A DNA stretch of 64,000 bases from Thelephora terrestris (Eukaryota; Basidiomycota; Agaricomycetes; Thelephorales; Thelephoraceae). Position 1 is the first letter of the stretch, and each line of letters begins with the position of its first letter. The position numbers were made by a program, and so were the translations under genes. The notes beneath the pieces were generated by a model, which saw nothing but the letters and a program-made list of their open reading frames with translations, did no database searches and was not told where the DNA came from. Shown here piece after piece: positions 1-64,000 of this stretch. The stretch is from positions 186,001-250,000 of the forward strand of contig WIUZ02000015.1 in assembly GCA_015956445.1 (NCBI GenBank). The letters run 5' to 3'.

Positions 1-966
1 AACGTTGTAGGACCCGTTTATCAGAGTCGGAGATGAATATTGGTGGTGATTCAGAAACGGGATTCAAATCCTTTGGCCCTGGCGCAGCGGAATCGACGGG
101 CGCGGGTTCCTCGGGTTGTTTGTCGCGTTCATGTATGCTGGAGCTCGGCGACCCCAGGTGTTCGCCAATAACCAACGCTGGCGTAAGCTACGTTGGGCAG
201 TTAGCAAAGGGTATAGCGCATAGACAAAGAAGCGACAACGTGCCATAGCGGGAGCGGGCGCTGAGTCTGGTTCCGAATCACGGGGCGTCTGTATGAGAAT
301 TTGCACGTGTTCGTGTTCTAGAGCCACGCTGGACTCAAGGGAACTGCCCCGCCTTGAGACTCCCTGAGAGACCTGGGTGAGGGGGTGTTGTACAGAGGCC
401 GTGAGCTGGCAACGCCGTGCGTCGAAAACGCTTAGTATTCCATCCAACTCGTTCCGCCACGTGTTGAGGCATTCTTCGGTTGATATATGGAGGCGCTCCC
501 ATGAGTCAAGGGCGCAGTTTGCACGTTCTCTCACCGCAGACTCGATGTTGCTCAAGAGTCTGGGTAGAATGGTTGGTATTGATAAGAAGGGCCAAGCTAC
601 CAACGCACCTTCCCAGGTCCTCAATAAGCTCACTGAGACCCCCAAGATCATCCACAGTCTTCAACACGTGGCACGTTCTGGAACATTGACCAGCCAATTC
701 TCCAAACAATTCTTCCTCCATCATCCCGTCCTGGTCGTCCCACTGCTAAGTCAATGCGGAAGTGAGAATCGAACGGGAAAACTGACCCCAATGAGAGTGA
801 GGATAGCGGTAGCAGACTCGAACAGTTCCTTCGTTGGGGCCGTTTCGAGCTTGTCCTTTGAGGCGACGAGAAATTCTATGTCGGCGTTCAGCGCGGCAGT
901 TGCTTCTGGATAGCGATCGATGCTCGGAGGTGTGTCAAAAACTGGCCAAGATTGAGAGGTCGCCAT
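1..966 (-). CDS. Kinase gene A, N-terminal part only (MLKL-like helical domain)
   Basis: This is the 5' part of a TKL-kinase paralogue that runs off the window start. The first exon begins MATSQSWPVF at 966 and ends near 785. Two further exons (about 725-600 and 545-410) encode amphipathic helices with the pattern ELFESATAILTLIGV, then EELFGELAGQCSRTCHVL, then NIESAVRERANCALDSWERL. This resembles the fungal MLKL-type four-helix N-terminal domain; that call is from memory of the family, not a search. The last visible exon (from about 115 to the edge) starts the linker rich in Pro and Ser that leads to the kinase in paralogues B and C. No break was seen. The kinase domain itself lies outside the window, so its catalytic state is unknown. 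Its closest relative here is gene C, whose linker exon is nearly colinear. Confidence 0.7.
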
Positions 967-2180
967 ATCGCAGGGTTTGGAGAAGAAAGGCGGTTGGGCA
1001 GTGCGACTAGTAAAACTTGACGCCCAGAGGGCCCGCCACACACTGCCAGGGCGTCCAGTGGATCATCAATTCGCCAATTGACGACGGGTTCAGAAGACGT
1101 TCGATAGCTCTTCTGGGTATCAGACGAAAGCGAAAAACCGCAAAAGATTGAAATGAACCTGCTCAGGCCGAACTCCAAAGCAACTAACTTTAGTATTCAG
1201 GGTTAGTTGGCGTCAAGAGCCCGGGAAATTCAAACTTGACCGGCACGGGGGGCCAGTGAGTGACAATACGAGGGAAAATGGTGTGACAGAATAACGGATA
1301 CTGACGTCTGATGTCTATGGATTAAAACAATGACGATGCAAGGGATAATGGCCTCCCAGATACTTAAACAGAGTCGTTAATGCTCTCAGAAGGCTACACG
1401 AGTCCCAAAAGCTGAGTCCGAGTTGACAGGGCTGCAGATTAGGTGGAGGAGCTTCGCAGCAGGGATGGGTGATGCGGAACAGCCTTGTTTATTAGGCCGC
1501 AAATGCTATGGGATCTTTGAGTACCTCTTTAGCGAGGTCGAAGGATTGTTCTCCATGGGATGGGCAACGCGCACCAAAATCTTAGTCTCGATCATGAATC
1601 TCCATCACAGGAAATCGACCGCACTGGTCCGCAGGAGTAACAAACTACGTTGAAAGCGTCTAAGTTTTGGAGGCGAGTGAGAAACAGACAGGGTGACTTT
1701 GTGATCCAGGATCCAGGATAGCAAATACAGCGGAACGAAAGAGAGACGTTGATCAAACAATATGTTGGTCTCCACGGTCAAGGACACACAGCGACAAAGA
1801 GTGAGTACCGTATCAGCGCTCAGCGCTCAGCACCCGCGGCATTGATGAGCAGAGGGCGAATGATGGGTAGAGTCTGCGAGGAGATATCGCGAAGTTCGCC
1901 GACAATGAAAGCAGACCGAGAAGTACCGCGGGAAACACGAAGTTGAAAAGATTTCCAGCCCACGGCGCTTATCGATAACAGTTCTCCGGCACCGCGTTGT
2001 CCCTTTTCGCTGACGACAGTGGATTGCACCTCAGATTCAGCTTGTCCGTTTCTCAGCTCTTACACACGGCTACAAGAAAGCTACGAAGTCCTGCGTTTGG
2101 CGAAGGGTGTGTCCTGGAACCATAATCGTTCTCCGTCAACTCTCGATACCAAAAGTAAACCCGAATCCCGCAGGTTTTCC
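967..2180. other. Intergenic, with decayed first exon of F-box gene 1
   Basis: No independent gene is visible from 967 to about 1996. A short tandem repeat of the unit TCAGCGC lies near 1815-1835. From about 1955 the sequence aligns by eye with the upstream region and first exon of F-box gene 2 (the block GCCCACGGCGCTTATCGATAACA matches one at 14,520). The old first exon would be 1997-2106, followed by an intron 2107-2173. Confidence 0.5.
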
Positions 2181-3766
2181 ATGGACACGGACCCGTCTGA
2201 GGTGCGTAACAAGCTCAGTTGGAATTAACCAATCGGCTTATGCATTCGACATCGGTGTTACAGGTTCACTGCCTCGAGCGGAACGCGTTCGAAGTACTTC
2301 GCTCAGCCCGTTCCATCAATAACACCCTCGCACCTATCAATCGCATTCCTCCAGAACTCTTCCCCATGATTCTGCAATGCTGGGATGGTGGCTGCACGGA
2401 TAGGAATTTGATCACCCTGACTCACGTGTGCCAACGCTGGAGGGAGGTCTTCACCGCGCATTCGACATTATGGACTTACTTGAAGTGCAAGGATGTCGAA
2501 AAAACGCGTGTTTACATCGAGCGTTCGAAGGCCTCGCCATTGAAGATCTCTCTTCGCGAATCCAGAGAACAGCCCCACCACTACACACAGGACGCGTTCC
2601 TTCTGGTTATCCCCCATATCAGCCGAGTCACGTCCATCATGATTTTTGGAGGCGAGGAACTCTTCGAAACTTTCACAGTGCACTTCGCCTGTCCTGTTCC
2701 CCTTCTCAGACACCTGACCCTCCATCTCTCCCTCCACCCACTTCCTGTCCTGAGCAGCACACTTTTCAACGGCAACCTGCCGTCATTGCGCACATTATCT
2801 CTCGGTGGAATCATCCCCCATCTACCCTGGCAAAATCTGCCACAACTCACCGCTTTTACCTTGTTTGGCCTTGTCTCAAAAAACGACATATCGGTCACAC
2901 GACTCCTCGACTTTTTTTCCAATGCTCCTCTCCTTAGGGAAATTGACCTCCGGGTGTTACCCAAATCATCCGATGCCCCTCCTGGACGAGTGGTGTCACT
3001 ACCCTGCCTAGAAAACTTCAAGATTATGACGGATAATACGCATGCGTCAACACTCTTGAACCACCTCTCCATCCCAGCCGGGGCCATTCTCGATCTGGCG
3101 TTCGATTTCCATGGTTCCGACTCTCCCCTTCCGGACTTCCTCCCCAAGAACCCCGACAACCTCCAAAACCTCCTCCACATCACCTCAGCACATCTTTGCG
3201 CTGGGCCCGTGACCATTGGCATAAAACTGGGTGGACCGAGTGGAGGGCTGGACATGTATGGCAATCGGAAAGATTGGCGCGGGTCAGACACGATGGTTTC
3301 GGAGCGTAGGACTCTCCCGTCTCTGGACTACTTTGACATTTCGAGGATCCAGAGACTGGCGGTAACAGCCTATAGCTTTCCGTGGCACAATGAAACCGAC
3401 GAATCCATTCAGCATGTTCTCAATATCATGAGCGACCTTCGCGCTCTCTTCCTAAACCAATGTACCAGCGAACCCTTCATCTCTGCCCTGGATCCAGAAC
3501 AAAATCACCAAAAGCTTGTTTTGTGTCCCAAACTGGAGCGCCTCGTTTTTTGTGTCGATGTGAAGGAGTGCTTCTTATTCTACATTGGGGGGCTGGCGGA
3601 CATGGTCAAGGGACGTGCATCGAAAGGTTCGAAGCTACGTTCGATAATCGTAATCACCCTGGGTGGACTCATGTTTGAACGCGAGGTGTCTAAGCTGAGG
3701 GAATATGTTGAGCATGTAGAGCACAGGTTTGAGAAGCGTCTGCCCGAGTGGGACGGAGTTTTCTGA
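2181..3766 (+). CDS. F-box-like protein 1
   Basis: The main exon, 2264-3766, encodes about 500 residues. An F-box-like domain opens it (INRIPPELFPMILQCW, then LTHVCQRWREVF and a tryptophan at the end of the box), followed by a long Leu-rich region with no repeats I could define. F-box proteins normally bind Skp1 and bring targets to an SCF ubiquitin ligase; here that is inferred from the family. Comparison with F-box 2 indicates a 28-nt internal exon at 2174-2201 and an upstream exon at 1997-2106. In gene 1 the ancestral start codon is TTG at 1997-1999, and an in-frame stop lies just upstream. The first usable in-frame ATG is 2181, inside the small exon, so that start is chosen. The protein is otherwise open and colinear with its paralogue. 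Confidence 0.75.
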
Positions 3767-4839
3767 TGATGGGAGGAACTCATCACGGAAGGGGGGTCTG
3801 TCCCCAGCTACCCCTTCCCCTGGATCTTCCGTCGCTCTCAGACTGCCCGCTGGTTCATTTAGGCTACAACTTTTCTGTGGATGGTAATTCTCCAGTTTAG
3901 CGGTAGAACGAGAAGTTCTGTGTTCTCCCAGCTAACGTAGGTTACGATGAGCGTTAAACCGTTTTTTCTATCCCTCTGGAACCCAGAGATTCCATACATC
4001 AATAAATTCCGCACCCTCTGTAGGGTATTCCACAACGATCCGCCGGGCCGGGCCTGCGTTGAGCCTAGGGTCCCAAAATAGAGATAAAGGTCAATCTGTG
4101 TTGCGCGCTGGCTCAATGGCCCACGCATCGGAGCAATGGAAACATGTTGCTAAACACATCAGTGTCCGCCTCAAGTGCACAGCGGGGGAGAAAAGAGTAG
4201 TAGAATCAAGAGCTTGTAGAACAAACCGCTTTCAAGGGTCAGTGCAGCATGCATCCTGACGTATTATGTTTGACCAGCGACTGAAGATTATCATCGGTGT
4301 GCCTAGATTCATTGGGTGTCCGTGACAAGGCAGGAGGCGATGCCAGTGCCACTTCCCCAGGTCGCTACCTGGGCGAGTTTCTCGTCGGAGCGTGTGATAG
4401 ATACGTGACATGAAGTGCACAGGTAATTCCAAAGGATACGATTCAAGTGCATCATGAATGGGGAAAAAAGTAAAGCGGGGCAGAGGCGGTGTTGGTGACG
4501 CAGACAGAGTTGACCGAAAGTGTTGATTCGATTCGCCGCCGGGGGACTCCAACAGTCCCGATCAGGGTTGGGCATTGACAGAGAGACCTGAGATAGGCCT
4601 AGCCCTACCTGGCAATCATCTGTCAAGGCATTGTTGGAAGTCACCTATAGCTATTATTCGTATCAAAATTGTATCAAAGGGAGCGAAAGCGACCTGCCGT
4701 GGGAAATAACGATGAACGAAGGAGCAACTCAACCCGATATGACCCAGGCGCTTCGAAAACCCTTAAAACTCACGAAATTGTTCCGAGAGAGTGTCTGGGA
4801 CACCCTATTGAAGTGTTTTTGATTTGCATCATGCGGGCT
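3767..4839. other. Intergenic, no gene seen
   Basis: The stretch separates the 3' ends of convergent genes F-box 1 and kinase B. The first 200 bases after F-box 1 resemble the 3' flank of F-box 2 (shared block around GTCGCTCTCAGAC), so the duplication extends past the coding region. Nothing else was recognised. Confidence 0.5.
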
Positions 4840-7765
4840 TTAATAATAATAAAAAGGCATGGCATTCAGCGCCTTCTGAACATCCATCCATTCAAGCATT
4901 GTTTGGACTAACGCCCGGAGGTGTTCAGCACCTCCAGGAGACTCTCGCGTTTTCCTCATCGCAAGGTCTCCGTGACACCCCTACAACACTTCAGTGACAT
5001 CCATCGATGAGCAGAAAATAAACCAAACCTTTTCTGTGAACACCCTCAACGCTCGATCCTGCCATTCACAACCCTCAGCGCCAATCGCTTGAAATTCATC
5101 TAAGGTGTGACATTGGGGAAGGGCTTCCTGACAGGTACAAGTAGATCGTCGCCTGAGCAGAGTCTCCATAGATTGGCTGCCACTGGATGGTTGCTAACGG
5201 GCAATCAAGTTAATATAAAGTGCCTTCGAAGAGACCAATCTGACTCACTCCATCCAGGCTTTGGGTAGATCTCCCTGAGCCACCGGGACTTCTTACGGCT
5301 GCTCCCAGGACGTGGTAAGAAGGAGCTGTAAGACGTCGGTCAGTGGAGGGGCAGGTGATATTTTTGTCTTGATTACCTTCCAAGCTGTGCCTTTGTGACA
5401 GCTGAGGCGAGTTCATCTCAGATGTTGAAGAGAATCCACAGCCGTCGATGCTTTCCTCAGTACTCGATTCTGGTTCCCATGTGGCCGCAGTCTCTATTGG
5501 TAGGTCTGTTATGGTCTGGGGAGGAGGCGTCCAAGACCTTGAAACATCCTCCAAACGGCGGAGGACGTCTTTGATCTTCGGGCGGTTTCCTGGGCTAGGC
5601 ATCCAGCAACTCTGCAAGAGATTCCAGATGTCGTTCCCAAAAAATGCTCCTCTCGCTCCTTGGGGCCGCTCGGGTCGTTCACCCTCAGAAACCTTCGCAA
5701 CGACAGCATAGTCCCCATAGCGGTGGAACGGTACTCGTCCACTCAGAACCTCATATACCACCATTCCAAGAGCATAACAGTCGGAGGATCTCGTCGGCCG
5801 GCCGTCTTTGAGACCGAATTTCTCCGGATTGAACAACTCTGGACCCATCCATCGGCACGTTCCACCTTCTAGAAATGAGTTTGACGACGGAGTGTTTGTG
5901 GCGTCCGATGCGATTGTGAGCAAACCGAAGTCTGCTAGGCAGGCGCGGCCGTCCCTATCGACCAGTATATTTGCCTTTACAGGAGGGGCCCGTCAGAAAG
6001 CGTCTGATCCAAGGCCTAAAAAACATACCCCTTTTAGATCCCCATGGATCATTCCCCGACCGTGCATATGTATCAAGCCCTTCGCGACATCCACCAGCTA
6101 TCGCGATTAAAGTGATGAACGGATTACTTCCATGAGCTTGAATAGGGGACTGACTAGTGCGAATCGATTCGTATCCTGATGCGCAGCTGTATACTCCTTG
6201 ATGTTACCGTTTGTCATCCACTCTGACACCATGGCAAATCGATTCCCGGTCATTGTTGCCCCCTGCAGTGGCAATATGTTTGGATGCCGGAGAGATTTCC
6301 AGGTTATGACCTCTTTGCAGAACCTCTACAAAGGTTACGGTCAGTGGGCCGATACATAGAAGGATACGAACGATGACGGCGACTCACGTTCGTCATAGTC
6401 TCTAAGCTGAGGTCCGACCGTGGCCACAAAGCCTTGATGGCGACCTCTCTGCCACCACATTCCCGTTTCAAAACGTCCGCAGACCCACAACGGTATTTGA
6501 CTTCGCCCATCGGACCCCCGGGTAACTCAAATCGCAGAGAACTTGGGAGCAGCGTGTGTCTAGCACACATCTTGTACAATGATTTTACGCATTTATTGCG
6601 GACCCGTGGTGCGAAGTCAATGGTTTCTAGAGCCTGGCAAAGAGAGGTCAGCAATGAATCATTTGTTTGAAGTGTAATATTGTTACGCACCTGGTCCATC
6701 ACGTCAATGAACTTCTGAGCGTCGTCGCTTCTTTCGAGGCATTTGGCAATATCCCTTAGCTTTACATTCGCGACAACTGCCTCGATAAGGGAGGGAAGTT
6801 CATCATAAGGTACGATGTCGCTGACCAAGCGTTGCAGTGCGCGTTTACCAGAGGCGAGAGTGGATGGCGGCTCAGAATCGTGGTTCGCATCCCCTGAATG
6901 TTGATACAATGGGATACCGGGATCGACGACCACAGGTACGCCGGATCGTCTGACACAATCACGTCAGCCTCGTAACCCCAGGTATCCAACAACAGACGGT
7001 ACTGACGTAGGCTGTGTCGAAAGGATGGTTAGTAGGGATCGTGACACGGATACAACAAAGGGGTGACGCACTGTTACGAGAGCGGGCGCTGAGTCTGGTT
7101 CCAAATGGAAGGGATTATGCACGTATTCGTGAATCCCGCTCAGCTCAAGCGCACTGCCCCGCCCAGAGCCTCCCTGAGGTATTTTAGGAACTGCAGGCAC
7201 GGCGGCCGCAATTAGCAAAGACGTACCCCCAGAACTCTCAGTATTTCACACAACTCCTCCCTCCAGGCGATGACGCAGTCGAGGTTATGCTCCCGTAAAT
7301 CGCGAGCACAATCTCCTCGTTGTCTAATCCCGGATTCGATCCGGCGTACAGTTCTGGTTCCACTCGTTATTGCCGGTGAAAATGTTCGAGCTGAACCGAC
7401 GCACCTTCCTAAACTTTCAATCGTCTCATCGATACCAGCCAGGTCATCTGTGGCCTCCAACACACGGCACGTTCTTGCACAGAGTTCGGCTAGTTCTCCG
7501 AAAGGACATTCCCCCAGCATACTGTCCTGGTTCTGTCACCAATAAGCAGATGCAAGCGCAGGAATCAAACTAGAAATCATACCCTGATGAGAGTTAGGAT
7601 AGCAACGACGGACTCGAACACGCCCCCCATGGGGGGGTCTTCGAGCGCTATCCCCTTGGAGGTGGTAAGGTGTTGTACATCGACATTCAACCCAGAAGTC
7701 GTCGCTGAGTGGGAATCAATGTCTTGAGGCGCGACGCTAACTGCCAAAGTCCCTGAGGCCACCAT
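4840..7765 (-). CDS. TKL kinase B: MLKL-like N-terminus, linker module, non-RD kinase
   Basis: The gene starts MVASGTLAVS at 7765. Exons to about 7215 carry the helical N-terminal domain (VFESVVAILTLI; FGELAELCARTCRVL). The exons near 6900-6390 encode the linker module (LQRLVSDIVPYDELPSLIEA; KCVKSLYKMC) and the kinase N-lobe with VAIKAL lysine, but a glycine loop reduced to GSADV. The catalytic loop near 6035-6100 reads HGDLKG, so the HRD arginine is glycine while the catalytic Asp remains. ADFGLLTI supplies DFG, and MGPEL replaces APE. A 51-nt in-frame intron lies near 5320-5370. The apparent stop at 5210 follows a consensus donor (GTGAGT). Two more exons conserved in E and F continue the frame (LLRRRSTC..., then a basic helical tail), giving a stop at 4840. 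It is probably a cytosolic signalling kinase; activity is uncertain. Exon edges are by eye. Confidence 0.75.
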
Positions 7766-8648
7766 ATCGCAGGGGGCGGGGAATGGGGAAGGCGGGTTAA
7801 AATAGTGGGCAGAACAACTTAATAACCGAGCGCGATGTCTCCTCTGACCCTCCTATTTCTAGGACGCACGTCTGACAGGACGTCCAATGGGTCGTTTCCA
7901 GCATCAGCAATCTGGCTGCCAAGTTGGCTGGTGGGCGGGTCGGGTACGCCGGTCGGGTACCAATGATATCTTTGTGGGGAAGTTGAAGGGGAAGTCACTG
8001 AAAATTGCCGCTTAGGCTCACAACCCATTAGAAAAAACGGTCGACCTTGGTGAGCTATAAAAGTAAATCGAGGCTTGGAACCTGGCCAGGCTGAACCCCA
8101 GAGCCAGTGATGCTGACCTCTCCGGGTCCGTGGTCGCCGTGGAGGAGAAATCCAATCTGTCACGGGTCACACGTCACCTCTCGACCGTCGCGTCGAGTCC
8201 GAGCAGTGCGGCAGTGCCCCAAGAACATTATTTTCCTGGATCAGAAGGCGATGTTTCTGGTGTAAAAAAATTACATCGCTCTCAGATTCCTCCAAAGTCG
8301 CCAATTATTTAGGGGTGAGTTTCTTTCTGTGGCCGCGCTCAATCGATCGCACTGGTCTGCTGCTCCATGAGCAAGTCGTCAAGTGTCCGGGAATCGAACA
8401 TATAGCCCTACATACTAAGGTAGTATTTAGGGCAATATATAGCATTATGATGCATTATATACATTGGCGCTAAAGGTCGCCCGGGAAGCATCACCTCGTG
8501 GAGCAAAGCATACTTGATATTGAGGGCGATGGGCGCTGTTGCAAACAACCCCTTCAAGGAGTCTTCTATATATGCAAGGAGGTCCTGTGGTGCCACGCGA
8601 ACAACAACATTCTTTCTACCGTTCATCCGTAACCATCCGCACCCAGAG
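7766..8648. other. Intergenic upstream of kinase B
   Basis: No well-supported gene is visible apart from the small reading frame at 8408-8662, listed separately. The stretch must hold the promoter of kinase B, but no defined element was recognised. Confidence 0.4.
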
Positions 8649-8662
8649 AAACTAGAAAACAT
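8408..8662 (-). CDS. Small reading frame of 84 codons, related to the remnant at 16.45-16.85 kb
   Basis: Function is not recognised. The interest is similarity to the minus-strand frame at 16,452-16,847: both carry a segment of the form DLLAYIEDSLKGLFATAPIA versus YLEVFVKRLLATTSIAYKTR, followed by a Tyr-rich, poorly conserved stretch. No signal peptide or domain is evident. It may be a decayed fragment of a small gene family carried along with the F-box and kinase duplications. It could also be chance. Confidence 0.25.
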   Translation of the reverse strand: MFSSFSGCGWLRMNGRKNVVVRVAPQDLLAYIEDSLKGLFATAPIALNIKYALLHEVMLPGRPLAPMYIMHHNAIYCPKYYLSM

Positions 8663-10413
8663 ACACTACAACATAGCATGAAACGTGAGCGGAGACTGTG
8701 TGCGAGCGAAGGACTCAATGGGCAATACAAGGATGTTTACTACAATACTTCCGAAGGGCAAGGCCAAGGAGTAGGATATCAAGATTCCAAGGACCCTTCA
8801 GCCGACCCCATGGCGCTGTCATGATGGAGGTCGATCGTTTTCTCAATCCCTACACCAAGCTCGCCAGCGTCCATCGAACTCATGGCATACAGACCAGAAG
8901 GGGTCTCACTTCCACTTGTGGGCTTCCCTCGACTCCTGAAATGGATCGACTCGGCGTTCTCGGAGGCGAAAGTCTCACTTGTGACCGCTCGCCGGTTGGC
9001 GATCCTAAGGAGGATGAGAAGCGGTGCGATGACCTGCTCGAGACATAATGATCAGAAGATTGTTTCCCGAGATTGCGACGGATCGGGAGGGACTTGGGGC
9101 GGTACGAACCTGAGTCTGTGCGAAAATTTGCAAAAAAATATACTGAACGGAACTGTTGGCGGCCCACGTTCCGACATAGAGTATAGCGGTGACAAGGACA
9201 AGGGCGTAAGACTCGACGAATATGGTGGTCAGGGTCTTGTATAATCCGCCAATGCCGGTTGCGGTGCCCATCGCATTCTGAATATTCCGTCTTTGAAGGC
9301 CCAGCCGTATGATGATCATGAGCGCGAGGAGAATGTTGAGTATAAAGGAAATTGTGAAGTATGGGACGCCAAAGCGGACCATGGCGATAACTCGTGCGGA
9401 GGCAGGGCCGGCCCGCGAGACCTCGTAGTTGAACACTATACTCGTAGCTGTGTCGATGATATTAACCAAGCGTTTGCAGTCCAATCGTTAAGAGTTCGAG
9501 TACGAACCAACAGAGACGAGGTACATCAGAAACGGAAAGATGATAACCCGGGTGTTCTTGACATATACAATATAGCAACGATAGAGCTGGAGGAACGTTC
9601 AATGCCAGAGACCTGAGCGGCTGAGTTTGACGGAATCACCAAAAGACCGTCAGCTAGCCAGTTAGCCGCGAGGACCGTAGCGGTGGGGGCAATCCCAATC
9701 GCCGTATCACGGATGTAGAGCTGGTATCCAACGGGACCGGGTGTCCCGCTGACGGAAGCAGGGAACTCTCTGTTATCGATGAAAGAGATGGATTGGAGAT
9801 TGGAGGACATTGCGATGCACATCGTCGCGAACAAGAACGTGGCGGCGGTGTGGGCGACGAGTGCCCAGCGGATCCCCCCTCTTGCGCGGTTAACGGGATC
9901 GAAAAACGCGCCCATACACTGGAAGAATAGAACGACGACGATCCCTGGAGCAGCAGGTGAACTAAACGGAATGAAGGCGGATGGACGGACGTATGGGTCT
10001 GCGTACCGTAGCACATTGCGCCCATGAGACATCCGGCGAAATAGGCCTTTTCCCTGAGATACAGCGAGTACGGGATCTTGGGAGCGTTAGGATTGTCGGA
10101 CCAGGGCATTGTTGAAGCGTCAGACATGACTCGTGGGTGTTACGACCGAAGGGACTGGCCTCGGCGGAGGGTGCGTGAAGAGGGGGGGAAGAGTGTAGTG
10201 AACGAAGGCCTCAAAGTTCGGAGTGACATAAATACCCCGAGATCTCGAGAGCTGACGCGCTTTCTTCTACACTAGGAATTCTCACGCAATTCGCCGGCGC
10301 TGATAGCGAGGGATATGTACTTGTCCGCTTTTTGGTCGACGGCAACGCGTGGTTTGGTGGTCTGTGGCTGTTCGATCATCAAGCCATCACTCTACTACTC
10401 AGCCCCCCATTTA
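8649..10413. repeat. Left copy of a 1.76-kb segmental duplication
   Basis: From AACTAGAAAACATACAC at 8649 to the run CAGCCCCCC near 10,413 the sequence matches 11,989-13,778 in the same orientation, about 94-95% by eye. The match covers the 3' flank, the whole membrane-protein gene including introns, and about 290 bases of upstream promoter (shared block GAGATCTCGAGAGCTGACGC). Similarity stops abruptly at both ends. Confidence 0.85.
8779..10127 (-). CDS. Seven-helix membrane protein, copy 1
   Basis: The protein starts MSDASTMPWSDNPNAPKIPY at 10127. About five exons join through short introns at roughly 10,000-9,938, 9,640-9,590, 9,512-9,452 and 9,110-9,040. Hydrophobic segments are seen around GIVVVLFFQCMGAFF, ALVAHTAATFLFATMCIAM, TVLAANWLADGLLLYRCY, VIIFPFLMYLVSV, VPYFTISFILNILLALMII, TIFVESYALVLVTAILYVG and IAPLLILLRIANRR, so seven helices are likely. 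The IDNREFP and WLADGLLLYRCY motifs are those of a family common in Agaricomycetes whose function is not known to me. The last exon ends in a Ser-rich cytosolic tail with a stop at 8779. The gene is intact and almost identical to copy 2, which implies recent duplication or gene conversion. Confidence 0.8.
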
Positions 10414-10643
10414 TGATTTAACTAGTCTCGGCTCCATCCGGCCCTCACCACGATCACTTGCAGGATGGGGTTATAAACCGTCTGGTGAAATTGTGTCGAG
10501 GACGGGGGGTGCCCCAAATTTGGAAGGAGGCGTGGGGTTGGTTCGTTTTTCGAAGTGTCGGGAAAGGCATCGGATCTCGATTTAGATCTGCTAGATATTC
10601 AATTTTTACTTCATTTTTGAGATAATTCACTTCGCTCTGAACC
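10414..10643. other. Unique DNA between duplication and helicase
   Basis: A 230-base stretch with no gene. It separates the divergently oriented membrane-protein gene 1 promoter and the helicase start, and is not present next to copy 2. Confidence 0.4.
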
Positions 10644-11800
10644 ATGAAGGCCTCTCTCGAGCGAGAGAGACTCCTCTCGTTCAAACTCCTTTCTGACGCT
10701 CGCGCGAAGAAAGTAGGCTATGATTCTCGGGCTACAAGACGCATGCTCTCCGATTCTGTTACCGCGCTGTGTCCCACAATCAAGCCGTACGACTGGCAGG
10801 TTGCCAATCTCGCTGAAGCACTGACTCTGGGGCTGGACGCTACTGTTATTGCTGGTACTGGATCTGGGAAGACGCTACCTTGGGCTATGCCTCTGCTTCT
10901 GGAACAGAACCACAACAAAATCTGTCTAGTCATCTCGCCGCTGAACGAGCTCGAAGTGGATCACGTACGGCGAAGGCGCATACTCTCGGGATAGTGGATC
11001 TTACCATTGTGGTTTGATACCTAGGCTCGCTTTTTCACCGAGAGACTCAAGATTCCTGCCGTGGCCGTGAACCACGATACATGGAACACTCGAGAAGGTT
11101 CCATACGTAATGTCTGTTTCAGACGCTCGCTATATGCGCCTGAAATTGCTCCCTGAACCCACAGGATGTGAGGGAAAAACGCTACCGAATACTTCTGACA
11201 TCCCCAGAGATGTGCCTGGGTGACAGTGGGTTCGCCGCACTCCTCAAAGAACCTCAATGGAGCCGCAGCATCCTCTTCATGGTTGTGGACGAAGCTCATT
11301 GCATCAAACAATGGGGTGCTGAATTTCGAAAGCACTACACGTCCCTCGAGACACTTCGCTCGTTTGTGCCACGAGGGGTGCCGGTTCTCGCAACCTCTGC
11401 GACAATGCCACCAAAGACGCTCGAGAATGTCCGAGCGATACTGGGGATAAATGCTGAAAAATCATTTCATTTAAATCTAGGAAACGACAGGCAAAACATT
11501 GTTCCACTCGTCTGGCCCATGGAAGGTGGCGCATCAAACCTTGCTGCGCTCGATTTCATCGTTTGTGGGAGGGATCAACCACTACGAACGATTGTCTACT
11601 TCAACGGCAAACGACTTGCCATGCGGGCGTGCAATTACCTTCGAAGAAAACCCCCTTATTCACGAGTCTGTACAGTTGACGTACTCCATGCAAGTCGTGG
11701 CACGCGTTCGAAGAGGGAGGTGATGGAGCGATTTCGTTCAGGCAAAGTCCTCGTGCTGTGTGCAACGGAGGTTGTTGGCATGGTGTGCACCCTCTACTAG
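10644..11800 (+). pseudogene. RecQ-like helicase core, truncated
   Basis: Exon 1 (10644 to about 10964) carries the Q-motif region and Walker A (AGTGSGKT). A second exon near 11,025-11,097 and a long one from about 11,165 carry DEAHCIKQWG (motif II), LATSATMPP (motif III), the second RecA lobe and the start of motif V (LCATEVVGM). Family members continue with GMG and then motif VI (arginine finger) and a zinc/RQC region. Here the third motif-V glycine is Val and a stop follows four residues later at 11800. RecQ-like ATP-dependent DNA helicases unwind 3' to 5'; without motif VI this copy should not hydrolyse ATP normally. I could not find a fully consistent phase between exons 2 and 3. Related fragments are common near chromosome ends in fungi, which is suggestive only. 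Confidence 0.6.
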
Positions 11801-11988
11801 AGCGATAAGACGTGATGACAGACGATGGTTTTGGTGAGGAAATTCTCAACGCTCTCAATATTTAGCAGGTGGATTTATTCCTGTCAAGGTAAAACGCAGG
11901 TAGAGAAAAATCAGGGATGGACTGACGGACCAGCCGCCAGACCACTATCCTCCACCATCACGGAGGCTTCTGCCAATGTAAGGTGGAA

Positions 11989-13778
11989 CTAGAAAACATA
12001 CACAACAACATAGCATGAAACGTGGGAAGAGACGGTGCGCAAGCGAAGGACTCTATGGGTAATACAAGGATATTTCCTACAACACTTCCGACGGGCATGG
12101 CCAAGGAGTAGGATATCAAGGTCCCAAGGTCCCTTCAGACCCTGCGGCGCTGTCATGATGGACGTCCGAGTCGATCGTTCTCTCAACCCCCACACCGAGC
12201 TCGCCAGCGTCCATCGAACTCGTGGCATACAGACCAGAAGGGGTCTCACCTCCACTTGTGGGCTTCCCTCGACTCCTAAAATGGATCGACTCGGCGTTCT
12301 CAGAGGCGAAAGTCTCGCTCGTGACCGCTCGCCGATTGGCGATCCTAAGGAGGATGAGAAACGGTGCGATGACCTGCTCAAGACGTGATGGTCAGATGAT
12401 TGTTTCCCGAGATTGGGACGGAACAAGAGGGGGGCTTGGGGCGGTACGAACCTGAGTCTGTGCGAAAATCTGCAAAAAGATATACTGAACGGAACTGTTG
12501 GCGGCCCACGTTCCAACATATAGTAAAGCGGTGACAAGGACAAGGGCGTAAGACTCGACGAATATGGTGGTCATAGTCTTGTACAATCCGCCAATGCCGG
12601 TTGCGGTGCCCATCGCATTCTGAATATTCCGTCTATAGAGGCCCAGCCGTATGATGATCATGAGCGCGAGGAGGATGTTGAGTATAAAGGAAACTGTGAA
12701 GTGTGGGACGCCAAAGCGGACCATGGCGATGGCTTGTGCGGAGGCAGAGCCGGCGCGCGAGACCTCGTAGTTGAACACTATACTCGTAGCTGTGTCGATG
12801 GTGTTAACCAAGAGTTTGCAGTCCAATCGTTAAGAGCTCGAGTACGAACCAACAGAGACGAGGTACATCAGAAACGGAAAGATGATAACCCAGGTGTTCT
12901 TGACATACACAATATAGCAACGATAGAGCTGGAGGAACGGTTAATGCCAGAGACCTGAGCGGCTGAGTTTGACGGAATCACCAAAAGGGCGTCAGCTAGC
13001 CAGTTAGTCGCGAGGACCATAGCGGTGGGGGCAATCCCAATCGCCGTATCACGGATGTAGAGCTGGTATCCAACGGGGCCGGGTGTCCCGCTGACGGAGG
13101 CAGGGAACTCTCTGTTATCGATGAAGGAGATAGATTGAAGATTGGAGGACATTGCAATGTACATCGTCGCGAACAGGAACGTGGCGGCAGTGTGGGCGAC
13201 GAGTGCCCAGCTGATTCCCCCCCTTGCGCGGTTAACGGGATCGAAGAAAGCGCCCATACACTGGAAGAATAGAACGACGACGATCCCTAGAGCAGCAGGT
13301 GAACTAAACAAAATGAAGACGGATGGACGGACGTATGGGTCTGCGTACCGTAGCACATTGCGCCCATGAGACATCCGGCGAAATAGGCCTTTTCCCCGAG
13401 ATACAGCGAGTACGGGATCTTGGGAGCGTTGGGATTATCGGACCAGGGCATTGTCGAAGCGTTGGACATGACTCGTGGGTATTACGACCAAGGAACTGGC
13501 CTCGGCGGAGGGCGAGTGAAGAGGGGGGGAAGAGTGTAGCGAACGAAGGCCTCAAAGTTCGGAGTGACATAAATACCCCGAGATCTCGAGAGCTGACGCG
13601 CTTTCTTCTACACTAGGAAGTCTCACGCAATTCGCAGGCGCTGGCAGTGGTAGCGAGGGATATGTAAGTACTTGTCCGTCCTATATTTTTTCGGCCGACG
13701 GCAACTCGTGGTTTGGTGGTTTGTGGCTGTTCCATCATCAAGCCAAGCCAAGCCATCACTCCACTACTCAGCCCCCCG
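11989..13778. repeat. Right copy of the segmental duplication
   Basis: Direct-repeat partner of 8649-10,413. It differs by scattered substitutions and a small expansion of an AAGCC unit near 13,740-13,755. The 1.57 kb between the copies is unique and contains the helicase fragment. Confidence 0.85.
12116..13469 (-). CDS. Seven-helix membrane protein, copy 2
   Basis: The gene starts MSNASTMPWSDNPNAPKIPY at 13469 and ends at 12116, where CCT TGA replaces TCT TGA of copy 1. Exon and intron order, the IDNREFP motif and the WLAD...LLYRCYIVY motif are as in copy 1, and all seven hydrophobic segments remain. Changes are mostly conservative, for example LYRRNIQNAMG for LQRRNIQNAMG. No frameshift or stop was seen in the spliced model, so both copies look functional. 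The shared upstream block suggests both are controlled alike. Family function is unknown to me; transport or sensing would be a guess. Confidence 0.8.
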
Positions 13779-14572
13779 TGTAACTACTGCGAACCTTGGC
13801 TCGAAGTTAACTATGTTTCATCTTACCCAGCTATTTTACGCCTTTAGTGCTCTTAGGAGACGTCTGTGCAGAGGCTAGAACACGCCCACATCACCGCAAT
13901 CGTAAAGCCATGGTAGCGAGTTATCAAATGCACGTAATGCGCGTTCCCTTTCGCACGTTATGATGACGACCGACCGAGAGCCAGTGAGCACTCGGGGTAG
14001 ATCACTTCGGAGAGCGATCACCATCGCTGTGAGGGCTCTGACATCGTTCATTAACCAGGGCGCGACACAGGATCATCCAGCCAACGTTGATGTCGGTGAT
14101 CCCAGCCTACGTACGAGGTGCTTAGACACTGAACGCTCTCGAGAGACTACCGAGACCGTAAAACAGCTGTGGAGAGGGGCGTTGGATGGAGGCTGCAGGA
14201 GAGCCACATGTAAGAGGAATGGATTGCCATGAGCGACACACGACGGCCGTGGTTGAGATACGCTTTCGACTGCGGCGGAAATCTCGTTGCAGGAAAGAAT
14301 TCCACGTTGAACAGTGGCAAGATACTCATCGGCACCGCTTCAGCAATCTAAGCCGTCCTTCCACCCACCCACCGACTCAGACATCGACTTTGGACTATAC
14401 GAGTGCAAAGTCCGAAATCAGCCGTACAGGGGAGAAAAGCTTTTGACCGCCAGTGGTGACACTGAGAAGGAGATGAGTAAATAAGGCCAAAAGAAGCAGT
14501 TCTGGCGAGAAAACTTGAAGCCCACAGCGCTCTTATCGATCACAACCGATATCTCCTTCCCCTCGCACCATA
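13779..14572. other. Intergenic upstream of F-box 2
   Basis: About 800 bases without a supported gene. The last 60 bases before the F-box 2 start match those before the decayed F-box 1 first exon, so this is a shared promoter-proximal block. Confidence 0.4.
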
Positions 14573-16330
14573 ATGCCCCTCTTCGCTGACGACCAGGAAT
14601 CGTACCCCGGTATCAACTTATCCGTTTCTCAACTCTTACATGCCGTTAAAAGGAAGCTACAAAGTTCTACATTTGGTGACGGGTATGTTTCGACACCACA
14701 ATCGACATTCGTCAAGCCTGGATGTTAAAAGCGAACTTCAAACCGCAGGACTTCCACGGGCGTAGACTATTTCGAGGTGAGTGGCAAGAAACAAAACTTG
14801 GCCATTGGACTTATCCGTCCCACGTTGGTGTTGCAGGTTGACCGCCTTGAGCGGGACGCGTTCGAGGCGCTTAGCTTCCTTCGTTCCATCAAGAACACTT
14901 TTGCACCTATCCATCGCATTCCTTCGGAAATCCTCTCTCTCGTTCCGCGATACTGGGGTGAAGGCCGCACGGATAGTGATCTAATTGCCTTGACTCATGT
15001 GTGTCGACGCTGGAGGAAGGTCTTCACCGCGTCTTCCGCGCTGTGGACTCACTTGGAGTGCAACGATGTCGAAAAAACGCGTGTTTACGTCGAACGTTCA
15101 AAATCCTCGCCTTTAGAAGTCGTCCTTTCCGACTCTAAAAAATCGTACAACTACCTCAAGGCTGCATTCCTTTTGGTCATCCCGCACATCGACCGAGTAA
15201 TGTCAGTCGAAATTATCGGAGACAAGGATCTCTTCCAATATTTCACAAAGCACTTTTCCTGCCCTCTCCCCCTCCTCAGACACCTGACCTTCCATATCTC
15301 CTCCCGCCAACCTCTTGTCCTGAGCAACACTCTTTTCAACGGCGACCTGTCATCGTTGCGCACCTTAACTTTGGGTGGAGTCATGCCCCATCTACCATCG
15401 AATAATCTTCCACAACTCACCACCTTTACCCTGCTCTCCTTTGACATATCAGAAGAAATATCGGTCACACGACTCCTCGACATTTTTTCCAACACCCCTC
15501 TCCTTCGCAAAATTGAACTCCAGATGGTGCCCAGATTGTCAGATGCCCCTCCTGGACGAGTAGTGACACTACCCCGCCTAGAAAGCTTCATCGCTCGGGG
15601 GGATTTGGGGCATACATCAATGATCTTGGACCACCTCCCCATCCCAGCCGGTGCACTTCTCGACCTCGAATTCCCCCTTAGCGGTGTTGAGTCTCCACTT
15701 CCGAAAATCCTCCTCAAGGCCTCGGAGAACCTCCAAAACATCCTCCACATCACCTCTGCATATCTTGACTTTGACCTGGAGTATGCCTCCATACGACTAG
15801 ATGGGCCAAGTGGGAAACTCCATATGCGTGGCACTCGAGAAAGTTGGTTTGGGTCATCCCCGACGACTTTGGGGCATGCACTCTTCCGCTCTTTGGACTG
15901 CTTGAATACTTCGAAGATCCAGAGACTAGCGGTTACAGGGCTCAGAATCTACGGTGGCCAAGACAAATCCACTTGTCCTGATTTCGGTATCATGGACGAC
16001 CTTCGCACCCTTTTCCTAAGCCGATGTAGCCCGCTGTCCTTGACCCTTGACCCGAATTGGAAACCCCAGGAACCGGTTCCATGTCCCAAACTGGAGAAAC
16101 TCGTGTTTTACGTTGGGGACAATGGGGTGCTCTCCATTAGGGAAGTGACAATCATGGCCAGGGAACGCGCGTTGAAAGGCGCGAGCCTTCGGTCGATAGT
16201 CGTGATCAGCGGGAGGAAACTTAGGTTGGAAGGTGAGGAGTTTGAGCTGATGAAATATGTTGAACGTTTCGAGTGTAGGGTTGGGGAATGTCCCAGGTGG
16301 GACCAGATTCCTGACGATGGGACGAACTGA
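14573..16330 (+). CDS. F-box-like protein 2
   Basis: Three exons, 14573-14682, 14749-14776 (28 nt) and 14837-16330, have matching phases and give about 543 residues starting MPLFADDQESYPGINLSVSQ. Donors are GTATGT and GTGAGT; acceptors end TTGCAG and CCGCAG. The F-box-like domain lies at about residues 70-125 (IHRIPSEILSLVPRYW; LTHVCRRWRKVF), and the rest is Leu-rich without clear repeats. The protein is the full-length paralogue of F-box 1. Skp1 binding and a substrate-adaptor role in an SCF ligase are inferred from the domain. Its 3' end converges on kinase C, as F-box 1 converges on kinase B, so the F-box/kinase pair was probably duplicated together. Confidence 0.85.
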
Positions 16331-16451
16331 TGGCGGTGCAGGATGTCCCAATTTATATCTTTGGCTCCTTGGTCGCTCTCAGACCGGTCCCTTGGTTGCT
16401 ACACATGTGTGTTATGAGACGGTTCTGCAGACCGCCTAAAGTACTTCAGAT

Positions 16452-16847
16452 TTAGTGGTAGCAGAATGATAAATTGTGTATTTCCTTTTTACCTAGCCCG
16501 CTTACGAGAAAGCGGTGGACCGCGTTTACCGCCCCTCCGGAGTGCAGAGGTTCCACCGGCAGAGGGGCTGAAGTCCGGTATCTGTGTCCTCGGTCGGATG
16601 GCTGCTGTTCCAACAATGGGCTCCAAAAGCCTCCGCCTAGAACAAGATACTTCCATATGTAGTTGGGGACATTTGTGCTGGGCGAAGCTCGCTGCACGGT
16701 GCGGATAACTCGAAGCGTGGCATTCCCGTTGCCTCGTGGATCAACAAAATACCTGGTTTTATAGGCTATGGATGTTGTTGCGAGTAACCTCTTCACGAAG
16801 ACCTCGAGATAGTCGATGCAAAGAGAAAGGCCCGTGGTGTCAGTCAA
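16452..16847 (-). pseudogene. Remnant related to the small frame at 8.4 kb
   Basis: The reading frame shares a short helical segment with the frame at 8408-8662 (LATTSIAYKTRYFVDPRG against FATAPIALNIKYALLHE), and the nucleotide sequences match over roughly 90 bases. Outside that the two diverge. No domain is recognised. Position just after F-box 2 suggests it belonged to the duplicated unit. Confidence 0.25.
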
Positions 16848-17309
16848 ACGACATCGTTCGATGAAAATATTTGTCGGTAATCAGGCGCACGCGGATGACC
16901 ACAGAACTGGACAATAGACTACAAGGCGTATGAGGCGTAGAAGGAGCCAAAACGAGAGCTGAACTATCCTGCGGTCATTCTGAAGGCAAAAGTCAGAGGG
17001 ACAAAGTGCGCAATAAAACAACAGCCGCAAACACCGCTAGAAACTGGCAGGATGGGGCCCTGCTTGATCTGAAATGGTTAGGGGGGGATTGTCAGGGCGG
17101 TGGTCGTGGTCGCGGTTAAATCTGGTCCTACTGATCAACTTGCCATGATTGCTGAACTCACACAAGCCTAGGGCGAAAATTTGGCATTTCTCGTCCACTT
17201 ATCAATCTCCTGAAGCCGCGTTCAATGGGATGAGCTGCGTTTGACGTCCTTCATGGAGTGCTTTTTTTTCTTCGGATTTCTATCTCATTTTTCCCGCTTT
17301 TTGGACGGT

Positions 17310-17935
17310 GGTACAGTCATTTGCATATGAAAATGAACACTGTGTTTTCGTGTCATTCTTGTGCCTTACTGTAACTCTCGGGGGCAATTGGTGGCACCGG
17401 AGGTCACATCACGTACTTTGTCCCGCCTCCCGAATTTCCCTGGCGCCGATCCACAATTCCATCATCAACACAGGAATAAACCAATTTTCATGGGTAAACG
17501 ATGCCAAGAGATGGGCCTGCCGCTGAGAGAGCATCCGAATAACCGTGGTAAATAGAACTTGGGAGCTTCAACGTTGAACGTTCTGAACGTCGGAGCCACA
17601 ACGAGTCGGTCCACGCAAAAACAGGGCGTGGCAAAAAAAATCAGACTGGGGTTGCGCAAAGTGACACTCCCACCATTGAAGGCACGGCGCTGTCCACAGA
17701 ATCATGCTTAAGGGTCGAATTTGTGCTTAAATCACCTGGGGTATAGAGACCAACGTCGGAGACTGACATTGAATTTCAACTTGGGCGGTAGCTGTGAGAG
17801 GAGAGTGACAAAGTGTCACAGGGGTAGTGCCGTTCGGCATGAACTACCAAATCTAGCATAGCATAGATCGATAAAACAAAGGGAAAAATCGTCGTGTTCA
17901 CTTTCATATGCAAACGACTGTAAAGGAACTGTACC
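17310..17935. repeat. Diverged inverted-repeat pair
   Basis: The block GTACAGTCATTTGCATATGA near 17,311-17,345 recurs in reverse complement near 17,905-17,935 with a few changes (ACAGTCGTTTGCATATGAAA). Weaker similarity continues inward (a GTCAC...ACTTTGTC block near 17,405 and 17,810). This could be the ends of a degenerate non-autonomous element. No target duplication was found. Confidence 0.35.
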
Positions 17936-17947
17936 CTGTTGTGGTTG

Positions 17948-17972
17948 AGTATATATTATATTATATATTATA
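17948..17972. repeat. AT-only palindromic repeat
   Basis: A run of TATAT/TATTA units reads the same on both strands and could extrude a hairpin. It lies 20 bases beyond the inverted-repeat pair. The rest of 16,331-18,222 holds no supported gene. Confidence 0.5.
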
Positions 17973-18222
17973 TACCCACAAGGTTGTAGTCTGCTATAGA
18001 CTTCGATCACATCTTGTGTAAGAACAAAATGGCATCATGCGCGGCAGCGGAATTTTAATTGTATGTCACGTGGAACAGGACGTGCCAGCGAGTTGGCCAA
18101 GGCTACTGATGATCACAGTCGGCGATCGAGTGAAAAAAAAAAAGATCAGCGCCTCTCGATTACTCATCCATTTAAAGATTTTTTGGAATACCACTGCGAA
18201 TGGTGCCTAACGGGTCGGAAAG

Positions 18223-20807
18223 TTAACAATGGACACTATTGGAGAGGCCCACTCGACTCACGCTATCAAATATTCGTTCAGTCGCCCCCGACCCACCAAG
18301 CTCCTCTGGTGTGGTTCCCAGGGCGCGGTGACCAGAGGCGTCGTTGGAGAGGGCTGAGGGACAGAAAGGTAAGTGGGGGCAGGGATAATTCCTCTTTGGA
18401 TTACCTTGCCGCTCGAGCCTCTGTGACGACTGAGGCGAGACCATCCGAGACGCAGAAGATAACTCGTCTGTACTCTCTTCGGTGCATGACTCACTAGGAT
18501 CCCATGTCATTGATGTGTCTGGATAGGCTGTGATCCGAGGAGGAGGGGGCGCCCAAGACTTCGAAACCTGCTCCAGACTTTGGAGTACGTCTTTTATCTT
18601 CGGACGGTCGCCTGGGCTAGCATTCCAGCAACACTCCAAAATACTCCAAACGCCGTCCGTGAACAACATTGCTTCCGCTCCTTGTGGTCGTACAGGACGT
18701 TTGCCCTTCAAAACTTTCGCAACAACAGTGAAATCAGGGTGCTTGTAAAATGGAATCTGTCCGCTCAGAACTTCGTAAATCACCATCCCGAAGGCGTAGC
18801 GGTCTGAGCTTTTCGTGGGGCGGCTGTCCTTGAGATTGAACATCTCCGGGTCAAAGAGCTCCGGACTCATCCATCGGTATGTTCCGCCCATCCGAAACGA
18901 GTTCGAGGATGCGATGTTTGTGGTCCCTGATGTGATTGTGAGCAGACCGAAGTCCGTTAGGCAGGCGTGGCGATTTCTATCGATCAGGATGTTTGCCTTG
19001 ACAGAAGCGGCCAATTAGAGAGTGTGTGATCCAGAGCCTCGAAGACCTACTCCTTTAAGATCCCCATGGACCATTCCCTGGCCGTGCATATGTATCAAGC
19101 CCCTCGCGACATCCTCCAACTATCGAGATTACAGTAATGGTCATTGATAGCCGATTCTTCCAGGTTTGAGTAAAAGACTTACCAGTTGGAGTCTGTTCGC
19201 ATCCTGATGTGCCGCTGTGAATTCCTTGATGTTACCGTTCTCCATCCACACGGAGAACATGAAAAATCGGTTCTCAGACATTGCCACCCCCAGCAGTGGT
19301 AATACGTTCGGATGCCGGAGGGCGTTCCATGTTATGACCTCTTTGCAGAACCTCTACGAGCGGTGCGGCAGGTTCGTCAATATGCACAAGGGTACAGGTT
19401 AGCCAACGGTGACCCACGTTCGTCATCTCCTCCAAGGGGAGTCCGTGCGGCCGCAATTCCTTAATTGCGACCGCTCCGTCGCCGAACTTCCGTCTCGAAA
19501 CATCCGCAGATCCGCTCTTATATTGCACATCACCCATCGTACCCCCGGGTAACTCAAAGTGCAGTGATTTTGGAAGCAGGGTATGCCCAGCACACATTTT
19601 ATACAATGATCTTACGCATTTTCTGCGGATCTCTGGTGTGAAAGCGATGGTTTCTAGGGCCTGAACCAAAGAGATTCACAACGGACACATTTGGTTCAAG
19701 CGTAGAAGCGTAACGCACCTGGTCCATCACGTCAATGAACGTCTGGGCGTCGTCCCTCCTTTCGAGGCATTTGGAGATATCCGTTGGGTTTACGTTCGAG
19801 ACAATCGTCACGATAAGGGAGGAAAGTTCACCCTGGGATACGCTAGAGTTGATCAAATGCTGTAGGGCTTGTCTGTCAGAGTCGGAGATGAGCGCTGGTG
19901 GTGGTTCAGGAATGGGATTCATGTCCTTTGACCCGAGTGCAGGAGGATCGATGGGCGCGGGTTCCTCGGGTTGTTTGTCACATTGACGTCGGCCTGAGTT
20001 CGGTGGTCCCACAAGTTTGCCAACAGACGACCCTGACGCATACTAAGGACCAGTTAGCAAAGAGTATAGCGGAGAGAGACGATGAATTAACATGCCGTAA
20101 CTGGAGTGGGCGCTGAGCCTAGTTCCGAATCAAGTGGCTTCTGCACGTGTTCGCGTTCTAGAACCCCGCTGGGCTCAGGCGAACCGCCCTGCCTTGAGAC
20201 CCCCTGAGAGAGCTCGTTAAGGGAGTGCGGTACGGTTCCGTGGACTGGCAACGGCGTACGTCGAAAAAACTCAACATTTCACCCAACTCCTTCCGCCACG
20301 TGTTGACGCATTCTTCAGCGGACATGTGGAGGCGCTCCCGGGAATCGGTAGCACAGTTCGCACATGTTCTGACCACAGACTCAATATTGCCCAAAATTCT
20401 GAATCCGCTCGTTATTATCTAAATAAAGAGACGAGCTGAACCAACGCACCTCCCCAAGTCCGTCACTTGCTCTCTGAAACTGCCAAGATCGCCCACAGCC
20501 TCCAACACGTGGCACGTTCTGGAACAGAGGTCTGCCAGTTTCACGAACGAGTCCTCTTCTATCAGTTCATCCTGGTCGTCTTACCGATCAGTGGTCGCAA
20601 AAGTGGGAATCGGACAGAAGATCTCACCCTAACGAATGTTAGGATAGCGATGACAGGGTCGTACAGGTCCTTCGCAAGGGTGGGCTCGACAGTGCCCTTG
20701 GAAATAGTGAGAGACTTGATATCAGAGTTCAACGCGACAGTAGCTGCTGAATGGGAATCGGTTTTTGAGGTTGTGTAACGAACTCCCCGAGATTCTGAGG
20801 TCGCCAT
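18223..20807 (-). CDS. TKL kinase C: MLKL-like N-terminus, linker module, non-RD kinase
   Basis: Starts MATSESRGVRYTTSKTDSHS at 20807. N-terminal helices (LYDPVIAILTFVRV; KLADLCSRTCHVLEAV; NIESVVRTCANCATDSRERL) match genes A and B. The linker module follows near 20,010-19,600 and the N-lobe near 19,660-19,430, where the glycine loop is degraded (SGSADV) but VAIKEL keeps the lysine. The catalytic loop near 19,050 reads VHGDLKG (non-RD). DFG is intact (LTDFGLLTI), and SPEL stands for APE. A 51-nt in-frame intron with GTAATC...CTCAG sits near 18,355-18,405. The apparent stop at 18223 follows a GTGAGT donor as in B. The next conserved exon can be aligned at about 18,195 but it meets an early stop, so the C-terminal tail looks lost or shortened. 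Activity uncertain. Confidence 0.75.
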
Positions 20808-21501
20808 ATTGTAGGGTGGGGAGGGGGGAGGGGAAGGGAGGTCGGCAGTGCAGCGATAATTGGGCACGGCGCTGGCTCGTGACCTACCAAATACTAGGAC
20901 ACCCATCCCATGTATTGACATATTGACCCAATCGGGCTAGGAGAGTGTGTATTGACATATGAAACCCGAATGGCCTCCGGAGTCCTCCTTTCTGGTTCCC
21001 ACCGCAGAGGCCCAACGATTCGCTAAGCCTCACGGCCAATACATCGCCATAATCAGAAGTCTGATAAGTCGCTGGGTTCAGCTGGGATCCGTGTTGTTCG
21101 ACCTGCGTTCCGCCAGGTTGACTTAGCTGGAAGCTGACGATATACATCGGAAAGGTCGAGCCAACGCGGAGGGAGCATGAGAGTGGGTGACACAAAGGTG
21201 ATTGCGAATCCCGAAGGCTCTTCTCGCGATTGAAGCGTCCGATACCCCGATTGTTGTTAAATAAGTATCATTTGGACGGCCTGCCATTTATGTTATATGC
21301 TTTAGTGATCAACTTTCAAACTTCGTGTCTGCTGGAATTCATGATTCTCGCTCAAAACTTGGGGGCCGATGGCTTTGCGGGCTCGCCTAGGTGATTAGGT
21401 GGAGGGCTGCATTGGGGGTCCTGAGCGTCAGGCAAATGCTCTCCTCAATCTCGAAAACATATAGACCGGTACTCACGATTCACGTCAGCCACCGTGGCAG
21501 G
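20808..21501. other. Intergenic, no gene seen
   Basis: Spacer between the 5' end of kinase C and the 3' end of the pseudokinase. A few short reading frames show no resemblance to anything in the window. Confidence 0.4.
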
Positions 21502-22796
21502 TTACGACTTCCCAACCCCCCACTTCGTCGCCCCATCTCGAAGCGATTCGAGAACTTGATCGACCGGGGGTCGTGCTGCGGGATCCTGCTGCCAACAGGC
21601 GGTAGTCAGATTCCATAGTTCCTCAGTGTACCCGCGGGTAAAGAGGAAAGTCGGCTTCTTGGGGCGAATCCCATTGATAATCGGCATGACCACAGAAAGG
21701 GTGTGGATTTCTTTAAATGGCTTCTCGCCAGTCAGGACCTTGGGTTAATTGAGCTCGGATGAAGGTGCAAATAGAATGTTGGTAAACGATTCACCTCATA
21801 GATCGTCATCCCCATCGAGTAGATATCGCTTTGCTTGGTGGCGTGGGGCTTCGCCCCAGGCTCGTCTTTCAGGAATTCGGGTGGGTAATAACGGAAATGT
21901 CCGCCGTCGCCAGCGACAGTCGATCTTTGGCCGAGTACCGTGTCTCCGTGTTCTCGAGTTATGCTTGCGTGTCCAACGTTACCAAGGCAGGCATGACCGT
22001 CGTCATCCACAAGGATGTATTTCTGCGTTCAATATGCGTGAGCACGCGAAGACGGGCAACGAAACGTGAACATCACCCCTTGGAGACCACCGTGGACGAG
22101 GCCGCTATCATGGAGATATTTTAGGCCGATGGCACTCTCCTCCAGCTGCGACAAGGGTCAGGCAGAAAGCGGAGGGGGATTCGGGCGACATACCAACTTC
22201 ACGGCGTTAACCTCGTGGTCCTCAGCCAAGTGATCCAGAACGTTTTGCATGCACGGGTATACGACGGCCAGCTCCTTGGACAGTGTGACTCCGATGAACG
22301 GCAAGATGTTCGGATGAGAGATCCGCTTCCAGACTACGGCTTCGCGACATAATCGACGCTGTGGGTAGACTCATTAGGCTCTTACGGCGCTACTATGAGG
22401 TGAACGTACTTGCTTTTATCGCTTTCTCGTCTTCGTCCTCGTATTTTGAGAAGACCTTGATTAGAACGAACTTCTCCCCATAATACCCCAGCCATACATC
22501 GGTTTCACCTGGCTGATTTTCGCCTTCCTTTTGCAGCTTGTCGTCGAGAATCAGGTGCGAGGTGGGCACGAAACAGTACGCTTTACAGATCTTCATGAGC
22601 GACATAAGGTATTTTTTCTTCTTGGATGGATCAAGTTTTTCGTCTAACAACTGCTTTCGATTTTAGCTAGCTCGTCTAGCGCAACGACGCGGTGGTTGGG
22701 ATTTACCTGATCTAACTGGTCGACGACTTTCTGGGCGTCCGCGGGAGATTTGGCATTGTTTTCGCATTGCTTCATGTCTTCTTCGAGTGTGGCCAT
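21502..22796 (-). CDS. TKL-type pseudokinase
   Basis: Starts MATLEEDMKQCENNAKSPAD at 22796, with no MLKL-like region. Exons near 22,650-22,405, 22,340-22,195, 22,170-22,090, 22,025-21,780 and 21,725-21,502 give a compact protein. A helical lead (YLMSLMKICKAYCFVPTSH) is the counterpart of the SLYKMC linker of the other kinases. The N-lobe keeps a lysine (VLIKVF) but has no glycine loop. The catalytic loop is VHGGLQG, so the catalytic Asp is Gly. The DFG position reads LGNVGHAS, so the metal-binding Asp is also gone. The activation segment keeps a PPEF substitute for APE, and the C-lobe SDIYSMGMTIYE and ARPPVDQVL are conserved. It should not transfer phosphate; scaffold or allosteric roles are known for pseudokinases, but none can be assigned here. 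Confidence 0.75.
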
Positions 22797-23705
22797 GTCG
22801 GTGGGAGGGGGGGTTTGTGCGAAGGTGTAACTTCAGGTACGGGAGAGAGAGAGGGGGGTCAGTCTCGCCTAGGTGAGCATCCGGGCTGTATTTAAATGAG
22901 TGTGTCGCACGGAAACCGCGTGAACATCGGACAGATGGTCACGGTACGCCTCTGGTTCGAGAAGGGGATAGACGATCTTCAGTGAATTGTATCTTTGATA
23001 AGAGCCTGTGCAGGTGACGACATGGCAGATTCCAAGATGAAAAGGATCGCGGGCCAAGATGGGTTTGTTTGGGCGACACCGGCCAACAATGAGATAGATA
23101 AGAATCACTAGGGCTGACGTCCCCAGATAAGAATTTTGAAAGGGTGCGGGGTAACACAGGCACGGACCAGGTGATCTGTGTGAACGTCCCTTCATTTCGC
23201 AGAGCAGGTGATGTAGTGCATCGCATCATGCTTGACGGCGACTCTCCTTCCCAGCAATGACGACAGTCGAAGGGCCAGACGCCAAACAGCGATACAGTTT
23301 AGGTGAGTTTAGGTGACGGAGGAGTGCAACGCTAAGGGTGAGCCACGTGAAGCGGATCAGACGCGAGATTTAGACGCTGGGATGCCATCGACCGTGAGCT
23401 TTTGCCAGCTTTTGCCCCCGTCGCCCGTCGCCCGTCGCCATCCCATCCCCGCTCCCCGTACGTTCGACGGCAAGAAACCGTCTCTCGTCTTTCGCTTTTC
23501 AGCCGCGTGTTTTTGCTTGGAATGCGCTTGGTTTGTTGACGTCATCCGGAGATCAGACCCACGCTGTTACGGATCCTTAACGCCGAGGTTTAGTCTGGTT
23601 TAGTACTCTCCCTTCGGAGGCCTTTCTCATTCGTCCATTTCCTTCAGGTGTGTAGGGACTGACTCACCTCTTTTTGCTTTCTTGTTTCTCATCATAGTTT
23701 TCAGC
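22797..23705. other. Intergenic and 5' leader of the Ser/Pro-rich gene
   Basis: No gene supported. A short repeat (GTTTAGGTGA twice near 23,296-23,315) and a CCCGTCGCCCGTCGCC run near 23,415-23,435 are visible. The last 60 bases are pyrimidine-rich and could contain a leader intron (AG at about 23,696). Confidence 0.4.
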
Positions 23706-26700
23706 ATGACAGATGCAAAAGGGAATGGACACCGTCGGGGACCAAGTTCATTCATCCCCATCGCGATGCCTCTCCTCCAGGCTCGAACCTCCCTCTCCCT
23801 CAATCCGCCAAACCCCAACACAAACAAAAGCGGCTCTTTTTCAGACTACAATCCCGCTCCTCACCTTTCCACTCCATCGAGAAGCTTCTCCGTCGGACAT
23901 TATCCATCACCACAAACAAGTCCGAACTCAAAAACAACCTTTGCTTCCTCGAACTCGAATCCTACCCAACTACAACCACAGCAACAATCTACCCCGGTGT
24001 CGGCAGGGAAAACGACTTTCAAGTCCTTTCGGAGTTTGTTGCCTTTTGGGCCAGGAAAATCCCCCGCATCCCCGAACACCGGCTCTGCCTCCATATTGAC
24101 TCCGAAGCGGTCGTTTTCGCTAGGTCAGCGACCGGGCAAGGAGAAAGAGAAGGGAGGCGACAAGAAGTCAAGGAGCCCTGTTCCCAACGTTGCGGACCTC
24201 CCAGACTCTCAGAAACCGCCCGTGCTTGTCATACAGCACGTACCTCCGCTTTCGGAATTCGGAGTGAAGGCGTCACAACACACGCCTGGACTCTCATCAC
24301 TTCCTCCTCAGCTCCCCCCTCTCCGACTTCAATCTGAACCCCAACAATTCGCTCCTCTTATATCTGTCACCCTCCCTTACCCCACTTCCGCCTCTCCTTT
24401 GTCCTCCGCTTCATCATCTACTTTGCAAATTGTAAATGGTATGTCTTCCGCGTCTATCATCTCAATTTCCATTCAGTACAGCAATTGATCGCCACTCGTC
24501 CGGTGTCCCCCAGGTACTCCACCTTTGGCCTCAACATCTCAAATCTCTGATGCTACCGATAATCCCAGTAGAGGTGATCTCTCAACGATCATCGAATCCG
24601 AGACTTCCGCGCTATCGATATCCAAGCATATACCAACTTTAGTCGAGGAAGATCCTCTGGATGGTCAACCGGAGGAAGATTACGGCAACTCCAGTCGTCC
24701 TATTTTGGATGAATTGCACGGCAGTAGTCCAGGTGATAGCCCTACCAGAAGGCCGGTACATAAGAGGCCAGATTCACCCACTGCTTCAGCGACACTCGAG
24801 CTCTCGACCACACAGCTAGCGGAGATAGCGGCGGAGGTCAGGACTGCAATGTCAGGGGGCGCCGGATCGTGGTTGGGGAGCGTCGTAGTCGAAGAAGCCT
24901 CCGAACCGAAAATCGATCCCGGAACCGATCAAGGTGAAGATACCGAGGGGGATCCGGACCACCTTGGCGTGGGATCAAGGTTGGGAGACGTGACTTTCAA
25001 TTTTCACGCCTTGGACCCTGATTTGGCGGCGCTTCTTAGTCCGAATAAGATCTCCAGCGCCAACGCGAGTCGGTCTGGTTCAACTGAGAGGTTGCAACCT
25101 TCCTCATCCCCCGACATGAGGTTTCACAGGATACCGGATGAGGGTCTCTCCCCTTCAATATCTCCAAATCTCTTATCCGCTTCCTCTCGGTCGAAGGGTT
25201 CGCCTGTCCCACCGCCTGAACACTTACCTCTGCTCGCAGAGTCACCGAAGCCGCCACTGTCCAAACGCGTCTTCTCGTCCGCCAACCCACACTCACCCAC
25301 TCACATCCCTCGATCATCTCTCTCCTCCAATTCAACCGCAACTCTCTCGCCTTCGTCAACAAAGTCGCGTTTCCCTCGTTCCAATGCACCCGGACACCCT
25401 GAATCGAGCTCGGTCGACGCCATCACGCCCGATCGTCGACCATCCATTTCTTCGTCACGTCCGAGCACACTACGACCGTCTTCCTCTGGCACGGATCCCG
25501 ATGATCAGGGCTATGTAAACGGCAGGGGTAGCATCGACCGATGGTCGGGATCGAAGCCTGGGCTGAATGGGCAGTTCAAGACCTCCACCCTCCACAACCC
25601 ACCCTCTTCAAGGCCAACTTTACGACAGCTGTCGACCCCGAACGGACCATGGGACCCAGAAACTATCTCACCTTCCCGAGCCTCGTCTTCCATGAGCACT
25701 ATCGGTCGGAGACAGTACGCTCCACGACCGAGTTTGGATAGCGCCCGACCGACTTTTGAAAGGTTTGAAAGGCCGGACCGAACTAGTCCCCAGTCCCAAT
25801 CATTCAGTCAGGGTAGGATCAGGAACCGGAACAGGAGCATGAGCGAGAGCACCGGTTCTCCAGACCTGGCTCGACAACTCAGCGGTCACCAGAACTCCGC
25901 GAGCTTGCATCGACGGGCGATCGACTTTACCGGAGGAAGGACGGCGAGGTTGTTCCGTGAGGCTGGGTTACACCTCAAGGATCGAGATCGTGAACGGGAT
26001 AGAGACGAAGAGACACCCTCGAGGCAGGCGAGCCCGATTTACTCGCGATCGTCGATGGATCGGGAGCGGGTGGGAGATTATCATCGTCAGATGGCTCCTT
26101 CGCGAACGGGGTACTCTGAAGTTTCTGCCACGAGCTCGACGTGGGGTAGGACACGTGCCACACCGAGTGTGGTGTCTGAGAGGGTTGGAACTCCCTTCAC
26201 GTCTTCGTCCTCGACCGCGCCTACTTCCGCCACGTCCTCCTTGCCTCCGATATCTTTGTCCGTCTCCTCCGCTCTCCAACAGCAAAGAGAAGAAGATGCA
26301 GCCATGTACCAAGCCCTCAGGGAGAAGCATCAGATGGAGACTGAAGCGTTGCTTTCTGCTCTTTCTGACTCCCAGAACCTCAACAAGATACTTAGAGAGG
26401 AGAACGTAAGGGTGAGGGAGGAGAACGCGCAGTTGCGGCAGAGGTTGATGGTGTTGGAGGAAACTATCGAATCGATGCGCCGTGAACGTGAAAGGGAACG
26501 CGAACGGGAGAGGTTGAGCGACTCGAGGTCGCTGTCGAGGAACCAGTCACCGTACCTGTCATTGACCCGACCGCATATGAGCAGGTTCGCGAGCTCAGAA
26601 CATGTCGGAGCAGGAAGGTCAGCGTCCTCGCTCGAAGGAATCTACAAGCGCTCTTACGGTTCCGTCACCTCTCGCCCACACACCACCTATCTCTCACACG

Positions 26701-27560
26701 GGGACGAGCTAGCGACTGACGGCTTCCCATCGAAAGGAAAGTCGAGGGCCGGATCAAGGTTAGGAACCGGATCGATGCTAGGGTCGGAGTTGGACCTGAT
26801 CTCTCCGGAGTCATCTCCAGGTGAGGTGATTGCGCATCGGAGGATATCCCCGGACCATCGGGCGACGTTCATGGACGAACGTACCGCCCATTCCACCCTT
26901 TCGCATACCCGGAATAGCTCTGATAACAGAGATCGGGCGCAGAGCGTTGTCGGCGGGTTCGGGTTGGGGCATGGGCATCCTAGCCGGAGGTTTGAGGCTG
27001 GGATGGAGAAAGCGAAGTCGAAAGGTGTGGGTGGGCTCGGTGGTGTAGGAGGAAGGAGGGCGGTTTCAGATACCCTCAGCCAAAGATCCCTGCAGGAACC
27101 TTCTTCGCGTCCCCATTCGCGCCCCCATTCGCGCCCCGATCCTGACGATGAAGATGACGGAGACGAGACTCAGCACGGGTTCTTGCAACCTTCGAGAAAG
27201 TCGAGCGGGCACCTCCGGACGCACTCTGCTTCCTCTTCGGTCTTCGGGGTCCCGCCCAGCACTATGTCGTTGTTGATCAACTCTGACGACGAAGCGTTCC
27301 CGGACGGTGACGATACTCGACGTGATTTACGGCCACAGCCTTCTCCCTATAAAAAAGTCCAGACTTTTCCTTCCCTAGCCGGAAATCAGGGAAGGGACAC
27401 GCCGGTCGGGAACGTCTCGAGCGTTTCGCCGACGACTGCGAATTTCTCGATGAGCCAGCCTGGGTCTCCAGGGAGCCTGAGGTTGAGGTCAGATCATGAA
27501 GATCACCTTGGGGATATGGAGAGTCTGCACTTCGATCAAGAGTTTGATGACCTTCCGTGA
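23706..27560 (+). CDS. Ser/Pro-rich protein with a coiled coil
   Basis: Two exons, 23706-24438 and 24514-27560, join in phase (GTATGT donor, CCCCAG acceptor) to give about 1259 residues. The start MTDAKGNGHRRG is the first ATG in frame. Most of the protein is low-complexity Ser, Pro, Arg and Asp/Glu, typical of a disordered, heavily phosphorylated protein. A coiled coil lies at about residues 830-910 (QALREKHQMETEALLSALSD, then NLNKILREENVRVREENAQL) and ends in a RERERERE run. A His/Arg/Ser-Pro repeat (SRPHSRPHSRPD) occurs near residue 1120. No enzyme domain is visible. Orthologues probably exist across Agaricomycetes as unnamed proteins. The long open frame and single-copy character suggest a stable core gene between accessory clusters. 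Function not recognised. Confidence 0.8.
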
Positions 27561-28994
27561 AAATCGCCTTTTCCTTCTCACTCCCCTACCCCCCTGCTGT
27601 CGTTTTGTCCTTGTCGCACAATTGTCCCTGCCGTGTTCTTAAGCATTATGCGTCGCTATTTAAGCCACCCCCCTTACCTTATGTCGCTCTCTCTTTATCT
27701 ATCCACTCGCTTTGCCGTCCGCTCGCTGGTTCAGTCTCTGCCACATTTAAAGCTTAAATTAACCTCTTCACCCTCCCGTTTTCCATCACATGAGTACCTC
27801 CTCGCTCTTCTTAATCGTTCCGCTCCTTTTCGTTAAAAGCCCCCATTCGCGATACTTGTACGTTATTACTTCACCGGAGCGTCCGTTGGACTTTCCCCCT
27901 GCCTCCTCCACTACCACTTACACCCTCCCTCTCCCCCTCCACTTCGTGCTCCTTCGTACCGTTCGTGTTTGTTTCTTGTTGGATTCTCTTGGCGGATTCT
28001 TTGGAAGGCTAGGTGTTCGTTCTCGTTGGTTACCGCGCCCTCGCTACTTTCTTTTATCGCATTATACCTGTGCTTATATATCCTGGATTTTCTTCCGACC
28101 CCCATGGAATTTATCACGCTTCCGATGAGTGACCTCCCTTTCCATTTCTGTGGCGTGCTTCCGTACGTCGCCTCGGTGTCAACTTCACATAAGATTCAAC
28201 CGGTATTGGTGAAGAATAAATCGTTGCGGGCATTCTCTGAGAGTCTTATGTCTTTTCGAAACGAGCGTGATTCGGCACGCACACCACCTCCTCACACTTC
28301 GGGGTCCGTCGCCCTCGTTTTCTTTCCCTCCCACCACTCTACGCAAAGATTCAGGTCCTCTGAATCTTTACACTCCGCTGGTTGACCAGCATCGGTCACG
28401 GGCACAGGTCTCCGATCCAGCTTTGTGGGTCCCACCCGCCCACACAGCTGCCTCTGATCCCGTATTCCACATCCCGAGGCCTGAAAGCCCTGTGGGCTTT
28501 CGCCCGACACTTCCACTCCTTGCTATATTCCCTACTGTGACCGGTGATACTACAAATATAATTCATATTTTTCACACGTCAACGACAGAACGTTAGTGCG
28601 CGCAAAGATTGCTGATGAGAGAAGCAGGGATATACCGACGGCAACCTGGCCCCATGGGGCGGTAATCTCAGAGCCAACTGTGATAAAACATGGGGTATAC
28701 ATAGTGTTCGCTGTGATTATGGTTTCTAAATAACGAACTGCGGAATACGCCGGGGCGTCGAGTCCCACATGTAAAAGAAACACCCTGTGCCTGTTTTCTT
28801 GAAGATTAGCCCTCGCCCGGCCAGTGAATTTTTGGGGTTCATCTATCGTAGCACCATCTCGAATACTGTTCGGAGGCGATCAAGGATACCAGAGGCCCGC
28901 CACTTCTTCCTCATAGCATCATCCCCCCAGAAGCATCGCCCAGTTCCCGTGCACCGTTGTCAGCTGTTTGAATACCAGTCGGGGTGAGGTGGGA
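27561..28994. other. 3' region of the Ser/Pro-rich gene and intergenic DNA
   Basis: 27,561-28,100 is strongly C/T-rich and is probably untranslated 3' sequence. A perfect hairpin with 8-bp stems (GAAAGCCC/GGGCTTTC) lies at 28,483-28,501. No gene was recognised. The right part, up to 28,994, aligns with a further C-terminal exon of genes E and F but lies beyond the gene D stop. Confidence 0.45.
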
Positions 28995-31900
28995 TTACGA
29001 TGGAACTTCTGGATATTCGTGATTACTTTGTCGCCTGATCGCAGCCTCCTGGGGGAGGCTGATACAAGGAGATGCCTAACGAGCTACCGAGTTAAATCCA
29101 GAGGCCGCCGAAGAGACCCACTCAACCCACCTCATCAAGGATCTGTCCAGATTCCTCCAACGAAATTGAATTGTTTGCATTCATTCCGAGGGGCTGGGAA
29201 TCTGGAGCGTGAGATGGCACTAAGGAATGGTGAGCGGAAGCACAGGTAGTAGCATGTTCAATTTACCCTCTGGCAGTGAGAAATATCGCTCACTCTGATC
29301 TGTTCTCTCCTTGTCTTGTCACCCCAATCTGATATGGGTGGACTGGCTATCGCCTCAGGGGGGTGCGCCAAAGACCGTGAAACCTCCAAACGATGGAGAA
29401 CATCTTTGACGTCCGGGCGATCGCTGGGATTTGACTCCCAGCATTGCTGTAATGTAATCCAAATATCAACGGTAAACAACACTCCCTCTGTTCCTTGCGG
29501 CCGAGGAGGACGTTCACCCTCGATCACCTTCCTCACAACCACCACGTTCTCATACTGGGAAAACGGCACCTTGTTCGTCAGGACCTCGTAAACCACCATC
29601 CCAAGCGCATAAGAATCCGAAGGTCTTGTTGGACGACCATCCTCAAAACCAAACCCCTCTGGGTTCAAGAGCTCTGGAGCCATCCACCGGACCGTTCCAT
29701 CCCCCAGAAATAATTCCGAGGAGATAACGCTCGTGGTGTCTGAGGTGATCCTGATCAACCCAAAGTCCGCTAAGCACGCGCGACCGTTTTTGTCAACGAG
29801 GATATTGGCCTTGATAGAATAGAAGTGACCCATCAGTGTGAATTCGATCCAAGCCTCGATAAGCATACTCCTTTCAGATCTCCGTGGACAATCCCATGAT
29901 GGTGAAGGTGGACCAAGCCCCTCGCAACGTCTGCTGACTATCAGAGTTGTGATAGCGGCCGATAATACTCGAAGCTTGAAGAGAGAACTTACGAGTTCAA
30001 GGAGATTTGAAGCTGGATTTGCCGTTATGAACTCCCTGATGGTACCATTTAACATCCATTCGGATACCATGGCGAATTGTCCATCGGTCATCACTGCCCC
30101 GAGGAGCGGCACCACGTTCGGATGTCGGAGAGCCTTCCAAGGTATGACTTCTTTGCAGAATCTCTACAAATGGCATGCTCAGTTCGACGGTATCTACGGA
30201 GATACAAACTCAGCGACGGCAACTCACATCAGTAATCTCCATGAAATCGGAGGTTGCATGGACACGTAAAACCTTGACGGCGACCTCTCGTCCGCTGTGA
30301 TAACACTTGAAAACCTCTGCGCATCCACCATAGGCCACTGGATTATCCATCGGGTCCACGGGTAGCTCGACGTGGAGCGATCCGGGGAGCAGGGCGTGGC
30401 CAGCACACACCTTGTACGACGACCTCATACACTTCTTGCGGATTCGTGAGGGCAGGCTACAGCTGTCAAGCGCCTGACCAAAGAGATTTTCGGAAGGATT
30501 TTGTTCCTCGGAGATGAGGTAGCGTCACAAACCTGGTCTATCACGTCAACGAACCTCTGAGCACCGTCTCCCGTGCAGAGTTCGACGATGTCAGTGGCCT
30601 TCAGATCTGATAGGGCCATCTCGATAAGGAAGGGAAGTTCGTCCTGCGGTACGGTACCGCAGACCAAGCGCCACAAGTGACCCTCGGAATTTGGGGCGAG
30701 CGGTGGCCCAGAATCATCGCTGTGATCTACTGACTGCGGAGATGTGGGTCCGCCGGGCAGGGGAGCCTGCGACAGCTGGGGAGAAATTGTTTGAGGAGCG
30801 GAAGACCTTTCGCCCCCCAGGTCCACTCCAGTGCGTGAGTCCGGGTCCGGATTCGTTATTACTGGTCTGGCCATCGTTTGAGCAGGTGCCCAAGACATTG
30901 AAGCCTCCTCTAAACGATGGAGTACATCTTCCGCGCTTGGGCGGTCACTGGGCGTGGGCTTCCAACAACACTCCAAGGTATTCCAGATGTCATCCGTAAA
31001 CCAGCATTCTCCCTCTCCTTGTGGCCGTTCAGGGCGTTCGCCATTAAGAACTTTCCAGATCGCGGCGATACCTTTATAGTGCTTGTAGCGGTGAAACGGT
31101 ACCTTCCCGCTAAGGATTTCGTAAATCACCATTCCCAGTGCGTAGCAGTCCGAAGACTTCATCAGGCAATATCCCGCAAGGCCAAATTTCTCTAGGTAGA
31201 AGAGCTCTGGGCCCATCCATCGGATCGTCCCACCCCCCTGAAAGGAGTTCCATGGAGTAGTGTCTGTGGCATCCGGCTCGATGGTAAGTAGTCCAAAGTC
31301 CGCTAGGCAAGCGCGACCATTTTGATCAACAAGGACATTGACCTGTATAGTATAGGAATCATCACGTGTGCAATGTATGCCCTCCAAGACGTACTCCTTT
31401 CAGGTCCCTATGGATCATTCCCTGGGAATGGATGTGAACCAAACCCTTCGTAGCATCTGCCAGCTGACAAAGCGGTAATGGTGGTAAACGAAAGCTGAGG
31501 ATCTCATGAGGTTGAATGGAGAACTTACAAGCTTATACCGATTTGCATTTGGGTGTGTCTCGATAAACTCTTTGATGTTACCGCCCGCCATCCATTCGGA
31601 CACCATGGCGATTTGATCCCCGGCAATGGCCACTCCGAGGAGCGGCAAGATGTTCGGATGTTGGATAGCTTTCCAAGTTATCACTTCCCTCCAAAATCGC
31701 TACCAATAAAACAGTGGATTCATCAAAAACACAAGGATACGGGTCCACCAATGATGGGTCACCTTCGAAATTTCCCGTGAGCCGAGACCACGTGGCCGCA
31801 AAACCTTTACTGCAACCTCCCGACCACGGTATTCACACTTCGAAACCATCCCAAACCCACCTCGGCACTGTATATTGTCCATTGTATTTCCAGACAGCTC

Positions 31901-33220
31901 CAGGCGCATTGATGTGGGATAGAGCGTTTGTTCAGCACACATCTCATACAGCGATTTCACCCATTCGTTGCGAGTTCCGAGTGCAGGATCAAATTCGTCT
32001 AGCGCCTAAGCGAGGTTAGAAACGAACCCTTTCCTCAGCGGAGGGACAAATTCGCACACACCTGGTTTAACACATCAACGAGCGTCTGAAGTTCAGTTCC
32101 TTGGAGGTGATTTGAGATATCGGCTGCTTTTATGTGTGATACCACTGTTTCAACAAGGGAAGGGAGTTCTTCCTGGGGTGCAGCACCGCTGACCAAGCGT
32201 TGCAATGCTTGTTGGCCGGAATCGAGAATCGGTGTTGGGTTGTGGACGTGATTTGTATTCGAGGGCGGCACTGGCGAAGATGTGCCAAAATCTATGGCCC
32301 GGGGTAGAGGTGACGCGGCCTGTGCTCCATGATTGAGGTTTCCATCGGGAAGCACGCTCGGTGTGGGGGCTTGGAGACTAGGTTCGAATCGTCTGTCACA
32401 TACACGTCAGCTCAGCGATCCCAGTTATCCACCAATCAACGATACTAACGCAGCCTACATCGAGTGGATAGTCAGCTGGAGTAGCGGTGGGCTGGTTGAC
32501 GATAAGGACACACCATTTTGAGAGTAGGTGACAATGGGAGGTCCGCATCAACGAACCCGGCCATACGTAGTTCAATTTCGCCGACATCGAGGGTGTCGCA
32601 CCGCTTCCAGTCCCCCTGAGGCAGTTTAGAAATCGCAGACACGGCTGATATGAGTGGAAACGACCAACGTCGAAGGTTCTCAGTACTTCACGCAACAACT
32701 CATCCTGCAACGCGATTGCGCGTTCCTTGGTAAACGCCAAGCGGTGTTCCTGTAAATCACGGCCACCGTTTTTCCGTTCTCTCGCCGTGGAATCGATGTG
32801 TCGTACGGTCCTAATCTCACCCGTTACCGCTGTCGATCAGAGTTCGGATAGACTTGGCAACACACCTCGCCAGATCTTCGACTTGCACATTTCTAATGGC
32901 CTCCGAAATCCTCTCCTTGGGCGCTGGCCCAAACATGTGGCACGTTCTGACGCATAGTTCCGCCAGTTCCACAAATGCATCTTCCTCAATTATCCCGTCC
33001 TATTGGTGTGACAGATATCGATGAGGCTGCAAGTATGGGAGCCAGAGCAGTGGCTCACCTTGGCGAGGGTAAGAATTACGATAGCAGACTCGAACAGCGA
33101 CTCTAAACGCGTGGCTTCAACCTTGTCGTTGGAGGCGGCAAGGGGTTCTATGTCGGCGTTCAGTTTTGCGATTGTGGTCGAGTCGTACTCGACGTTCGGA
33201 TCTGTCTCAATGATCGTCAT
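28995..33220 (-). CDS. Tandem-kinase gene D: MLKL-like N-terminus, module, RD kinase, module, non-RD kinase
   Basis: Starts MTIIETDPNVEYDSTTIAKL at 33220. Helical N-terminal exons lie at 33,220-33,059 and about 33,000-32,640. The first module (LQRLVSGAAPQEELPSLVET) and kinase 1 follow: GGFGMV loop, VAVKVL lysine, REVITWK helix C, MIHRDLKG near 31,400, ADFGLLTI, GPEL. The exon at 31,345-30,540 runs through the C-lobe straight into a second module (LVCGTVPQDELPFLIEMALS). Kinase 2 has GGCAEV in place of the glycine loop, VAVKVL, VHGDLKG near 29,870, ADFGLIRI and APEL. The apparent stop at 29,258 follows a splice donor; conserved tail exons extend the frame to a stop at 28995, shorter than E and F. 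Kinase 1 looks competent; kinase 2 is non-RD. Architecture recalls tandem-kinase immune proteins, by analogy only. Confidence 0.75.
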
Positions 33221-33539
33221 GGAGTATAGCGAGAGAGTAGGAAGAGGGGGAAAGGAGGTAACGTGGATTAGTTGGGCACGGGGCTCACGCGTGGGGCGGT
33301 GGGCGGTGGAACACTGATGCAGTGAGTTGGCGCCGAATCCGGGTACTGAGACTTTTATCGATTATCGATCACATCGATTGCCCCAGTGTTACTCCTGGTC
33401 CTGGGAGGTCATCGATATCGTAACCAACGGAGTGTGTGCGCGAGCGAATGGAGAGTTATATGTCAAATAGACAACGAGGACGCTATTCGATCTATATTTT
33501 CGGGGTTATTATTCCGTTTGCTTTTTGTTCCTTATACCC
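33221..33539. other. Intergenic upstream of gene D
   Basis: Nothing recognised beyond the expected promoter of gene D. Confidence 0.3.
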
Positions 33540-34050
33540 GTACCGATTTCGTTCCCTTCCGCCACTTCTGGTCCACGCACCACGTATCACCTACATGAGG
33601 ACGGCTTAGTGCCCGATGTCTCCTCACCGAAAGGGAAGTCGAAAGCCAGATCTGGCTTAGGGCCGGGTCGACGCTAGGGTCCGAATTGAAATAGGTTCCT
33701 CCACAGTCACCCCCGGGCGGTTGTACATCCTAGGATGTCCCCAGGTCACCGTGAGACGTTTACGAACGGTTACACGACCAATTCCTCCTTCCCGCATACC
33801 CGAAATGACTTTGCTCGTAGGGATCGGGCGCATAGCATTGCCTTTGTCATCGTCTCGGCATAAGACCGGATCCCGAAAGGATCCGCCTCAAACGGGACGC
33901 AACGAGCCTAGCCATTGCCGCATAGGCGAAGCCATTACGAGATGGCGCGACGTCGACCGTGCCCACCATTCCGCATGAGCCAGCCTCAGGGAGCTTTTTG
34001 ATTGGTGAGCGATCATGGGGATCGCTACCGCCCGGCTCGGTGAAGTCGTA
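33540..34050 (+). pseudogene. Decayed partial copy of the Ser/Pro-rich gene
   Basis: 33,545-33,850 aligns by eye with 26,660-26,950 of the Ser/Pro-rich gene: shared blocks include GGAAAGTCGA/GGGAAGTCGA, CGACGCTAGGGTCCGA/CGATGCTAGGGTCGGA, TTCCCGCATACCCG and GGATCGGGCGCA. After a gap the match resumes near 33,975-34,030 (ATGAGCCAGCCT, AGATCATG) with 27,450-27,510. Frameshifts and stops are frequent, so it is not translated. It covers only the C-terminal third of the parent. Confidence 0.7.
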
Positions 34051-36211
34051 TTTTTTTGTTGGAATGACATCCAGGGGCAAGCCATAAGGCCATCGAGGGA
34101 TTAGTAGGAGTCAAAGAGCAAGGCGTGAGAAACGTGGAGCTGGAGGCTTTTCCCTCAAACCACGATAGCCGCCCCACCAAGCTGCGTGCGCTAAGGCGTC
34201 CCGGAAAGCTCAACTGCTCCAAGTTGTTGTGTTCCAACTCATTTTACCGCGGGCTGTCGACGATTACATTCCGATCCAGCTGTTTCATAGGACTTCCAAG
34301 CTTGACGGGAAACAGGGCGTATTTAGCAGGTAAGCTACCTCCACCTTTCTCAGACTATCATCCTACGCTGCACTCTACTCTAGCGAATCACAGCAGCCTT
34401 GCGACTTTCCCGAAGACGATCGCCACCCCCAGCAGCTTCTAAACCTCTGCTCACCGCTCCATATCGCTTTCAGGACGACGATGACTAACCTTGCTCAGCG
34501 TACCGGTTCTACGGCACCTATTGTTTTCTCTGGGGAGACTCGCATTCTAATTTCTAGAACCTTCTCATATCACAAGGTCGACACCCGGATCCTCTGACGC
34601 CAGCTCTTCTCGACCGTGCTCAGAAACCTTCTGCTGGTATATTCGCCTTCCTTCAACTTCCATCGCTTCCCTTCCACCGTCTCATGCTATGACATGCTAA
34701 GTTAAGTGAAGTCTAAAGTGTGCCCATTACAGGGATGAGCCCTCCTTAAGTCCGGTGACATCACGTTGAGCGTTACTGCGAGCGGTTTTTTTAATCACCC
34801 TTCATCCTCTCCTCCTTCATCACCACCGTCGATGCTAACTGGTCGACCGCACTAAGGCAGCTGCCTTCGGAGGTGTCAAGTGGGGTCAGGATGACTCACC
34901 GTTCCGCCCCCGCAACATAGAGCATCGTAAGCTCGTGACATGTTCTTTGTGCAAGATGTTGGTCTTTCGCCTCACGGTTGGCCCAGAGGAGGGGGTCGGA
35001 GACCACCGGCTGTTCCGTCGTTAGATCCCGTATCGGTCAACAATCAACCACCCGATTCTCTCTCACCCATTTTTCCGAAGGTTTTCCTCCGACAAAAACG
35101 TCAGGAGACCCCACGATTTGTGACCGTGTGGTGCGTAGGCCGCTTATTCCTCGGCCGTGGCACCACCAGGTACCCAGAATAGAAGGTACAGGGAAGGTCA
35201 CGTTTGACTGAGAGCCTAAGGATAAACCAAATGGGTAAGCAACCAGTTCCCCGCAAAGGCGGAGAGCATATGCGCACGACCTTTTTTTTTGCCTTTGTTC
35301 GAGTGGTTCGTGAGAGATCACGGAATGGAATTTGCAGCTGGCTAGAGAACGACCCACAGCTAACGTTTCGGGCTTCATGGTCGGAAGTCCGCACCGCGTA
35401 ACCTCAGAAAATTTGAATGGAGACGGACAATTTGAACGGGGCTCGAATGCAGGACCACGACAATACAAGGGGACCCTTCATCGCAGCGCTACCTCTGTAT
35501 GATGCATACTATACCCTCAGGTTGTAACTCGGAGCGCTGTAGGGGCCGGGTGAAGCTATCGCACTCTGGGAGGTCATCGTGATCATAGGGTTAACGGACC
35601 CAGCAAGTCGGAGAGCACGACGTCGAAAGGACAACGAAGAGGAGATTCGATAAATCTTTGAGGATGGGTTTCTCCGATTCGTGACGCGTCTGCTTTGCTT
35701 TTGTTCTCCATTTATCGCTTGATTATCCGTTTGGTCACTAGCTGGGCGCTCGCAACTTCCCAGGCGACGTTCGGTTCGCCAGAACTGTAGTGGCTGGTGA
35801 AACTCGGATGAAGCTCAGTTTCAGTCAAGGTTGATGGAAATTGTCTACCCAGAATGGAATCTCACAGACCGGATACACCTTCTACCTTGTGATCATTCCG
35901 TGCGACGGGGCTGAAGCGCCATAGGAAGTATGTGGGTCACTCGGCTCGATCTTTTGTGGTACGATTCCGGGAAATAAATCTAGAAAGCGATGATTATATT
36001 GTTAAACCTGCCTCGCATACAAACGAGGGTTTGTGACTGTACGAGTACACATCCCGTTTCGAAGACGGGAGCGAAAGAAAAAGAAAGTAAAGTGAGTACA
36101 AGTGAAAAAGGAGTGAAGACCGAGAACGGTTCCGATTCTAGCATACAAGGTTTAAGGAAGAAATTAAGGAATGTGAGATCCAGCAGCTATCGTGTGTGTG
36201 TCTAAGGCGCA
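34051..36211. other. Intergenic, possible further gene debris
   Basis: No intact gene. Around 34,345-34,380 there is weak similarity to the 5' part of the Ser/Pro-rich gene (TCAGACTA...CCTCACCTTTCCACTC at 23,840), too weak to call. Pyrimidine-rich fragments elsewhere look like decayed coding DNA of unknown origin. Confidence 0.35.
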
Positions 36212-36239
36212 CTATAAGGAACAGGAATAGAGAAACGAG

Positions 36240-36335
36240 TGTGGGGGGTGGGATGGGGAGGGGAAGGGAAAGGGGTCAGAGTGGGGAGGGAGGGGGGGAA
36301 GCGAAGGAAGGGAGGCGAAACGAAGGGAGGCGAAC
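36240..36335. repeat. Purine-rich, G-run tract
   Basis: Repeated GGGG/GGGA runs (for example GGGAGGGAGGGGGGG) followed by GGAGGCGAA repeats. On the minus strand it is a polypyrimidine tract about 200 bases past the stop of the next gene, so it would lie in its 3' region. It could fold as a G-quadruplex on the plus strand. Confidence 0.5.
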
Positions 36336-36523
36336 GAGAATCCAAGGGAAAAGAAAGCTGAGCTGAAGGACGCGCCGGGGTCCTGAAACTCGCGCGGCGA
36401 AATAAATATTCGGCAATAAGTTTTAAAATGTATCTCGCGACCCCGAGCGTCAGCCTCTATGGGGCATGACACGCTGCAAAACTGCGCAACTCGCGGGACC
36501 GTTATAATCGAAAGGAAGGTTGA

Positions 36524-37492
36524 CTACTTTGGCGTCGACTTAGACGTCTCCATAGCTTTATTGGCGGATCGCAGGGCCGAGTTAGAAGCCTTGGACTTGA
36601 CGGCAACCTTGACCTTCAGCCTAACGTCGATCGGGACCATGGGTGAATTATTGGACAACCCCAAGCCTTCTCTCGGCACAGGCACCCATTGCCACTCCTT
36701 GTGATCCAAATACCACCTGGGCGAGTCGAAAGACGCGCTGGAAGACTTTGACCGGGACGTGTCGGCATAAGCGCCGCCATCCACGTCCAACAGCAAACCC
36801 TCCCTGTGGAGGAGTTTTCCGAACGCATATATCTTGTTCTTGATGAACCCTAACCGCTTCACGCCCTCCATGTTGTAGTTTGACACGAGCGCGATGATGA
36901 TGGGTGCCTTTTGATTACACGTGGATTGGATATACGGGACGATGTCGACTCCGTCTGAGCCATCAGATCCGTGACTCGGCGGTGACGATCCTCGGTACGG
37001 ATCATGAAAAGATGATAGACCCGAACGTTGAGCGAGGTAGGATAGGGCGGAAGCGACGGTGGACCGATAATCGAACACTTGGTGGTCGTCGATGTCATAC
37101 GCCGTTCGATCGAAACCCTCGATAGCGCACCATCGCAAGAGCTCGTCTTCGTTGATCGCCCACCCTGCGTGGAGGACCGGGGGAAGGAAAGTGTAAGCGG
37201 CCGAGGAGTAGTATATGGCGGACGGAGATCGCGAGTCGCAAGGGAGTAGGCGGGATTCGAGGCACTTCAGAGGCTCTGCGTTTGAGGCTGCGACCCACGG
37301 CTGGGAGAATTCGGTCAGATGAGAAATAGAGGATGAAAAGGCGAGAGAACCTACATTTGGAACGGACTGAGGAGCGTAGGGAAAGACGTGGGTGCCGGTG
37401 CTCCGTTTCTTCGAGTACGTCGATCGCCTATGGCGATTCGAATGTGAGGAGGAAGAAGTTGAAGACAAAGTCTCAGATGAGCTACGGTCCAT
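36524..37492 (-). CDS. Unrecognised protein, 322 residues
   Basis: Single open frame starting MDRSSSETLSSTSSSSHSNR at 37492. The first 35 residues are Ser- and basic-rich and look disordered. A folded middle follows (PSAIYYSSAAYTFLPPVLHA; INEDELLRWCAIEGFD; DIVPYIQSTC; IIIALVSNYNMEGVKRLGFI), with mixed alpha/beta character. A second disordered stretch rich in Ser precedes WYLDHKEWQWVPVP and a Lys-rich end. No known domain recognised. The 5' leader on the minus strand (37,500-37,560) is C/T-rich, as in well-expressed fungal promoters. Single copy in the window and intact, so probably a conserved lineage gene rather than part of the kinase cluster. Confidence 0.75.
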   Translation of the reverse strand: MDRSSSETLSSTSSSSHSNRHRRSTYSKKRSTGTHVFPYAPQSVPNVGSLAFSSSISHLTEFSQPWVAASNAEPLKCLESRLLPCDSRSPSAIYYSSAAYTFLPPVLHAGWAINEDELLRWCAIEGFDRTAYDIDDHQVFDYRSTVASALSYLAQRSGLSSFHDPYRGSSPPSHGSDGSDGVDIVPYIQSTCNQKAPIIIALVSNYNMEGVKRLGFIKNKIYAFGKLLHREGLLLDVDGGAYADTSRSKSSSASFDSPRWYLDHKEWQWVPVPREGLGLSNNSPMVPIDVRLKVKVAVKSKASNSALRSANKAMETSKSTPK

Positions 37493-39505
37493 ACTCAGAG
37501 GAGGAGGGTGACAGGGAGAGAGGGGGAGGTAGGAAGAGGGAGAAGCGTGTCTTGTTACTTATCACACCTCTCCAGCTCGCGAAGGGTGGGACATCGCTTA
37601 GCAGAAGAATGACCGCACGTGCAGGTCGACATTTCTCAACAGAAGGTCGTCCTCAGTTCAGTCTATCCCCAAAACGGTAAATCTATCCTCCTGCCACCAC
37701 TGCTTCTTTCGCTTCAAAAATTTCAAAGTGTATTTGTCTATTGGGCGCGCGAAGGGGGAGACGAGTAAGGTCGTGACTATAAGATATTTGAATCGGTTCG
37801 AGGAAACGTGGAGAGAAAGGGCGAGTCATTGAACGGTCTGGACCTACCGCGCATCGTGACGCGGTGGACGTTTAAACACGCGGCTCGGTGACAGGCAAGT
37901 CCCGCCTACAGCCTCCGTTCTGAAATGCCAAACGAACATCACTGAGCTAAAATTCCATGTCAAACGTTCGAAAAAACATTCGCCAGTCCGGAAGAAAGGT
38001 TCCAGAGGTGAGCTTGCGTTTCCCGCTCTGCAAGGGTCGGTGAGTAATATGGGCCCCACGAGCTGTTAATGAGAGAGGAGAAAAGGCGAGACCAGAGTCC
38101 AGATGAAATTATCGTGTCGTCCTAACAACCTCCGAAGTGTTCCACCTCCACTAATGACGTTAACCCCAAACCACGCCCATCGGTCCCCTCCCGAACACCA
38201 GGAGCTAACTCTGATATCAGAGCCTTCTTGTAGGATAGCGTCCGTCTCATACAATGCACGCCATATGCTCAGCTTAGATGCATCCCATGATAACGCCCTA
38301 CAGCGAGCGATTTGCTTCCCGCTGGCCAAGCGGGCTTTGCCGAGCTAGCCGGAGATATCACCGGCGGTCCCACTGGACACTGGCTGACGCTGGTAATGGA
38401 AGTTTCACCTATCTTACGTGGAAGAGTCAGGATGAATTACGAATGCCCAGGGGCAAAATGATCTCAACTTTGTTGAGCCCTCCCGAATCTGAATGGGATC
38501 AGAGAGACGAGTCCATGAGAAAATCAATTTCGTGTCTCAGCTTCATGAAGTCAGTGTTCAAAGGAGTTGCGAGGTACATCGCGGAGAATAGAAAACCGGG
38601 GTCAGAAACGACCAATGCCTGTACGGCATCGAGCGATTGAGACTCGAGGGATTGGGAACAGGGCTGTTAATTTCCTGGTCCTTGTGGGGTATGAGAACGG
38701 AACCACCGATTGCAACGGTTTCCACAGAACAACTTGTGCGACAAGGGGCAACGGTTTGGCAGATACGCGCGCAAACAGGCCACGAGAGTGCTTACTCTAT
38801 GGTACGGATGCGGGAGAACGCGCCATCCTGACGCTTGAGAACGCTTGCCTTAGTGCGAAAAGCGGATGCTTTGGTGCTTCCTTCAGATCAGCCATCACGA
38901 TGATGGTCAGAAATAAGAGAACAACGTGGATAACTTGGATAGCTCCGACGGAGGTGATGAGGAACCGTGAAGCTTGAAGTTGAAGAGTGGTGAGACCCAA
39001 GGACAGGTGGCGAATAACGCTGCACGTGACGCACCCTCCCCTTTGCGGGCCGGTGCGCCAGGGTTCCAACTGAGACGTGGTAGAAAAGTTCAAGCTGCAA
39101 GGCAAAGACGCCACAAGAATGTTTCCAGCCACTCTCACTCGCACCTGCAGTGACATCAAGAGAAGCCGGTGTCAGAGGTGGAGATTCAATTGAAGGCGAG
39201 TTTCCCGAATTGCCGCTGAACCGGAACGACGAGCGGCGGCAGTTGTAGTATCGTTGCTTCGGATGAGAAATATAACTATAGGGTGAGATTCGGGGCAAAG
39301 CTGGAGTGACTTGCTTACTGCACGTTTCGAAATACATACAGCAATTTGCATCACAAAAATGATCAGATTCTCAAACCGGATTCTCAGACCCCTAGCATCG
39401 TGTGAACTCGGGAAACGACATCGATTCAAGTTTCGACTCCAGAGTCGATGCCCGCTCGTTTCCCAAGTCGTTTCCCGCTCAGGGGGTTGTGCAAAAAACA
39501 GGTGT
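37493..39505. other. 2-kb stretch without a supported gene
   Basis: The longest candidate is a minus-strand frame near 39,160-38,800 with a hydrophobic segment (FLITSVGAIQVIHVVLLFLT) that could be a fragment of a membrane protein. No start, intron or paralogue supports it. Confidence 0.35.
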
Positions 39506-39527
39506 AAATTAAATTAAATTAAATTCC
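39506..39527. repeat. TAAAT microsatellite
   Basis: Four consecutive copies of a five-base AAATT unit, just upstream of the small frame at 39,580. Confidence 0.7.
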
Positions 39528-39579
39528 CTCTATACGACGCTATTCCCTCTGCCCATCGCCCACCTCCCACACGAACACA

Positions 39580-40376
39580 ATGAGCTCCGAGGAGGTCAAA
39601 CCCTCAACTGCAAAGTCTCAGACGGGCACGGCGTCGACGAAGGCAAAGAAAACAGCCAGCAGTGACCAACCGAAGGTCACTGTGAAGAAAGTGTCTCCTT
39701 CGTAACATGACGCTCATGGAAACACCAACTTATTGTACCAGGTGGACCGAGGACCTCGTATTCAAGTTGGGTTTGGAAGGTCGTCGCGAAGGGTTTTTTC
39801 GGAGCTTGTGTGTGTGCGCACGGAGGCGTCGTCCCCCTACATATCGTGCCCTTTACGAATCGCGTCCTCCTCGCTTCTGAATTCGAGGCTGGATTCCAGA
39901 CTTTGCGCACGTGCTTCCGGCAAACGAGGAAATGGAGAGAGGTAAGGCGAAGTATATTTTCGAGAAAAATGCGAGGTTGCTTAGGAAGGCCGAGCAATGA
40001 AAGAAGAGAAAAGAGAAAGGAAAGAGAGGAGGGCGAAGGCGGAGACTGGACTCGCGCGAGTATGTGGTTGTGCGCTCGGAAGAGGGACACGAGCCGCATC
40101 ACTTCCGCGCGGCAAAGACATAAGTCTCTTGCTTCGATCATACTTCTCTTCGCCGAGACTGGCAACATTGAGTCTCGAGCGACTTATTACCAGTCTACCA
40201 CCCAACCATGGACTCGAGAGTGGGAAAGACGCACCGTGGGTTACATGGTTTCAAGTAGCGATGGCTCACTAAGGCATCCTGTCCTTCCAGTTGAAGAACT
40301 CCTGGAACAGACGATCGAACATTGCCAAAAACTATCCGTCGCTAAGGTCGATTTGTTCCACCACCTGTCCCCTTGA
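39580..40376 (+). CDS. Possible multi-exon gene, Lys-rich N-terminus
   Basis: A short frame, 39580-39705, encodes 41 residues beginning MSSEEVKPSTAKSQTGTAST, rich in Lys, Ser and Thr like a nuclear-protein tail. A second open block near 39,742-39,800 in another frame reads WTEDLVFKLGLEGRREGFFR, which resembles a small helical DNA-binding segment. A third ends at 40376 (VEELLEQTIEHCQKLSVAKV). I could not find donors and acceptors with agreeing phases, so this may be one gene, several fragments or none. It ends 46 bases before the transposon target duplication, so the insertion removed whatever lay downstream from its neighbourhood. Confidence 0.3.
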
Positions 40377-40422
40377 TGCTGATATTCAGCCCGCATCCCC
40401 CAAATAGAAGGGAGCGCTGGAG

Positions 40423-40429
40423 CTTGAGG
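40423..40429. repeat. Target-site duplication, left
   Basis: CTTGAGG directly before the left terminal repeat; identical to 46855-46861. An 8-bp reading (GCTTGAGG) is possible if the right end is shifted by one base. Confidence 0.8.
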
Positions 40430-40463
40430 CCCGGACAGAATTTGATCCAGCAGGAGCTAGCGG
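40430..40463 (+). repeat. Left terminal inverted repeat
   Basis: 34 bases identical to the reverse complement of 46821-46854; a looser match (CGGAGCGA) continues inside. Confidence 0.9.
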
Positions 40464-40512
40464 AAGTGACACGGAGCGAGCCGGATCTATCTCACGTGAG
40501 AAGGTCTAGGCC

Positions 40513-40540
40513 GCGCGATCCGGCTCAAGCCAGATCGCGC
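40513..40540. repeat. Subterminal hairpin of the transposon
   Basis: GCGCGATC and GATCGCGC pair around GGCT-CA-AGCC, giving a 12-bp stem with one mismatch. Subterminal motifs are typical binding sites for accessory proteins in CACTA-like elements; the role here is inferred. Confidence 0.6.
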
Positions 40541-40698
40541 GTCCTTAATGAGTCCGCGTCAAGTTCAACATAGATTAACAGAGTAGATAGCATGTACCTT
40601 CGTTGTCGTAGCTCGTATGAATCAATGTGAAATTTTTTTAAGTTATTTTCTTTCAAGTCCTCCGACGACCTTACGCGTAATCCGGCCTGTTCCCCCGA

Positions 40699-43600
40699 AT
40701 GGATCCTCCCAAATCCGTCCCCCTTCGGGTCACTTGTATGTGTGCAAAGTGCACGCAATATTTACCTGGAGGAAAGGACGTCTCGGAAAGGACGTGGTTT
40801 CGGCATAACCCTGGTGGAAAAAAATCCAAATACGCTCCCCTCACGGCCGAACAGACCCTAGCATTTGATAGGATAGCCGCAATCCAGGACTCTCTCCCTC
40901 GTCCTAGAAGCAATGCACGGAAGCGACGTCGTCCGGAAGTCGAAGAAGTCGAAGTTACCCCGCATCCAGCTAAGCGAGCCGCGGGGTCGGGCTCGGTAAG
41001 CACGCCCACACTGCATATATGCGCCTCAAAAGTACGATACTCATAAAACAATTCATGTAGGGTACTCAGAATCTTATAGAAGTTGTTCCTGAGCGTGAAA
41101 CGTCCCCAGAAACAGGCCCAGTTTCTCCTCTACCTGAGCCCGAGCCCGAGAGTCTCCCTCCCCCTCCGATCTCAAGCCGCCTTATCGAAGATACTGGCCA
41201 AGATCCTCCTCCACCCTCCCCTCCACTCGAAGAATCCCATGACAGAGTCCTGGATCCTCCTCCTTCTGGCTTGGATACAGGTCCCAACCCCCCACAGGAT
41301 GGCGAATCCGGCGAATCTCCTCCCAGTGATGACGAAGATGACTCTCACATCACGCTGGATAGCATGAAAGAGAACTTCGCGTTCCTCCAGATGGTACGGG
41401 AGGCAACTCTAGAGGCTCAGTTCACTCCGGCTGAGCTCTATTCCCTCCGGAATCCTCAAGAGTCTAAGTTCTCCCCTTCTGACGACAGAGATCTCCTGCT
41501 ATCTATCAAGTTCTTTATGTCAACCCTGGACCACCTCACATCACAAAAGGCGTACACCGAGGCCCGTGAAGACATACTAGAGCGTTATCCTGATTCTGAG
41601 ATGCTCTCTTACGACCGGGTTAAGCGACTAGTATCTAATCTATCTGGGGTCCTTACTTGGAAACATGACATGTGTGTCGACTCCTGCACCGCATTCACGG
41701 GTCCATTCGCTCCTCTGGAAAACTGTCCTCGATGTGGTAAGCCGCGTTACGACCAAGAAAAACTCAAGACGTCCGGCGGAAAAGATAAGGTACCCCTCAA
41801 ATCCTGCACAACGATACCCCTCGGCCCACAGCTCCAGGCTTGCTGGAAAAATCCTGAGACGGCCGAAAAAATGACCTATCGGCGGAAAAAAACTCAGGAT
41901 CTACTGGAGAAGCTTGCCCGTGGTGAAGAATTCGACTATGACGATATATTCTGTGGCGAGGATTATCTCAAGGCAGCTCAGGAAGGTATTATCGACGAGC
42001 ACGATATGGTCGTCACGCTTTCTCTGGACGGCGCACAATTATTTCGCAACAAAAAATCAGACTGCTGGATCTACATCTGGATCATTCTAGACCTCGCTCC
42101 CGACCACCGTTATAAAATACGGCATATTCTTCCGGGCGGTATCATCCCCGGCCCGAAAAACCCCAAGCACCTCGACTCTTTCCTCTTCCCGGGTCTGGCA
42201 CACGTCTCTGCCCTTCAGAAGGAAGGGTTGCGCATCTGGGACGGCCTCAATAATCTCACTTTCGACTCATTTATCTATGTTCTTCTTGTTCTCATGGACG
42301 CCGTTGCTGCTGCTGACGTGAGCGGCGCTGTTGGCCACCACGGAAAAAAGGGCTGCCGGGTGTTTTGTGGGCTCGCCGGACGCAACAAACCCGGCGGTCC
42401 TCATTATTACCCCGCCTTACTACGTCCTCTGGATTGCGATAACCCGGCCTCAGATCACGCAGATATCGATATCAACAAATTACCCGACGCGAACCCATCA
42501 AATTACAGAAGAGATCTCCGGAAAGTGATGGCTTCCTCGACAGAAGCCGATTATAGATCTAACCGACTTGAAACCGGGATCAGGAAGAAAAGTATCTTCG
42601 GTGGCCTCCCTCGAATTCTACCTTTGCCGACCTGCTTCCCTGGGGATCTTATGCACCAGCCTGTGATAAATCTGACTGGCCTAATGCTCGAGTTATGGTG
42701 CGAGAAGGGGAACTGCCGGAAAGGCGATGATTCTTCTGATGTCTGGGACTGGGCGGTTCTGAAGGGGGACGTCTGGAAGGCTCACGGCAAGGTCGTCGCA
42801 CTGTGTTCCACATACTTCCCTCGCTCTTTCGACCGCACTCCTCGGAATCCCGCCAAGAAACTCTCGAGCGGGTACAAAGCCTGGGAACTTCTCCTGTATT
42901 TCTACGGCCTAGGGCCGGGACTTTTCTACGCGATACTCCCGGAGAAATACTACAAGCACTATTGCAAATTAGTGGTCGGCATCCGGATCATGTACCAACG
43001 TGAGTTTACGGCGGAACAGCTCAAACTCGCCCACCAACTCCTTCTCGAGTGGGTGTTCGAGTTCGAGCTTCTGTATTACCGCCGGAAGACGGAACGTCTC
43101 CATTTCGTCCGACAGTGTGTCCACTCACTTGTACACCTCGCCCCCGAGGCCCTTCGTCTTGGACCACCTTCCCTTTCGGCTCAATGGACCATGGAACGGA
43201 TGATCGGAATATTCGGCTCCCTGATCAAACAGCCGTCGAATCCCTTCGCCAATCTTGCGGAACAGGTAAAAAAGGTTGCGGAGGTCAACGCCCTCGTCTC
43301 TATGTGGCCATCCCTCGAGCGAGTGAAGAAGGATCCGAGGGGTGCTCTTGATCTCGGCTCGGGATACATTCTACTTGGGCCCAAAGACACTCGACCCCAT
43401 CCTCTTTCTGCGGCCGAAAAAAAATCAATCAATGTTTTTTTCCCTAATCTAAGCTCTACCTCAAGAGAGACTATCTACCGATGGGCCAGACTCCAAATTC
43501 CTAACGGACAAATCGCCCGTTCTTTCTGGAAGGAGGCTATCCGTACCACGAACGGCGCTCGGACTGATCGCAACGTTAAGGTACGCGATTTGATTCTTAC

Positions 43601-43968
43601 GTCTAACTCTAATTTTACGGCTAACATTGATCTAGATCTCATACCAAGGAGCCCTTCGCCTCGCGGAAGTCCAGTTCTACTTCCAAGTCGCTTCCGAGGG
43701 AGTCAACGAAACCCTCGCCCTCTGTTCACTATATTCCCCAATCGAGGAGAATATCAGAATTTATTCAAACAACGCCCTTAATGTATGTACTTATAACGGA
43801 CGGTCCGAGCTAGTCGTGGTTCGCGTAAATACTTTTCTTTCGGTCGTAGCTATGATACCATTTGGTGAGCAGGGCGAAGGGACTCAAGATTTTTTTTTGG
43901 TAGAAAAATTTGCATTAGGCGTAGTAGACACGGGTACGTCGGATACTTTGGATGATGTAGACGCGTGA
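40699..43968 (+). CDS. Tnp2-type transposase
   Basis: Three exons with agreeing phase: 40699-40995, 41061-43580 and 43636-43968, total about 1049 residues. The N-terminus (MDPPKSVPLRVTCMCAKCTQ) holds a CxxC pair and a basic stretch (ARKRRR), then a Pro/Glu-rich spacer. A zinc-knuckle-like CVDSCTAF...CPRCGKPRY at about residues 300-325 precedes the catalytic core (VTLSLDGAQLFRNKKSDCWI; GDLMHQPVINLTGLMLELW; SLSAQWTMERMIGIFG). These features match the Tnp2/Transposase_21 family of CACTA elements. Acidic residues of the core are present, but I did not fix the full DDE set. Reading through the second intron would also stay open to 43781, so the splice at 43580 is chosen because exon 3 has a coherent hydrophobic C-terminal pattern. 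Confidence 0.85.
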
Positions 43969-44120
43969 TCCGAATATATTGATCGGAGTCGACGCACCTC
44001 GTTCCGCATAGATTAGATTAATGCAATCGCGCACACCTTCTTTCCTTGGGGTCCCCCATTAATTTCTCTCTTTCCTCTTTTACCCGACTCCTCTCTTCAC
44101 CACCACCACCTCTCCATAAA

Positions 44121-46442
44121 ATGTCCTCAAATCCCTTCGCCTTGTCTAGCGACTCAGACGGCTCAGACCCGTTCTCATTCGCGTCTCGGTCCCCCCTGGT
44201 TCAAAATCAGGATTTTCGTCGACCCCACGCGGATATGGGGTCGTCCTCACAGTCATACGACCCTGATAGGTTTTTTGGGCCTACTAGCACGCGTCCAGAG
44301 GGGTCGTTGGGAATGTACCCCGGTTCCTCTATGGTAAGTTCTCAAAAACTTCGAAAAATATCTGACTTGACCACGTCAAAAGCGGTCGGCTCCCTACGCC
44401 CACTTCCCCGAAACACAATCCTTTGATCCCTCCGCAACTTCCCGCGCGCAGAAGATTCACGAGGACTACAATCGGCTCAAGGTCGAAAACGAGCACTTGT
44501 TTTCACACGTGCAATCTATGAGGTATGTTTTTTCTTTCGTGAATATATGCGCCTATATGCGCGATAATTTAGCTGAATTACATATCTAATCTATCATACA
44601 GCAAGTTTTTTGCCCAGACAAACCAGCAACTCGCCGCAATCGCGAATGGGATCGCCGATCTCCCCTCCAGCATCGCCAAATCCCTCGCAGATGTCCTGCC
44701 GCCCACTCCGTCGTCCAAGCCTGCCCCCAAGGCCCGGGTTCCTCTCCTCCCCCAGCTCGAACGGTCAAAATACCCGGGCGTCGCTCACTGGACCCCAGGC
44801 GACTACAACGGCTTGCGCAAGGGCAAGCAGAAGAAGGAGGACGAGGACGACTTAGAAAACGACGATCTCTCGTCGTTTTCTGAGTCGTCCAAAGGGAAGA
44901 CATCTACTCTCTCCTGTTACATGGAGGACGAGTACGGCCAGGCGATCCCCGAGTCCCAGAGGAAGGCTGCTCGCCACACGGCGAAGCTCTTCTGGAACGG
45001 ACTCTTGAAGAGGAAGACAGAGTCTGGGGCTCCCCTGAAGCTCCCCTCCAGTGGGCAGAAGGTCGACCTCGACATCAGGGAAGAGTTCGTCTTCCTGATG
45101 GAGGACACTTATCCTTGGCTTCGCTATTGCGAAAACCACTGGAAGACGGATAAGTTATGGAGTAACCATTACCCCAATTGGTATAAAACTGTTACAGGTG
45201 AGGTTATTGACGTCGACATGGACGACGACGGCGCCCAGGAACCCCCCAAAAGGACTCTCAAACGTCGTGTGGTCCACAGCGACGCGAACGACCCCCAGAA
45301 GCGTCCCCGAGTGGAGGAGGACACCTCTAAGCCTCCTGTCTCTCGTCGTCCTCTCGTACTGCGAACCAAGGTATGTTCTTTTCATTCAATCCCATTGTAC
45401 ACATCACTAAAGGTATCTAGCCCAACATACTGTGCGAAGCTCCCGGTTATATGTACCTCAAGATCAGCCAACTAACCCTCCCCCTATAGTGCGGGTGTTC
45501 GTGTACTTGCGGGAATCATACCGACTCCTGTAGCTCAGGTGCGTATTTTCTGGGTGGTCTCAATGTATTATTTAATTTCCCACCTTCCCAGGTCAACCCG
45601 ACGACTTCGGAAGGCGAGAGCCCCGCCTCTGGTTCTGGTGTTCTGCCCTCCCTCCCTCCGGCTGCTGTCTCTGGAGAAACTATTCCTGTTGCCTCGACTT
45701 CTGGCTCCTCTTCTAGTGCTCCAAGCTCTCTTGACGTCTCTGTGGCTCCCTCTGTCTCTGCCTCCGCTACTATCCTGGAGCTCATCACCCCCTCGACTTC
45801 GACTCTGGGCGAAGCGGAACCTCAAGTCATTCCTCGTGCTCAAAATAATAATCTTGTTCCTCCTACTGGTGCTACAGAGTCTCTAGCTGCTTCCTCTACC
45901 ACTTTGATCCTTTCCTCGACTGCTCCTGCCCCCGCGTCCTCCGATCTTGTCGAGCCGCCTACGTCCGGAGAAACCTCGGCTATTGATCTTGGCGACCCAT
46001 CTGGATCTAGGAACGACGCCGCACCGACCCCAACAGTTCCCGAAACCCTGGCTCGCGGTAAACGATCCCGCAAAACGGCTCCCAAAAAGGACAAACAGCC
46101 CAAGGAGTTGACCGCGTCACAGTAAGTTTTTATTCGTTCGCTCTGCTCTACGGCTATGCTAACATACGATCTAGGCTACTGTGCTACGGAGAATGGAAGA
46201 AAACAAACACCAGTGCCCCCGAAAACGCCTTCGAAGAGTACTGGAAAACCGTTCCTGCTGCAACCAAGAGGGTAAGTCTCTTATCTCCTCCTCCCTTCAT
46301 CTTATCTCACTTCGTGATCCCGTCAGAAATACACAAACGAAGCCAAGAAGCTCGTACGTCACGGTTACGACGGCTTCTATTTACGTACTAACTTTTTCTT
46401 CTACAGGCCGCTTTGGCTTCTAAGGAGAATCCGTCTACCTGA
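44121..46442 (+). CDS. Second transposon gene (accessory protein)
   Basis: Starts MSSNPFALSSDSDGSDPFSF at 44121. About seven exons: to 44335, 44382-44522, 44602-45369, a short Cys-rich exon near 45,490-45,535 (CGCSCTCGNHTDSC), 45,592-46,122, 46,173-46,270 and the end exon to 46442, with one small exon near 46,325. The protein has a Ser/Asp-rich start, a helical segment (EDYNRLKVENEHLFSHVQSM), a folded core with DIREEFVFLMEDTYPWLRYC and HWKTDKLWSNHYPNWY, an acidic-basic linker (LKRRVV; KRPRVEE), a long Ser/Thr/Ala/Pro-rich tract and a basic end (RGKRSRKTAPKKDK). Second genes of CACTA-like elements often bind subterminal repeats; this one is not recognised beyond that context. Confidence 0.65.
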
Positions 46443-46820
46443 GATCTTGGAGGTGTGCTCGCGCGGGCCTGCGACCCACCAAAGAGGGCACCAATGTACC
46501 GGGACGGCTGTGGTGCGGGTGGGAATAAGCGAGGGGATGACCCCATTTTAAAAATAGATCAGTGTTGCTGTCCGTCGACTAGAATCGATACGAATAGATT
46601 TTTTGTTGCTCCCGCTCGATACGCATAGAACCGCAATTATATTAAGATCTATCGAAATCTACCCTGCGCTACGGTCGGACGTCGAGTTACCAATCCAGGC
46701 TCCCTCTCGCTCCTTGTCGATCTGCATGGGGCGTGTGCGACTTTCCTGCCATTTGTACAACCCGCATCAACCCGCATCAACCCGGATCGACCCTGGTCTA
46801 AGGATCGCTCCGGTTTGAAC

Positions 46821-46854
46821 CCGCTAGCTCCTGCTGGATCAAATTCTGTCCGGG
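46821..46854 (-). repeat. Right terminal inverted repeat
   Basis: Reverse complement of the left repeat, 34 of 34 bases. Confidence 0.9.
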
Positions 46855-46861
46855 CTTGAGG
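46855..46861. repeat. Target-site duplication, right
   Basis: CTTGAGG, identical to 40423-40429. Confidence 0.8.
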
Positions 46862-46930
46862 GACTGTGCACAACATTTCACGATCGCATCCGGACCCGCG
46901 ATCGTGCCTTCACTCCGAGACAGTCAACCG

Positions 46931-48797
46931 ATGACGATCTCAAGAGGTCCGTCTGTTATCCCCCCCTCAATACATCCTTCGCTAACGCCACGAACTTACA
47001 GAAAGCTCGTCGAAGCTGGGGAACAGCTGGCGGTGTGGTCAAGTTACAACTATGCGAAGAGTTTGAGTAAGTCCGGATCATTATCGCACTTTCCATGACT
47101 AATTGGCCTGCAAGTAAAAAAAGAGACGATAAAAAAGGGCGTCAGGACGATTACTGAGGACCTCAAGTCCGTTGTGAGTCTCGTCAAAAACTTTGTTGAA
47201 TTACCTGTAATGTATCCGTAGCTTCTGCAGGCCTCTGGGAGACCGACTGCTCCGTCCACCCTCGGAGTGAACACATTCGGCGGTAGGAGTGTCGAAGGCG
47301 TCCTTACTCCGGGGGGAGTGAGCGATTCCAGTGCTGCGACCGCTACCAGTCGTGATGTAGGTGCATTTGTTCCCCCCACAAACCATGCGGATGATGATAC
47401 CGGATGGCCGACACCCAGAATCACGAATCACTTCTGCGTCAAACCTCGCAACACGGGACACTAGCGGAGAACAATTTAGTGGAAGCGATTCAACCACCCT
47501 TCGTCAAGCGATTGAACGGGGAGGTCGAGAGGGAAGGACAAATACCCTTTGCCGAGGGAAGGTATTGCGAAGTCTGGGAAGGGCTATGGCGAAAAGGCGG
47601 TGGAAAAGGGATTGGTAAGGAGAAGGCAGGCGCCGAGAAGGTGAGCGTGAATCTCCCCCATCTCTATTTCGCTGATGCAGTCCCCTACAGGTAGCCTTGA
47701 AAGTGCTCAAGACACTCAAGGCGCGACCGGGGTCAAAGGGGACAGGGGGAACAAAGACGGCACGTGAGGTGTGATTTTCCCCGAGCGACCCTGTGCCCCT
47801 CGCTAATGCGCTCGCCACTCACCAGAGTCTCGAAAATGTACTTCCGAGCTGGGCAGAGTCACATCATCCGAATATCCTGCCGTTCTACGGTGTGTATGTC
47901 TCCCAACTGTTGTCTCGAAGGTTTTCATGATTTTGTAGGGATCATTGACTTTCCATCACGCCTTTACATGGTGAGTGAACCATACCGTGTAAGAAACCGT
48001 GGGTAGATTCAGCTTGCCTAGGTCTTCCCATGGCGAGAAAATGGACATCTATTTGATTATATCAGGAAACAGCCTCGATTAGAGAAAGATAAATATTATC
48101 TGGTAGGCTCTATACCAAGCCAGAAGGAACTTGAGCCTCATTTGTCGTGGTTTAGTTGCGTGGTTCTGCAGCTGGGTTAAGTTACCTCCACTCGAGGGGG
48201 TTGGTACATGGGAGTGGTAAGTTGACATTAACTTGACGATCATCGCAATTTGACACCTCATACAGTCCGATGCGTAAGTTTCTGACGGCATCCTGTTAAC
48301 CACTATTGACTCAAGGCGCACAGAATAACGTGTTCCTCACTGACGAGGTAAATCCTATGTCCCTCCGCCGATAAAATAGGAGTTGACGGTACACCGGTCA
48401 GGGTGAACCGCAGATCTGTGACTTTGGGATAGCAATGATTTTCCACGAAACCTACGAGAACTCCGTATCGAAATCGTTGTCACCCGCAACAAACGTTAGG
48501 TATGCGGCCCCTGAGATCATCGCACACAACAATTTCCACATAACGGCATATTCCGACACGTATTCCTTCGCGCTGCTGATACACGAATGTATCACGGAAG
48601 CTCCCCCCTTTTCGGAAATCCCTCGTGATGCTGCGGTCGCTCATGCAAGGATCCGCAAGGGACAGTGTCCCCGCCGACCGGTTGGCCAGCGCATCCCGGA
48701 CGATTTGTGGGACCTTATGAACCGTTGTTGGTCCACCAAACCAGAATTGAGGCCCCCAATGGATCATGTGCACCGTTTTTTCTTGGACCGGGTTTGA
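46931..48797 (+). CDS. TKL-type pseudokinase with HGS catalytic loop
   Basis: The first exon is set at MTISR (46931), about 70 bases past the transposon; this start is uncertain. Small exons (KLVEAGEQLAVWSSYNYAKS; TIKKGVRTITEDLKSV; SGRPTAPSTLGVNTFGGRSV) lead to NHESLLRQTSQHGTLAENNL near 47,420. The N-lobe has VALKVLKTL with the lysine. The catalytic loop is assembled across an 8-nt exon (48266-48273) and reads HGSVRCNNVFLTDE, aligned to HRDLKPxNV: the catalytic Asp is Ser and the lysine Arg, while Asn remains. DFG is intact (ICDFGIAM), followed by AAPEI and a normal C-lobe (SDTYSFALLIHECIT; CWSTKPELRPPMDHV) ending at 48797. Phosphotransfer seems unlikely. The transposon occupies its promoter side. 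Confidence 0.6.
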
Positions 48798-49684
48798 CGC
48801 AATGATGTATCTATAGTTTTCATGACGGACATTGGATTTTAAAATTGCACTCTTTGCCAGGTTTTGCCCCTGTGGTATAAAGCCGTGCGAAGTCTTGCCT
48901 ATAGTATGATGCAGACGCGTTTAGTGGGGGCCTGGCCCAGAGATGTATCCGATGGTTGTCACACTTTAAGCTTTAAGCTTTACCCTCCAACTGAGCCATC
49001 AACGAGTCGACTCAGCGTTGTTCAGTTAGCGGTAACACTAGTTGGAACACCGAGCCCAGTCAACGAGAGTGGATCTAGTGTACGTTTGCACGCACCACAT
49101 CACTCGCAGTATCTGTGACAAGTTTTAGGGGGCTCAGGCATTGATTAGTATGTACCATCGGGCATTCGCCATCTCATATCCAATTGCAACTACTTAGTGA
49201 ACCCGGCGGGTACACCCATCGCTGAGCGATAACATGGCAGGGGCCCCTCGGACTCATCCCCTCGAACGTGTGGTTTGATTGGGTGTCGTAGTAATACATA
49301 CAAGAGAGCTCACAAGCCTGGATCAAGATCTTCATAGTGGCCCCGGGGAGGAGGAGTGGAGCCAGTGACTCTGGGGCCAGCGCAGTAAGTCAATGAGGCG
49401 CCTTTGTACACGACCGTTGCGTCGCTGCTGTGGTCCGAGTAAGCCCTAGTCAGTACGGGGCAAAAATACACGAAGGGATACCTATCTTCCTTCCCCTACG
49501 TTCGCGGCGAGCAGGTGATGGTCAGAAATGGCAGGTTACGAGGATTACTCATGACTAATACGCACAGTTGCAGGGTCGAACCAGCCTTCAGCTCCGTGAG
49601 ACCCACGAACCGTCGAACCGTCGAACGAGACCACTTCGTACCGACTTCGTACTCCCGGGAGTATCACATGTGATAAAGAACACC
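48798..49684. other. Intergenic, no gene seen
   Basis: Nothing recognised except an AAGCTTTAAGCTTTA direct repeat near 48,966-48,981. Confidence 0.4.
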
Positions 49685-49805
49685 CAGTTATCTGATTTGG
49701 CGCCAGCTCACTGCGTGGAATCTGTTGCCTGCAATGCGGCAACGTGTGAACCCCGTGCTCAGCTACGTTCCACAACTGCCCCCCTCTCCGAGTTCCTACC
49801 AGCAT
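49685..49805 (+). promoter_or_regulatory. Conserved promoter block of gene E
   Basis: The block GGCGCCAGCTCACTGCG followed by a GTGTGAACC core and a C/T-rich stretch recurs upstream of gene F (53,694-53,820) and gene H (58,655-58,780). Spacing to the start is about the same. Shared control is inferred. Confidence 0.5.
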
Positions 49806-52800
49806 ATGATGACCACTGACACACCTCACGACCTCGAGCGCGACTCAGCGACAATCACAAATCTGAGCACCGACGATGAATTTGGAGCACAGGCCGCATC
49901 ACCTGTACCAATAGATTCGGGTATACCCTCCCCACCGCCGCACCAGAATACAAATCGCGTCTGTAATCCACCACCGGTTTTAGATTCCAGTCAACAGGCC
50001 TTGCAACGCTTGGTCAACGGTGCTGTACCCCAGGACGAATTCCCCTCCCTTATCGAAACAGTCGTGTCAAACATGAAAGCAGCCGATATTGCCAATCACC
50101 TGCCGGGAATCGACGCTCAGACATTCGTTGATGTGTTAAATCGGGTGTGCATGACGTTGTTCCACCGCCGAGGACCAGGTTCGTTGCTAACCTCGCTTAG
50201 GCGCTGGACGAATGCAATCTTTCACTCGGAATTCGCAACGGATGTGTGAGATTCTTATATACGATGTGCGCTGGACACACCCTACTTCCGACATCGATGC
50301 GCCTAGAGCTGCCTGGGAATGCAATGGGCGATATCCTATGCTGGGGTGGATATGGGGTCGTTTCGAAGAGTGAATATTGTGGCAGGGAGGTCGCAGTCAA
50401 AACTTTGCGGCCACGTCGTCTCGACTCGGAGGAAATGTCGAAGGTGCGCCATCATTGGTGGACATATCCTTGTGCGCTCCTTGAATCCACCAATCTATTT
50501 GTAGAGGTTCTGGAAGGAAGTGATAGCTTGGAAAGCCGTCCAGCATCCGAATGTCTTGCAGCTCCTTGGGGTGGTCATTGCCGGAGATCAAATCGCCATG
50601 GTGTCCGAATGGATGGCGGGCGGTAACATCAAGGAATTTATTGGGACATACCCGAATGCAAATCGGTATGAGCTTGTAAGTTCTTCGTGGTATCCCCAGC
50701 GTCATCGACCATTAATACATGTTCGATAGTTGGCAGATGCAACGAGGGGTTTGATCCATATTCACCGTCAGGGCATGATCCATCGAGATCTGAAAGGGGT
50801 ATGTCTTCAAGGGCATACGTTGCGCACACGCTGACTCCCATTCTAATTCTGTCAAGGCGAACATCCTTGTTGATCAAAATGGTCGCGCTTGCCTAGCGGA
50901 CTTCGGTCTACTCACGATCGACCCGAACTCCATAGATATCACACCCTCGAACTCATTTCAGGGTGGCGGGACGGTCCGGTGGATGGGCCCAGAACTGCTC
51001 TACCCAGAGAAATTAGGCCTTACAGGTCGTCCCCTCACTACATCTTCGGATTGCTACGCACTTGGAATGGTGATATACGAAGTCCTGAGCGGGAAAGTAC
51101 CATTTTACCACTGCAAGCACTATAGGGGCGTTGCTGCCATTTTCAAGATTCTTAGGGGCGATCGTCCCGGACGGCCGCAAGGAGCGGGAGGACTCTGGTT
51201 TACGGATCACATCTGGACTACCCTGGAGTGTTGCTGGAAGCTCACGTTGGATGACCGTCCAAGTGCTGAAGATGTGCTCCATTGTTTGGAGAAGGCTTCA
51301 GAGTTCTGGACGCCCGCGCACACGATGGCCTTTTCACCGGCAACAGATCAGCCCACAGCAAATTTGGACTCATGCACTGGGGAGAGTACGAAGGAGTACG
51401 AAACATCATCCGCCTCTCAGACGGGACCACCCAATACCGAAGCCGCTTTGCGACGCTTGGTTGGCGGTGCGGTGCCGCAGGATGAACTTCCCTCCGTTAT
51501 CGAGATGGTCGTGTCAAACCTGAAGGCAGCCAATATTGTCCAAATTCTCCAAGGGAGCGATGCCCAGACGTTCATTGATGTAGTAGACCAGGCATGTGGA
51601 CCCCCGCGCTCCATCTCAGAGGAACAAGTTGGTTGCTAATTTCCCTCCGGCCAGGCGCTTGAAAGCTTTGACTTTCCCCTGCGAATCTACAAGAAGTGTT
51701 TAGAGTCGTTGTGCAAGATGTGTGCTAGCCACACCCTGCTGCCCAGATCGCTGCACTTTGAACTACCTGATATCGGGATGGGCGAACTGTTTGCTAATGG
51801 TGGTTGTGCAGATGTTTTCAAGCATGAAAACCGTGGTCAATGGGTAGCAGTCAAGATTTTACGTATATACAGGACCCTGGAACCTCGGATTATAAATGTA
51901 AGCTACCCTTGGTTGGTCTGCACCATATGGGCATCTGCGAACTGAGCATGCCATTCGTAGATGTTCTATCGTGAAGTAGTAACCTGGAAAGCTCTTCCGA
52001 GACATTCAAACGTGTTGCCGCTCCTTGGGGCAGACGTGACCGGAAACCGATTTGCCATGGTGTCTGAGTGGATGTCAAATGGTAACATCAGGGAGTTCAT
52101 AACGGCGCATCCAGATGCAAATCGTTTCGAACTCGTAAGTTCTCTCTCCAAACTCCGGGTGTCGTTGACCACAGTTCTGTCCTTGGTAGCTGGCAGATGT
52201 TGCGAGGGGCACGGTCCATCTACATAATCACGACATGGCCCACGGAGATCTGAAAGGAGTATGTCTTCGAAGGCATCGATCACACACGCACTGATGGTTT
52301 CTTCTATTCTATATAGCAAAATGTCCTCGTTGATCGCAACGGTCACGCCTGCTTGATTGACTTTGGGCTACTCAGGATCATCTCAGATACCACAGACATT
52401 GAGTCCTCAAACTCATCTCGGAGAGGTTTTACGGCCCGGTGGGCCGCTCCAGAGCTCCTTCTTGACGATTCTTGCAAATCGAAATCTTCCGATTGTTACT
52501 CGCTTGGAATGGTAGCATACGAAACCCTAACCAACCGGGCACCATTTCACGAACATTCAGACTTTATACTTATGGTTATGGTGGTTGAGGGTGAACGTCC
52601 CGAACGGCCACAAGGAGCAGAAGGAATATGGTTCACAGATGATATCTGGAATACCTTAGAGGATTGCTGGAGGCAAAATCCCAGCGATCGTCCAAGTGCC
52701 AGAGATGTTCTCTATCGTTTCGAGAATTCACAGTGCTGGAACCCCCCTCCCCAGGCGGTAATCCATCCACCAATGTCAAATCGAAGTGACGGGGAAAGGA

Positions 52801-53388
52801 CAGATGAGGGTGAAGTATCTTCCCTCTCTCAAATTGTGGTACCTCGGCTGTCACTCGGCCTCTCGCAAGAAGGTAACCCAAATATAACACAACCTATGCC
52901 TCTGCTCACCACCCCTTCGTTCCTTTTGACGCTCAAGATTACCAGCCCCTTGGAACGAATGTACATGATCTGAGTGGGTCAGAGGGATCTCTGCAAGGTC
53001 TCGATGGGGTGAGTTGGGCGAGTCTCTTAGGCGGACGCTGGGATCAATTCAGTCGCCCGTTAGGCACCTCTTGGTAGCAGCATTCCTCAGGAGGCTCCAC
53101 TCAGGCGACGAGGTATTCAAGAGTACTTGGAAGGCCCATCGCAATCCCGTCTCGTCGCGAGTGGAAGTCGAACGGTCGGCATTGGACCATCGGAACTGGA
53201 CGGTGCATCCGGGGGGTTTACGAAGGAGGTTTGCATGCTTTTCGTTTCATCGGTGCATGTTACTGAAAACTTTGTAGGAAAATGTCGTTATAAGGAAGGA
53301 GCGATGGCCCTCTCGTACCCTCGATCAACTCCAAACGCGATCTAGAATTGTGTTTGGGTGGGTGAATAGAAAGGTGCTGGGCAAGTAA
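49806..53388 (+). CDS. Tandem-kinase gene E: module, RD kinase, module, non-RD kinase
   Basis: Twelve exons sum to 972 residues in phase: 49806-50144, 50201-50443, 50505-50675, 50730-50798, 50857-51591, 51655-51897, 51961-52134, 52190-52258, 52317-52872, 52938-53008, 53091-53228, 53278-53388. No MLKL-like region: the start (MMTTDTPHDLERDSATITNL) runs directly into the linker. Module 1 is at about residues 55-150. Kinase 1 (about 155-420) has GGYGVV, VAVKTL, MIHRDLKG and ADFGLLTI, all catalytic residues intact. Module 2 follows to about 555. Kinase 2 has GGCADV, VAVKIL, MAHGDLKG (non-RD), LIDFGLLRI and AAPEL. The tail exons encode a basic end (FGWVNRKVLGK). The intron after 51591 has a GC donor and must be removed, since reading on meets a stop at 51639. 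Start by alignment with gene F. Confidence 0.8.
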
Positions 53389-53693
53389 CGGCTCGCTTTT
53401 AAGGAGTCAGATGCGGGATATTTTTATACTTGGGGTTCAGTGCCCCTGCATATTTCACAACTTATTGCTCGAAGAATCACAGTCGCGACAGGAGGAAAGC
53501 CGATCACGCCCAGGGAGCGCAGCCACTGTGCATACGTAAGCTGGAATCTGGCATGGGGTGCACACCTTGGCGGGGTTCAACTGCCCCTTGAGAGCTCGGA
53601 GAACAAATCCATCTGGATCTACTCTTACGATGAACTTCAACTCCTCACACAGAACGCCCAAATAATTGATAGAAAACTTCCCAGTTTCGGGAT
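53389..53693. other. Short spacer between E and F
   Basis: About 300 bases with no gene, ending at the conserved promoter block of F. Confidence 0.4.
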
Positions 53694-53820
53694 TTCGGCG
53701 CCAATTCACTGCGTCCATATCGCGTGCCATTTGTGAGCCTGGCGACAACTTGTTCTGCATCGGTCTACGGTATTCCACCGTATTTCCCTCTCTCCCTACT
53801 CGCTCCCCCGGGTCTATACA
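53694..53820 (+). promoter_or_regulatory. Conserved promoter block of gene F
   Basis: GGCGCCAATTCACTGCGTC, then a TTGTGAGCC core and CTCTCTCCCTACTCGCTC just before the start; the last string is shared with gene H. Confidence 0.5.
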
Positions 53821-56800
53821 ATGGCCGTTGACAAAGTTTTCAACGTTGAGAGCGACTCCGACTCAGCAACGGTTGCAAAACTGAACACCAACAATGAAAG
53901 CCTCGGTCTTGCGGCACAGGTCTCGCCACCTCTTCCCATACATTCGGTCATACATTCGCCAATGCCACACAAAGATAAAAATCCAATTTCTAAACCACCG
54001 CCGATTCTTGGCTCTGATGAACGAGCCTTGGAACGCTTGGTCAACAGCGACACACCCCGCGACGAACTTCTCCCCCTTGTCGAGACAGTGGTATTGAATG
54101 TGGAGGGAGCTGATATCGTTGGTCGTCTCCAAGGGACCAGTGCTCAGACGTTCGTTGATGTATTAGACCAGGCATGCATGTCACCGGTTCACAGCCGAGG
54201 TACAGATTCGCTGCTGATTCCTCTCCGCCAGGCGCTAGACGGCTCCAGTTTCTCACTCGGAATTCGCAACAAATGCGTGAGATCGTTATATAAGATGTGT
54301 GCTGGACACAAAATACTTCCCACATCGATGCGCCTAGAGTTGCCTGAGGACGCAATGGTCGATATACAATGCTGGGGTGGATATGGGATAGTTTCGAAGA
54401 GTGAATATCGTGGTCGGGAGGTTGCAGTCAAAGCTTTGCGGCCACGCCGTCTCGGCTCGGAGGAAATGTCGAAGGTGCGCCATCGTTGGTGGACCAATAT
54501 CCTCGCGCGTTTGATGAATCCACCGAACTATTTGCAGAGGTTCTGGAAGGAAGTGATAGCTTGGAAAGCTGTCCAGCATCCGAACATCTTGCCGCTCCTC
54601 GGGGTGGTCATTGCTGGAGATCGAATCGCCATGGTGTCTGAATGGATGGCGGGCGGTAACATCAAGGAATTCATTGGGACACATCCGAATGCAAATCGGT
54701 ATGAGCTTGTACGTTCTTCATGGTATCCCCAGCCGACTTCGACCATCACTACGTGTTTGATAGTTGGCAGATGCAACGAAGGGTTTGATTTATATTCACC
54801 GCCAGGGCATGATCCATCGGGACTTGAAAGGAGTATGTCTTCAAAATCATACATTGCGCGCACACTGATTCCCACTCTATCAAGGCGAACATCCTTGTTG
54901 ATCGAAATGGTCGCGCCTGCCTAGCGGACTTCGGTCTGCTCACGATCGAGCCGGATTCCGTAGATATCACACCCTCGAACTCGTTTCAGGGAGGCGGGAC
55001 AATCCGGTGGATGGGCCCAGAGTTGCTCTGCCCAGAGAGATTAGGTCTTACAGGTCGTCCCCTCACTAAATCTTCGGACTGTTACGCACTTGGTATGGTG
55101 GTATACGAAGTTCTGAGCGGGAAAGTACCATTTCACCACTGCAAGCACTATAGAGGCATTTCTGCCATCTTTAAGATTCTTAGAGGCGATCGTCCCGGAC
55201 GGCCGCAGGGAGCGGGAGGACTCTGGTTTACGGGTGACATCTGGACTACCTTGGAGTGTTGCTGGAAGCTCACGTTGGATGACCGCCCAAGTGCCGAAGA
55301 TGTGCTCCATTGTTTGGAGAAGGCTTCAGTGTTCTGGACACCCGCTCAGACGATGGCCTTTTCATTGACAACAGATCAGCCCACATCGAACCCGGACTCG
55401 TGCACTGGGGAAAGTACAAATGAGGACGAAATATCTTCCGCTTGTCAAACAGCCTCGATCTACCGTCAGCAAAGCCGCCCAGCTGCAGCGGTGCTGGAAT
55501 GGGCGTTTAAGGGTGCTGCGCGATCGCCACAGCCGCCCTCCGCTTTTGCTGATGACGCAGAAGGCGCCTTAAGACGCTTGGTCTGGAGTGCCGTATCGCA
55601 GGAGGAACTTCCCTTCCTTATTGAGCTGGTCGTGTCAAACCTGGATGCGGCCAATATTGTCCAGTTCCTCCAAGGAAGCGATGCCCAGACATTCGTCGAT
55701 GTAATTGACCAGGTATGTGACCCCCCGCGCTCCGTCTCAAAGGAAAAAGTTAGTTGCTAATCTTCCTGGGATCAGGCGCTTCACAGCCTTAACTTCCCCC
55801 TGCGAATCCGCAAGAAGTGTGTGGAGTTGTTGTGCAAGATGTGTACTGGTCACACTCTGCTTCCCAGATCGCTGCACTTCGAACTACCCGATATCGGGAT
55901 AGGCGGTCCGGCGGCGTGGGGTGTATTTGCAGAGATTTTCAAGTGTGATTACCGTGGCCAATGGGTAGCGGTCAAGATTTTACGTGTGAGCCCGGCCTCA
56001 CTATCGCCAAGGATCATGAATGTAAGCTACCGTTGCTGGGTCTCTACCATGTGGGGATTCTCCAACCGGGCATGCCATTTGTAGACGTTCCATCATGAAG
56101 TCGTGAACTGGAAAGTTCTCCCGAGACATCCAAACGTGCTGCCGCTCCTCGGGGCAGACGTGACCGGAAGCCGACTTGCCATGGTGTCTCAGTGGATGGC
56201 AAATGGTGAAATCAGGGATTTTATAACGGCACATCCAAATGCAAATCGGTTCAAGCTTGCAAGTTCTCTCTTCTAACTCCGAGTGTCGTTGATCACAGTC
56301 ATGTTCTTGGTAGCTGGCAGATGTCGCGAGGGGCCTGGTCCATCTACATAACCACGGCGTGGCCCACGGAGATCTGAGAGGAGTATGTCTTCGAAGACAT
56401 CGATCACGCACACGCACGCACTGATCTTCTGTTCTATATAGCGAAACGTCCTTGTTGATGGCAACGGTCGCGCCCGCCTGATTGACTTTGTGCTACTCAG
56501 GGACATCTCAGATACCACGGTCATTGTGTCCTCAAACTCATCGCGGAGAGGTTTTACGGCCCGGTGGGCCGCTCCAGAGCTCTTTCTTGACGATTCCTGC
56601 AAATCGAAATCTTCCGATTGTTACTCGCTCGGAATGGTGGCATACGAAACCCTAACCAACAGGGTACCATTCTACGACTGTGCGAGCAATATGTTTATTT
56701 TTAGGGTGTTGAACGGTGAACGTCCCAAACGGCCGCAAGGAACACAAGGAATATGGTTCACAGATGATATCTGGAATATCTTAGAGGATTGCTGGAGGCA

Positions 56801-57530
56801 CAATCCCAGCGATCGTCCAAGTGCCGAAGATGTTCTCTATTGTTTCGAGGTTTCACAGTGCAGGAACCCCCCTTCCCAGGTGGTGGTCCATCCACCAATG
56901 TCAAATCGAAGTGACGGGGAAAGGACAGATGAGGGCGAAGTATCTTCCCTCTCTCAAATTGCGGTGGCTCCCCTGTCATTCGGACTCTCGCTGGAAGGTT
57001 GGCTAAATATGGTACAGCCTATGCCTCTGCTCACCATTCCTTCGTTCCTTTCAACACTCAAGATCTTAACGCTCAAGATTTTCAGGCCCTTGGAACGAGT
57101 GTCAACGATCTGAGTGGGTCAGAGGAATCTCTACAAGGTCTCGATGGGGTGAGTTGAACGAGTCTCTTAGGCGGACTCTGGGATTAATCCAGTCGCCTGA
57201 TAGGCATCTCCTGATAATAGCCTCCTTCAGGAGGTTCCGCTCGGGCGACGGGGTATTCATGAGTACCTCCTGGAGGGTCCACCGCAATACCGCCTCGTCC
57301 CGAGTGGAAGGCAAACGGTTGGCATTGGTCCACCGGAATTGAACGGTGCATCCGGGGAGTTTTCGAAAGAGGTTTGCATCCTTCAAGTTCATTGGTGCAC
57401 GTGACTGAGGTTTTTGCAGGAAAATGTCGTCAAGAGGAAGAATCGATGGTCTTCTGGTACCCTCGATCACCTCCAGATGCGATCTAAATTGGCGGTTGAG
57501 TGGGTGAATAGAAAGATGCTGGGCAAGTGA
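53821..57530 (+). CDS. Tandem-kinase gene F: module, RD kinase, module, degenerate kinase
   Basis: Twelve exons sum to 1014 residues: 53821-54171, 54232-54474, 54538-54708, 54764-54832, 54885-55712, 55776-56021, 56085-56258, 56314-56382, 56442-56997, 57063-57148, 57231-57371, 57420-57530. It starts MAVDKVFNVESDSDSATVAK and, like E, lacks the MLKL-like region. Kinase 1: GGYGIV, VAVKAL, MIHRDLKG, ADFGLLTI, GPEL, all intact. A 40-residue insertion relative to E precedes module 2. Kinase 2 is the most decayed in the family: GVFAEI for the glycine loop, VAHGDLRG, and DFV in place of DFG, while the VAVK lysine and APEL remain. Two introns have GC donors (after 54171 and 56258); the first could also be read through in frame. 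The tail ends VEWVNRKMLGK. E and F are tandem duplicates. Confidence 0.8.
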
Positions 57531-58654
57531 GAACTCGGCTTCAAGGAGATAGCTATGGGATCTGTATTGTACGTGATGCCCAGCGTCCCAGCCCCCCTGC
57601 ATATACTCAACGGCCTGTTGCTTTAGGGAATCACAGTCATGGCGGATACCTCGTATTCGCCGCTCTGAAGTAATCACCGTTGCCGGCGGTACATCCATGA
57701 TTTTCTCAGATATCAGCAATCTGCCTCTCGGTAATGTCACGAACTGTACTTCTCAAGATACACCCCGAAATTGGGGCAAGAGACAAACCAATAAAGCACA
57801 ATTGCCTGCGCTCAAACGAAACAGGGACGAAGTGTGATGTTCAACTGGGAGAGGGTTAACGCCTATGTAAGTTCACAACGGGGCTAGAAATACGCAGGCT
57901 CAAAGTTTGGCTCACAAAACTAGTCTGAAGTCAAGTTATAAGAATCTCGTTAGGTGGGACGGGTGTGGGGTCTTTGGTCCCAATGGGAAAATTTTTCAGC
58001 TCTACATCGCGTGGGTATTTCATCAGCTTCATAGAATGCGTCACCGCGACGCTCCTCGCTACGGCAAACACAACTCGCAGAGCATTTCACTGGTGTTATC
58101 CTGTCGCGATGTTCTCAGAGGCTCGATTTCACCACAGGTGCATCAGCGATGGTTGGGCTTCGAAATCTGGCCACCTGCGGTGCAATTTTGGTTTGCGCAC
58201 TCGACTCGTTTAAATTTGACGCGTAGGTGATCTGGGGGGCGGCTGGAATGGTCTCGAGGATCAATCGATAACGTGGCGAGGCTCTTGCGGCAGTCGACGA
58301 GAGCTCTAGGGATCGACCTGGTTGAGTGCGATGCTTGTCGTTTGGTTTGGGTACGTAGCATGGTGGACGTTTCGATGAGGCGTGGCGGCCGTTTTTCGTG
58401 CCGGGCCTATCCAATAGTGTTTGTCGATACATTTGAACGCTATGGGTTGCCGCCCCCAAGACGCAAGCACGTTGCATACCTCCCTTCTGTTCTGTGGGGT
58501 CAACAGACTTTAATTTGACCACAAGTTCCGACTCAGGGGTTCCAGTGCGAAGAACGGAATCGCTAGGATTAAATAAGCACTCTCACGATCAACCTCAATT
58601 TCCTTAATCCTCCACGCTCGCGCAACACCCAAATAATCGACGGAAAACCAGTTT
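57531..58654. other. Intergenic, no gene seen
   Basis: Spacer of 1.1 kb after gene F. Reading frames on both strands here are short and lack relatives in the window. Confidence 0.4.
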
Positions 58655-59074
58655 CGAGTTGGCGTCAATTCGCAGCATGGACGTCACCTGCCAGTGCCAA
58701 CAATGTGTGAGCCTCGTGCACAGCTATTCTGCATACCACCGCCTTTCTCCTTCTCCCTACTCGCTCGCCACACTACGCGAGGACCGTTAACGTACCTCCC
58801 AACGTCGACTACAACTCCCTGACAAACGCGGAACTGAACGTCAAGACGCAGTTTGGACATCGTGTCAATAAAGTGTGCAGAACTGCCAGCTCCCGTTGGT
58901 GTCGCAGTGTGTAATTTCGTTCTCGCCTGCCCGCTACTCCCCCGCTGACCATCTCGTCGAGACCAGGTTGCGTTGGTGTCATTTGTTGAAGGATATCTAG
59001 GATCACTGAGTTGACTTGGACGAGACCGGAAATCCAACAAGCCCAAGCCCCCAGTACCCGCACTAAGCCTCTTC
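58655..59074 (+). promoter_or_regulatory. Promoter block and decayed first exon of gene H
   Basis: 58,655-58,770 matches the promoter blocks of E and F (GGCGTCAATTC; ATGTGTGAGCC; TTCTCCCTACTCGCTC). The ancestral start aligned to the ATG of F is AGG at 58780-58782, followed by a recognisable relic of the first exon (DYNSLTNAELNVK). The frame is then lost until 59,075. Confidence 0.5.
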
Positions 59075-61010
59075 ATGAACGGAAATCTCGATCTCGTCGT
59101 TGAGGCCTCGCTGCCCGCACTCACCGATTCCAGCGTGTCTTTACCTCTGGACCAAGGGGACATGGATCACAGCCCAAATCCGCCACTCATTCCCGACTTT
59201 GATAAACGAGCCTTGCAACGCTTAGTCAGCGATAGCGTACCGCACGACGAACTTCTTCCCCTTATCGAACTAGTAGTCACAGACGTGAAGGCAGCCTCCA
59301 TTGTCGGATTTCTCAAAGGAAAAGATGCCCAGACGTTCATCGACGTGATAGACCAGGTATGCATGGTACTGTTCCAGCCCCATGCAATACCTTCGTTGCT
59401 GATATTTCTCTGCTCAGGCACTAGATAACCCCGATCTCAGGCCGCAAGTTCGCAGAAGATGTGTGAAATCCTTATACAAGATGTGTCTTGGCCACACCCT
59501 CCTTCCCAGATCACTGCACTTCGAGCTACCTGGGGATGCGATAGGTGATTTTCAGTGCAAGGGAGGTTTCGCGGACGTTTTGAAGTATGAATGCCATGGT
59601 CATGAGGTTGCGGTCAAGGCTTTGCGGGTAAACGCTCAGGCTTTGCAGGAAGTTACCAAGGTGGGTCAAAGTTGGCGAGTTGCTATCTCATTGGAGTACC
59701 AGGGAACCGAGCGCTCTTTTCTAGATGTTCTACAAGGAGGTCATAACCTGGAAAAACCTCCGGCATCCGAACGTGCTACCGCTCCTCGGGGTGGTCATGA
59801 CAGAGAACAAATTCGCCATGATATCCGAATGGATGACAAACGGGAACATTAACCAGTTCGTGAGGGCGCGTCGGGATGCGAATCGGTTTCAACTCGTGAG
59901 TGCTCTCTTCGAGCTCCTGATACCCTCAACTGACCAGGGTGGTGGCTTCGATAGCTAGCAGATGTTGCGGAGGGCCTGATCCATATGCACCGTAATGGGA
60001 TGATCCATGGTGACCTCAAAGGGGTACGTTTTCAAGCGCCCGTTTTGGACGGCCTGTGACTGATTGATCCGATCTTCAAGGAAAACATCCTCATTGATCA
60101 GACTGGAAGTGCCCGCCTAGCAGACTTTGGCTTACTCACAATCACATCGGACACCACGAACATCACCTCTTCAAATTCATTCCTGGAAGGTGGGACATAC
60201 CTGCGGATGAGTCCAGAACTCCTCGATCCAGAGAAATTCAATTTTAAAGACAACCGCCCCACGAAATCCTCGGATTGCTATGCGCTCGGAATGACGGTAT
60301 ATGAAGTCCTGAGTGGGCGACTACCGTTTTACCATTATGAGGACTGTACCTCCTATTTTATTATCGCAAAGGTTCTCGACGGCGCACACCCCCAGAGGCC
60401 ACAAGGAGCAGAAGGAACGTGGTTCATAAATGCCGTTTGGAGCATTCTGGAGCGTTGCTGGGCGACCAACCCGGCTGACCGTCCGAAGGTCAAAGATGTG
60501 CGCCGTTGTATGGAGAAGAATGCAAGGTCTTGGATACCCGCTCGTCAGGTGACGACTGGTTCGGCAACAGCGGATTCCAGCGGCAGAGGAATGTTGCATG
60601 AAGGTGGAGCCTCTTCTTCTGAAGCGACCCTCCGGTTGTTGCCAGGGCTCTCGCTGGAAGGTGACGCAAACAAAATAAGGTACCTTCTCTCGCTCACTAT
60701 CCCTCAGTTCCCTCTAGCAACACCCTGGACTCGTCCCTTGGGATGAACATGAACGACCTCAGCTCGTCGGAGGTATCCGAAGAACCGAGTAAGGTGAGTC
60801 AGATAGATCTCTTCGATGATGTCTAGAGTTAACGTTACGGCCACTTAGATGTCGCACGGTGACACCTCCTCTCAGAATACCTCACCCAGACAGCAGGGCA
60901 CCCGTGACCACCAGAAGGCTACACCGAAACCCCACTCTACTCTGGGTAGGCTGAAACGGTCAATATCGAGAACCTGGAACTTGGTAACCAAACAGGTGGG
61001 GAAATTTTAG
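59075..61010 (+). CDS. TKL kinase H: linker module and single non-RD kinase
   Basis: Seven exons sum to 530 residues: 59075-59356, 59418-59660, 59725-59895, 59955-60023, 60081-60660, 60708-60793, 60849-61010. The chosen start, MNGNLDLVVEASL, is the first ATG in the surviving frame; the ancestral one upstream is gone. The module (LQRLVSDSVPHDELLPLIEL; RCVKSLYKMCLGHTLLPRSL) precedes a kinase with GGFADV loop, VAVKAL lysine, MIHGDLKG non-RD loop, ADFGLLTI and a SPEL substitute for APE. This single kinase resembles kinase 2 of the tandem genes and the kinases of B and C more than kinase 1. The last two exons give a Ser-rich then basic tail (LKRSISRTWNLVTKQVGKF). It has no MLKL-like domain. Confidence 0.75.
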
Positions 61011-61494
61011 AGAAGGTTCGCAACTGTATATGTTTCACCTGATGTTTCTCGCTGAAGTTATAGTAGGTGTTCTGCGGATCTGGCGTTGCAGAGAAGAGGT
61101 GGCAGTCCCTCTGCTGTTGTTGATTGCCTCCGAACTCCCCAAAATGGTGGATTAGTAGGCGAATGAGCCACCGCTTTGCTTGGTTTACCACATATCCTCC
61201 TCCTTCAATCATTTGCTACTATCTATCCATAATTGGGCTTTCCGGGATGCTTAACGTAGGCAACTGCTTGGGGGTGGCCACCGTAGACGTTGACCTTATG
61301 GGAAAATGCGCCGGCCCCACGTTTCTCACGCGTTGCCTTTTGCTCCCACTCGTCTCTCGCTGGCGTTATGGCTTGCCCCCGCAGATCGTCTGAACATGTA
61401 AACTCAAGTACTCAATTGCCAAGCTTGCACTCGGAAGCGCGGTCCACATGTGAATTCTACGTCACGGGTAATGGTTTACAGAGCACATGCAGCT

Positions 61495-63186
61495 TTACGG
61501 AATGTCCATAAAAGCGGGGTCACGCAGAGCCTCCGCTGCGCGGGGCCGCTTGGCGGGATCGAGAGCCAGGAAGGACCGCATAATCCTCACGAAGGAAGCA
61601 ACTTCGCCGGCACCATCGCTGTAGACTGTTGATTCATTCAACTCGGATTCTATGGGCAGCAACTCAGCATCCCCCATAGTCGCCCGCTTCAACATGCCTA
61701 AAAAAGATAAAGGTGAGTGTGCCGGGGGGGATCAGCCAGATGCATTTCCTTGCCGTGGAGATCATGGTGCTTTTCTCGAATCTCATATTGCTTCAATGCA
61801 ACATCGTCATGATCTTGACCAGTACGTCGAGTCATCTGCGCAAGGTGAACAACATCGCTAGATATGTCACCCATAGCTTCGGGCCAAAAAAGCCAACTAC
61901 TGGTTGCAAACTCATACATCTAGGGGGGTTGTTAGGAGAGCGCATAGGGGGTAGGTGGAAAAACAGTTATACCATGCACCCGAGACTCCATATATCGATC
62001 GCAGTACCCCACTCGAGACCGAGGATGACCTCAGGTGCACGAAGAGCATAAGGCTGCACTAGTTTGCTGAGGTGTTCACCTTGAGGGTGAGCTGCGAGAA
62101 ATTCGTCCTCAATAGTCTCCCCAAGGTTTCTGTCATTCCAACGCACCGTGCCCCATATCCACAATAACCCAGTCCAGCCCTGCATCTTTACTAGTGTCCA
62201 GATGGAAAATAAGGGGACTCGATACCACCGGGTGAAAAGGAGGCTCCTTGGGTTGGATCACCTTTGGAAACCCATAAAACTTGCCCACTTGTGCAGAAAG
62301 TTCGTGAATGATAACTTCGTTCACATCAGACGGCAGGAGGAGGATGTTTCCAGGTTTCAAGTCTTTCGGACAGTCAGACTAACCGGCCGATGGCAACGCA
62401 AAAGATGGATAAGGCGTACCGGAATGAACCACCTTGCATTCGTCGTGGAGATACTCCAGGCCTTTCAAAACGTGTTTCGTTAGGCGCAAGATAAATGCGA
62501 GAGGAAGCCGTGGGTCTTGGAGCTGGCTTTGCAAGCCAGAAGCGCTGTAGCTCAGCACATCTGTGACGAGGCAAACGTGTTGACCGGCGGAACTCTCGAA
62601 AGTGAATTCATGCAAGAGGCGGATGACGTGACCGGCCCCGCGATGATTTGGTGATGCGTTAGTGACCTTTCGAAGCAGTTCAAGTTCTGCAAGCCGTCCT
62701 TCTTTAATTTCCCTCGATGCGAAGGCCGATAAGACCTTGATTGCGACGTGGCGATTTTCTCTGTTTATTAGAATCAGCTAGCTGTCGCATGGAGCCGACA
62801 TTACTCGAAGCGCACTTGCGGTCCCTCGCCAGCCACACGGTCGAATATCCACCCCAACCGAGCTTTCTGGTGATGACGAACCGTTCATGGTCGAGGGCTT
62901 CGCCGAGTCGCAGAGGGTAGAAGCCGGCACCCTCGTCAGCGGTCGCTGTGAGGTCCTCTTCTGGCCACCCTAAGGCCTCTGGATAGTTGCTGGCTTGGTA
63001 TGTGACATCTGGGAGATGAGGGGGTTGTTGGAAAATTCTAGATGAGGTGCTGCTGAGGGGACGCGAAACTATTCGAAAACCAGGCGAGAGAGCACGGGCG
63101 AGCAGGACTCTCGACAGTCCCGTTCTGAGAGGATGTCTTATAGGAACAGAGGACAACATCTCCGCAGGGCTAAAGTTGGCTGCCAA
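61495..63186 (-). CDS. SRPK-like protein kinase with an apparent frameshift
   Basis: Starts MAANFSPAEMLSSVPIRHPL at 63186; the first 60 residues are basic and Ser-rich like a mitochondrial presequence. The lead YPLRLGEALDHERFVITRKL and GWGGYSTVWLARD are hallmarks of SR-protein kinases (glycine loop intact). Exon 2 gives HVAIKVL, a normal N-lobe and YLHDECKVVHS; a phase-1 intron follows and completes HSDLKPGNILL. The DFG site reads VDMGHG. Around 62,140 the frame must change by one base to reach WNDRNLGETI; no intron explains it, so this is a frameshift, a tiny processing event or a base error. The segment YALRAPEVILGLEWGTAIDIWSLGCM and the end exons are normal, stopping at 61495. SRPKs phosphorylate Arg-Ser-rich splicing factors. 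Not related to the TKL cluster. Confidence 0.75.
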
Positions 63187-64000
63187 GTACTGTCAAACGG
63201 GGTTCGGTAGATTTTCGACCGGGTAGGTCGAAATCCGACTGAATCCTTTTCTACAGTGCAGATTTTGCGTGAAACAGTTCCATATACTTGTTGGTGGCTA
63301 TAGCAGGGATTTCGTGGCGGCAGGAGGAGGAGGTCCCCGATTTTGGGTGACCCTCTCACTCACGTTCCGCCGATTGCGGATCACGGATTTACCCGGGCTC
63401 TCGAGTCTCGACTTGTACTGACTTCTTGACGAAAGAAAGCCGCTCACCGGACCCACGAACTACCTTGAGCACCTTTGTATTCGATTGTCACCCTCGCCTT
63501 TTTTCTAACCCGAGTCAACACAAAAACGCACCCGGCGAACTGGTCACGAATGGGTCTACAGCACGTTCCAATCTTGCTTCGGATCACTGGTGGATCGGTC
63601 CATTGGAAGAGACGAGTCATGTTCTCGTTCTGGGTTGGTCTGGGATAATCCCAATATGTAACTTCAGTACGTGTAAGTGTCCTTCACACCGGTGGGTTCT
63701 ACAACACGCGACAATCTAAATAAACCTATTGACTCAGATCCTCCCAATCCAGGAACGGTATCGTGGTGATACGAATCATCCTACCGTTCTCCATCCATCG
63801 ATCTGTAAAGTCCTCGCCGTGCCACTACTGTAACGGACCAGCTGAGCACACACCTCGTTCCAGATTTGCATGAAACGGAGGAAGCGCGGCCAAACCACCA
63901 TATATCACGCGGACTGTTCATCCTCCTAGATCAACGTTCAGAATATTTCGCCTGGGTGGCCACCGCCAGCGCGTCCCGTCGGGGCGTTGACGCTCGCTAT
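63187..64000. other. Right edge, no gene seen
   Basis: Upstream of the SRPK-like gene. No domain or splice-supported frame was found; a gene may begin beyond the edge. Confidence 0.35.

Follow-up and report, generated by a model that had tools for sequence, protein, structure and literature searches.

A cluster of kinase genes in a 64,000-nucleotide stretch of the Thelephora terrestris genome (contig WIUZ02000015.1, positions 186,001 to 250,000; hereafter the window) raises the question of whether the products of three of them (designated D, E, and F) carry a pair of kinases on one chain, and whether one kinase of such a pair regulates the other. Each gene contains, in a single frame, two units composed of an N-module of ~95 aa followed by a TKL kinase, and intron positions are common to all six units, with four introns per unit, all of phase 0. 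Gene E (49806..53388, plus strand) was modelled with 12 exons, 981 aa, and no internal stop, and runs from a leader through unit 1 (49995..51315), a linker (51316..51444; 129 bp, 43 codons), and unit 2 (51445..52745, with a GC donor at its first intron) to a C-terminal tail ending in WVNRKVLGK. Gene F (53821..57530, plus strand; 12 exons, 1,023 aa, no internal stop) has the same layout, with unit 1 at 54022..55343, a linker at 55344..55565 (222 bp, 74 codons), and unit 2 at 55566..56855. Gene D lies on the minus strand (modelled extent 29357..33220, with a possible start at 33220 and an extra N-terminal part) and comprises unit 1 (30884..32211) and unit 2 (29357..30676). Its model is incomplete: a stop interrupts the C-terminal tail at a place that stays open in E and F, and the N-terminal part is uncertain.

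The initial annotation described two TKL kinases in one spliced frame, and this description holds for E and F, both of which have complete 12-exon models, open in-frame linkers, and two PF07714 plus two PF00069 stretches in Pfam (TKL-type profile, above the cut-off). For D, the two units and the open in-frame linker were recovered, but not a complete gene. It could be argued that the models are wrong and that the two kinases at each locus are separate genes, given that the fourth linker codon is Met in D, E, and F. However, the region between the units lacks a stop in all three genes, the linkers of D, E, and F (207, 129, and 222 bp) are each divisible by three and so differ in length by multiples of three, and the E-F linker is under purifying selection (dS 0.72, dN 0.14, 37 codons compared), making this explanation very improbable. 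The models support D, E, and F as each being a predicted single fused gene that encodes two unequal kinases.

The two kinases differ at the HxD motif, as had been reported from the initial reading of the locus: unit 1 carries HRD in D, E, and F, with the RD arginine ahead of the catalytic Asp, and unit 2 carries HGD (HGDLRG in F). The first-unit glycine loops also conform to the proposed GG[FY]GxV pattern (CRGGFGMV, CWGGYGVV, and CWGGYGIV in D1, E1, and F1, respectively). On the other hand, the idea that HGD, or a non-RD state, marks a regulatory domain was not borne out, as HGD is common to nearly the whole family. In the genome, codons for HGDLKG were matched 183 times versus 4 times for HRDLKG, and three of the four are those of D1 (31396-31412, minus strand; the D2 motif codons lie at 29870-29886), E1 (50781..50797), and F1 (54815..54831). 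Among 81 modelled units, the corresponding column is Gly in 75 and Arg in 3. HGD being the family norm, it is the first kinase that is the odd one, having regained the arginine. Similarly, the second kinase had been credited with a damaged loop, but the D2 and E2 loops (GGCAEV and GGCADV) have the usual family form, with the third-glycine column being Ala in 47 of the 81 units and Gly in 15. Only the F2 loop (AWGVFAEI) departs further, with Val where 65/81 units carry Gly, and F2 has also lost the glycine of DFG, which reads DFV.

The 81-unit tally omits everything scoring below 290, including real-looking partial or odd stretches at 153, 212, and 251, as well as L007, a clear HGD member with a score of 668 that was left out owing to the labelling of L001-L008; the threshold is based on aligner junk, which scores at most ~83 and mostly contains many introns. 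The fourth HRDLKG place (C59:1453654) was rejected as a family member, with scores of 133 and 214 compared to at least 290 for accepted units, as was C9:468597 (HRDVKAA, score 107). This unrelated HRD kinase on C9 is itself in frame ahead of an HGD unit. The family is large and clustered, with at least 171 PF07714 matches in a six-frame search of the genome, and the window holds three single-unit HGD relatives, two from the same subclade as D, E, and F (5525..6843 and 18547..19871 on the minus strand) and one a short way 3' of F (59207..60539 on the plus strand).

In a tree restricted to kinases of this genome, the D/E/F units fall in one clade of its own HGD family. The first units form one clade (support 100/100) and the second units another (97/94), with 100 and 97 in the other tree, and the HRD group is nested within a 34-row clade of 30 HGD, 3 HRD, and 1 HGN units, the HxD columns having been excluded from the tree. 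For this 83-row tree, rows scoring below 150 (L001-L008 excepted) or less than 75% filled were dropped, and certain degenerate rows are long-branched and of uncertain placement. As each unit forms a single clade, there was one event rather than three, and D, E, and F were rejected as three independent observations; the statement that the order is "always" HRD then HGD is correct for all three genes but reflects one event inherited by three. At the level of the predicted genes, the fusion, its single origin, and, on the tree, the gain of the arginine are demonstrated. An AU test did not separate internal duplication from the joining of two neighbours (p 0.458).

The two kinases are also unequally constrained, which the predicted coding sequences likewise demonstrate. 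For the kinase part, dN/dS between E and F was 0.165 [0.100-0.271] for unit 1 versus 0.593 [0.394-0.959] for unit 2, as estimated by a simple Nei-Gojobori count on spliced models from a custom aligner. None of 1,000 bootstraps reversed this order, and 16 of 1,000 reached 1 for E2-F2. The D-E (0.184 versus 0.379) and D-F (0.191 versus 0.379) comparisons gave the same direction. The N-modules are alike in constraint between E and F (0.312 and 0.320 in the two units), placing the contrast in the kinase part, and dN/dS above 1 was found in no pair with a value. The lower constraint on unit 2, together with loss of the DFG glycine in F2, fits a pair composed of a catalytic and a regulatory domain. 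The regulatory pair proposed initially therefore retains its two unequal kinases, but not HGD as the mark of the regulatory one.

To place D, E, and F in context, 29 neighbouring unit pairs in the readable part of the genome were examined, of which 15 are joined in frame (D, E, F, and 12 more). HRD is joined to HGD only in D, E, and F; the order of these motifs in other two-kinase genes had been set as a test capable of refuting the initial proposal, and no general order rule is apparent across the 29 pairs. In several further fused pairs, one unit has lost catalytic residues (HGN, HGI, HGY, or K to R), and which of the two positions it occupies varies between genes. Other fused pairs are intact in both units by these residues, e.g., C6:170374+169062 and C23:902211+903506, between which dN/dS is 0.302 in unit 1 versus 0.241 in unit 2. 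Among the other genes, PF07714 also matched an intact unit in addition to four dead ones. For the HGN unit, dN/dS was 0.155-0.245 in three comparisons, two of which use C6:536975, a model with stops, versus 0.133-0.278 for its partner; a K-to-Q/GFx unit gave 0.202, and an HGI/K-to-R unit compared with a K-to-R unit gave 0.241. These values demonstrate that the predicted dead units that can be compared between copies are under purifying selection, like their intact partners. Six pairs without an open link, all outside the count of 15, were searched for a one-intron bridge, which was found in C23:1025413+1026748 (62 bp, GTAAGT..CAG) and C12:751534+753058 (103 bp) and was not found in C23:741350+742715, C23:1152776+1151438, C23:302119+300283, and C6:414197+412763, the last being open in frame under alternative unit boundaries. 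Within this genome, the tandem design appears to have evolved on several occasions, in a manner reminiscent of plant immune tandem kinases.

Several known systems resemble this arrangement. Janus kinases are tyrosine kinases with a FERM-SH2 front and a regulatory pseudokinase that precedes the kinase, whereas in D, E, and F the better conserved unit comes first, and neither FERM nor SH2 was matched by Pfam in E or F. The GCN2 kinase belongs to another kinase group, and the RWD and HisRS-like domains of GCN2 also had no Pfam match in E or F. Nonetheless, GCN2 is a fungal single-chain pair of pseudokinase and kinase, with the pseudokinase first, and direct activating contact between the two is reported for yeast Gcn2 (PMC4014428; PMC12394161); the initial reading, which was aware of no described fungal counterpart, overlooks this protein (PMC4014428). 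Plant tandem kinase proteins (TKPs), for which Janus kinases are also named as an analogue, have two kinase domains per chain, one of them putatively a pseudokinase, and are described as polyphyletic products of duplication and fusion, the first kinase of WTK1 being non-RD (PMC6170490). Plant TKPs such as WTK1/Yr15 and RPG1 are like D, E, and F in that a single open frame encodes both kinase domains, but here an N-module precedes each kinase, and the unit that is better conserved is the leading one and of the RD type. As for one domain being a pseudokinase, D2 and E2 keep Lys, HGD, and DFG, F2 has DFV, and dead units occur in other genes. Large lineage-specific TKL/FslK expansions in Agaricomycetes are likewise comparable to the kinase expansion seen here, although the excerpts of these accounts do not describe two kinase domains per protein (PMC3937382; PMC2838846), and no description of fungal TKL tandem kinases was among the open-licence PMC matches listed. 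The solved sequences nearest F unit 1 (best 60 of 2,545 matches, kinase part, best E 3.9e-27) include CTR1, RAF, B-RAF, TNNI3K, and EGFR; these matches begin near the glycine loop, at query position 79 or later, and none of the best 60 covers the first part of the N-module.

Based on these data, we put at just under 60% the reading that D, E, and F represent one locally duplicated fusion with a catalytic RD output in unit 1 and an allosteric or sensing partner in unit 2, a design that recurs elsewhere in the genome. An ancestral fusion would have joined two units of the large, mostly HGD family, with local duplication giving rise to D, E, and F. Unit 1, with its strongly constrained kinase and regained arginine, would be the catalytic output. 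RD kinases are switched by phosphorylation of the activation loop, and unit 1 may be switched in the same way. Unit 2, with HGD kept and its kinase drifting, would act mainly in cis on unit 1, in a role modelled on the pseudokinases of GCN2 and JAK. The other fused pairs in which one unit, either the first or the second, is broken would combine a kinase with a regulatory kinase and operate in the manner of GCN2, JAK, and plant TKPs. Intramolecular regulation, activation-loop switching, and any biological role are what we infer.

The retention of Lys, HGD, and DFG in D2 and E2 counts against a regulatory role, as these units may be active kinases. It is equally what would be expected of two working kinases that share a chain without regulating each other, the fusion serving co-expression or two substrates, and the other fused pairs intact in both units are consistent with this. 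However, the unequal constraint in D, E, and F, the DFV of F2, and the several fused genes with one unit lacking catalytic residues all argue against it, and we consider it unlikely, though deserving of weight. Alternatively, the fusion of tandem duplicates could be a chance product of birth and death in a large clustered family, with unit 2 decaying and the fused genes having no special role; the DFV of F2, the stops in the D tail and within the C6:536975 model, and the E2-F2 value near 0.6, which could be early decay, would fit such a history. This appears improbable considering that the E-F linker and both units still fall below 1 and that, in other genes, units with broken catalytic residues show roughly the constraint of intact units.

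Comparably doubtful is the idea that these genes are the fungal equivalent of the tandem-kinase resistance proteins of plants, in which a dead unit or unit 2 would serve as bait and its partner would signal non-self. The proposal draws on the anatomy shared with plant TKPs, which arose by duplication and fusion (PMC6170490), on the clustering of the family, and on the faster evolution of the unit 2 kinase, but is opposed by the absence of dN/dS above 1 in every pair with a value. A broader version, tentative yet somewhat easier to entertain, is that one TKL family has given rise to a repertoire of tandem kinase/pseudokinase proteins with several independent origins, either unit being dead yet selected, as a fungal parallel to TKPs possibly involved in non-self recognition.

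If a catalytic output paired with an allosteric or sensing partner is the correct reading, this fungus would repeat the tandem-kinase design of plant immunity and of JAK, several times in one gene family. The regain of the RD arginine within a non-RD family would provide a natural contrast for RD versus non-RD switching, and a comparison of fused genes broken in unit 1 with those broken in unit 2 would allow a direct test of what a pseudokinase contributes and of whether domain order has an effect. Should the repertoire prove real, it would amount to a natural experiment in the passage from an enzyme pair to an enzyme-plus-regulator pair.

In the genome assembly (40.6 Mb, 60 contigs), the window corresponds to C7:186001-250000 (C followed by a number denotes a contig). 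A purpose-built spliced profile aligner placed two units in each of the genes D (minus strand; D1, 32211-30884; D2, 30676-29357), E (plus strand; E1, 49995-51315; E2, 51445-52745) and F (plus strand; F1, 54022-55343; F2, 55566-56855). All six units consist of an N-module of ~95 aa followed by a kinase, and have four introns at common positions, all phase 0. The E model (981 aa, 12 exons) ends in WVNRKVLGK and the F model (1,023 aa, 12 exons) in the similar WVNRKMLGK, and neither contains an internal stop. GC donors are present in E and F introns at window 54172-54231, 51592-51654 and 56259-56313, where the sister unit has GT. Pfam detected two kinase stretches each in E and F, and gave no match for the F N-module or the E tail; an NCBIfam search gave none for the N-module. 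Among the best 60 of 2,545 matches, the solved sequences nearest to F unit 1 were TKL and TK kinases, e.g., CTR1, RAF and EGFR.

The linkers differ in length (207 bp in D, 129 bp in E and 222 bp in F), but each is divisible by three and free of stops. Over their first 37 codons, the E and F linkers show 12 synonymous differences on 25.8 sites (dS 0.72) and 11 non-synonymous differences on 85.2 sites (dN 0.14). The stop-free E and F models, the open in-frame linkers of all three genes and this dS relative to dN uphold the proposal of the initial annotation that each gene encodes two kinases in one spliced frame, and at the sequence level the fusion of two units can be regarded as established. 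Gene D additionally carries a further N-terminal domain, and its tail contains a stop. This additional domain lies at window 33139-32865 (minus strand), and its one Pfam hit, to DED, is far under the cut-off (E 0.21) and thus not evidence. Since similar pieces precede single-unit relatives, E and F may have lost a D-type N-terminal part.

Elsewhere in the window, a 906-aa ORF between D and E (41061-43778, plus strand) matches Transposase_21 (tnp2; E 7.6e-10) and probably represents a DNA transposon remnant or copy. F-box-like ORFs were found at 2210-3763 (plus strand; E 3.1e-4, under the curated cut-off) and 14729-16327 (plus strand; E 9.2e-6), and kinase-like stretches in which HGS or HGG replaces HxD at 46505-48779 (plus strand; uncertain, with a score of 251 and 15 introns) and 21520-22805 (minus strand), respectively.

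Exact codon searches, which overlook variants such as the HGDLRG of F2, recovered 96 and 87 HGDLKG sites genome-wide and only four HRDLKG sites, against 1 and 0 (HGD) and 2 (HRD) in backward-read controls. D1, E1 and F1 account for three of the four HRDLKG sites; the fourth, on C59, was rejected as a family member, being another kinase (scores 133 and 214). In 81 modelled units scoring at least 290, the catalytic Asp is preceded by Gly (75 units), Arg (3), Ser (2) or a gap (1), and the position of the third loop glycine holds Ala in 47 units but Gly in 15. Based on these counts, D2 and E2 resemble their own family, and it is the first kinases that are the exception. The earlier description of the second kinase as HGD with a damaged loop is accurate for the HGD of D2, E2 and F2, but the loop of D2 and E2 is that of the family.

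The two kinases nonetheless differ in constraint. For the kinase part (Nei-Gojobori, 1,000 codon bootstraps), E-F dN/dS is 0.165 (0.100-0.271) for unit 1 and 0.593 (0.394-0.959) for unit 2, with 0/1,000 bootstraps reversed; the values are 0.184 and 0.379 for D-E and 0.191 and 0.379 for D-F, each with 5/1,000 reversed. This contrast is absent from the E-F N-modules (0.312 and 0.320) and smaller in those of D-E (0.338 and 0.471) and D-F (0.439 and 0.508). Taken together with F2, whose motifs also read DFV and HGDLRG, the dN/dS contrast indicates that the conserved enzyme lies in unit 1 and that the kinase of unit 2 is under looser constraint. A regulatory pair, as initially proposed, is consistent with this inequality, but HGD is not its reason.

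In a kinase tree of 83 rows with the HxD columns taken out, D1/E1/F1 formed one clade (support 100), nested in a starred 34-row clade (30 HGD, 3 HRD, 1 HGN), and D2/E2/F2 formed another (support 97); a tree built carefully from 24 full units gave 100/100 and 97/94. A single fusion and a single gain of Arg account for all three genes. Internal duplication and the joining of two same-subclade neighbours fit comparably, with an AU p of 0.458 that does not decide between them.

Fused pairs are not confined to D, E and F, which represent 3 of 15 in-frame, stop-free joins among 29 same-strand neighbouring unit pairs within 2.5 kb, leaving 12 further, in a sample biased by the choice of regions L049-L054 as candidates (L009-L048 were taken in contig order, and 115/161 planned regions lie outside it). 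All 15 have gaps below 500 bp, as do another six, unjoined pairs, and 0/8 pairs with gaps of at least 800 bp are joined, small gap sizes depending also on where the aligner stops. Among the six, C6:414197 is open under one alternative set of unit boundaries, and C23:1025413 and C12:751534 are bridgeable by one good intron each. The genome-wide exact sites (n=187) include 16 same-strand neighbour pairs 1.2-1.8 kb apart, with no pair closer or in the 1.8-2.0 kb range, a spacing consistent with a head-to-tail unit.

Four genes have HGN in the first unit and HGD in the second (C6:414197, 536975, 548594 and 588211; the 536975 model has stops, and 548594 also carries K to R). The first unit has K to R, HGI and DIG at C1:4205505 and HGY and DLG at C1:438777, each with an intact second unit. 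Conversely, an intact first unit precedes HGN and EHG at C7:115459, and one intact by checked residues precedes K to R at C23:1149963. Both units are intact by checked residues in C6:170374+169062, C23:902211+903506, C23:300283+298894, C6:486817+488470 and C23:1151438+1149963. C23:741350 and C23:1025413 are intact, each ahead of a unit with K to Q and GFD/GFN; no in-frame fusion was found for the former pair, and the latter is joined only via an intron. From these residue states, the dead unit occupies either first or second place, and because several unit combinations sit in different parts of the tree, several separate fusions are suggested. In region L049 (C23:1148000-1154500, minus strand), four units lie in a row, of which the first is set off by one stop within a 54-bp gap and the last three are in frame, giving three kinases per chain. 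In L047 (minus strand), a kinase of a different type, with the motif HRDVKAA (C9:468609-470053), is followed, across 303 bp open and in frame, by an HGD unit (466955-468305), possibly a second RD plus non-RD pair of independent origin.

The dead units appear to have been kept. Kinase dN/dS of the C6 HGN units is 0.245, 0.155 and 0.245 in three comparisons, two of which use the stop-containing 536975 model, and 0.278, 0.133 and 0.149 for their partners. The K-to-Q/GFx unit gave 0.202 (0.129-0.289), and the C1 HGI/K-to-R unit against the K-to-R unit C23:1152776 gave 0.241 (0.116-0.363); three single-unit pairs gave 0.160-0.363. Saturated dS leaves the C6 414-588, C23 unit 1 741-1025 and C1/C23 unit 2 comparisons without a dN/dS value. 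Pfam accepts 4/4 dead units tested as kinases.

TKL expansions in Agaricomycetes have been described (PMC3937382, PMC2838846), and the matches listed from open-licence literature included none describing fungal TKL kinases in tandem. Plant tandem kinase-pseudokinases (TKPs) are described as arising by both duplication and fusion (PMC6170490), and both routes seem to be present in this genome: the D/E/F units both belong to one subclade, and C1:4205505-type units come from different clades. In yeast Gcn2, a pseudokinase is described as contacting the kinase directly (PMC4014428). Given these precedents and the constraint pattern, D, E and F probably each place an enzyme and its regulator on one chain, with unit 1 signalling, perhaps switched through its activation loop as its RD state would imply, and unit 2 tuning or sensing. 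D/E/F and plant TKPs may work alike, a likeness of design set beside trees of this genome's own kinases; the immune role is that of the TKPs, and the defence role initially proposed for D, E and F is a possibility.
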